Below are positions 1-34,048 of a stretch of 34,048 nucleotides of DNA, piece by piece. The translations under genes and the position numbers were made by a program. How positions within the stretch are numbered: the stretch's first letter is position 1; every line of letters begins with the position of its first letter. Origin of the DNA: Halomonas sp. (GTDB lineage: Bacteria > Pseudomonadota > Gammaproteobacteria > Pseudomonadales > Halomonadaceae); contig PUOM01000319.1 of assembly GCA_003552795.1 (NCBI GenBank), positions 1-34,048 of the forward strand. The letters run 5' to 3'. Under the pieces are notes generated by a model. It was not told the DNA's origin and did not search any database. It saw only the letters and a list, made by a program, of their open reading frames with translations.

Positions 1-153
1 GACCATTCGGTCGGGCCCGTCGTCGTTTGCGCTCCCCCTCGGCGGACGATGGTTGGCGTGCCGGTTGCCGGGGGAGAACGCTCGGCGCCTGGATGCACGA
101 TGGGGCTGCTGCGCCACGGGGTTGCAGGGCGAGAGGGATCCGCGTATTTTGTT

Positions 154-163
154 TGAACGTTCA
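154..163. promoter_or_regulatory. BetI-like operator upstream of betT
   Basis: A perfect 10-base palindrome TGAACGTTCA lies 117 bases before the betT start, inside a local AT-rich stretch (about 147-172) followed by TTCAATAA. BetI, the TetR-family choline-responsive repressor, is known to bind ACGTTCAAT-type palindromes at betT/betI promoters, and this fits that pattern. The match is from memory of the motif, not from a scan. The rest of 1-279 shows no credible gene, and a betI gene, if present, is outside the window. Confidence 0.5.
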
Positions 164-279
164 TTCAATAAAGACGACCCGGCTCCCACCTTGCCTCCGG
201 CGTGCTCTCGATTGTGCGGAACAATCAACAGTGCGCCTCGGGAGCGTCGTCCCATCCACCGCACAGGAGTTCTCCTGCC

Positions 280-2328
280 ATGGCGAACAACGCCCCCTCC
301 GAGCCATCGAGGGACCGGCTCAACCCCGTGGTCTTCCACGGCAGCGTGGCCGGCATCCTCGTCTTCCTCGTCCTCACCATGACCTTCACCGAGCAGGCCG
401 GCGCCTTCTTCGACGCCGGCCTGGCCTGGGTCAGCGAGACCTTCGGCTGGTACTACATGCTGGCCGTGATGGCCTATCTGGTCTTCGTGGTCCTGATCGG
501 CGCCTCGCGCTTCGGCAGCATTCGCCTCGGCCCCGACCACTCCCGGCCGGAGTTCTCGCTGCTCTCCTGGTCGGCGATGCTGTTCGCCGCCGGCATCGGC
601 ATCGACCTGCTGTTCTTCAGCGTGGCCGAGCCGGTGGCCCACTATCTGGCACCGCCCGATCTGGCGCCCGAGAGTCAGGAGGCCATGCGCAACGCCGTGG
701 TGCAGACCTACCTGCATTGGGGCCTCTCCGGCTGGGGACTCTACGTGCTGATGGGCATGGCGCTGGCCTACTTCAGCTATCGACATCGTCTTCCGCTGGC
801 GATCCGCAGCGCGCTCTATCCCCTGCTGGGCAAGCGCATCCACGGCCCCATCGGCAGCGCCGTGGACATCACCGCGGTGATCTCCACGGTGTTCGGCATC
901 GCCACCAGCCTCGGCATCGGCGTCATGCAGCTCAATTACGGGCTGGCCTACATGTTCGACGTGCCCGAGAGCCTCTCGGTGCAGGTGATCCTGATCGGCC
1001 TGGTGGTGGTGCTGGCCACCGTGTCGGTGGTCAGCGGCGTGGAGAAGGGCATCCGGCGCCTGTCGGAGTTCAACATGCTGCTGGCCCTGGCCCTGCTGCT
1101 GTTCGTGCTCTTCCAGGGCCACACCCTGCAGCTGCTCGACATGATGGTGAACAACGCCGGCGACTACCTGTCGGGGTTCGTCGCCAAGAGCTTCGACACC
1201 TACGCCTTCGCCGGCGAGGAGGCCCGGGAGTGGAAGATGTGGTGGACCATCTTCTTCTGGGGCTGGTGGATCGCCTGGACCCCCTTCGTGGGACTCTTCC
1301 TGGCGCGCATCTCCCGCGGGCGCACCATCCGCGAGTTCGTCGCCGGGGCGCTGGGCATTCCGCTGGCCTTCATGATGGTGTGGATGTCGGTGTTCGGTAA
1401 CAGCGGCATCGAACTGGTGGCCAACCAGGGCGTGGCGGAGCTTGGCGAGCAGGCCCTGAATACGCCCCAGACCACCCTCTACACCCTGCTCGAGCACTAT
1501 CCCTGGGTCGGCCTCACCGCCGCGGTGGTCACGGTACTGGGCATCGTCTTCTTCATCACCTCGGCGGACTCCGGGGCCCTGGTGCTGGCCAACTTCACCT
1601 CGATTCTCAGCGACGTGAACCACGATGCCCCGGTGAAGCTGCGCATCTTCTGGTCGGCGGTGATCGGCCTGGTCACCGTGGCCCTGCTGATGGCCGGGGG
1701 CCTGGCGGCGCTGCAGAGCGCGGTGGTGATCACCGCCCTGCCCTTCTCGCTGGTGATCTTTGCCATCATGTGGGGCATGTTCAAGGCCCTGAAGCTGGAG
1801 GGCAGCAAGGCCGACGCCCGCCGCCAGGTCTCCGGCACCGCTCCGGGCGGCGACTGGCGCGAGCGCCTCGACCGCGCCCTGGACACCTCCAACCGCGCCG
1901 GGGCCGCGGCCACCCTCGAGCACGCCATCCGTCCGGCGCTGACCCAGTTTGCCCAGGAGCTGGAGAGCCGCGGCCAGGAGGCCACGGTGACCGAGGAGCA
2001 GATCGAGGACGAGCCGCTGCCGCGCCTGACCCTGCAGGTGCTGCTGGGTGACGCCGCCAGCTTCGTCTACCAGGTGTGCCCGCACCGCCTGCGCACGCCG
2101 AGCTTCCTGGCGGTGGACGACGACTACTACGTGCGCCTGGATGTGTTCCTCGCCGAGGGCGGCACCGGCCAGGACCTCAACGGCTACACCCGCGGCCAGG
2201 TGATCGGCGACGTGCTCTCCGAGTACGAGCGCCACCTGCACTTCCTCGCCCTGGCCGGCGAAGGGGGCCAGGTGCAGGCTATGCCCGGCGCGGTGGGCGA
2301 ACTGCCGGACGACGCCACTCAGGGCTGA
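280..2328 (+). CDS. betT: BCCT-family choline transporter (BetT-like)
   Basis: This is a 682-residue secondary transporter of the betaine/choline/carnitine family, an inner-membrane protein that most likely takes up choline for glycine betaine synthesis during osmotic stress. About twelve hydrophobic segments occupy the first ~500 residues. The BCCT signature is clear: a tryptophan-rich run (WKMWWTIFFWGWWIAWTPF) followed by GLFLARISRGRTIREF. A ~150-residue cytoplasmic C-terminal tail makes the length close to E. coli BetT (677 aa); in BetT this tail is needed for osmotic activation. The ATG at 280 is chosen because AGGAG at 265-269 sits 10 bases upstream and the residues before it (from 202) do not look coding. 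The BetI-like palindrome upstream supports choline over carnitine or betaine, but substrate is inferred. A hairpin at 2364-2393 follows. Confidence 0.85.
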   Translation: MANNAPSEPSRDRLNPVVFHGSVAGILVFLVLTMTFTEQAGAFFDAGLAWVSETFGWYYMLAVMAYLVFVVLIGASRFGSIRLGPDHSRPEFSLLSWSAMLFAAGIGIDLLFFSVAEPVAHYLAPPDLAPESQEAMRNAVVQTYLHWGLSGWGLYVLMGMALAYFSYRHRLPLAIRSALYPLLGKRIHGPIGSAVDITAVISTVFGIATSLGIGVMQLNYGLAYMFDVPESLSVQVILIGLVVVLATVSVVSGVEKGIRRLSEFNMLLALALLLFVLFQGHTLQLLDMMVNNAGDYLSGFVAKSFDTYAFAGEEAREWKMWWTIFFWGWWIAWTPFVGLFLARISRGRTIREFVAGALGIPLAFMMVWMSVFGNSGIELVANQGVAELGEQALNTPQTTLYTLLEHYPWVGLTAAVVTVLGIVFFITSADSGALVLANFTSILSDVNHDAPVKLRIFWSAVIGLVTVALLMAGGLAALQSAVVITALPFSLVIFAIMWGMFKALKLEGSKADARRQVSGTAPGGDWRERLDRALDTSNRAGAAATLEHAIRPALTQFAQELESRGQEATVTEEQIEDEPLPRLTLQVLLGDAASFVYQVCPHRLRTPSFLAVDDDYYVRLDVFLAEGGTGQDLNGYTRGQVIGDVLSEYERHLHFLALAGEGGQVQAMPGAVGELPDDATQG

Positions 2329-2363
2329 TCGCCCGCTATGCGGGCCTCGAACCTCCAACGGAA

Positions 2364-2393
2364 AAACGGCGACGCCGCCAGGCGTCGCCGTTT
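2364..2393. terminator. Intrinsic terminator between betT and exaC
   Basis: A 13-base-pair perfect stem (2364-2376 with 2381-2393) with a GCCA loop. Reading on the plus strand it ends in TTT; reading on the minus strand it ends in TTTTT (complement of 2362-2366), so it can serve the convergent genes on both sides and is actually the better terminator for minus-strand transcription. Confidence 0.75.
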
Positions 2394-2542
2394 GCGTGAT
2401 CAGCCGCGCGGATCGCCGGCCGGCGACGTCAGGCCCCGGGTGACGCTGGCCAGCCGGGTCGGCTGTCCGAGTTCGGAATGCCACTCGCCGATACCGGAAA
2501 GCCGCACCCGATCGCCGTTGCGCCGCGTGTCGCCCGAAAGAC

Positions 2543-2568
2543 GGGGGCGCGACTCGCGTCGCGCCCCC
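2543..2568 (-). terminator. Strong GC hairpin after exaC
   Basis: An 11-base-pair perfect stem (2543-2553 with 2558-2568, loop TCGC) lies 46 bases beyond the stop of the minus-strand aldehyde dehydrogenase. The following minus-strand sequence is GTCTTTCG, so the T-tract is weak. It may terminate or protect the 3' end of exaC mRNA, with 2364-2393 as back-up. Confidence 0.45.
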
Positions 2569-2614
2569 GGATCGTTGCCCCTGATGGTCGGTCCTTGCTG
2601 TCGGCCCCTGGAAC

Positions 2615-4135
2615 TCAGAAGAAGCCCAGCGGGTTGGTGTCGTAGCTCACCAGCAGGTTCTTGGTCTGCTGGTAGTGCTCGAGCGCCACCTTGTGGGTCT
2701 CGCGGCCGACGCCGGACTTCTTGTAGCCGCCGAAGGCGGCGTGAGCCGGGTACTGATGGTAGCAGTTGGTCCACACCCGGCCGGCCTGGATGCCGCGGCC
2801 CATGCGGAAGGCGACGTTGATGTCGCGGCTCCACACCCCGGCGCCCAGCCCGAACTCGGTGTCGTTGGCGATGGCCAGCGCCTCGGCCTCGTCCTTGAAG
2901 GTGGTCACCGCCACCACCGGCCCGAAGATCTCCTCCTGGAAGACGCGCATCCTGTTGTTGCCCTTGAGCAGGGTCGGCTGGATGTAGAAGCCCTTGTCGA
3001 TGCTCGGATCCAGGCTCTCCTTGTCACCGCCGGTGAGGAACTCGGCGCCCTCTTCGCGGGCGATCTCCATGTAGGACATGATCTTGTCGAACTGCTCCTG
3101 GGAGGCCTGGGCGCCCACCTGGACGTCGGTATCGAGCGGGTTGCCGCGCTTGATCTGCCCCACCTTCTCCATGACCTTGGCCATGAAGGCGTCGTACATG
3201 GACTCCTGGATCAGCGCTCGGGAGGGGCAGGTGCACACCTCGCCCTGGTTGAAGAAGGCCAGCACCAGACCTTCTGCCGCCTTGTCGATGAACTCGGGCT
3301 CGGCGTTCATGATGTCGGCGAAGTAGATGTTCGGCGACTTGCCGCCCAGCTCCACGGTGGAGGGAATGATGTTCTCCGCCGCGCACTTGAGGATATGCGC
3401 GCCCACCGGGGTGGAGCCGGTGAAGGCGATCTTGGCGATGCGCTTGCTGGTGGCGAGCGCCTGCCCCGCCTCGGCGCCGTAGCCGTTGACGATGTTGACC
3501 ACCCCCGGCGGCAGCAGGTCGCCGACCAGCTTCATCAGCTCGAGTATCGAGGCCGGCGTCTGCTCGGCGGGCTTGAGCACCACGCAGTTGCCGGCGGCGA
3601 GCGCCGGGGCCAGCTTCCAGGTGGCCATCAGCAGCGGGAAGTTCCAGGGAATGATCTGACCGACCACGCCGAGCGGCTCGTGGAAGTGGTAGGCCACGGT
3701 GTTGGCGTCGATATCGGCGGCGGTGCCCTCCTGGGCGCGGATGCAGCCGGCGAAGTAGCGGAAGTGGTCCACGGCCAGCGGCAGGTCGGCGTTGAGCGTC
3801 TCGCGCACCGCCTTGCCGTTGTCCCAGGTCTCGGCGACGGCCAGGCTCTCGAGGTTCTGTTCGATGCGGTCGGCAATTCTGAGCAGGATATTGCTGCGCT
3901 CGGCGGCGGAGGTCCTGCCCCAGGCCGGGGCGGCGGCGTGGGCGGCGTCCAGGGCCTTGTCGATGTCCTCGGCGGTGGAGCGCGGGATCTGGCAGAACAC
4001 CTCGCCGTTGACCGGGCTGACGTTGTCGAAGTACTCGCCCTTGACCGGCGGCACGAACTCGCCGCCGATGTAGTTGCCGTAGCGCTCGTCGAAGGCGATG
4101 ACGGCGCCGGACTGACCGGGGTTGGTATAGATCAT
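2615..4135 (-). CDS. exaC: NAD-dependent acetaldehyde dehydrogenase (ExaC/AldB-like)
   Basis: This 506-residue cytoplasmic aldehyde dehydrogenase oxidises short aldehydes, probably acetaldehyde, to the acid with NAD(P). Visible landmarks: IIPWNFP with the oxyanion Asn165, Lys188 in VLKPAE, the FTGSTPVG nucleotide loop near 238-245, general base Glu262 in VELGGK, and nucleophile Cys301 in [11 protein letters not shown]. The CxC arrangement and [12 protein letters not shown] near the C-terminus are typical of the ExaC/AldB branch. The ATG at 4135 has AGGAG (4147-4143) seven bases upstream. It is divergent from the LuxR-type regulator at 4265. In Pseudomonas the homologous exaC belongs to the ethanol oxidation regulon controlled by ErbR and ErcS' relatives, so this neighbour is a likely activator (inference). 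A role in betaine aldehyde oxidation is less likely from the sequence type. Confidence 0.87.
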
Positions 4136-4226
4136 GGCGTGGCTCCTGAGTGTTGTGATTATGTCGGACACATCCCAGTCTTGGTCACGCCGCGCTTCTA
4201 CGACATACTCCGGTGGCATGAGACCC

Positions 4227-4246
4227 CCTCCTCCCTTGGGAGGAGG
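4227..4246. promoter_or_regulatory. Inverted repeat in the exaC/response-regulator intergenic region
   Basis: CCTCCTCCC (4227-4235), TT, then GGGAGGAGG (4238-4246) form a perfect inverted repeat immediately upstream of the Shine-Dalgarno GGGAG (4254-4258) of the response regulator. In mRNA the stem would be eight pairs with a CTTG loop and could hide or expose a purine-rich ribosome entry region. Alternatively it is a DNA operator in the shared divergent promoter. No T-tract follows, so it is not a terminator. Confidence 0.4.
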
Positions 4247-4264
4247 CCCCGACGGGAGAACGCG

Positions 4265-4942
4265 ATGATGACCCTGATGGTCGCCGATGACCATCCCCTG
4301 TTCCGCGACGCCATCGGCGCGGTGATCGCGGCGGGCCTGCCGGGCACCCGCCTGCTGGAGGCGGACAGCCTGATGCGAGCCATGCAGCAGGCCGAACGCC
4401 ACGAGGAGAGCCTCGACCTGCTGCTGCTGGACCTCGACCTTCCCGATGCCGAGGGCCTCGACGGTCTGCGCCGGCTGCGCGCGACCCTCCCCGCGCTGCC
4501 GGTGGCCATCCTCTCGGCGGAGCAGGACCGGCGCACGGTGCTGGCGGCGATCGAGATGGGCGCGGTGGGCTACATCCCCAAGTCGACGCCACGCGACGAC
4601 CTGCTGGCGGCCCTGCGCCAGCTCCTCGAAGGGCAGCTCTACCTGCCACCCCAGGTGATGCGCCGCCCGCCTCCCGCACACCCGGCGCCCGCCGTCACCG
4701 CCGCCGCTGCTGACCCGCGCCTGGCGCGTCTCACCGACAAGCAGCTCGAGGTGCTCGAGCGGCTCAGCCAGGGCGCTTCCAACAAGGACATCGCCCGGCA
4801 GCTGAATATCGCCGAGACCACGGTGAAGACCCATGTCTCCGCCATCCTCAGAAAGCTCGGCGTCACCCGCCGCGTTCAGGCCATGCTGCTGGCCGGCGAG
4901 CTGGACCTGCCCGCCTATCGGGCCGGGCGTCGCTCCGGCTGA
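4265..4942 (+). CDS. LuxR/NarL-type response regulator (ErbR/AgmR-like)
   Basis: This 225-residue two-component regulator has an N-terminal receiver domain (1-125) with acidic pair Asp8/Asp9, probable phosphoacceptor Asp56 in LLLLDLDLP and Lys106. A Pro/Ala-rich linker (134-150) leads to a LuxR-type helix-turn-helix (155-215: [32 protein letters not shown]). The start ATGATG at 4265 has GGGAG six bases upstream; the second ATG is possible. It lies divergent to exaC and its 3' end overlaps the 3' end of the sensor kinase on the other strand by 28 bases. By analogy with ErbR (AgmR) of Pseudomonas alcohol oxidation it probably activates exaC and other alcohol oxidation genes when phosphorylated by the nearby kinases. 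Target and partner are inferred from position. Confidence 0.83.
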
Positions 4943-6321
4943 TGGCCCAGCAGCGTGGTCAGCAGCAGGCGCAGGCGCAGCGGCTTGATCGGCTTGAGCA
5001 GGCAGTCATAGCCGGCCTGACGTATCCGCGCCTTGAGCGCCGCGTCGTGATTGGCGGTGATCACCACCACCGGCAGCCCCGGGTGGGCCTCACGTAGCCC
5101 GGCGGCGACCTCGAGCCCGTCGGGCTGATCGTCGCCCAGGTGGTAATCCACCATCAGCACGGCCGCTGTCTCGCTCGCGTGTCGCTGGAGTTCGAGAGTC
5201 GATCCCACGGCCAGCACCCGACACCCCCAGCTCCCCAGCAGGGCCTCCATGCCCTCGCGGATCGCCGCGTCATTGTCCACCACCCAGATGCGCTCGCCGG
5301 CCAGGGGCTCCCCGCTCGGCGTCGGCTCTCGGCGATCGACGGACGACCGGGTCCCCCTGGCGTAGGGCACCGTCACCGAGAACAGCGAGCCCCGCCCGGG
5401 CGCCGAGACCAGGCCCAGCGGGTGGCCGAGCATGCCGCTGATGCGGTCGACGATGGCCAGCCCCAGGCCCAGCCCGCGATCCACGCCCTCGCGGCTCGCC
5501 GAGATGCGCCGGAACTCCTCGAAGATCTCCCGCTGCTGCCCGGGTGCGATCCCCGGCCCGGTATCGCCCACCAGGATCTCCAGCCCCTCCGGGCGGCGCC
5601 GACAGCCCAGCAGGATGCGGCCCCGGGCGGTGTAGCGAATGGCATTGCCGAGGAAGTTGCGCACCACCCGGGCCAGCAGCGCCAGGTCGGTCTCGATCAG
5701 CGCTCGCGTGGGCACGTGGTGGAAGGCCAGGCCCCTGGCCGCGGCCATCTGGCGATACTCCTCCGCCAGCACGCCCAGCAGCTCCTCGGCGGGAAAGGGT
5801 GCGATATCGGGCCTGAGCACCCCGGCATCGAGCCGGGAGATGTCCACCAGGCTGCCGATCAGCGCCTCGACGTCCTTGAGCGAGCGTCCGATATTGCCGA
5901 CCAGACGACGGGAATCGTCCGGCAGCGGCTGCTCCTCCAGGGCGCTGGCGAACAGGCGCGCGGCGTTGAGCGGCTGCAGCAGGTCGTGGCTTACCGCGGC
6001 GAGAAACTTGGTCTTGGAGAGATTGGCCGCCTCGGCCTCCGCCTTGGCCCGCTGCAGCTCCCCCAGGGTGCGCTGCAGGGTCTCGGTGCGCTCGCGCACC
6101 TGCTCGGCCAGCAGCACCGAGTGCTCGAAGGCCGCATAGGGCGCCCCGCCGGGCAGCCCGCTGGACTCCACCCGCTCGATCAGCGCCGCGCAGATGCGCC
6201 GCAGCCGGGCGTTCTCCTCGGCCAGCAGCGCCGCCCGGGCGTCAGGCGCCTCGGGCAGCGCCGCCGGGTCGAGGGGCGCCAATGGCCACCCCGGTGAAGG
6301 TCTGGTTGATGTGCATGCCAT
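4915..6321 (-). CDS. Soluble hybrid sensor kinase, NahK/ErcS'-like
   Basis: A 468-residue hybrid histidine kinase without membrane segments. An N-terminal coiled coil (about 28-100) precedes the H-box [13 protein letters not shown] with His112, the N-box around Asn226 ([10 protein letters not shown]), the G1 box GDTGPGIAP (252-260) and GLGLGLAIV (283-291). A C-terminal receiver (343-460) has VVDND, phosphoacceptor Asp392 in MVDYHLGDD and Lys443 in [19 protein letters not shown] is the form seen in the NahK/ErcS' group. The start at 6321 is supported by GGGGAG (6334-6329) seven bases upstream, which makes the gene begin 80 bases inside the FIST gene in another frame. It is last in the minus-strand operon and probably takes its input from the FIST protein. 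Likely output is the response regulator at 4265. Confidence 0.84.
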
Positions 6322-7444
6322 GGTACTGCTCCCCGTATGTGTTGAAGCCGATGACCCGGCTGCCGGCCAGCAGGTCGGAGACCTGGGCCTGCTGGCCGAG
6401 CACCTCGAGCTCCAGGCGCCTCAGGAAACAGTCGCAGCCGATCACCAGCTCGGTGGCCCCGAGGCGCTCCTCGAGCCCTGCCAGCGTCCGGACCAGGTCG
6501 TCACGGATCGGGGCGGACGCCATGGCCGTGAGCACGATGCCGTTCTCCACGGCGCAGTAGAAGCTCAGGCTGCCGTCCTGGTTGGCGCGCTGGATGGAGC
6601 GCACGAAGTAATGATCACCGATGCGCACCGCCAGCGGGTGCCGGGCGAACAGCTCCGGTCCCAGCCGCGCCACCGGCTGGCCCACCAGGGCCGCATAGGC
6701 CTCCACGGCGGGGGCGGCATTGAGCTCCAGCACCCGCCGAGACTCCCGGTCGACGGCGGTGACCACCAGCTTCTCGTGCCGCGGCCGCAGATGATGGGTC
6801 GTGAAGACCTCGAAGGGCAGCGGCGTATTGACCAGCAGCACCACGGCGGCCTCGGTGTGGAAGCGCCCGTGGCAGAACACATGGGTGCGGGCGAGGCGGT
6901 TATCATCCCCGGCCGAGCCGCCGAAGCTGGGAATGCTGCCCAGGGCCGCATCGAGGGTGGCGATCACGCTCTCCTCGCTGCTCGAGAGGCCGTCGAGCAG
7001 GGTCACCACGAAGCTGTTGTCCGCCAGCGGCGCCAGGGCCCGCTCGCGGCACCGCCCGAGCAGGTCATCCACCAGCCCCTGGGCGCGAGGCAGGTCGAAG
7101 GCCTCCAGCCCCTCGACCAGCGCCGGCGCCAGCGCAAAGTGGCGCCGATCGAAGCCGATCGCCACGATGCCGCCGCGGGCATAGCCCGCCGGGGTAATCT
7201 CGCCGGCGGTGGTGCAGCCGGCCACGGGCACGCCGCCGAAGGCCCCCTCCAGCGCCCGGGAGAGCGCGTCGAGGGGGTACTCGGCGCTGCAGAAGAAGAG
7301 CACGAAGCCCAGCGATGCCTGCGGCAGGCCGGCGGCGAGCTCCGCCACGGCGTCGGCCGGATCGGACCGATGACTGACCGCGGCGCGCAGCGGGGCCACC
7401 CCGGCAGGCAGTGGAGCGAGAAGCGGATGGGTGGCATCTGGCAT
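6242..7444 (-). CDS. FIST-domain sensory protein
   Basis: A 400-residue soluble protein with FIST_N followed by FIST_C domains. FIST proteins are thought to bind small ligands, perhaps amino acids, and are coded beside signal transduction genes. The diagnostic FIST_N motif VPVAGCTTAGEI is at about 72-83 (Cys77), and SFGGSAGDDN lies near 185-195. The C-terminal half carries the FIST_C region, ending after [13 protein letters not shown] and [14 protein letters not shown] at 7444 is preferred over the one at 7483 because GGAG (7454-7451) sits six bases upstream and the earlier start would run into the upstream kinase gene. It is 14 bases downstream of that hybrid kinase gene and overlaps the next kinase gene by 80 bases, so it is sandwiched between two kinases in one operon. 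The ligand is unknown. Confidence 0.83.
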   Translation of the reverse strand: MPDATHPLLAPLPAGVAPLRAAVSHRSDPADAVAELAAGLPQASLGFVLFFCSAEYPLDALSRALEGAFGGVPVAGCTTAGEITPAGYARGGIVAIGFDRRHFALAPALVEGLEAFDLPRAQGLVDDLLGRCRERALAPLADNSFVVTLLDGLSSSEESVIATLDAALGSIPSFGGSAGDDNRLARTHVFCHGRFHTEAAVVLLVNTPLPFEVFTTHHLRPRHEKLVVTAVDRESRRVLELNAAPAVEAYAALVGQPVARLGPELFARHPLAVRIGDHYFVRSIQRANQDGSLSFYCAVENGIVLTAMASAPIRDDLVRTLAGLEERLGATELVIGCDCFLRRLELEVLGQQAQVSDLLAGSRVIGFNTYGEQYHGMHINQTFTGVAIGAPRPGGAARGA

Positions 7445-7458
7445 CGTGAGCTCCGAGT

Positions 7459-9636
7459 TCAGCGAGCCGGCAGGGGCCGCCATGGCTCCAGCGCGGCCAG
7501 GGTGGCGATCAGGCAGGCGTTCAGCTCGTCCAGCAGACGCCGTGCCGCCTCGTCCTCTTGCCGGACGACCAGCGCCTCCACCCGAGCGGCAAGCCCCGCC
7601 ATCTTGTGCGCCCCCAGGCTGGAGGACTCCCCCTTGAGCTGGTGCGCCGCGTGCCGGGCTGCCGATAGATCGTCCTCGCCGAGCGCGTGCGTCAGGGTCG
7701 CCAGTCGCCTTTCGGCCTGGACGTCGAAGAGCTCCACCAGAGAGGCGAGCCCCTCTTTTCCCAGGGAGTCATGCAGCGCCTGCAGGGTCAAGGGGTCAAC
7801 CAGGCTATCGTGCCCCGACGCCTCGGGCACGTCGCTCTCTCCCGGGGACGCCTCCCCTTCGGCCAGGTAGCGCAGCAGCGTCTCCAGCAGCAGCTCCTGA
7901 CGCAGCGGCTTGGCCAGGTAGCCGTTCATGCCGGCGGCCAGGCAGCGGTCCTGCTCGCCTCCGGGACCGGCGGCGGTCATCGCCACGATAGGCACATCCG
8001 CCGCCCAGCCGCCACGGGCGCGAAGCCGCCGGGTCACCTCGAGACCGTCCATGTCCGGCATCTGAATATCCATGAAGATCAGGTCGAACCGGTCCGCCGC
8101 CACCAGCTGCAGGGCGGCCCCTCCGGAGGCGGCGAGGGTGACCGAACAGCCCAGGCACTCCAGCATGGCCCTTGCCACCTGCTGATTAACGGGATTGTCC
8201 TCCACCACCAGCAGGTGGGCGCCTGACAGGTCCGCACGGCGCAGGCGTCTGGCCGCAGGCAATGCCGGCGGATCCCCCCCCTGGACGGTGGGCAGGGAGA
8301 GCAGGAACCAGAAGCGGCTCCCGACTCCGGGTTCACTGTCCACCTCGAGGCGTCCCCCCATGGCCTCCACCAGGCGGCGGCAGATCGCCAGCCCCAGCCC
8401 GGTCCCCCCGAAGCGCCGCGCGGTGGAGGCATCACCCTGCCGGAACGGCTCGAAGATACGCGAGAGCTGTTCCGGGGCGATGCCACAGCCGGTATCCACC
8501 ACCTCGAAGCGGATTCGATCGTTCTCTCCCACACTGACCGCCAGGCGGATCTCCCCCTCCTCGGTGAATTTCACCGCATTGGAGACCAGGTTGATCAGTA
8601 CCTGGCGCAGGCGTCCCGGATCGGCCAGCACCCGCTCGGGGAGCTGCGGATCCAGATGCGCGAGCAGCATTACACCGCGCGCCTCGGCGCGCGGTGCGAG
8701 CAGCACCACCACACCGGCGACAAGCTCGTTCAGCGCCAGGGCACGATGCTCCAGCTCGAGACGCCCGGCTTCGATCTTGGAAAAGTCCAGCAGATCGTTG
8801 ATCAGCTCCAGCAGCAGTCCGGCGCTGTCATGGATGGTGGCCACATGCTGGCGCACCGTTCTCTCGAGCCGGTGCTCCAGCAGCAGCTCACTCATGCCGA
8901 TGACGCCGTTGAGGGGCGTACGGATCTCGTGGCTGACGGTGGCCAGGAACTCCGACTTGGCCTGGCTGGCCGACTCCGCCTTCCGGGCGGTGGCCTCGAG
9001 CTCTCGGCTCAACACCTCCAGATTCCGCCGGGCCACGGCGTTGTCCCGGGCCTCGCGGAACAGGATCAGCGCCACCAGCATGGCCGACAGGCTCATCGCC
9101 AGGATCAGCACCAGCAGCAGGGCATAGAGCCGCTGCAGCTGGCCACGCTCCTGGGTGGCCGTGTCGGCCAGATGGCCATTGATGGCGATCACCAGCCGCT
9201 CGGTGCGATTGCTCAAGGTATCCAGCTGCCGGTCCAGTGCCTGGCGGTCGCTCGCCTGCAGCGCCTCGAGCCCCTGGATCATGCGCTCGAGAGACTCGGT
9301 GCGCTGCTCGATCTCGTCCAGCAGGGCGCCGGCGGCAGGAGCCGAGGCCAGCAGCTCGGTGATATCGCCGCCTTCGCGCATGAGGTTCAGGCGGCTGTAG
9401 AAGAGCTCGAAGCGCAGCCCCAGCCCCTCGAGGCTGGCGTCGGGCTGTGCCAGGTAGCTGCGCAGCTGGACCACATCCCGATCGAGCTTGTAGGCATGCC
9501 AGGCGGTGTCCCCCCCGGCACTCTGGGCCAGGCTGTCCTGGCGCCAGGAGACCAACCCCACCACCACCAGCGCCGCGGCCAGCAGCAGCAGCGCGCTGAT
9601 GGCGCCAAGCTTGACTCGCAGAGGCAGGCGCAGCAT
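7459..9636 (-). CDS. Membrane hybrid histidine kinase with receiver and Hpt domains
   Basis: A 725-residue BarA/ArcB-type phosphorelay kinase. A first membrane segment (~9-30) and a second (~169-193) bracket a helical periplasmic domain of ~135 residues. A coiled-coil linker leads to the H-box ATVSHEIRTPLNG with His236, N-box Asn353 (NLVSNAVKFT), DTGCGIAP (381-388) and FGGTGLGLAI (409-418). The receiver (473-590) has Asp523 in FMDIQMPDMDG and Lys576; a terminal Hpt domain carries His665 in AAHQLKGESSSLG. ATG at 9636 has GGGAG six bases upstream; an earlier in-frame ATG at 9690 would overlap the upstream gene. It follows the periplasmic SUOX-like gene by 23 bases and precedes FIST. The likely arrangement is periplasmic protein to kinase to Hpt to a response regulator, possibly the LuxR-type one at 4265. 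Confidence 0.87.
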   Translation of the reverse strand: MLRLPLRVKLGAISALLLLAAALVVVGLVSWRQDSLAQSAGGDTAWHAYKLDRDVVQLRSYLAQPDASLEGLGLRFELFYSRLNLMREGGDITELLASAPAAGALLDEIEQRTESLERMIQGLEALQASDRQALDRQLDTLSNRTERLVIAINGHLADTATQERGQLQRLYALLLVLILAMSLSAMLVALILFREARDNAVARRNLEVLSRELEATARKAESASQAKSEFLATVSHEIRTPLNGVIGMSELLLEHRLERTVRQHVATIHDSAGLLLELINDLLDFSKIEAGRLELEHRALALNELVAGVVVLLAPRAEARGVMLLAHLDPQLPERVLADPGRLRQVLINLVSNAVKFTEEGEIRLAVSVGENDRIRFEVVDTGCGIAPEQLSRIFEPFRQGDASTARRFGGTGLGLAICRRLVEAMGGRLEVDSEPGVGSRFWFLLSLPTVQGGDPPALPAARRLRRADLSGAHLLVVEDNPVNQQVARAMLECLGCSVTLAASGGAALQLVAADRFDLIFMDIQMPDMDGLEVTRRLRARGGWAADVPIVAMTAAGPGGEQDRCLAAGMNGYLAKPLRQELLLETLLRYLAEGEASPGESDVPEASGHDSLVDPLTLQALHDSLGKEGLASLVELFDVQAERRLATLTHALGEDDLSAARHAAHQLKGESSSLGAHKMAGLAARVEALVVRQEDEAARRLLDELNACLIATLAALEPWRPLPAR

Positions 9637-9659
9637 GCAAGGCTCCCGATGGCTGCCCC

Positions 9660-10175
9660 TCAGAGGGCGTGAATGTGCACGGTATGCCACACCGAGCGGA
9701 AACGCACGGTCTCGTTGAGCAGTTCCGGGTGCTCGTCGAAGGGGTAGAGCACGAACAGCGGGCCAAACTCGCGAATCTGCAATGGCGACCCGTTGCGTTT
9801 CATGGCCAGGATGACATCGTACTCATGCAGCTGGGCGAGGGGGATCTCCGCCTCGAAGTCGTTCAGCGCCCTGACCCGAACGCGCTCGCCGCGCACGCCG
9901 GCCGCCGCCAGGACCTCCCGCAGCAGCGGCCCCTCGTAGCGGCCGAGATCGGGGTGCCAGGGCGTCCGGGTCTCGGTCACGGTGGGAGCGATATCCATCA
10001 GCATCTCGCGATCGAACAAGGCCTCGTCGCCCACGTTGGGACAGTCGATGTTCCCGCTGATGGTGAGCAGCACCTCGCCGCTCGGCTCGGGCAGCGCCTC
10101 GCCGGCGAAAGCCGACGACGGCAGCCACAGGAGCGGCACGAGGGCGAGCAGGAGGGGCAGGACGCGTCGGCGCAT
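9660..10175 (-). CDS. Periplasmic SUOX-fold (molybdopterin-oxidoreductase-like) protein, probably non-catalytic
   Basis: A 171-residue exported protein with a signal peptide (leucine-rich core 5-19, probable cleavage after AFA at 22-24). The mature part resembles a single oxidoreductase molybdopterin-binding (SUOX-like) domain: YEGPLLREVLAAAGV, then an acidic stretch, then LAMKRNGSPLQIREFGPLFVLYP, which matches the usual NGxPL...GPLRLxxP region of the fold. The only cysteine of the mature protein is Cys45 in NIDCPN, which is not where the molybdenum-ligating cysteine is expected, so cofactor binding is doubtful. ATG at 10175 has GGGAG seven bases upstream. It is the first gene of the kinase operon, and I infer that it delivers a periplasmic signal to the kinase downstream. 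Small proteins of this type often neighbour sensor kinases or GGDEF proteins. Confidence 0.65.
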   Translation of the reverse strand: MRRRVLPLLLALVPLLWLPSSAFAGEALPEPSGEVLLTISGNIDCPNVGDEALFDREMLMDIAPTVTETRTPWHPDLGRYEGPLLREVLAAAGVRGERVRVRALNDFEAEIPLAQLHEYDVILAMKRNGSPLQIREFGPLFVLYPFDEHPELLNETVRFRSVWHTVHIHAL

Positions 10176-10266
10176 GAGAGCACTCCCGGGGCAGGAATCA
10201 TGATGGCGCACAAGCCTACCCCATCACGCCACAAAGGTCAGTCGGGACATGCCTCCCCGATGACCA

Positions 10267-10755
10267 TCATGGTGCCTGGCGGGCCGATTCCGACAGGCGC
10301 TCCTCCAGGCCATCCAGCAGCCGCTGCAGATAGCGAGCACGCTGCTCCCACACCGCATTGCGGTGCAGCTGGCGCGACAGCGGCAGCAGCTCCGGGTCGC
10401 CCAGACCCGACTCGGCCAGCTGGCCATGATAGGTCTCGACCAGCGCCAGGTCGGCTTCCCGCGCGGGTTCCCAGGCAGCCCGGGAGGCCTCGAGCGCCAG
10501 GCGTGCCTCCCGCCCGAGCACCTTGTCCAGCCGGGCGCCAAGGCGCCCGACCTCCTCCTCCCAGCGGCCCCCGGCTTTCCGGGCGCAGCGCAGGGCAGGC
10601 TCGGGCTGTCCCTGAGCCTCGGCCAGGCAGGCGTCGAGCTCGTGGGCAATGAGATGACCGCCCGCGGACACGGTGAGGGGAAGAGGCTGAGCGTGGATCG
10701 GCATCAGGGGTAGCCACAGGAGCGGCAGGCAGGCAAGCGGGCGCGGTATCGGCAT
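10267..10755 (-). CDS. Secreted LprI/DUF1311-like protein
   Basis: A 162-residue protein with a signal peptide (PLACLPLLWLPLMPIHA, cleavage likely after residue 22). The mature part is helical and charged, with two cysteines, Cys43 (LDACLAEA) and Cys57 (LRCARKA), and the pattern W-x3-V-x-x-L...AL-x2-S-x-AAW-x3-R. This recalls the lysozyme-inhibitor LprI N-terminal family (DUF1311), but the match is weak. ATG at 10755 has AAGG seven bases upstream; the longer reading from 10821 would include the palindrome at 10799-10816 and is rejected. It is 91 bases upstream of the SUOX-like gene on the same strand and may be cotranscribed with it. Function is not established. Confidence 0.6.
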   Translation of the reverse strand: MPIPRPLACLPLLWLPLMPIHAQPLPLTVSAGGHLIAHELDACLAEAQGQPEPALRCARKAGGRWEEEVGRLGARLDKVLGREARLALEASRAAWEPAREADLALVETYHGQLAESGLGDPELLPLSRQLHRNAVWEQRARYLQRLLDGLEERLSESARQAP

Positions 10756-10798
10756 GGCATCACCTTGCGGACGCTGGCCCCGGGCCAGCAATGAGAAA

Positions 10799-10816
10799 GG
10801 GGGCATCGATGCCCCC
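10799..10816 (-). terminator. Perfect 18-base palindrome, probable terminator of the DUF2189 gene
   Basis: GGGGGCATCGATGCCCCC is a perfect palindrome 36 bases beyond the stop of the minus-strand DUF2189 gene. On the minus strand it is followed by TTTCTC. It could fold into a short terminator stem, or act as an operator for the LprI-like gene that starts at 10755. Confidence 0.5.
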
Positions 10817-10851
10817 AGCATAGTGGCCAGACTCCGTCGGGGCGAGGCAGC

Positions 10852-11679
10852 TCACCCCTGCAGCGGCTCGCTCTCCTCGATCACCTCGACGCGCACCAGA
10901 TCCTCGTAGGCATGCCAGCTGGCATGGCCCAGCACCGGCAGGATAAGCGCCAGCCCGATGTAGAAGGTCATCACCCCCACCAGCACGCAGCCGGTCAGGA
11001 TGGCCGCCCACAGCAGCATCGGGCGGAAGTTGCGGGCCACGGAGCGCACGCTGGCCTCGATCCCCTCCATGAAGGTGAGGTCATGGTGCATCAGGGTCGG
11101 GATCGCCACCGCACTGATGGTGAAGGCCCCGAAGGCGAGAATGCCGCCCATTACCGTCCCCACGGCGATCATGCCCAGCCCCTGAGGCGTGGTGAGCAGG
11201 GCCGAGTAGAGCGTGGCAGGGCTCGGGACCTCGAAGCCGAAGAAGAGGGCGAAGAGCAGGGTCGCCAGGCGAATCCAGGCGAGGAAGAAGATCATCATCA
11301 TCACGCCCATCATGGCGAGCTGACCGGCGTGGGGTCGCCAGGCCCCGAAGGCATCCCCCAGATGCGGCGCCCGGTTGGCCTCCAGCGCTCGGCTGACGCC
11401 GTAGGAGCCCACCGCCACCAGCGGGCCGACAAACATGAAGCCCGCCACCATGGGCAGCAGCCAGTGCCACAGCCCCAGGATGATGGCGCCTGCGGTGATG
11501 GCAATGCTCAGGCCCACCCAGAACATGCCGTAGGCAAGACTCACCGCCGTCGCCTGGCGGAAGTCCTCGATGCCGGCTGCCAGCCAGGCCCGCGGCCGAT
11601 CCATGCCCACCGGGTTGATGGTGATCTTGACCCTGGGCGCTGCAGCCTTGTCATTCGCTCTTGTTGTTGCCGCGTTCAT
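10852..11679 (-). CDS. DUF2189 integral membrane protein
   Basis: A 275-residue inner-membrane protein with about six hydrophobic segments (around 50-70, 78-100, 140-170, 180-205, 230-255). It matches the DUF2189 family, sometimes annotated as cytochrome c oxidase subunit I-like; recognisable parts are VGPLVAVGSYGVSRALE and a region with the histidine pair TLMHHDLTFMEGIEAS. The N-terminal ~30 residues are polar and alanine-rich. ATG at 11679 has AGGGG about eight bases upstream and replaces a poorer start at 11733. It is divergent from the fccA cytochrome gene across 270 bases. The biochemical role of the family is not known, and linkage to the sulfur genes may be coincidental. Confidence 0.75.
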   Translation of the reverse strand: MNAATTRANDKAAAPRVKITINPVGMDRPRAWLAAGIEDFRQATAVSLAYGMFWVGLSIAITAGAIILGLWHWLLPMVAGFMFVGPLVAVGSYGVSRALEANRAPHLGDAFGAWRPHAGQLAMMGVMMMIFFLAWIRLATLLFALFFGFEVPSPATLYSALLTTPQGLGMIAVGTVMGGILAFGAFTISAVAIPTLMHHDLTFMEGIEASVRSVARNFRPMLLWAAILTGCVLVGVMTFYIGLALILPVLGHASWHAYEDLVRVEVIEESEPLQG

Positions 11680-11875
11680 GCTGTCACCCCTGTTGCGCCA
11701 TGTGATGCCCGCCTGGCGGGCCAACCCCGACACAGACCCATGCCTTCATGCCGGCTTCATCGCTTAACACAGTTTTAATGTAGCTGAGCGGGATCAATTC
11801 TGCAGACGCGGGACGCCGCGGCTTTCCACGGTGTGGGCCAAGCGGCTTCTTCATAAGGCGATCACGAAACGTTCT

Positions 11876-11905
11876 TTGGGCACATCAGCGCGGCTGCCAT
11901 AGCAT
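11876..11905 (+). promoter_or_regulatory. Possible sigma-70 promoter for the fcc/tsuA/soxYZ operon
   Basis: TTGGGC at 11876-11881 and TAGCAT at 11900-11905 are separated by 18 bases, 45 bases before the fccA start. The match to -35/-10 consensus is partial (3/6 and 4/6). The remainder of 11680-11949 is AT-richer than the genes, as expected for a divergent promoter region, and holds no ORF I can support. Confidence 0.3.
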
Positions 11906-11949
11906 TAAGATCCCGATAGCCTTCCTAAAAGAAAAAAGGGGAACTGACG

Positions 11950-12297
11950 ATGATCCTGTCATGGCGCCGGGCGTCGACCCTGTCGATTGTCCTGCTGCTT
12001 GGTGGCCTGGCCAGCACGGCCCAGGCCGAAAACGAGTTTTCCCGCGAGCAGCTCGAGGTGATGGCCGGCGGCTGCGCCAGCTGCCACGGCACCGACGGTC
12101 GCCTCGCCGGCGCGGTCCCCGCCATTGCCGGCCGCCCGGCATCGCTGCTGGAGTCCCGCATGCTCGCCTTCAAGGCCGATGAGGTGGAGGACACCACCGT
12201 CATGAACCGCATCGCCAAGGGCTTCAGCGATGAGGAGCTGGCCGCGCTGGCCCGGCACTTCGCCGAGAACCCCGGCCCTCAGGGAGACGTACCATGA
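11950..12297 (+). CDS. fccA: Cytochrome c subunit of flavocytochrome c sulfide dehydrogenase
   Basis: A 115-residue periplasmic class I c-type cytochrome. A signal peptide (hydrophobic 11-20, cleavage after AQA at 24-26) is followed by one haem site CASCH (Cys42, Cys45, His46) and a probable axial ligand Met85 in TTVMNRIAKGFSDEE. The size fits a monohaem FccA rather than the dihaem form of Allochromatium. It overlaps the next gene by four bases (ATGA at 12294), so the two are translationally coupled. It would accept electrons from the FAD subunit coded next and pass them to the respiratory chain. Partner assignment rests on the fccB neighbour, which is clear. Confidence 0.82.
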   Translation: MILSWRRASTLSIVLLLGGLASTAQAENEFSREQLEVMAGGCASCHGTDGRLAGAVPAIAGRPASLLESRMLAFKADEVEDTTVMNRIAKGFSDEELAALARHFAENPGPQGDVP

Positions 12298-13628
12298 GCC
12301 AGCACGACGACCGGACTCGTCACACCCGCCGCCCCGGGCTGACCCGCCGCCAGCTGCTGCAGGGCATGGGGGCCGCCTCCACCCTGCCCCTGCTGGGCGG
12401 CATCGCCCCCTTCGCCATCGCCAACGGCTCCGCCGGCCGCGTGGTGGTGATCGGCGGCGGCTTCGGCGGCGCCACCGCCGCCAAGTACCTCAAGCGGGCC
12501 AACCCGGCCATCGAGGTCACCCTGGTGGAGCCCGCCGAGGTCTTCTACACCTGCCCGTTCAGCAACCTCTTCCTGGGCGGCCTGCGCGACATGCGCTCCA
12601 TCGCCCACGGCTATGACGAGCTGCGCGACCGCTACGGCGTGCGGGTGGTGCACAGCCTGGCCGAGGACGTCGACCCCGACGGCCACCGCGTGCACCTCGC
12701 CAACGGCGAGACCCTGGCCTATGACCGCCTGGTGCTCTCGCCGGGCATCGACTTCCGCTGGAACGGCCTGGAGGGCTACGACGAAGCCGCCGCCGAGCTC
12801 GCCCCCCACGCCTGGAAGGCCGGCGCCCAGTCGGAGCTGCTGCGTCGCCAGCTCGAGGCGATGGACGACGGCGGCACCTTCGTGATGGTGGCGCCGGAAA
12901 ACCCCTACCGCTGCCCGCCGGGGCCCTACGAGCGTGCCAGCCTGGTGGCCCACTACTTCAGTCAGCACAAGCCCAACTCGAAGGTGCTGATCCTCGACGC
13001 CAAGGACAGCTTCTCCAAGCAGGGGCTGTTCACCGCCGGCTGGGAGCGCCTCTACGGCGACCGCATCGAATGGGTCGGGCTCTCCGACGACGGCCGGGTG
13101 ACCCGGGTCGACGCCGAGAACCTGGAGGTGGAGACCGAGTTCGGCACCCGTCATCGGGCCGACGTGCTCAACGTCATTCCTCCCCAGAAGGCGGGCTTCA
13201 TCGCCGAGCGCGCCGGGGTCACCGACGACTCCGGCTGGGTGCCGGTCAAGCCGGCGACCTTCGAGTCCGAGCGCGTCCGCGACGTCTACGTGGTGGGTGA
13301 CGCCACGGTGGCGGCCCCGATGCCCAAGTCGGGCTTCTGTGCCAACAACCAGGCCAAGGTGGTGGCCGCGGCCATCGCCGCGGAGCTCTCGGGCCGCAGC
13401 GCGCCGGAGCCCTACTGGACCAACACCTGCTACAGCCTGATCGGCCCCGAGTACGGCATCTCGGTGGCCGGGGTCTACCGGGTGCAGGAGGGCGTGATCG
13501 CCGAGGTGGAGGGGGCCGGCGGGCTGAGCCCGGCCGATGCGCCGGACCATATCCGCGCCCTGGAAGCCGAGTACGCCGTGGGCTGGTACAACGCCATCTG
13601 CCAGGACACCTGGGGCACCAGCGTCTGA
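12294..13628 (+). CDS. fccB: Sulfide dehydrogenase flavoprotein subunit
   Basis: A 444-residue FAD protein of the sulfide:quinone reductase/flavocytochrome c superfamily that oxidises sulfide to sulfur in the periplasm. A Tat signal is visible (Arg18-Arg19 in TRRQLLQ, hydrophobic 27-43). The dinucleotide fold starts with VVVIGGGFGGATAA (50-63). Cys207 in NPYRCPPGPYERA and Cys349 in SGFCANNQA correspond to the redox-active cysteine pair known from FccB (161/337 in the mature Allochromatium protein). VYVVGDAT (331-338) is the second FAD contact and a FccB-specific C-terminal domain follows. The ATG overlaps the fccA stop, and AGGGAGA sits upstream. A hairpin at 13654-13673 separates it from the next gene. 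Assignment is firm; polysulfide or thiol substrates cannot be excluded. Confidence 0.88.
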   Translation: MSQHDDRTRHTRRPGLTRRQLLQGMGAASTLPLLGGIAPFAIANGSAGRVVVIGGGFGGATAAKYLKRANPAIEVTLVEPAEVFYTCPFSNLFLGGLRDMRSIAHGYDELRDRYGVRVVHSLAEDVDPDGHRVHLANGETLAYDRLVLSPGIDFRWNGLEGYDEAAAELAPHAWKAGAQSELLRRQLEAMDDGGTFVMVAPENPYRCPPGPYERASLVAHYFSQHKPNSKVLILDAKDSFSKQGLFTAGWERLYGDRIEWVGLSDDGRVTRVDAENLEVETEFGTRHRADVLNVIPPQKAGFIAERAGVTDDSGWVPVKPATFESERVRDVYVVGDATVAAPMPKSGFCANNQAKVVAAAIAAELSGRSAPEPYWTNTCYSLIGPEYGISVAGVYRVQEGVIAEVEGAGGLSPADAPDHIRALEAEYAVGWYNAICQDTWGTSV

Positions 13629-13653
13629 CACGGTAGCGACGGTATGATGCGCA

Positions 13654-13673
13654 GGGCCGCCCTTGGGTGGCCC
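13654..13673 (+). promoter_or_regulatory. Intercistronic hairpin between fccB and tsuA
   Basis: GGGCCGCCC (13654-13662) can pair with GGGTGGCCC (13665-13673), with one G-U pair and a very short TT loop that probably opens to four bases. Only a weak T-rich stretch follows (CGCTTGTTG). It may attenuate or stabilise mRNA between the coupled fcc genes and the transporter. Confidence 0.3.
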
Positions 13674-13702
13674 CGCTTGTTGAATGACCGAAGGAATCGC
13701 CG

Positions 13703-14737
13703 ATGAGCCATACCGAACTGGTGGCCTGGTCGGGCCTGGTGATCGGACTCGTCTTCGGCGCCACCGGCCAGGCCACCGGCTTCTGCCTGATGCGCGGCCT
13801 GGCCAACGCCTGGACCCGACACGACACCCTCAAGCTGCGCGCCTTCGCCCTGGCCATGGCAGTGGCGCTGCTGGGCACCCAGGCACTGGCGGCCTTCGGC
13901 GTGCTCTCCCTGGGCGGCGCTCTCTACCTGCCGCCCGGCGCCTCCTGGCTGGCGGTGCCCCTGGGCGGCGTGCTGTTCGGCTACGGCATGACCCTGGCCA
14001 ACGGCTGCGGCGCCCGCTCCCTGGTGCTGCTGGGCGGCGGCAACCTGAGAAGCTTCGTGGTGCTGGTCTGCCTCGGGCTCGCCGCCGGCATGACGCTCTC
14101 CGGCCTGCTCGCCCCGCTGCGGGTCTGGCTGGAAGGCGCCACGTCGCTCGCGCTGCCCGCCCGGGACCTCCCTCGGCTACTCGGCGTGCCCGCCTGGCTG
14201 CCGGCCCTCGTGCTGGGCGGCGCGCTCAGCGCCTGGGCGCTGGCGAGCCGCGACTTTCGCGCCTCGCCGCGAGAGTGGCTCGGCGGACTCGTCATCGGCG
14301 CCCTGGTGCCCGCAGGCTGGGTCGCCACCGGCGTGCTGGGCTTCGATGACTTCGAGCCGGTACGCCTGGCCACCCTCACCTTCATCGCCCCCATCGGCGA
14401 CAGCCTGCAGTACGCCATGCTGGCCACCGGCACCCGCCTCGGCTTCGGCGTCAGCGTGGTGGGCGGCGTGCTGGCCGGTGCCCTGGCCATGGCGCTCCTG
14501 CGCCGGGACTTCCGCTGGCAGGGCTTCAGCGGGCCCGGCCAGATGGGCCGCAGCATGGCCGGTGGCGCCCTGATGGGCATCGGCGGCGTGCTGGCCCTGG
14601 GCTGCTCCATCGGCCAGGGGCTCTCCGGCTTCTCGACCCTGGCGCTGCCCAGCTTCGCGGCCCTGGCCGGCATCGTCGCCGGCGCCCGGCTGGGGATCAG
14701 GGGGCCGCTTTCACTGTCCAATGCGCCGACGACCTGA
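13703..14737 (+). CDS. tsuA: YeeE/YedE-family thiosulfate (sulfur-compound) transporter, TsuA-like
   Basis: A 344-residue polytopic inner-membrane protein of the YeeE/YedE family. TsuA members import thiosulfate by relaying it past conserved cysteines. Three candidate cysteines sit in typical small-residue motifs: Cys28 in GQATGFCLMRG, Cys102 in LANGCGARS and Cys301 in LALGCSIGQGLSG. About nine to ten hydrophobic segments are present. The start at 13703 has AAGGAA six bases upstream. It lies between fccB and the soxYZ-like gene, all in one direction with gaps under 75 bases. The context suggests uptake or export of thiosulfate, sulfide-derived sulfur or another thiol compound linked to periplasmic sulfur oxidation. 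Exact substrate is an inference. Confidence 0.78.
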   Translation: MSHTELVAWSGLVIGLVFGATGQATGFCLMRGLANAWTRHDTLKLRAFALAMAVALLGTQALAAFGVLSLGGALYLPPGASWLAVPLGGVLFGYGMTLANGCGARSLVLLGGGNLRSFVVLVCLGLAAGMTLSGLLAPLRVWLEGATSLALPARDLPRLLGVPAWLPALVLGGALSAWALASRDFRASPREWLGGLVIGALVPAGWVATGVLGFDDFEPVRLATLTFIAPIGDSLQYAMLATGTRLGFGVSVVGGVLAGALAMALLRRDFRWQGFSGPGQMGRSMAGGALMGIGGVLALGCSIGQGLSGFSTLALPSFAALAGIVAGARLGIRGPLSLSNAPTT

Positions 14738-14759
14738 CCGACCCACAGGAACCTGCCCA

Positions 14760-15578
14760 ATGCCCCATCCGCTGACTCGACGTCCGCTCTCCCGCCGCCG
14801 CCTGCTGGCGGGCGCTGCCCTGATGGCCCTCTCCTCACTGGGCTTCTCTTCCCAGGCGCTGGCCGAGGGCCCCTGGCAGCGCCTGGAGGCCGCCAGCGAG
14901 CGGCTGGGCGATGCCACGCCGGCCACCGAGGGCCTGGTGCTGGAGCTGCCCCACGTGTCGGAAGACGGCGCCGCGGTCCCGCTGACGGTGCGCTTCGAGG
15001 GGGCCCTGGCCGATGACGACCACCTGAGCGAGATCCACCTCTTCGCCACCGGCAACCCGGCGCCCGAGATCGCCAGCTTCCAGCTCACTCCTCAGGGGGG
15101 GCTGCCGGAGATCTCCACCCGGGTGCGCCTCAACGAGAGCCAGGAGGTGATCGCCATCGCGAAGAGTCACCGGGGCGAGACCTTCGCCACCGCCCGGGAG
15201 GTTCGCATCACGGTGAGCGGCTGCCTGATGCGCGGCGACGACCAGGGCCCCGAGGCGCTGGCCAACCCGCGGGTCAGCCTGCCCGAGCGCTTCACCGCCG
15301 GCGAGCCCGGCGAGGTGCGCACCCTGATCAACCACCCCATGGAAACCGGCCTGCGCGAAGGTGCCGACGGCGAGACGCTGCCGCGCCATATCCTCGAGCG
15401 CTTCACGGTCACCCTCGATGGCGACACCGCCTTCGCCGCCGACCTCCACCAGGCGGTGTCGGCCAACCCCTACCTGCGCTTTCACCTCTCCCCCACCGAG
15501 GATGCCGAGGTGGTATTCGAGTGGCAGGACGACAGCGGGGAGAGCGCCCGCCACGAGGCGAGCCTGAGCCTCGGTTGA
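14760..15578 (+). CDS. soxYZ: Fused SoxY-SoxZ-like sulfur carrier protein
   Basis: A 272-residue exported fusion. A Tat-type signal is at the N-terminus (SRRRLLAG, 11-18, hydrophobic 15-30, cleavage after ALA near 35). Residues ~40-155 resemble SoxY (LELPHVSEDGAAVPL, EIHLFATGNPAPEIASFQL), ending at Cys155 in TVSGC. Residues ~168-272 resemble SoxZ (NPRVSLPERFTAGEPGEVRTLINHPMETG split by a linker). In canonical SoxY the carrier cysteine lies in a C-terminal GGCGG; here it is SGCLMRGDD, so the swinging arm is absent or changed. Similar fusions occur as SoxYZ-like carriers beside quinoprotein dehydrogenases. It follows tsuA by 22 bases with AGGA upstream. It may hold sulfur made by FccAB or act in a non-sulfur role. 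An 18-pair terminator follows. Confidence 0.76.
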   Translation: MPHPLTRRPLSRRRLLAGAALMALSSLGFSSQALAEGPWQRLEAASERLGDATPATEGLVLELPHVSEDGAAVPLTVRFEGALADDDHLSEIHLFATGNPAPEIASFQLTPQGGLPEISTRVRLNESQEVIAIAKSHRGETFATAREVRITVSGCLMRGDDQGPEALANPRVSLPERFTAGEPGEVRTLINHPMETGLREGADGETLPRHILERFTVTLDGDTAFAADLHQAVSANPYLRFHLSPTEDAEVVFEWQDDSGESARHEASLSLG

Positions 15579-15627
15579 GCATGCCGCCCCCATGGCCTCA
15601 GCCCGAGGTCACAGACGCTACTCGCCC

Positions 15628-15667
15628 AACGCAGCCGCCCCGGCCAGATGGCCGGGGCGGCTGCGTT
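15628..15667. terminator. Bidirectional terminator between soxYZ and uspA
   Basis: An 18-base-pair perfect stem (15628-15645 with 15650-15667) with loop AGAT, placed 50 bases after the soxYZ stop and 42 bases beyond the uspA stop on the other strand. T-tracts are short on both sides (TTG / AA complement), but the stem is exceptionally stable. Confidence 0.7.
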
Positions 15668-15708
15668 GCGGATAGAGACCGAGACGCCCGCGAGGGCGCC
15701 CCGGGCGC

Positions 15709-16137
15709 TCAGCGCACGATCATTACCGACATCTTGGAGTGGTGCACCACGTGCTCGGCGTTGGGGCCAAGCACGTAGTCGGCGAACTTGCGCTTGTTAT
15801 GGGAGGCCATCACGATCAGGTCGACCTCGAGCTTCTTGGCCGCCTTGATGATCGCCTCCCAGGGCGAGCCGTCGACGATCACCGTCTGGGTCTGGATATC
15901 CTCGGGCACGTGCTCAGCGATGAACTGATGCTGCGCCTCGGTGACGGCCTCGTGGGCCTTGCTGGCAAAGTCCTTGGGGAAGTAGGAGCCCACCAGCGGC
16001 ATGCGGTAGTCCGGCAGCACCGTCACCACGTGCAGCGAGGCCCCGAAGGTCCGACACAGGGTGATCGCTGTGGGCAGCGCCTTCTTCCAGGAGAGCTCCT
16101 CGTTGAGGTCCACCGGCAGCAGGATCTTGCTGTACAT
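15709..16137 (-). CDS. Universal stress protein (UspA/TeaD-like), TRAP-associated
   Basis: A 142-residue single-domain UspA-fold cytoplasmic protein: MYSKILLPVDLNEE at the start, DLIVMASHNKRKFADYVLG then NAEHVVHHSKMSVMIV at the end. The nucleotide-binding glycine pattern near the end is only partly kept, with the usual GS/T replaced by HSK, so ATP binding is uncertain. ATG at 16137 is preferred over the one at 16155 because GGAGGAG lies about seven bases upstream. It begins 14 bases after the TRAP permease stop. In Halomonas the UspA protein TeaD is known to bind ATP and regulate the ectoine TRAP transporter TeaABC; this gene stands in the same relation to a different, TAXI-type, TRAP system, so a regulatory role on the transporter is inferred. 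Confidence 0.82.
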   Translation of the reverse strand: MYSKILLPVDLNEELSWKKALPTAITLCRTFGASLHVVTVLPDYRMPLVGSYFPKDFASKAHEAVTEAQHQFIAEHVPEDIQTQTVIVDGSPWEAIIKAAKKLEVDLIVMASHNKRKFADYVLGPNAEHVVHHSKMSVMIVR

Positions 16138-16151
16138 GGTCATCTCCTCCG

Positions 16152-18740
16152 TCAAGCGGTAGCGACGCTGGCATCACGCCGGCGGCGCTGCAGCAGCACG
16201 ATTGCACCAAATACCAGGAAGCCCGGTATCCACATCCACTCCTTGGCCCAGCGGTCCACCGGCGCCATCACTTCGAGGATCTCCTGGTCGAAATCGAAGC
16301 CCAGATCCTGGGCCAGGCCGCCGAACTCCACGAAGTCCACCAGGGTCTGGTCGCCGTCGACCCAGAGCTCCATGCCCAGGCGCTCCATGCGCTCCTCCGG
16401 GGTATCCCCTCGCGGCACCGGCACCAGGATGAAGGTGGTCATGGGATCACCGAAGGCGTCCTCGCCGGCAATCTGCACCCGCAGGTTGCTGCCGTCCTCC
16501 ACCTCGCCCAGCGCCTGGGCAAACTCGCTGGGGGGCACCGACTGGTAGGGGTCGTGGATCTTGTCCATCCAGAAGCCGGGGCGGAACAGGGTGAAGGCCA
16601 CCAGCAGCAGCAGGATCGACTCGTACCAGCGGTTGCGCACGATCATGAAGCCCTGGGTGCCCGCCGCGAAGATCAGCATGGCGATGGTCGCCACGATGAA
16701 TATCGCTATCCCCTGCAGCCACCCCACGTCGATCAGCAGCAGATCGGTGTTGAAGATGAACAGGAAGGGCAGCGCCGCGGTGCGCAGGCTGTAGTAGAAG
16801 GCCTGGAAGCCGGTGCGCAGCGGATCACCGCCGGAGACCGCCGCCGCCGCAAAGGATGCCAGGCCCACCGGCGGCGTCACATCCGCCATGATGCCGAAGT
16901 AGAAGACGAAGAGGTGCACGGCGATCAGCGGCACGATCAGGCCGTTCTGCTGGCCCAGCATCACGATCACCGGCGCCATCAGCGCCGATACCACGATGTA
17001 GTTGGCGGTAGTGGGCAGGCCCATGCCGAGGATCAGGCTGAGCAGCGCGGTGAGCAGCAGGATCAGCATCAGATTGCCCATGGAGAGGATCTCCACCACG
17101 TCGGCCAGCACCAGGCCGACGCCGGTCTGGGAGACCGCCCCGACGATGATGCCGGCGGTGGCGGTGGCGATACCGATGCCGATCATGTTGCGGGCGCCGG
17201 CCACCAGGCCGTCCCACAGATCCTTGAAGCCCTCCATGGTATCGGCGGCCAGGCGGCTGCGACCGCGGAAGAGCGCGATCAGCGGGCGCTGGGTGATCAT
17301 GATGAAGATCATGAACACCGTGGCCCAGAACGCGGAGAGCCCCGGCGAGAGGCGCTCCACCATCAGGCACCACACCAGCACGATCACCGGCAGGATGTAG
17401 TGCAGCCCCACCATCACCGTGGGCCGGGTCTGGGGCAGCTTGACCACCCGGGAGCTGGGGTCGTCGAGCTCCAGCTCCGGGTAGTTGGCGCCGACCTTGA
17501 GCAGGGCGACATAGATCACGGTCAGGGCCACGGCCACCACCCAGGGCGTGGCACCGCCCAGCACCGGCTTGAGCCAGCCGAGGCCGTAATAGACCACGAA
17601 GGAGAGCGCCATCAGCAGGATCAGGCCGGTCAAGAAGCCGATCATCTTGTTGAGGAAGGGACGCGCCGGATTGCTGGTCGGCAGGCCGGTCATGTTGGCC
17701 TTGAGCGCCTCCAGGTGGACGATGTAGATCAGGGCGATATAGGAGATCAGCGCCGGCAGGAAGGCGTGCTTGATCACCTCCACGTAGGGAATGCCGACGT
17801 ACTCCACCATCAGGAAGGCCGCGGCCCCCATCACCGGCGGCATGATCTGGCCGTTCACCGAGGAGGAGACCTCCACGGCGCCGGCCTTCTCCGCCGGAAA
17901 GCCGACGCGCTTCATCATGGGGATGGTGAAGGTGCCGGTGGTCACGGTATTGGCAATGGAGGAGCCGGAGATCAGGCCGGTCATGCCCGAGGCCACCACC
18001 GCCGCCTTGGCGGGTCCGCCCTTGTAGTGGCCCAGCATCGAGAAGGCCACCTTGATGAAGTAGTTGCCGGCCCCGGCCTTGTCGAGCAGGGCGCCGAAGA
18101 GCACAAAGAGGAAGACGAAGCTGGTCGAGACCCCCAGGGCGATGCCGAAGACCCCCTGGGCGGTGAGCCACTGGTGATTGATCAGCCCGTTGATGCTGAC
18201 CCCGCGGTGGGCCAGGATCCCCGGCATGTAGGGGCCGAACAGCGAATAGAGAATGAAGACCGAGGCGACGATGGCCAGCGGCGGCCCCAGGGAGCGGCGC
18301 GCGGCCTCGAGCAGCATCACGATACCGATGACACCGATGATCACATCCTGGGTCAGGGGCGATCCGGGCCGCTCGGAGAGCTGGTCGTAGAAGAGGAACA
18401 TGTAGGCGCCACAGAAGGCCGCCACCGCCGCGAAGAGCCAGTCCTGGATCGGGATGCGGTCGCGGGGTGAGCGCTTCAGCGCCGGATAGGCCATGAAGGC
18501 CAGAAAGAGGGCGAACGCCAGATGGATGGAGCGCGCCTCGGTGGCGTTGAAGACCCCGAAGCGAAAGATATAGGGGAGCGGCGAGGCGATCCACAGCTGG
18601 AACAGCGACCAGGCGGCCGCAATCCCCACCAGCAGCTTGCCCGGCGCCCCCAGCGGCTTGCGCGCTCCCGAGTCGCTGGAGGCGACCATATCCTCCAGGT
18701 CGCTCTCCGACGCGCGCGCCTGTGTTTTCTCGTCAGTCAT
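16152..18740 (-). CDS. TRAP transporter fused permease (TAXI type, DctQ-DctM fusion with DUF3394-like tail)
   Basis: An 862-residue inner-membrane protein joining the 4-helix (DctQ-like, ~35-170) and 12-helix (DctM-like, ~180-690) TRAP subunits, as usual for TAXI systems. Recognisable DctM parts are SGSSIANTVTTGTFTIP, SSSVNGQIMPPVMGAAAF, LILGMGLPTTANYIV and DVTPPVGLASFAAAAV. After the last transport helices a soluble region of ~120 residues (about 705-830) and a terminal membrane helix followed by RRRR form a DUF3394-like extension. ATG at 18740 is chosen because the 36 residues before it look non-coding; its Shine-Dalgarno (CAGGGC) is weak, which may limit expression relative to the binding protein upstream. 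It uses the ion gradient and the TAXI protein coded upstream to import an organic acid or amino acid; substrate unknown. Confidence 0.88.
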   Translation of the reverse strand: MTDEKTQARASESDLEDMVASSDSGARKPLGAPGKLLVGIAAAWSLFQLWIASPLPYIFRFGVFNATEARSIHLAFALFLAFMAYPALKRSPRDRIPIQDWLFAAVAAFCGAYMFLFYDQLSERPGSPLTQDVIIGVIGIVMLLEAARRSLGPPLAIVASVFILYSLFGPYMPGILAHRGVSINGLINHQWLTAQGVFGIALGVSTSFVFLFVLFGALLDKAGAGNYFIKVAFSMLGHYKGGPAKAAVVASGMTGLISGSSIANTVTTGTFTIPMMKRVGFPAEKAGAVEVSSSVNGQIMPPVMGAAAFLMVEYVGIPYVEVIKHAFLPALISYIALIYIVHLEALKANMTGLPTSNPARPFLNKMIGFLTGLILLMALSFVVYYGLGWLKPVLGGATPWVVAVALTVIYVALLKVGANYPELELDDPSSRVVKLPQTRPTVMVGLHYILPVIVLVWCLMVERLSPGLSAFWATVFMIFIMITQRPLIALFRGRSRLAADTMEGFKDLWDGLVAGARNMIGIGIATATAGIIVGAVSQTGVGLVLADVVEILSMGNLMLILLLTALLSLILGMGLPTTANYIVVSALMAPVIVMLGQQNGLIVPLIAVHLFVFYFGIMADVTPPVGLASFAAAAVSGGDPLRTGFQAFYYSLRTAALPFLFIFNTDLLLIDVGWLQGIAIFIVATIAMLIFAAGTQGFMIVRNRWYESILLLLVAFTLFRPGFWMDKIHDPYQSVPPSEFAQALGEVEDGSNLRVQIAGEDAFGDPMTTFILVPVPRGDTPEERMERLGMELWVDGDQTLVDFVEFGGLAQDLGFDFDQEILEVMAPVDRWAKEWMWIPGFLVFGAIVLLQRRRRDASVATA

Positions 18741-18816
18741 GTGCTGGCCCTGCCCGCAGTCAAGTATCGTATCTGTCCCTGCCCGTGATGGGTTGCCCGA
18801 CGCGGGCCCCCAACGA

Positions 18817-18849
18817 GATGCGCGGACGCCCCGAGGGGGTCCGCGCATC
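18817..18849 (-). terminator. Attenuator-like hairpin between TAXI gene and TRAP permease
   Basis: An 11-base-pair perfect stem (18817-18827 with 18839-18849) with an inner CCCC/GGGG pairing, in the 143-base gap between the binding-protein gene and the permease gene. No T-tract follows. Such stems often reduce read-through or protect the upstream message so that binding protein exceeds permease. Confidence 0.5.
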
Positions 18850-18883
18850 CATCACCACGGGTGATTGGCTGACGCCGCCGGAA

Positions 18884-19864
18884 TCACTCGATCCAGCCGC
18901 GCTCGCGGTAGTAGCGCTCGGCGCCGGCGTGCAGCGGAGCGGTCAGACCGTCGGAGATCATGTCTTCTTCGTTGAGGTTCTCGAAGGCCGGGTGGAGACG
19001 CTTGAAGCGCTCGAAGTTCTCGAACACCGCCTTGACGGTCTCGTAGACCACGTCCTCGTCCACATCGGTGGAGGAGACGAAGGTCGCCGCCACGCCGAAG
19101 GTCTCGACGTCCTCGTCGTTGCCGCGGTAGAGCCCCCCCGGGATCACCGACTGGGTGTAGTAGGGATACTCTTCCACCAGGGCGTCGATCTCGTCGCCGG
19201 TCACCGGGATGATGCGGGCATCGATGGTGGTGGTGGCCTCCTGGATGGAGCCGTTGGGGTGGCCCACCACATAGACCATGGCATCGATGTTGTTGTCGGA
19301 CAGGGCCGCGGCCTGCTCGGCGGCATCCAGCTGGGAAGCCAGCGAGAAGGTGTCGGTGTCCCAGCCCATGGCGTCCATCACCACGTTCATGGTGTTGCGC
19401 TGGCCGGAGCCCGGGTTGCCGATATTGACGCGCTTGTCGGGGAAGTCGCTGAAGTGCTCGATGCCGGAGTCGGCGCGAGCCACCACGGTCAGCGGCTCAC
19501 CGTGCATGGTGAAGACGGCGCGCATGTCTTCCCAGGCCCCGTCATCGGCGAAGTTGTCCTCGCCGTGATAGGCGCGATACTGGACGTCGGACTGCACGAC
19601 GCCCATGTCCAGCTCACCGCTCTTCATGCCGTTGACGTTGGCCACGGAGCCGCCGGTGGAGGGGGCGTTGCAGCGGATGTTGTGCTCGTCGCTGCCGCGG
19701 TTGACCATGCGGCACACCGACTGGCCGACCACATAGTAGACGCCGGTCTGGCCGCCGGTCCCGATGGTGATGTAGCGATTGTCGGCGACGGCGGGCGCCG
19801 AGAACATCGCGGCGCCGAGCAGGGCACCGGAGAAGGCAGCAGCCGAAAAGGCATGGCGTTTCAT
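18884..19864 (-). CDS. TAXI-family TRAP solute-binding protein
   Basis: A 326-residue periplasmic binding protein. The signal peptide (MKRHAFSAAAFSGALLGAAM, cleavage after AVA near residue 28) precedes the TAXI hallmark ITIGTGGQTGVYYVVG. PSTGGSVANVNGMKSGELDMGVVQSD and VNIGNPGSGQRNTM are further family landmarks. Two cysteines (in SVCRMVN and NIRCNAP) are spaced to form the disulfide common in this family. The protein is rich in Asp and Glu, consistent with a halophile's periplasm. ATG at 19864 has AGAGG about eight bases upstream. It is first in the operon, followed by the fused permease and UspA. TAXI ligands known elsewhere include glutamate and other carboxylates, but nothing here fixes the ligand. 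Confidence 0.88.
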   Translation of the reverse strand: MKRHAFSAAAFSGALLGAAMFSAPAVADNRYITIGTGGQTGVYYVVGQSVCRMVNRGSDEHNIRCNAPSTGGSVANVNGMKSGELDMGVVQSDVQYRAYHGEDNFADDGAWEDMRAVFTMHGEPLTVVARADSGIEHFSDFPDKRVNIGNPGSGQRNTMNVVMDAMGWDTDTFSLASQLDAAEQAAALSDNNIDAMVYVVGHPNGSIQEATTTIDARIIPVTGDEIDALVEEYPYYTQSVIPGGLYRGNDEDVETFGVAATFVSSTDVDEDVVYETVKAVFENFERFKRLHPAFENLNEEDMISDGLTAPLHAGAERYYRERGWIE

Positions 19865-19943
19865 GAAGACACCTCTTTTTTGCATTGTAGGCAGATACAC
19901 AAGGCAGTGACGGGTTACCCCCGCTGATCCACCGCGCCCTGCT

Positions 19944-19973
19944 ACTTTAGCCGAAATAAACGCTATCGGGTAA
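19944..19973 (-). promoter_or_regulatory. Candidate promoter of the TAXI-TRAP operon
   Basis: On the minus strand TTACCC (19973-19968) and TAAAGT (19949-19944) are separated by 18 bases, about 80 bases before the binding-protein start. The consensus match is weak, but an ATAAACGCTA repeat arm falls exactly in the spacer, as expected for an operator-controlled promoter. Confidence 0.35.
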
Positions 19974-20033
19974 CGGTATGGGCCGATGACGGCAGGATTC
20001 TAGCCCCTTAGACTAGCCCTTCCTAGCGTTTAT
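19956..20033. repeat. Spaced inverted repeat ATAAACGCTA plus CTAGC cluster
   Basis: ATAAACGCTA at 19956-19965 is repeated in inverse orientation as TAGCGTTTAT at 20024-20033 (10 of 10 bases, 58 bases between arms). Between and touching the second arm, CTAGC occurs three times at 20000, 20013 and 20023. The whole lies upstream of the TAXI-TRAP operon and before the ablA terminator, so it is most likely regulatory DNA. Confidence 0.5.
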
Positions 20034-20060
20034 GAGGCGTTTGCTTGTGGCGCTGTTAAC

Positions 20061-20090
20061 GAAAAAACCGCGCCGAAGCGCGGTTTTTTC
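20061..20090. terminator. Intrinsic terminator of ablA
   Basis: A 13-base-pair perfect stem (20061-20073 with 20078-20090) with loop CGAA and A6/T6 tracts built into the arms, 22 bases beyond the ablA stop on the minus strand. It is symmetric and could work in both directions. Confidence 0.88.
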
Positions 20091-20111
20091 GAACGGGCGG
20101 CAGGAAGCGGC

Positions 20112-21500
20112 TCAGGAGGCCTTCATGATCAGCGCCTGCTTCTCGTCCTTCATGGCGGCGAACTCGGCCTCGAAGAAGAACTCGCTCTCGCCGAAGGCCG
20201 GCTCCAGATGGTTGAGCCAGGTCGCCTCTTCGTCGTACCTGGCGAAGAAGGGGCGCTGCACCCAGTCGCGGTCGCGGCCCTGGATAAAGCGCAGCACGAA
20301 GACCTTCTCGCCCTTGATCTCGGTGACGCCCTGGATCTCGACCTTGCCGGGATCGGCGGACATCGACGGCCCCCGGGCGGTACGCGCCAGGCCCGGCACC
20401 TGCTTCATGGCCTCGCGGTAGATCTCCCAGGCGCGCACCAGCGGCACCTCGAAGTAGTGGCGGGCGCCGGTGTCGCGCTCCACGAACAGGTAGTAGGGGA
20501 TCATCCCCAGGCGCACCTGCTGGGTCCACATCTTTGCCCACTGGTCGGCATCGTCGTTGATATGCTTGAGCAGCGGCGCCTGGGTGCGGATCTCCGCCCC
20601 GGTGGCGCGGATGCGGCGGATCGCCTCGCGGCAGATGGGGGTATCCATCTCCTTCCAGTGGTTGAAGTGCGCCATGAAGGCGACGTGCTTGCCGGCCGCG
20701 GTCAGCTCGCGGAAGAGCTCGAGGATATCCTCGGCGTCCGGGTCGGTGACAAAGCGGTAGGGCCAGAAGGTCAGGCTCTTGGTGCCGATGCGGATGTCCT
20801 GGACATGGTCCAGCTCGGGCTTCATCAAGCCTTCCAGGTATTGGCGCAGGTGCTTGGCCTTCATCACCATGGGGTCGCCGCCGGTCATCAGCAGATCGGT
20901 GACCTCGGTGTGCTCGGCCAGGTAGCGGTGCAGAGAATCCGCCTCGCTGGAGGCGAACTTCAGGTCCTTGTCGCCCACGAACTGCGCCCAGCGGAAGCAG
21001 AAGGTGCAGTAGCTGTGACAGACCTGGCCCTGGCTGGGGAAGAAGAGCACCGTCTCGCGGTACTTGTGCTGCATGCCGGGGAGCGGCTCGCCGTCGAGCA
21101 GCGGCAGGTTGAGGTCCATCTGCCCCGCCGGGTGTGGGTTGAGCTCGCTGCGGACGCGCTCGATCACCGGCTTCATCTCGGCGGCAGTGGCACCGCTACG
21201 CACCAGCTCGGCCACCTCGTCGAAGTGCTCCGGCTTGAGCATGCCGCGCTGGGGAAAGGTGAGCTGGAAGACCGGGTCCGCCGGAATGTTGTTCCAGTCG
21301 ATCAGCTCCTCGATCACGTACTCGTTGACGCGAAACGGCAGCACCTGACTGACGACCCGCATGTCGAAGCGCAGGTCGTCAGGCAGATTCTGAATCGCTT
21401 CGATCTTGTCGAGCTGACGGTGGGTATAGACCTTGAACTGCCGGGCTTCAAAGGCCTCGGCCTCGGGACTGCCGAGCTCGATATTGATGCGCTGGTTCAT
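20112..21500 (-). CDS. KamA-family radical SAM aminomutase (lysine 2,3-aminomutase-like)
   Basis: A 462-residue radical SAM/PLP enzyme of the lysine 2,3-aminomutase family, expected to move an alpha amino group to the beta carbon (lysine to beta-lysine, or a related amino acid). The iron-sulfur motif is CHSYCTFC with Cys161, Cys165 and Cys168. MTGGDPM (205-211) contacts SAM. Lys386 in SADPGKVEI lies where the PLP-binding lysine is expected, and acidic residues at the substrate-carboxylate/amine positions seem kept (LKHINDD, 311-317; RDTG, 342-345). It is longer than EpmB (about 340 aa), so it is not a typical EF-P modification enzyme. No acetyltransferase partner (ablB) is next to it, so synthesis of the osmolyte acetyl-beta-lysine is unproven. 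The ATG has GGAGG upstream; a strong terminator follows. Confidence 0.82.
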   Translation of the reverse strand: MNQRINIELGSPEAEAFEARQFKVYTHRQLDKIEAIQNLPDDLRFDMRVVSQVLPFRVNEYVIEELIDWNNIPADPVFQLTFPQRGMLKPEHFDEVAELVRSGATAAEMKPVIERVRSELNPHPAGQMDLNLPLLDGEPLPGMQHKYRETVLFFPSQGQVCHSYCTFCFRWAQFVGDKDLKFASSEADSLHRYLAEHTEVTDLLMTGGDPMVMKAKHLRQYLEGLMKPELDHVQDIRIGTKSLTFWPYRFVTDPDAEDILELFRELTAAGKHVAFMAHFNHWKEMDTPICREAIRRIRATGAEIRTQAPLLKHINDDADQWAKMWTQQVRLGMIPYYLFVERDTGARHYFEVPLVRAWEIYREAMKQVPGLARTARGPSMSADPGKVEIQGVTEIKGEKVFVLRFIQGRDRDWVQRPFFARYDEEATWLNHLEPAFGESEFFFEAEFAAMKDEKQALIMKAS

Positions 21501-21675
21501 CTCGCCTCCTCGTCGTTGTCCGTGCCCCCTGCCCGGGGGGCAGGAGCCACCGCCGTCTCATCGGGGGTGGCTATTGGTACAGATCTGGCGAGTAAAGAGC
21601 AAGCTTCTGCGCCGATTTGCAACGAATGTCGCGGGAAGACGCCAATCATGCAACAGTTCGTTCAGTGCCAACGGC

Positions 21676-21912
21676 TCACCTGGAGGGCTGGCGAATCAGC
21701 TTGGCGGCCAGTCGCTGCAGGCGCGGCGCGCCCACCAGGATCAGCGCGAAGGCGATCGGCCAGGCGATATAGAAGGCGCGCCACCAGCGTCCCGCGAAGC
21801 CTTCCCCGAGGCCGGTATTGACCCAGGTGATCACGAAGGTCATCAGCGTCACCATGTAGACGGACATCAGCACGGAGAAGACCAGGGGAGCGAGGCGGGG
21901 AGGAAAGAACAT
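21676..21912 (-). CDS. DUF2798 small membrane protein
   Basis: A 78-residue protein with two membrane segments (about 8-28 and 46-64) joined by a short loop (TGLGEGFAGRWWRAF), matching the DUF2798 family in size and layout. The C-terminus is basic. ATG at 21912 has AGGAG about seven bases upstream. It is on the same strand as the aminomutase gene, 175 bases upstream of it, and divergent from the macrodomain gene. Family function is unknown. Confidence 0.72.
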   Translation of the reverse strand: MFFPPRLAPLVFSVLMSVYMVTLMTFVITWVNTGLGEGFAGRWWRAFYIAWPIAFALILVGAPRLQRLAAKLIRQPSR

Positions 21913-22068
21913 GACGGCTCCTGACGGACAGCAAGGAATATGGTTAGGACGCTATCATATACCATTCCCCGCTCGCCCACAGGCGTCCAGACGCCGCACC
22001 CGCACATTGCCCGGCCCCGACAAGAACGGCCAGACTGGTAGAGGCTCTCCCCCGCTCAGGAAAACACC

Positions 22069-22596
22069 ATGATGAACGCTACCCTCGAGTGCCTCCAGGG
22101 CGATATCGCCCGCCAGGACGACATCGATGCCGTGGTCAACGCCGCCAACGCCGAGCTGCGCCCCGGCGGCGGCGTGGCCGGCGCCCTGCATCGCGCCGCC
22201 GGCCCCGAGCTTGACCGCGCCTGCCGTCCGCTGGCCCCCATCAAGCCCGGCCAGGCGGTGATCACCGACGCCTTCGGCCTGCCCAACCGCCATGTGATTC
22301 ACTGCCTGGGGCCCGTTTACGGCCGCGACGAGCCCGCCGAGGCGCTGCTCGCCGCCTGCTACCGCAGCGCCCTCGAGCTGGCGGAAGCGCACGGCGTCAG
22401 GAGTCTCGCCTTTCCTGCGCTCTCCGCCGGCGCCTTCGGCTATCCGCCGGCCGAGGCGGCAAGGGTGGCGCTGGCCACCGTGATCGCCACCCTGCCCGAC
22501 TGCCCGCATGTCGAGCGGGTTCGCTTCGTGCTCTTCGATACCCGGAGCGCCGAGCTCCATCGACGCACCCTGGACAGCCTTCAGGGAGCGGACTGA
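22069..22596 (+). CDS. ymdB: Macrodomain protein, O-acetyl-ADP-ribose deacetylase type
   Basis: A 175-residue single macrodomain. The ADP-ribose binding landmarks are all present: GDIARQDDIDAVVNAANAEL (11-30), the glycine loop GGGVAGALHRAAG (33-45), and the phosphate loop PALSAGAFGYP (near 120-130). YmdB-type enzymes remove acetyl from O-acetyl-ADP-ribose or mono-ADP-ribose from proteins. The start is ATGATG with AGGAAA upstream. Its 3' end overlaps the 3' end of the DUF192 gene on the other strand by 16 bases. No sirtuin or toxin is adjacent, so the physiological role here is open. The symbol is by family resemblance. Confidence 0.84.
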   Translation: MMNATLECLQGDIARQDDIDAVVNAANAELRPGGGVAGALHRAAGPELDRACRPLAPIKPGQAVITDAFGLPNRHVIHCLGPVYGRDEPAEALLAACYRSALELAEAHGVRSLAFPALSAGAFGYPPAEAARVALATVIATLPDCPHVERVRFVLFDTRSAELHRRTLDSLQGAD

Positions 22597-23165
22597 ACCG
22601 CGCTATCCCTCGGCACTGTCGGGTGCCCTGGGTCAAGGCTGCCTCGGCCCCATGCCGCTGGCTTGCCTTGGCAGTGGCCGCCACTCCCGGGCCAGCTGAC
22701 GCAGTCGCCTTCAGCGATGCCCAGGCGCTCGAAGAGGCCGGCGTTGACCTCCAGCGCCGCTCGGTAGGGCACCCCGGGGTAGGTCACCGGACACTCCGCC
22801 GGATTCTCCGAGGCGCAGGGCCACATGGTGAAGATCGCCGCGATACGCCCCTCCTCGCCGATAAAGGCGATATCCAGGGGGATAAGGGTGCGATACATCC
22901 AGAAGCCGCTGCGGGCTGACTGAGTCGACCGATAGAGGAACAGCATGCCGGCCTCCTCGTCGAGGTACTCGCGCTCCATCAGGCCTCGACTGCGCTCGCT
23001 GGTGGTGCGCGCCACCTCCACGTCAAACCGCTGCGGCCCCTGGGCGGCGTGCACCACCAGCGGCTGCACCTCCAGACCGCCGGGGCCACGCGCCTCGGCC
23101 GCCACGCCCGGCGGGAGGGCCAGCAGCAGCGCCAGCATCAGCCCGCGTTGCCGAATTCCCGTCAT
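22581..23165 (-). CDS. Exported DUF192 protein coupled to modC
   Basis: A 194-residue protein with a signal peptide (hydrophobic 9-18, cleavage near AAEA at 22-25) and a DUF192 domain: FDVEVARTTSERSRGLMERE, GMLFLY, FWMYRTLIPLDIAFIGEEGRI and a final AALEVNAGLFERLGIAEGD. A ~35-residue Gly/Pro-rich tail with no family match follows. The start ATG overlaps the modC stop (ATGA at 23165-23162), so it is translated as part of the molybdate operon. DUF192 function is not known. The shared operon suggests a periplasmic accessory role, but the linkage could be incidental. The first residues of the gene also allow a second Met at residue 10, which would weaken the signal peptide. Confidence 0.8.
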   Translation of the reverse strand: MTGIRQRGLMLALLLALPPGVAAEARGPGGLEVQPLVVHAAQGPQRFDVEVARTTSERSRGLMEREYLDEEAGMLFLYRSTQSARSGFWMYRTLIPLDIAFIGEEGRIAAIFTMWPCASENPAECPVTYPGVPYRAALEVNAGLFERLGIAEGDCVSWPGSGGHCQGKPAAWGRGSLDPGHPTVPRDSAVQSAP

Positions 23166-24304
23166 CCTGTCGTCCTCGTCGTGGCCGGCGGCGTCTCCGC
23201 CCCCATCAGGTGGATACCCGCGGCGAGCAGCGAGACCTGCACCTCCTCGCCCCGGGCCAGACCGTTGCGGCGCGCCGCATGGGTGGCGATCTCGAAGCCC
23301 AGGGTGCGCTCGGTATGCTCGAAGGCCAGTGCCACCGACGTCACCCCGCCCAGCACCACCAGGGAGTCGACCCGGGCCCGGACAGGGTTCTCCCGCTCCC
23401 CCCGGGAGGGTCGCCCGCGCCGATGCAGCACCACATCCGAGGGGGGCAGATACCAGGTGACCCGCTCGCCGACGGGCAGCGATTCGAGCCCTGCCGCCAC
23501 CTCCAGACGCCAGGGCCCCCAGGCCAGACGCCGCTCGCCGCCCTCCTCCACCACCTCTCCCGCGAAGAGGTTGTGGCGGTCCAGCACCCGGGCCACCTCC
23601 GCCGAGACCGGGCGGCGGAACAGCGCATCGGGCGGGCCCGCCTGCAGGCTGCGTCCGCCGTGCAGCACGCAGAGGCGATCGGCCAGGGCGGCGGCCTCGT
23701 CCAGATCGTGGGTCACCAGCACGATGGGGATGCGGATCTGTTCGCGCAGCATGGCCAGCTCGCGCTGCAGGCGGCGCCGGGTCACCTGGTCCACCGCCGA
23801 GAAAGGCTCGTCGAGCAGCAGCACCCGCGGCTGGCGGGCCAGGGCCCGGGCCAGGGCCACCCGCTGACGCTGGCCCCCGGAGAGCCGCGCCGGGTGGCGC
23901 GCCTCCAGGCCCGCGAGATGCACCCGTTCGAGCCAGGCGGTCGCCTGGCGGCGGCGCTCCCGGGGCGGCAGATGATCCAGGGCCACCATGACGTTGCCCA
24001 GGGCGGTGAGGTGGGGAAAGAGCGCATAGTCCTGGAAGACCAGCCCCACCCGGCGCCCCTGGGGCGGCAGGGAGAGCCGGCGCGCGGCGTCGAACCACGC
24101 CTCGCCGCCGCAGTCGATCCGCCCGCCGGCGGGGCGGTAGAGGCCGGCGATGGCGCGCAGCAGGGTGGTCTTGCCGCTGCCCGAGGGCCCCACCAGGGCC
24201 AGCAGCTCGCCGGCCTCGCAGTGGAAGTCGGCGGCCAGGGGAATGGGGCCCGCCTGGTGCAGACTCACCGTCAGGCGACCGGGCGACGCGATGCGTTCAG
24301 ACAC
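23162..24304 (-). CDS. modC: Molybdate ABC transporter ATP-binding protein
   Basis: A 380-residue ABC ATPase. Walker A GPSGSGKTT (39-47), Q-loop FQDYALFPH, signature LSGGQRQRVALARAL, Walker B LLLDEPFSAVD and switch VTHDLDEA are all intact. The C-terminal ~130 residues form a MOP/TOBE-type molybdate-binding domain (VRARVDSLVVLGG... to the end). GTG at 24304 is chosen: GGAGG lies six bases upstream and it overlaps the modB stop by eight bases. The partner genes modB and modA lie directly upstream and DUF192 overlaps downstream, so four genes are tightly coupled. It powers molybdate import for molybdenum enzymes. Tungstate as substrate cannot be excluded. Confidence 0.88.
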   Translation of the reverse strand: MSERIASPGRLTVSLHQAGPIPLAADFHCEAGELLALVGPSGSGKTTLLRAIAGLYRPAGGRIDCGGEAWFDAARRLSLPPQGRRVGLVFQDYALFPHLTALGNVMVALDHLPPRERRRQATAWLERVHLAGLEARHPARLSGGQRQRVALARALARQPRVLLLDEPFSAVDQVTRRRLQRELAMLREQIRIPIVLVTHDLDEAAALADRLCVLHGGRSLQAGPPDALFRRPVSAEVARVLDRHNLFAGEVVEEGGERRLAWGPWRLEVAAGLESLPVGERVTWYLPPSDVVLHRRGRPSRGERENPVRARVDSLVVLGGVTSVALAFEHTERTLGFEIATHAARRNGLARGEEVQVSLLAAGIHLMGAETPPATTRTTG

Positions 24305-24965
24305 GCCGCCACCTCCGCCGGCCCGCCAGGCCGTAGACCACGCCGATGGTGAGGAAGGAGACCAGCAGCAGCATGGCCGACATGATCCCCGCCCCGGTCT
24401 CGTCGAAGGCCTGCACCCGGTCATAGATGGCGATGGCCAGGGTGCGGGTCTCGCCGTCGATGGCACCCCCCACCATCAGGATCACCCCGAACTCGCCCAG
24501 GGTATGGGCGAAGGTGAGCGCCAGGGCCGAGATGATCCCCGGCCACACCAGGGGCAGCTCGATGCGCAGGAAGGTCTGCCAGGGGGAAAGCCCACTGCAC
24601 CAGGCCGCCTCGCGCAGATTGGCCGGCACCGTCTCGAAGGCGCGCTGGATCGGCTGCACCGCGAAGGGCAGGTTGGCCACCAGCGAGGCGATCAGGATGC
24701 CGGTGAAGGTGAAGTTGAGCCCGGAGCCGAACAGCCGGGCCCAGAGTCCGCCGAAGGGCGCCTCGGTGCCGAAGGCCTGCATCAGGTAGAAGCCCAGCAC
24801 CGTGGGCGGCATCACCAGCGGCAGCGCCACCAGCGCCTCGCACAGCGGCTTGCCGCGAAAGCGGGCGGTGGCCAGGGCGCGCCCCAGCCACAGCCCCACC
24901 GGCAGCAGCAGCAGGCAGGTGAAGACGGCCAGGCGCAGTGAGACCGAGAGGGCCGTCCAGTCCAT
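24297..24965 (-). CDS. modB: Molybdate ABC transporter permease
   Basis: A 222-residue inner-membrane permease with five to six hydrophobic segments. Typical ModB parts are ALVALPLVMPPTVLGFYLM (44-62), the coupling loop around EAAWCSGLSPWQTFLRIELPL (near 136-156) and FAHTLGEFGVILMVGG. The start ATG shares a base with the modA stop (TGATG at 24967-24963), and its own stop lies inside the modC start region, so translation is coupled on both sides. The length is normal for ModB. Confidence 0.9.
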   Translation of the reverse strand: MDWTALSVSLRLAVFTCLLLLPVGLWLGRALATARFRGKPLCEALVALPLVMPPTVLGFYLMQAFGTEAPFGGLWARLFGSGLNFTFTGILIASLVANLPFAVQPIQRAFETVPANLREAAWCSGLSPWQTFLRIELPLVWPGIISALALTFAHTLGEFGVILMVGGAIDGETRTLAIAIYDRVQAFDETGAGIMSAMLLLVSFLTIGVVYGLAGRRRWRRV

Positions 24966-25792
24966 CAGGGCGCGGTCTCACCCGCGACGGTGGGTTGACG
25001 GCCCTCGCCCGGCAAGCGGAAGCCGTAATCGATCAGGATCGAGCGGGCCTCCTCTTCCTGCAGCCAGGCGTAGAAGGCCCGCGCCGTCTCCCCGGCCCCC
25101 TCGACCAGCGCCATGCGCTGCACCAGCGGCGCATGCCAGGCCTCGGGGATCAGCACGTGCTCGCTGCGCTCGGCAAGCGCCGGGGCCAGCGCCAGGGACC
25201 AGGCCACCAGGCCGCCGCGGGCGTCGCTGCTCAGCGCGAACTGGGCCGCCTGGGAGACGTTCTCGCCGAGCACGCGCAGCGGTGCGCTCTCCGCCCAGAG
25301 GCCGGCATGCTCCAGCGCCTGTCGCGCGGCCACCCCGTAGGGGGCGTGGTCCGGGTTGGCCAGAGCGATACGCGGTCTGCCCTCTCCTGCCGCCTGAGCC
25401 GCCAGCGACTCCCGCACCCCGGTCAGGGGGTCTTCCTCGTCCGGCAGGTCATCGCGACCGGGACGCTGCATCCACACCAGCCGACCGATGGCGTAGACCA
25501 CGCCCGCGTCCTCGGTGCGTCCCTCGTCATGCAGCGCCAGCACATAGGCCTCGTCGGCGGAGAGGTAGAGCTCGAAGGGCGCCCCCTGTGCGATCTGGCG
25601 ACGGAAGTTGCCCGAGGAGCCGAAGTTGAGGCGCAGATCGCGGCCGGTCTCGGCGCGAAAGCGCTCGGCGGCCTCGGTCAGGGCGAACTGCAGATCCGAG
25701 GCCGCCGCCACCGTGGGCACCTCGGCCTTGAGCAGGGTGGCCGGGAAGAGCAGCACCAGGCCGAACAGCCAGGCCGCGTATCGTGAACGCAT
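24965..25792 (-). CDS. modA: Molybdate-binding periplasmic protein
   Basis: A 275-residue exported binding protein. The signal peptide (RYAAWLFGLVLLFPATLLKA) is followed by the ModA oxyanion motifs VAAASDL and FGSSGNFRRQI; later landmarks are FELYLSADEAYV and a region ANPDHAPYGVAARQAL that contacts the anion. ATG at 25792 is preferred over 25864 because the signal peptide starts there and GGAG lies upstream. It heads the modABC-DUF192 operon. I see no ModE box (no TATATAACG-type palindrome) in the 109 bases upstream, and no modE gene in the window, so regulation is not the E. coli kind as far as the window shows. Confidence 0.88.
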   Translation of the reverse strand: MRSRYAAWLFGLVLLFPATLLKAEVPTVAAASDLQFALTEAAERFRAETGRDLRLNFGSSGNFRRQIAQGAPFELYLSADEAYVLALHDEGRTEDAGVVYAIGRLVWMQRPGRDDLPDEEDPLTGVRESLAAQAAGEGRPRIALANPDHAPYGVAARQALEHAGLWAESAPLRVLGENVSQAAQFALSSDARGGLVAWSLALAPALAERSEHVLIPEAWHAPLVQRMALVEGAGETARAFYAWLQEEEARSILIDYGFRLPGEGRQPTVAGETAP

Positions 25793-25901
25793 GACGGTCT
25801 CCGCAGGGGTCGGGATGCGCGCATTGTCGACCAGGGCCCGGGCCGCGACAAGGCCAGGCGTCACCCCTGGCGCCCGGCCCTGACCGAGGTCAAGCCGCGC
25901 C

Positions 25902-26633
25902 TCAGGCGTCCACCGTCGCGGCGCCGAAGATCGCCTTGAGGTCGGTACCGCTGCCGCGGGGGCCCAGGTCGAGCAGCCCCTCGAGATTCACCAGATGCTG
26001 GGCCAGGGCAGCCCGGGCGCCTTCGGCGTCGCCGGCGGCCAGGGCGTCGAGCAGGCGAGCGTGATCGCCGGCCAGATAGCAGGAGGCCAGGGAGGCGCGC
26101 TTGTAGAGGGCGATGACGATGGAGGTGCGCAGCACCAGGTCGGTGAGCATGCTGCCGAGCACCCGGTTGGGCGACAGTTCGGCGAGGCGATGGTGGATCG
26201 CCAGGGAGTGGCCGATGCGCGCCGGCTCGTCACCCCGGGCGTGGGCCGCGGCCTCCGCCTCGGCCTCCGCCGCCAGCGCCTCAAGGGCATCGCCCCCCAG
26301 GCGCCCGGCCAGCAGCGAGACCACTTCCCCCTCCACCAGGCGGCGGGCGTCGAAGGTCTCGCGGGTCTCCTCCACGCTGGGGGCACGCACCCGGGAGATC
26401 TGGTTGGGGCGCTGGTCGACCACATGGTCGGCGGCCAGACGCGTCAGGGCGCGGCGCACCACCGAGCGGCTCACCCCGAAGATCTCCCCCAGCGCCACCT
26501 CGGGCAGGCGGGTGCCCGGCGGCAGGCGCTGAGCCAGCACCGCCTGGCGCACCTGATCGACGATATGCCGATCGCTGATTCGCCCGCCCGCCCGTACGAC
26601 GGCCTCGACGTCTTCCTTCCAGCTCCTGCTCAT
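25902..26633 (-). CDS. GntR-family regulator with FCD domain
   Basis: A 243-residue transcription regulator. An N-terminal winged helix (about 18-85) has RLPEVALGEIFGVSRSVVRRALTRLAADHVV, and the FCD effector domain (about 95-225) is helical, with acidic/histidine metal-site residues scattered as usual (ETFDARRLVE, H in AIHHRLAE, GDHARLLDAL). ATG at 26633 is preferred to a start at 26678; the Shine-Dalgarno (GGGGG) is modest. A TGTATACA palindrome lies 72 bases upstream. It lies between modABC and the glyoxylate genes, all on the same strand. Regulators of this class often control purine, allantoin or glyoxylate catabolism, which would fit the neighbours; the assignment of targets is inferred. 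Confidence 0.84.
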   Translation of the reverse strand: MSRSWKEDVEAVVRAGGRISDRHIVDQVRQAVLAQRLPPGTRLPEVALGEIFGVSRSVVRRALTRLAADHVVDQRPNQISRVRAPSVEETRETFDARRLVEGEVVSLLAGRLGGDALEALAAEAEAEAAAHARGDEPARIGHSLAIHHRLAELSPNRVLGSMLTDLVLRTSIVIALYKRASLASCYLAGDHARLLDALAAGDAEGARAALAQHLVNLEGLLDLGPRGSGTDLKAIFGAATVDA

Positions 26634-26704
26634 GTCACGCCCCCGTGTCGCCTGCCGGCACCTTCGCACTTTTTGCACCCACTGGCCACACGCTGCCGCC
26701 TTTA

Positions 26705-26712
26705 TGTATACA
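26705..26712. promoter_or_regulatory. TGTATACA palindrome upstream of the GntR gene
   Basis: A perfect 8-base palindrome in the 82-base gap between pyk and gntR. FCD-type GntR regulators commonly bind short palindromes built around GTATAC or GTNNAC. On the minus strand it continues as GTATACATAA, and GTATACAAAA occurs at the start of the gcl promoter (33482-33473), nine of ten bases alike. Confidence 0.4.
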
Positions 26713-26715
26713 GAA

Positions 26716-28200
26716 CTAGCCGCCGTGACTCTCGTTCACATCGAGGATCTTCATCGTGTTGGTGCCGCCGTGGGCGTTCATGTGGTCGCCCCGGGTCAGG
26801 ATCACATGGTCGCCCTGCTCGGCGATCCCCTTCTCCACCAGCAGCGAGAGGGCCCGCTCGTTGAGCTCGAGAGGCGTCATGTCACGGGTGTCGAAGGGCA
26901 GCGAGACCACCCCGCGGTAGAGGGCCATGCGCCGCTGGGCGATGGCGCTGTGCGCCAGGCCGACGATTGGCAGCCCCGAGCGGATGCGCGAGGCGATCAG
27001 CGGCGTATAGCCGGTGGAGGTCATGCAGGCGATGGCCGCCACCCCCGACAGGTGGTTGGCGGCGTACATGGCCGAGAGCGCGATGGTCTCGTCGATCCGC
27101 GAGAACCCCTCGTGGATGCGGTGGCCGGAGGCCTGGGCGATTCGCTCGCGCTCGGCGCCCAGGCAGACGCGGTCGATGGCCTCGATGGTCTCCACCGGGA
27201 AGTCGCCGGCGGCGGTCTCGGCGGAGAGCATCACCGCGTCGGTGCCGTCGAGCACGGCGTTGGCCACGTCGAACACCTCGGCCCGGGTGGGCAGCGGCGA
27301 CTCGATCATCGACTCCATCATCTGGGTGGCGGTGATCACCGCCCGGTTGAGGCTGCGAGCGCGCTTGATGATGCGCTTCTGCATGCCGATCAGCTGGGCG
27401 TCGCCGATCTCCACGCCGAGATCGCCCCGGGCCACCATCACCGCCTCGCTGGCCGAGATGATGCCGTCCAGAGTCGCCTCGTCGGCTACCGCCTCGGCGC
27501 GCTCCAGCTTGGCCACCAGGCCGATCTCGCGGCCGGCCTCGCCGAGCAGGTCGCGGGCCTCCTGCATGTCGGCGGCGCTGCGCGGAAAGGAGACCGCCAG
27601 GTAATCCACGCCGATCTCGACGGCGGTGGCGAGATCCGCGCGATCCTTGTCGGTGAGCGCCGGCGCCGAGAGGCCGCCGCCCTGCTTGTTGATGCCCTTG
27701 TTGTTGGAGAGCTTGCCGCCCACCACCACGCTGGTGTGGATCTCGCGACCCTGGACGGTAGTGACGTCGAGCACCACCCGGCCATCGTCGAGCAGCAGGC
27801 GGTCGCCCGGGGCCACGTCGTCGATCAGCTGCTGATAGTCGCAGCCGACCCGGGCGGCATCGCCGGCGTTGCCGTCCAGCGCCATGTCGAGAATGAAGGA
27901 GGCGCCCTCCTCGAGGGTGACGGCGCCGTCCGCAAAGCGGGCGATGCGGATCTTGGGGCCCTGGAGGTCGCCTAGGGCGGCGACGCTTCTGCCCAGGCGA
28001 TCGGCGATCTCGCGGACCCGGGTCAGGCGCTGGCGGTGGTCGGAGGCCGAACCGTGGGAGAAGTTGAGGCGCACCACGTCGACGCCGGCCGCGATCATCG
28101 CCTCCAGCACGCCCTCGCGGTCGCTGGCCGGGCCCAGGGTGGCAACGATCTTGGTGCGGCGGATGGGGTCATGGATGGGAGCGTGGGGGGGAAACGTCAT
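26716..28200 (-). CDS. pyk: Pyruvate kinase
   Basis: A 494-residue pyruvate kinase that makes pyruvate and ATP from phosphoenolpyruvate. The N-terminal [13 protein letters not shown], the substrate region VRLNFSHG, Lys in [23 protein letters not shown] and the signature [21 protein letters not shown] are complete; the C-terminal allosteric domain is present. The start ATG overlaps the stop of the glycerate 2-kinase gene (ATGA, four bases). The same gene pair (ttuD-ttuE) is known from tartrate and glycerate utilisation operons. 2-phosphoglycerate from the kinase needs only enolase to reach the substrate of this enzyme, so it is probably the operon-dedicated isozyme, with another pyruvate kinase elsewhere in the genome (inference). 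Confidence 0.9.
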
Positions 28201-29543
28201 GGTGTCCTCGGCAAGACCAGAATGGCTCGGAAATCGTTGACATTGGTGCGCGTCGGCCCGGTCAGGATCAGCCGGTCGAGCACCTGGAAGAAAGTATACG
28301 CGTCATTACGTGACAGGTAATCGTGGGAGTCGAGGCCGAGGGCCCGGGCACGCGGCCAGTCACCGGGGCCGAACAGGGCGCCGGCGTTATCCTCGGAGCC
28401 GTCGATGCCGTCGGTATCGATGGCCAGGGCATGAATGCCCGCGGCGCCTTTCAGGGCCTCGAAGAGCCCCAGCAGGTACTCGACGTTGCGACCGCCGCGG
28501 CCGTCGCCGCGCACGGTGACGCTGGTCTCGCCGCCGGAGAGCAGCAGCAGCGGCCGCGTCGCCCCCTCCTCCCGGCGCGCATCGCGCAGGGAAAGCGCCA
28601 GGCGCCCCTGAGCCCGTCCCAGCTCGCGCGCCTCGCCCTCCAGATCATCGCCCAGCAGGCGCACCTCGACCCCGGCCGCCTCGGCGGCGGAGCGGGCGGC
28701 CTCGAGGGCATCCGCCGCCCGGGCCAGCACCCAGGCTTCGTCACGGGCAAAGCCGGGATCGGCGGCGGACGGGGCGTCGCAGGTCTGGGCCAGGTGGTCG
28801 CGGACGCTTCCCGGCAGCTCGATGGCATGGCGCTCGAGAATGGCCAGGGCGTCGGCCGGCGTGGAGGCATCCGGCAGGGTCGGGCCGGAGGCGACCAGAG
28901 AGGGCGCGTCGCCCGGCACGTCGGAGATCAGCCAGGTCACCACCCGGGCCGGATGGGCCGCCGCCGCGAGCCGTCCGCCCTTGATGGCAGAGAGGTGGCG
29001 ACGCACGGTGTTGATCTCGCGAATCGGCGCCCCGCAGCGCAGCAGCGCCCGGTTGACCGCCTGCTTCTCGGCCAGGCTGATGCCCGGGGCCGGCAGGCTC
29101 ATCAGCGCCGAGCCGCCACCGGAGACCAGGGCGATCACCCGGTCCTCCTCGCCGAGCCCCGCCACCGCCTCGAGCATGCGCCGGGCCGCCCGCTCGCCCA
29201 GGTCGTCGGGCATGGGGTGGGCAGCCTCGAGCACCTCGATACGCTCGCAGGAGGCGGCCGGGGCCTGCGGGCCGTGACCGTAGCGGGTGACCACCAGGCC
29301 CTCGAGCGGCGCCGCGGGCCGGTGAGCCTGCCAGGCGCGCTCCAGGGCCGCGGCCATGGCGGCGGCGGCCTTGCCGGCCCCCACCACCAGGGTACGCCCG
29401 GCGGCGGGCTCGGGCAGCCGACCCTCGAGCAGGGTATCGGGATGCACCGCCGCCACGGCGGTGTCGGCCAGCTCGCGCAGCCAGACGAGGGCATCGGCCT
29501 CGCTGGCCAGCGGCGGTGTCTCCAGGGATGGGATCGCGGTCAT
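28197..29543 (-). CDS. ttuD: MOFRL-family glycerate 2-kinase
   Basis: A 448-residue cytoplasmic kinase of the DUF4147/MOFRL type that phosphorylates D-glycerate to 2-phosphoglycerate. Landmarks are [12 protein letters not shown] near 55-66, [14 protein letters not shown] (about 138-151), [12 protein letters not shown] and GRNVEYLLG in the MOFRL part, and [14 protein letters not shown] near the end. The old annotation hydroxypyruvate reductase (TtuD) refers to the same family; kinase activity is the better supported function. ATG at 29543 is preferred over 29582 because AGGAG lies seven bases upstream. It is coupled to pyk downstream. Upstream, 240 bases with several hairpins separate it from the reductase gene, so it may be transcribed separately or through an attenuator. 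Confidence 0.85.
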
Positions 29544-29620
29544 GGGCGCTCCTCGCGGCGGGTCCGGCGTCGGCAGGGCCACCGACGACGAAAGAAAAAA
29601 CGGGAAGGAATTCGGGAGTC

Positions 29621-29661
29621 AAAAAGGCCCGACGGCGGGCGGGGTTGCCCCGCCGCCGGGC
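29621..29661 (-). terminator. Terminator after the tartronate semialdehyde reductase gene
   Basis: GCCCGACGGCGGG (29627-29639) pairs with the segment ending at 29661 with one mismatch (about 12 of 13 pairs). On the minus strand it is followed by CCTTTTTGAC, a proper T-tract. It lies 122 bases beyond the reductase stop and 78 bases before the glycerate kinase start. Confidence 0.65.
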
Positions 29662-29663
29662 AA

Positions 29664-29762
29664 GGCCGCCTTGCGGCGGCCGCGAGACAGACGACGACCC
29701 GACGCCTGCCTCAGGGAGCAGTCACCTCCCTGTCGCCGCCACCTCATTCTGCGAGGTGGCGG
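29664..29762. repeat. Three further hairpins in the garR-ttuD gap
   Basis: Three inverted repeats stand in a row: 29664-29670 with 29675-29681 (7 pairs, loop TTGC), 29712-29718 with 29726-29732 (7 pairs), and 29736-29745 with 29753-29762 (10 pairs, loop ATTCTGC). With the terminator next to them, four stems fill 29621-29762. This gap holds no ORF I can support. Confidence 0.5.
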
Positions 29763-29783
29763 AGCGACTCATGCCTGGCCGGC

Positions 29784-30671
29784 TCACCGCTGGTCGACAC
29801 GATGGTCGGCCAGCGCTTCCAGGGCGCGCAGGATGCCGGCATGGTCCCAGTCGGCGCCGCCCCGGGCCGCACAGGCCTGGAACAGCTGCTGGGCGTTGGC
29901 GGTGCCGGGCAGCGCCAGGTCGAGGCTGCGCGCGCCCTCCAGCGCCAGGTTGAGATCCTTCTGGTGCAGCTTGATCTTGAAGCCGGGAGCGAAGCTGCCC
30001 TCGATCATCCGCGCACCGTGGACGTCGAGAATCTTCGACTGGGCCAGGCCGCCGAGCAGCGACTCGCGCACCCTGGCCACGTCGGCGCCGGCCTTCGAAG
30101 CGAACAGCAGCCCCTCGGCCACCGCCTCGATGGTCAGGGCCACCACGATCTGGTTGGCCACCTTGCAGGTCTGGCCGGCGCCGTGGCCGCCGATATGGGT
30201 GATGGTCTTGCCCATCACCTCGAGAACCGGCCTGGCGCGGGTGAAGCCCTCCTGGGTGGCGCCCACCATGATGGTGAGGGCCGCGTTGATGGCCCCGCCC
30301 TCGCCGCCGGAGACCGGGGCGTCGACGTACTCGCCGCCGGCCTCATGGATGCGTTCGGCAAAGCCCTGGGTGGCGATGGGGGCGATGGAGCTCATGTCGA
30401 TCACCAGGGTGCCGGGCTTGAGCCCCTCGATGACGCCGCCCTCGCCGAACAGCACTGCCTCCACGTCCGGGGTGTCCGGGACCATGGTGATGATCACCTC
30501 GGCCTCGGCGGCCACCGCCGCGGGGCTATCGAGTTCGCGCAGGCCCTTCTCGGCCAGGGTGGCGTCCAGGGTGCCGCGGCGGACGGTGACCAGCTCGTGG
30601 CCGGCGTCCAGCAGGTGGCCCGCCATGGGGCGGCCCATGATGCCGAGGCCAATAAATCCGATCTTGCTCAT
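29784..30671 (-). CDS. glxR: Tartronate semialdehyde reductase (2-hydroxy-3-oxopropionate reductase)
   Basis: A 295-residue beta-hydroxyacid dehydrogenase that reduces tartronate semialdehyde to D-glycerate with NAD(P)H. The Rossmann motif is GFIGLGIMGRPMA (5-17); the substrate motif is DAPVSGGEGGA (117-127); catalytic Lys170 lies in GQTCKVANQ. The family motif and length match GarR/GlxR of E. coli. Two ATGs stand in tandem (30674 and 30671); the second is preferred because AGGAG (30683-30679) is then seven bases away, as in most genes here. It lies downstream of hyi with a 175-base gap containing two GTCAGACC repeats. It takes the product of Gcl. Confidence 0.9.
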   Translation of the reverse strand: MSKIGFIGLGIMGRPMAGHLLDAGHELVTVRRGTLDATLAEKGLRELDSPAAVAAEAEVIITMVPDTPDVEAVLFGEGGVIEGLKPGTLVIDMSSIAPIATQGFAERIHEAGGEYVDAPVSGGEGGAINAALTIMVGATQEGFTRARPVLEVMGKTITHIGGHGAGQTCKVANQIVVALTIEAVAEGLLFASKAGADVARVRESLLGGLAQSKILDVHGARMIEGSFAPGFKIKLHQKDLNLALEGARSLDLALPGTANAQQLFQACAARGGADWDHAGILRALEALADHRVDQR

Positions 30672-30719
30672 CATCTCTCTCCTCTTGTCTCTCTTGTCGT
30701 GCGCATTGATGGCCGCTTT

Positions 30720-30831
30720 GGAGTCAGACCCTGAGGCCTCCCCACGAATAACCGAATAAAATCAACTGCCTGCCGGTATCTCGGTGCGACTTTGCCAGCG
30801 TTGGCGGGCCCTGAGGGGTCAGACCCCAAGG
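30720..30831. repeat. Two copies of a GGRGTCAGACCC element
   Basis: GGAGTCAGACCCTGAGG (30720-30736) and GGGGTCAGACCCCAAGG (30815-30831) match at 14 of 17 bases. The second copy includes the palindrome GGGGTC-A-GACCCC. GGGGTCAGA-type short intergenic repeats are common in gammaproteobacteria and are often linked to RAYT/REP elements. They lie between hyi and glxR on the minus strand. Confidence 0.5.
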
Positions 30832-30846
30832 GGACCGCCAGTGCCT

Positions 30847-31626
30847 TCAGCCTCGGGCGGCGTCCAGCCAGCCCAGCCCTTCCTCGGTGCGGCCCGCCGG
30901 CTTGTACTCGGCGCTGACCCAGCCCTCGTAGCCAAGCCGGTCAAGATGGGCGAACAGGAAGGGGTAGTGGATCTCGCCGCTGCCGGGCTCGTGGCGGCCG
31001 GGATTGTCGGCGATCTGCACGTGAGCAATGCGCGCCAGGTGCGTTTCGATGGTGGGCGCCAGGTCCCCCTCCATGATCTGCATGTGATAGATGTCGTACT
31101 GCAGCTTGAGGTTATCGCTGTCCACCTCGTCGAAGAGGGCCAGCGCCTGCTCGGTGCGGTTGAGGAAGAAGCCGGGGATGTCCCGGGTGTTGATCGGCTC
31201 GGCGATCAGCAGGATGCCGGCGGCCGCGAGCTTGTCGGCGGCGTAGCGCAGGTTATCCACCAGGGTGGCGCGGGCCTGGTCGTCGCTGACGCCTTCCGGC
31301 TTGATGCCGGCCAGGCAGTTGACCTGGGTATTGCCCAGCACCCGGGCGTAGGCGATGGCGCGCTCGACGCCCTCGCGGAACTCCTCGACGCGGTCCGGGT
31401 GGCAGGCGATACCGCGCTCACCGGCGGCCCAGTCGCCGGCAGGCAGGTTGAAGAGCACCTGGGTCAGACCGTTGTCGTCCAGGCGCCGCTTCAGCTCCTC
31501 GGCCGGGTAGTCGTAGGGGAAGAGGTACTCCACCCCCCGGAAGCCGGCCCGGGCGGCGGCCGCGAAGCGGTCGAGAAACTCCACCTCGTTGAACAGCATG
31601 CTGAGGTTGGCGGCAAACTTGGGCAT
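30847..31626 (-). CDS. hyi: Hydroxypyruvate isomerase
   Basis: A 259-residue TIM-barrel isomerase (AP endonuclease-2 fold) interconverting hydroxypyruvate and tartronate semialdehyde. Start PKFAANLSMLFNEVEFLDR is typical of Hyi. The two catalytic acids known in the E. coli enzyme are at the expected places: Glu143 in LIAEPINTRDIPGFF and Glu240 in WVSAEYKPAG. YDIYHMQIMEGD and HVQIADNPGRHEPGSGEI supply metal ligands. The start has AAGGAG seven bases upstream. The gene follows gcl by 28 bases, as in the E. coli gcl-hyi-glxR order. Confidence 0.92.
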   Translation of the reverse strand: MPKFAANLSMLFNEVEFLDRFAAAARAGFRGVEYLFPYDYPAEELKRRLDDNGLTQVLFNLPAGDWAAGERGIACHPDRVEEFREGVERAIAYARVLGNTQVNCLAGIKPEGVSDDQARATLVDNLRYAADKLAAAGILLIAEPINTRDIPGFFLNRTEQALALFDEVDSDNLKLQYDIYHMQIMEGDLAPTIETHLARIAHVQIADNPGRHEPGSGEIHYPFLFAHLDRLGYEGWVSAEYKPAGRTEEGLGWLDAARG

Positions 31627-31654
31627 GGCAAACTCCTTGGGTCGTTATCGTTTC

Positions 31655-33430
31655 TCAGGTCAGGGCGGCGATGGAGGTGGGCGCATCCTCGTGGTTCTCG
31701 GCCAGGGCCTCGAACTCGTTGACGCCGTCCAGGTCGGTACCCATGGCGATATTGGTCACCCGCTCCAGGATCACCTCCACCACCACCGGCACGCGGTGTT
31801 CGGCGATCAGCCGGCGGGCCTCCTCCAGGGCCGGGGCGATCTCCTCGGGCCGGGTGACGCGCAGCGCCTTGCAGCCCAGTCCCTCCACCACCGTCACATG
31901 GTCCACCCCGTAGCCGTTGATCTCCGGACAGTTGATGTTCTCGAAGGCCAGCTGCACGCAGTAGTCCATGTCGAAGCCGCGCTGGGCCTGGCGAATCAGC
32001 CCCAGATAGGAGTTGTTCACCAGCACGTGGATCCAGGGCAGATGGAACTGGGCGCCGGCGGCCAGCTCCTCGACCATGAACTGGAAGTCATAGTCGCCGG
32101 AGAGGGCGACGATCTCCGCCTCCGGGTCGGCGCGCCGCACCCCCAGGGCCGCGGGGATGGTCCAGCCCAGCGGGCCCGCCTGTCCGCAGTTGATCCAGTG
32201 GCGCGGCTTGTGGACGTGCAGGAACTGGGCGCCGGCGATCTGGGAGAGGCCGATGGTGGTGACGTAGCGGGTATCCCTGCCGAATACGCGGTTCATCTCC
32301 TCGTAGACCCGCTGGGGCTTGACCGGCACCTCGTCGTAGTGGGTCTTGCGCAGCAGGGTGCGCTTGCGCTCCTGACACTCCTCGACCCAGCGGCTGCGCC
32401 GCTTGAGCCGGCCGGCCGCCTCGAGCTCCCGGGCCACCTCGACGAAGAGCTCGAGCGCCGCCTTGGCATCGGAGACGATGCCATAGTCCGGGCCGAAGAT
32501 ACGCCCGATCTGGGTCGGCTCGATGTCGACATGCACGAAGGTGCGGCCCCGGGTATAGGTCTCGACGCTGCCGGTATGGCGGTTGGCCCAGCGGTTGCCG
32601 ATGCCCATCACGAAATCGGCGGCCAGCAGGGTGGCATTGCCGTAGCGGTGGGAGGTCTGCAGCCCCACCATGCCCGCCATCAGCGGATGATCGTCGGGAA
32701 TGGTGCCCCAGCCCATCAGGGTCGGGATCACCGGCACCCCGGTGAGCTCCGCGAACTCGGTAAGCAACTCGCTGGCGTCGGCGTTGATGATGCCGCCGCC
32801 GGCGACGATCAGCGGACGCTCGGCCGCCTGCAGCATGGCGATGGCCTTCTCGGCCTGGGCGCGGGTGGCACGGGGCTTGAAGGCGGGCAGCGGCTCGTAG
32901 GTCTCCGGATCGAACTCGATCTCGCTCATCTGCACGTCGATGGGCAGATCGATCAGCACCGGACCGGGGCGGCTGGAGCGCATCAGATGGAAGGCCTGCT
33001 GGAGGGCCCGCGGCACCTGGGCCGCTTCCAGCACGGTGACCGCCCACTTGGTGACGGGGCCGGCGATCGCCTGGATATCCACCGCCTGGAAGTCCTCCTG
33101 GTGCAGCCGGGCGCGGGGCGCCTGACCGGTGATGCAGAGGATCGGGATGGAGTCGGCGCTGGCCGAATAGAGGCCGGTGATCATGTCGGTGCCCGCGGGA
33201 CCCGAGGTGCCGATACACACCCCGATATTGCCGGCGTGCGTTCGGGTATAGCCCTCGGCCATGTGGGAGGCGCCCTCGACGTGGCGGGCGAGGATATGCT
33301 CGACGCCGCCTACCTGGCGCAGGGCGGCATAGAAGGGGTTGATGGCGGCACCGGGCACGCCGAAGGCGACCTCGACGCCTTCCTTTCTGAGCACGTGAAC
33401 GGCGGCTTCTGCAGCAGTCATGCGGGCCAT
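31655..33430 (-). CDS. gcl: Glyoxylate carboligase
   Basis: A 591-residue thiamine diphosphate enzyme that condenses two glyoxylates to tartronate semialdehyde and CO2. It is closely similar to E. coli Gcl through most of its length (for example [50 protein letters not shown]). The unusual Val51 ([11 protein letters not shown]), which replaces the catalytic glutamate of other ThDP enzymes and is a hallmark of Gcl, is present at the same number. The ThDP/Mg motif begins with SGDYDFQF and ends with [11 protein letters not shown] at 33430 has GGAGG eight bases upstream. It is the first gene of the gcl-hyi-glxR operon and has its own promoter with flanking palindromes. Confidence 0.95.
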
Positions 33431-33462
33431 GACGGGATCCTCCAGTGGGGAGATATTGTTTT

Positions 33463-33478
33463 TGGAAAATCATTTTGT
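33463..33478. promoter_or_regulatory. Operator-like site 1 in the gcl promoter
   Basis: TGGAAAATCATTTTGT, an imperfect palindrome at or just after the likely transcription start of gcl, touching GTATAC at 33477-33482. It shares TGGAAAAT with site 2 (33521-33536). The A/T-rich palindrome with TGGAAA is of the kind bound by IclR-family repressors such as AllR, but the GntR regulator in the window is another candidate. Confidence 0.4.
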
Positions 33479-33484
33479 ATACCG

Positions 33485-33513
33485 AGACTAGGCCCGCATC
33501 CGGATCTCGTCAA
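33485..33513 (-). promoter_or_regulatory. gcl: Sigma-70 promoter of the gcl operon
   Basis: On the minus strand TTGACG (33513-33508) and TAGTCT (33490-33485) are separated by exactly 17 bases. The -35 matches five of six consensus bases; the -10 is weaker (three of six). Transcription would start near 33478, giving a leader of about 48 bases before the gcl ATG. Confidence 0.6.
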
Positions 33514-33520
33514 GAATAAA

Positions 33521-33536
33521 TGGAAAATATTTTCAC
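33521..33536. promoter_or_regulatory. Operator-like site 2 upstream of the gcl promoter
   Basis: TGGAAAATATTTTCAC contains the perfect 12-base palindrome GAAAATATTTTC (33523-33534) directly upstream of the -35 hexamer. With site 1 it flanks the promoter; the centres are about 58 bases apart. Confidence 0.45.
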
Positions 33537-33551
33537 AAAATCCCAAGGCAA

Positions 33552-33583
33552 TAAAAAACCCAAGCCGTGCCAGCAGCTTGGGT
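33552..33583 (-). terminator. Intrinsic terminator of allA
   Basis: ACCCAAGC (33558-33565) pairs with GCTTGGGT (33576-33583), loop of 10 bases; on the minus strand the stem is followed by TTTTTATTG. It lies 29 bases beyond the allA stop and before the gcl promoter, so allA and gcl are separate transcripts. Confidence 0.85.
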
Positions 33584-33611
33584 AGATGAAAGTGAGTCGA
33601 TCAGGCGCGTG

Positions 33612-34048
33612 TCAAAGGGTCACGCGCAGCGCCAGGGGATGCTCGTCGCAGTTGCTCCCCTCCCCGCCGCGATCGACGACGAGAAACTCCCCCTCCCGCT
33701 CCAGCACCGACTGGATGGCGTGCCAGGTGCCGGCGCGGTAGTTGACCCCCTGGCGGCCGTCGGTGACGAAGGCGCGCACCTCGGCGGGGGCGATCTCGTC
33801 GCCCGGAGGGGCGACGACCACCACAAATCTTTCTGCATGTAGCGGCATAAAGGCCTGGCTGCCCAGCGGGTGGCGCTCCAGGAAGTCGAGCTCCAGGGGA
33901 ATCGATACCGGCTGGCTGACGAAGAGGCTGATCAGCGTCCGCGCGCCCTCCCCCAGGGTCTCGACCGTCGCCAGGTCGTGGTGGCGCCGGGTGCGCCCGG
34001 CGTTGATGGGAAACCACGCCGACGCCCGGGCGTCGATCACCTCGCCGA
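33612..34048 (-). CDS. allA: Ureidoglycolate lyase, 5' end outside the window
   Basis: The last 145 residues of an AllA-type ureidoglycolate lyase, which splits ureidoglycolate into glyoxylate and urea in allantoin breakdown. Landmarks shared with E. coli AllA: INAGRTRRHHDLATVE, RTLIS, LERHPLGSQAFMPL, FVVVVAPPGD, RAFVTDGRQGVNY, GTWHA and DRGGEGSNCDE. The frame is open to the window edge (GEVIDARASAW), and comparison with the family suggests about 17 N-terminal residues are missing, so the GTG at 34040 is not the true start. Its product glyoxylate is the substrate of Gcl next door. The upstream genes, probably other allantoin or purine enzymes, are outside the window. Confidence 0.9.
   Translation of the reverse strand, partial: GEVIDARASAWFPINAGRTRRHHDLATVETLGEGARTLISLFVSQPVSIPLELDFLERHPLGSQAFMPLHAERFVVVVAPPGDEIAPAEVRAFVTDGRQGVNYRAGTWHAIQSVLEREGEFLVVDRGGEGSNCDEHPLALRVTL

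Follow-up and report, generated by a model that had tools for sequence, protein, structure and literature searches.

Introduction

In Pseudomonas, Table 1 of PMC12997753, which covers P. aeruginosa and P. putida, groups nosP (PA1975), nahK/ercS' (PA1976), erbR (PA1978) and exaC (PA1984) with the ped/exa cluster and also gives PP_2663-PP_2665 and PP_2680. This exa/ped cluster encodes a LuxR-type activator of alcohol oxidation and a hybrid kinase beside NosP, and its AgmR/ErbR and exaC homologues are tied to alcohol oxidation, according to the same source, where the NahK homologue PedS1 is proposed, but not settled, to pair with another kinase and in this way to tune the alcohol cluster. Other outputs have been reported for NosP: HptB/RsmA in P. 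aeruginosa (PMC12997753); c-di-GMP turnover in Legionella, in whose NosP-NahK-NarR system a response regulator is phosphorylated by NahK under the control of NosP (PMC8846402); and a degenerate HD-GYP protein in the Burkholderia NosP-NosK-NosR system, where NosP controls NosK, a soluble kinase without a recognised sensor domain (PMC12570481).

PruR-DTB (DcpA-TorS-BaeS) operons are also described: PruR, roughly 170 aa long, has Trp where the Mo-ligating Cys would be, and its gene immediately precedes that of a TorS-like membrane kinase (PMC13259868). Halomonas elongata PruR has Phe for Tyr, as stated in a figure legend of that source. Here we describe a Halomonas locus in which members of both kinds of system adjoin.

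Results

Gene content and organization of the Halomonas locus

The window, the whole stretch of DNA that was analysed, comprises 34,048 nucleotides of a Halomonas sp. contig (PUOM01000319.1). An earlier reading made from the sequence only had placed in it five open genes encoding a soluble and a membrane kinase, a FIST protein, an SUOX-like protein and a LuxR-type regulator. All five are found at those positions (Table 1), and His112, Asp392, Asp523, His665 and Asp56, the residues that it named, are correct. The parts had been partly misidentified, and NosP and PruR had gone unnamed. Because this grouping recurs across the Halomonadaceae, it is not due to chance.

Table 1. Features of the Halomonas sp. 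locus, in coordinates of the window.
Feature	Coordinates	Strand	Basis
exaC, acetaldehyde dehydrogenase, 506 aa	2615..4135	-	NCBIfam NF050026 AcaldDHExaC, 963.3 bits (cut-off 900)
Tandem operator (predicted), TCCTNCCANNGGA-N10-TCCTNCCANNGGA	4209..4244	-, reads towards exaC	boxes 4232-4244 (0 mismatches), 4209-4221 (1 mismatch)
NarL/LuxR-type response regulator, 225 aa, ErbR/AgmR-like by gene order; phospho-acceptor Asp56	4265..4942	+	Pfam Response_reg + GerE
Soluble PAS-less NahK/ErcS'-type hybrid kinase, HisKA-HATPase-REC, 468 aa; His112, Asp392	4915..6321	-	NF041832
NosP, FIST/FIST_C NO- or heme-sensing protein (predicted), 400 aa	6242..7444	-	NF041558; Pfam
DTB-type membrane hybrid kinase, periplasmic part + HisKA-HATPase-REC-Hpt, 725 aa; Trp46/Asp54, His236, Asp523, His665	7459..9636	-	Pfam
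PruR-type periplasmic pterin-binding protein (predicted), 171 aa; Asn105, Phe107, Trp163	9660..10175	-	phmmer to PDB 7RKB, 7KOS
LprI-like, probably secreted protein	10267..10755	-	Pfam LprI, E 0.0069, below gathering score
DUF2189 membrane protein	10852..11679	-	PF09955, 118.4 bits

The exaC gene is divergent from the regulator gene, which meets the soluble kinase gene tail to tail, as had been noted, with an overlap of 28 bases. The nosP gene overlaps the start of the kinase gene by 80 bases, and the DTB gene lies directly downstream of pruR after a gap of 23 bases. A simple and weak scan (4 terminator-like sites in the region against 2.4 expected) returned none between 10267 and 4915 and one at 10816-10799, just upstream of the LprI-like gene; a search of 2300-11950 turned up nothing resembling a sigma-70 promoter. 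A single minus-strand transcript is plausible. Its first gene may be the LprI-like one, of which copies similar to that of Halomonas sp. were seen at 7 of 80 loci. The DUF2189 gene is a frequent neighbour of PruR-DTB and adjoins it in many relatives.

NosP and a PAS-less NahK-type kinase

The FIST protein is a NosP by the curated model NF041558 (543.6 bits against a cut-off of 450) and contains the Pfam domains FIST (PF08495) and FIST_C (PF10442). His218 and His378 are kept in all 123 distinct aligned rows. By analogy with relatives, the signal is likely to be NO or heme.

The soluble kinase exceeds the cut-off of the NahK/ErcS family domain model NF041832 (487.9 against 400 bits) and falls below that of the narrow NahK/ErcS' model NF041831 (478 against 1500 bits), which covers the full length with the PAS region. 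Its residues 1-90 and 71-459 align with residues 23-109 and 484-892 of a PAS-bearing NahK of 899 aa, approximately residues 110-483 of the long form being absent. Pfam matched no PAS domain in this short NahK, in which a built-in sensor domain was not seen either; it carries a receiver and lacks an Hpt. In having no PAS it differs from Pseudomonas NahK, and as a soluble kinase without a recognised sensor domain it resembles Burkholderia NosK. Unlike the outputs of the Burkholderia and Legionella systems, the putative output in Halomonas is a DNA-binding regulator. The NosP outputs reported elsewhere differ from aldehyde oxidation, which counts against the circuit proposed below.

The LuxR-type regulator tracks NosP

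The ErbR/AgmR likeness of the regulator is one of gene order, its gene standing with nosP and nahK. Its best NCBIfam model is ErdR (NF041830), and this identity was rejected on a score of 160.6 bits against a cut-off of 390. Most of the same genomes hold a second regulator class, scoring about 140 bits and presumably ErdR; the text of PMC9927353 available for comparison gives no letters for the P. aeruginosa ErdR binding motif. Asp56 is present in 125 of 127 rows aligned with MAFFT, the remaining two being gapped.

Regulators of this class (above 165 bits, a line set after the scores were known) occur in 31 of the 32 relatives' genomes with unfused NosP and in none of the 26 without NosP; in the single exception (G002) the contig ends after the NahK start. 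The regulator tracks NosP, not PruR. Co-conservation of the neighbourhood had been named beforehand as one test of the proposal, and it was found: the LuxR gene and nahK converge at 77 of the 80 loci, and exaC is nearby at 74. At one locus (L167) PruR-DTB-NosP-NahK is present with regulator and exaC not in view. The suggested link to an ethanol-oxidation circuit is supported by NosP-NahK, exaC and a regulator that is ErbR-like by gene order.

A conserved, predicted tandem operator between the regulator gene and exaC

The gap between the regulator gene and exaC holds a conserved tandem, TCCTNCCANNGGA-N10-TCCTNCCANNGGA, and the 130 bases upstream of exaC average 1.01 bits per column, compared with 0.47, 0.53 and 0.33 upstream of the PruR, DUF2189 and NosP genes, respectively. 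With at most 4 mismatches in 20, this predicted operator precedes 93 of 96 exaC genes adjoining the regulator (82 of 85 distinct sequences), most of these promoters having also served to derive the motif; the three others show 5, 6 and 6 mismatches (the 6s at L052 and L187). A zinc alcohol dehydrogenase gene lies between the regulator gene and exaC, sharing the gap with the former, in 8 loci (7 distinct) that were left out of motif derivation, and in all 8 both it and exaC carry an operator copy (1-4 mismatches). Where exaC has no close regulator, 6-8 mismatches (L063, L075, L076 and L077) come near the 6-10 of 37 background pieces, and L062 has 5. The conserved tandem, as a sequence signal, thus supports the earlier suggestion that the regulator controls exaC.

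The only zero-mismatch tandem match in the Halomonas sp. genome is the local site. Two other places depart from the 31-base pattern at 2 and 3 positions, and the reversed-pattern control also gives two matches; a wider regulon in this genome was rejected. Single boxes were no more frequent in the window than expected by chance (33 against 38), so the tandem conserved form alone is meaningful. Those long-NahK clusters that were scanned with a matrix gave no match above the line, and the tandem was not found in the single Pseudomonas locus inspected (L187).

These results bear on the plainest account of the locus, an ordinary NosP-NahK-ErbR-ExaC set of the kind tabulated for Pseudomonas that happens to lie next to an unrelated kinase. 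That the same four components are listed there speaks for it, but the absence of PAS from NahK, a tandem operator not found at L187, and the adjoining kinase, which belongs to a PruR-DTB pair with recurrent linkage, make it improbable. The divergence of exaC from the regulator gene, with the conserved tandem in the gap, is another point of difference from Pseudomonas.

PQQ genes are not found in Halomonas sp.

The Halomonas sp. assembly, 87% complete, contains no pqqB, and its PQQ-repeat matches are confined to one place, a frame of 410 aa; the PQQ alcohol dehydrogenase and pqq genes that together mark the PQQ-dependent exa/ped circuit were not found in it, a further difference from Pseudomonas. 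Among relatives, pqqB exceeds the cut-off in 10 of 11 genomes with long NahK and 5 of 19 with short NahK, a count that omits two short-NahK genomes of other families (G037 and G041), neither with pqqB over the cut-off. Loci were called long when more than 700 bases separate NosP from the kinase core; in three of eight such loci (L128, L129 and L134) a single piece is seen, and the distance there may be due to an insertion. The long-NahK locus L110 has LuxR-NahK-NosP-ErcS-ErcA-pqqE-pqqC-pqqB-DTB-PruR in one stretch (compare L049/L080).

Such one-stretch clusters, the enrichment of pqqB with long NahK and the reported connection of alcohol oxidation with homologues of AgmR/ErbR and exaC (PMC12997753) would suit a cluster derived from the PQQ-dependent ethanol cluster and still sensing alcohol or aldehyde rather than NO, with NosP as a heme or redox sensor. 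In Halomonas sp., however, the module and the operator are intact in an assembly without pqqB, and we consider this derivation rather unlikely.

The PruR-DTB pair and its linkage to NosP-NahK

The SUOX-like protein is of the PruR type (phmmer E 3.8e-33 to PDB 7RKB and 4.1e-32 to 7KOS). It has the length of PruR proteins (171 aa), Trp for Cys, and Tyr/Phe and Asn in the pterin site, and a signal-like N-terminal stretch is visible by eye. Trp163 is kept in 84 of 84 distinct aligned relatives, and position 107 is Tyr in 53 and Phe, as in Halomonas sp., in 31. SUOX enzyme activity was rejected, as Trp163 replaces the Mo-ligating Cys, the replacement that PMC13259868 gives for PruR proteins. By analogy the signal is likely to be a pterin. 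PQQ, suggested as a ligand by the frequent proximity of PruR-DTB to pqq genes, gained no support, because genomes without pqqB, that of Halomonas sp. among them, also have PruR-DTB.

The best NCBIfam model for the membrane kinase is TorS, at 458.1 bits, below its cut-off of 676.5. Its counterpart of the periplasmic DTB motif WX7E reads WX7D; among 84 distinct aligned relatives the Trp is present in all and position 54 is Asp in 79 and Glu in 5, and a DTB paralogue in the same genome (L195) reads WX7E. The Halomonas pair thus differs from the reviewed PruR-DTB systems in this Asp, in the adjoining NosP-NahK and in the DTB Hpt, a domain not listed in the legend of PMC13259868; the Hpt His is kept in 89 of 89 distinct aligned relatives.

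Of 78 NosP genomes of the Halomonadaceae, 47 have PruR on the NosP strand, upstream and no more than 20 kb away, and in 22 the distance is at most 3 kb; strand and order are the same in all 47. In the other 31 no PruR was located inside the 20-kb limit. One of the 79 family genomes with a match (G012, kinase-fused FIST only) was left out. The compact form was seen in 42 of 75 loci, 5 of the 80 with less than 3.2 kb upstream being set aside; the gap between DTB and NosP does not exceed 206 bases in 41 of them and is 466 in the remaining one. Halomonas, Vreelandella, Billgrantia and Halovibrio all include this form, Vreelandella boliviensis LC1 (L176) being one example. For gene order we relied mainly on tblastn, as gene calls miss some genes (empty rows L002, L052, L062 and L063). 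Some loci are duplicate contigs (e.g., L037 and L125) and counts were repeated on distinct sequences; aligned rows and loci are related, and the counts are not independent events. Outside the family, searches of 274 genomes of the class found NosP in 12 (E <=1e-40) and PruR in 4 (E <=1e-12), both together in Halomonas sp. only, with one query each, which may miss distant kin.

Ten of 58 genomes have a PruR but neither NosP nor the regulator, and 4 have NosP and the regulator but no PruR; because these parts occur apart, DTB is dispensable for the core circuit and in some species must act on another output. In relatives PruR-DTB is often beside TRAP transporter, Usp and DUF2189 genes, and its other side varies (the NosP module, a fructose PTS, pqq/erc genes or exaC alone). 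Two separate circuits that merely adjoin, NosP-NahK-LuxR-exaC and PruR-DTB with its output elsewhere, intervening variable cargo being absent in Halomonas sp., would explain this, but sit less well with the constant strand and order and with a compact form shared by four genera; we give this reading slightly less than even credence. PruR-DTB and NosP-NahK are probably co-transcribed.

Discussion

The reading that we consider moderately probable is that NosP-NahK drives the LuxR-type regulator controlling exaC, mostly without PQQ enzymes, and that PruR-DTB is a second, probably co-transcribed input. It starts from observed features: identities, domains, key residues, gene order, LuxR-NosP co-occurrence and operator conservation. 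On the pattern of relatives, from which both the ligands and the NosP-NahK coupling are taken, cytoplasmic NosP would bind NO (or heme) and set the activity of the PAS-less NahK. Co-occurrence and position suggest that phosphate would then pass from NahK, perhaps through a relay, to the regulator, which would bind the two boxes between its own gene and exaC and so control acetaldehyde oxidation, with the zinc alcohol dehydrogenase as an added target in some relatives. Periplasmic PruR would bind a pterin and act on the periplasmic part of the DTB kinase; that DTB might feed the same regulator is conjecture, as is the direction of exaC control. The sequence-only reading had proposed one cytoplasmic and one periplasmic input, now recognisable as NosP and PruR. 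This two-input model is partly supported; convergence of both kinases on one regulator is conjectural, the regulator tracking NosP and not PruR.

A bolder version, in which NO/heme and reduced-pterin states sensed by NosP and PruR are combined on one regulator through the DTB Hpt as shared hub, is suggested by the lack of an Hpt in NahK and by the placement of all five Hpt domains of the 87% complete genome in larger proteins (by eye, a CheA-like protein, DTB, its paralogue, a hybrid kinase and a receiver-Hpt protein at a contig end). We think it quite unlikely; were it true, two redox-linked small molecules would jointly switch alcohol oxidation.

The component kinds are already known, as is the nosP-nahK-erbR-exaC linkage from Pseudomonas. 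What appears to be new is the packing of PruR-DTB directly upstream of NosP-NahK, together with a conserved operator beside exaC. The earlier statement that no system with this full set had been described stands for the whole combination, and literature searches found no report linking PruR-DTB to NosP-NahK; it does not extend to the parts, nosP, nahK/ercS', erbR and exaC being tabulated together (PMC12997753) and PruR-DTB operons being described (PMC13259868).

NosP-NahK is treated in the literature surveyed mainly as a biofilm or motility switch, and no reported target for PruR-DTB kinases was found there. The Halomonadaceae cluster gives those kinases a candidate target open to test, and its compact, mostly PQQ-gene-free form presents a single regulator and a single operator with one or two target genes, in halophiles that are easily grown.

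Organization of the island and identity of its products

The sequence-only reading had described a minus-strand run that meets a LuxR-type response regulator tail to tail and codes for a small periplasmic protein, a membrane-bound hybrid kinase carrying receiver and Hpt domains, a FIST protein and a second, soluble hybrid kinase. We recovered this arrangement, with exaC divergent from the regulator, and the phosphorelay residues it had named proved correct. Scored against curated family models, the FIST protein, the soluble kinase and the aldehyde dehydrogenase exceeded the cut-offs for NosP, the NahK/ErcS family and ExaC, respectively. The source assembly is fragmented (2.87 Mb in 336 contigs, the window being contig C332), and the nearest named relatives, judged by NosP, are Halomonas. 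Sulfur-oxidation genes adjoin the island, and a transporter gene adjoins exaC on the side away from the regulator.

Features of the window and of further loci (L-numbers, loci fetched from relatives or from the window's own genome)
Feature	Location	Strand	Detail
BCCT transporter	window 280-2328	+	betaine/carnitine/choline type
exaC	window 2615-4135	-	
Operator	window 4209-4244		tandem boxes
LuxR-type regulator	window 4265-4942	+	
NahK	window 4915-6321	-	
NosP	window 6242-7444	-	
DTB kinase	window 7459-9636	-	
PruR	window 9660-10175	-	
DUF2189 gene	window 10852-11679	-	
Flavocytochrome c sulfide dehydrogenase-like flavoprotein	within window 12294-15578	+	
Sulfur-transport protein	within window 12294-15578	+	PF04143
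Single ORF joining SoxY and SoxZ domains	within window 12294-15578	+	
PruR-kinase pair	L195 1048-3695		own genome, contig C190
PruR-kinase pair	L196 5341-8787		own genome, contig C267
FIST-kinase fusion	L064 7195-9543		782 aa
Broken NosP match	L002 11306-12371		Halomonas sp. PA16-9

The window NahK (468 aa) matches residues 23-109 and 484-892 of a relative's 899-aa, PAS-bearing NahK, so that the N-terminal segment is retained at 60% identity and the PAS part is missing. Because this part is absent, NosP is likely the only sensor of the window NahK, a situation resembling that of Burkholderia NosK, described as having no recognised sensor domain (PMC12570481). Some relatives encode a second FIST class, with about 42-43% identity to NosP and long frames similar to that of L064, where a single protein joins FIST domains to the ATPase domain of a histidine kinase. 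The NosP match of Halomonas sp. PA16-9 is broken across two frames, and this copy may be frameshifted or reflect a sequencing error.

Conservation of gene order

Conservation of the five-gene neighbourhood across Halomonadaceae and other gammaproteobacteria had been named as one check. Among the 80 best NosP relatives in genome contigs, a sample leaning toward the window's kin, 77 have a LuxR gene convergent to nahK, and exaC is close by in 74. Upstream sequence of at least 3.2 kb was available at 75 loci; in 42 of these PruR and DTB immediately precede NosP, always with a short NahK, and the remainder comprise 25 short and 8 long forms. Of 151 genomes drawn evenly from the family, 78 have NosP outside the kinase-fused class, and PruR lies within 3 kb of NosP in 22 of these, at 3-20 kb in 25, further away on the same contig in 10 and on a different contig in 9. 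The other 12 have no recorded PruR place, their match being absent or too weak (G084, G100 and G134 have weak matches on other contigs). In all 47 linked cases (within 20 kb) PruR is upstream on the same strand, and in the wider-spaced loci that were read, DTB and NosP are separated by pqq/erc genes or by an operon for a fructose PTS.

On the NosP tree (76 labelled rows), PruR-DTB adjacency requires at least four changes, gain and loss being indistinguishable, and in a survey of 274 genomes from the class, NosP and PruR occur together in the window's own genome alone. On the basis of the family survey, the tree and the class survey, the PruR-NosP linkage seems long-standing in the family, its cargo differing from one species to the next.

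The variable spot is the DTB side away from PruR (L071-L074, L078, L082, L083, L087, L103-L109). Depending on the genome, it is occupied by glucosidase-type genes, by pqq/erc genes or by a fructose PTS protein, the last accompanied at some loci by 1-phosphofructokinase and a Cra-like regulator. In Halomonas alkalisoli (L167), PruR-DTB-NosP-NahK is followed by pqqB-pqqC-pqqE-ErcA; the LuxR-type regulator and exaC were not found within the locus in view.

A predicted tandem operator upstream of exaC

Conservation reached 1.01 bits/column in the 130 bases upstream of exaC (98 distinct sequences) and 0.80 upstream of the regulator (104), compared with 0.47 for PruR (n=40), 0.53 for the DUF2189 gene (n=67) and 0.33 for NosP (n=116), the row sets differing between stretches. 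NahK (1.18) and Usp (1.10) are preceded by coding sequence, and DTB (0.71) is so in part, which makes these three unfair controls. The regulator-exaC gap holds two boxes, TCCTNCCANNGGA, spaced 23 bases. Several counted loci are duplicates, and distinct counts follow in brackets: 93 of 96 exaC copies adjoining the regulator (82 of 85) show at most 4 mismatches over the 20 operator positions. Fifteen copies (14) have no regulator within 700 bases. Eight of them (7) show 1-3 mismatches; in every one a zinc alcohol dehydrogenase gene separates exaC from the regulator, and an operator copy precedes both exaC and the dehydrogenase gene, with 2-4 mismatches before the latter; the motif was derived from regulator-exaC gaps, and these seven distinct exaC promoters were not used. 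The other seven show 5-8 mismatches, and 37 background pieces 6-10. We read the tandem boxes as the regulator's predicted binding site, and their upstream place would suit an activator role. A scan for sigma-70-like sites identified no promoter in window 2300-11950.

The probable partner of NahK, and the PruR-DTB pair

Across 58 relatives, own genome included, 32 have unfused NosP, and 31 of those also have the regulator (class above 165 bits); in the one exception the locus sits at the end of a contig. None of the 26 genomes lacking unfused NosP has the regulator. PruR, called at E up to 1e-8 with weaker paralogues counted in, is present in 38, 28 with NosP and 10 without; four NosP genomes have none. 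The regulator tracks NosP but not PruR; thus, by profile, the regulator is the putative partner of NahK, and DTB is not tied to it.

The small periplasmic protein matches the solved pterin-binding proteins PDB 7RKB and 7KOS. A 2026 review describes PruR as a periplasmic pterin-binding protein of ~170 aa with Trp replacing the Mo-binding Cys, notes Phe in Halomonas elongata PruR, and defines the PruR-DTB system as PruR plus a TorS- or BaeS-like kinase (PMC13259868). The window PruR has Asn105, Phe107 and Trp163, and its kinase is TorS-like. The published kinase motif has Glu at the acidic position, whereas the window kinase has Asp eight positions after Trp (of 84 distinct relatives, 79 have Asp and 5 have Glu), and the agreement with the motif is therefore loose. 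From these sequence features, the pair fits the description of a putative PruR-DTB system. Two more PruR-kinase pairs in the own genome (L195, L196) each adjoin a DNA-binding response regulator (domains read by eye), and the L195 kinase carries the exact WX7E motif.

The domain search returned no Hpt match in NahK, and all five Hpt domains detected in the own genome (86.7% complete) lie within larger proteins, DTB included, which makes DTB a possible phosphorelay hub. However, the missing 13% may contain a stand-alone Hpt, and DTB is dispensable elsewhere, as the NosP genomes that have no PruR show.

A proposed circuit

The explanation that we favour as a whole, somewhat above even confidence, is that NosP would set the state of NahK, which would drive the LuxR-type regulator, which in turn would control exaC. 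This chain is likely, as is a role of PruR-DTB as a pterin sensor giving an input encoded on the NosP-NahK transcript; its regulation of exaC is hypothetical. For P. aeruginosa and P. putida, a review tabulates nosP, nahK/ercS', erbR/agmR and exaC with one cluster; it takes up NosP-NahK in connection with swarming and the dispersal of biofilms, and suggests that PedS1, a NahK homologue, may pair with another kinase and in this way tune the cluster (PMC12997753). In the open-licence literature, covered mainly through titles and the starts of abstracts, we found no report of the NosP and PruR-DTB linkage or of the tandem operator before exaC.

Finally, of 19 short-NahK genomes 14 lack pqqB, the incomplete own genome among them, whereas 10 of 11 genomes with a long NahK carry it (Fisher p 0.0017, kinship ignored; two short-NahK genomes of other families, likewise without pqqB, were omitted). 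The compact circuit would thus run mostly without PQQ enzymes.
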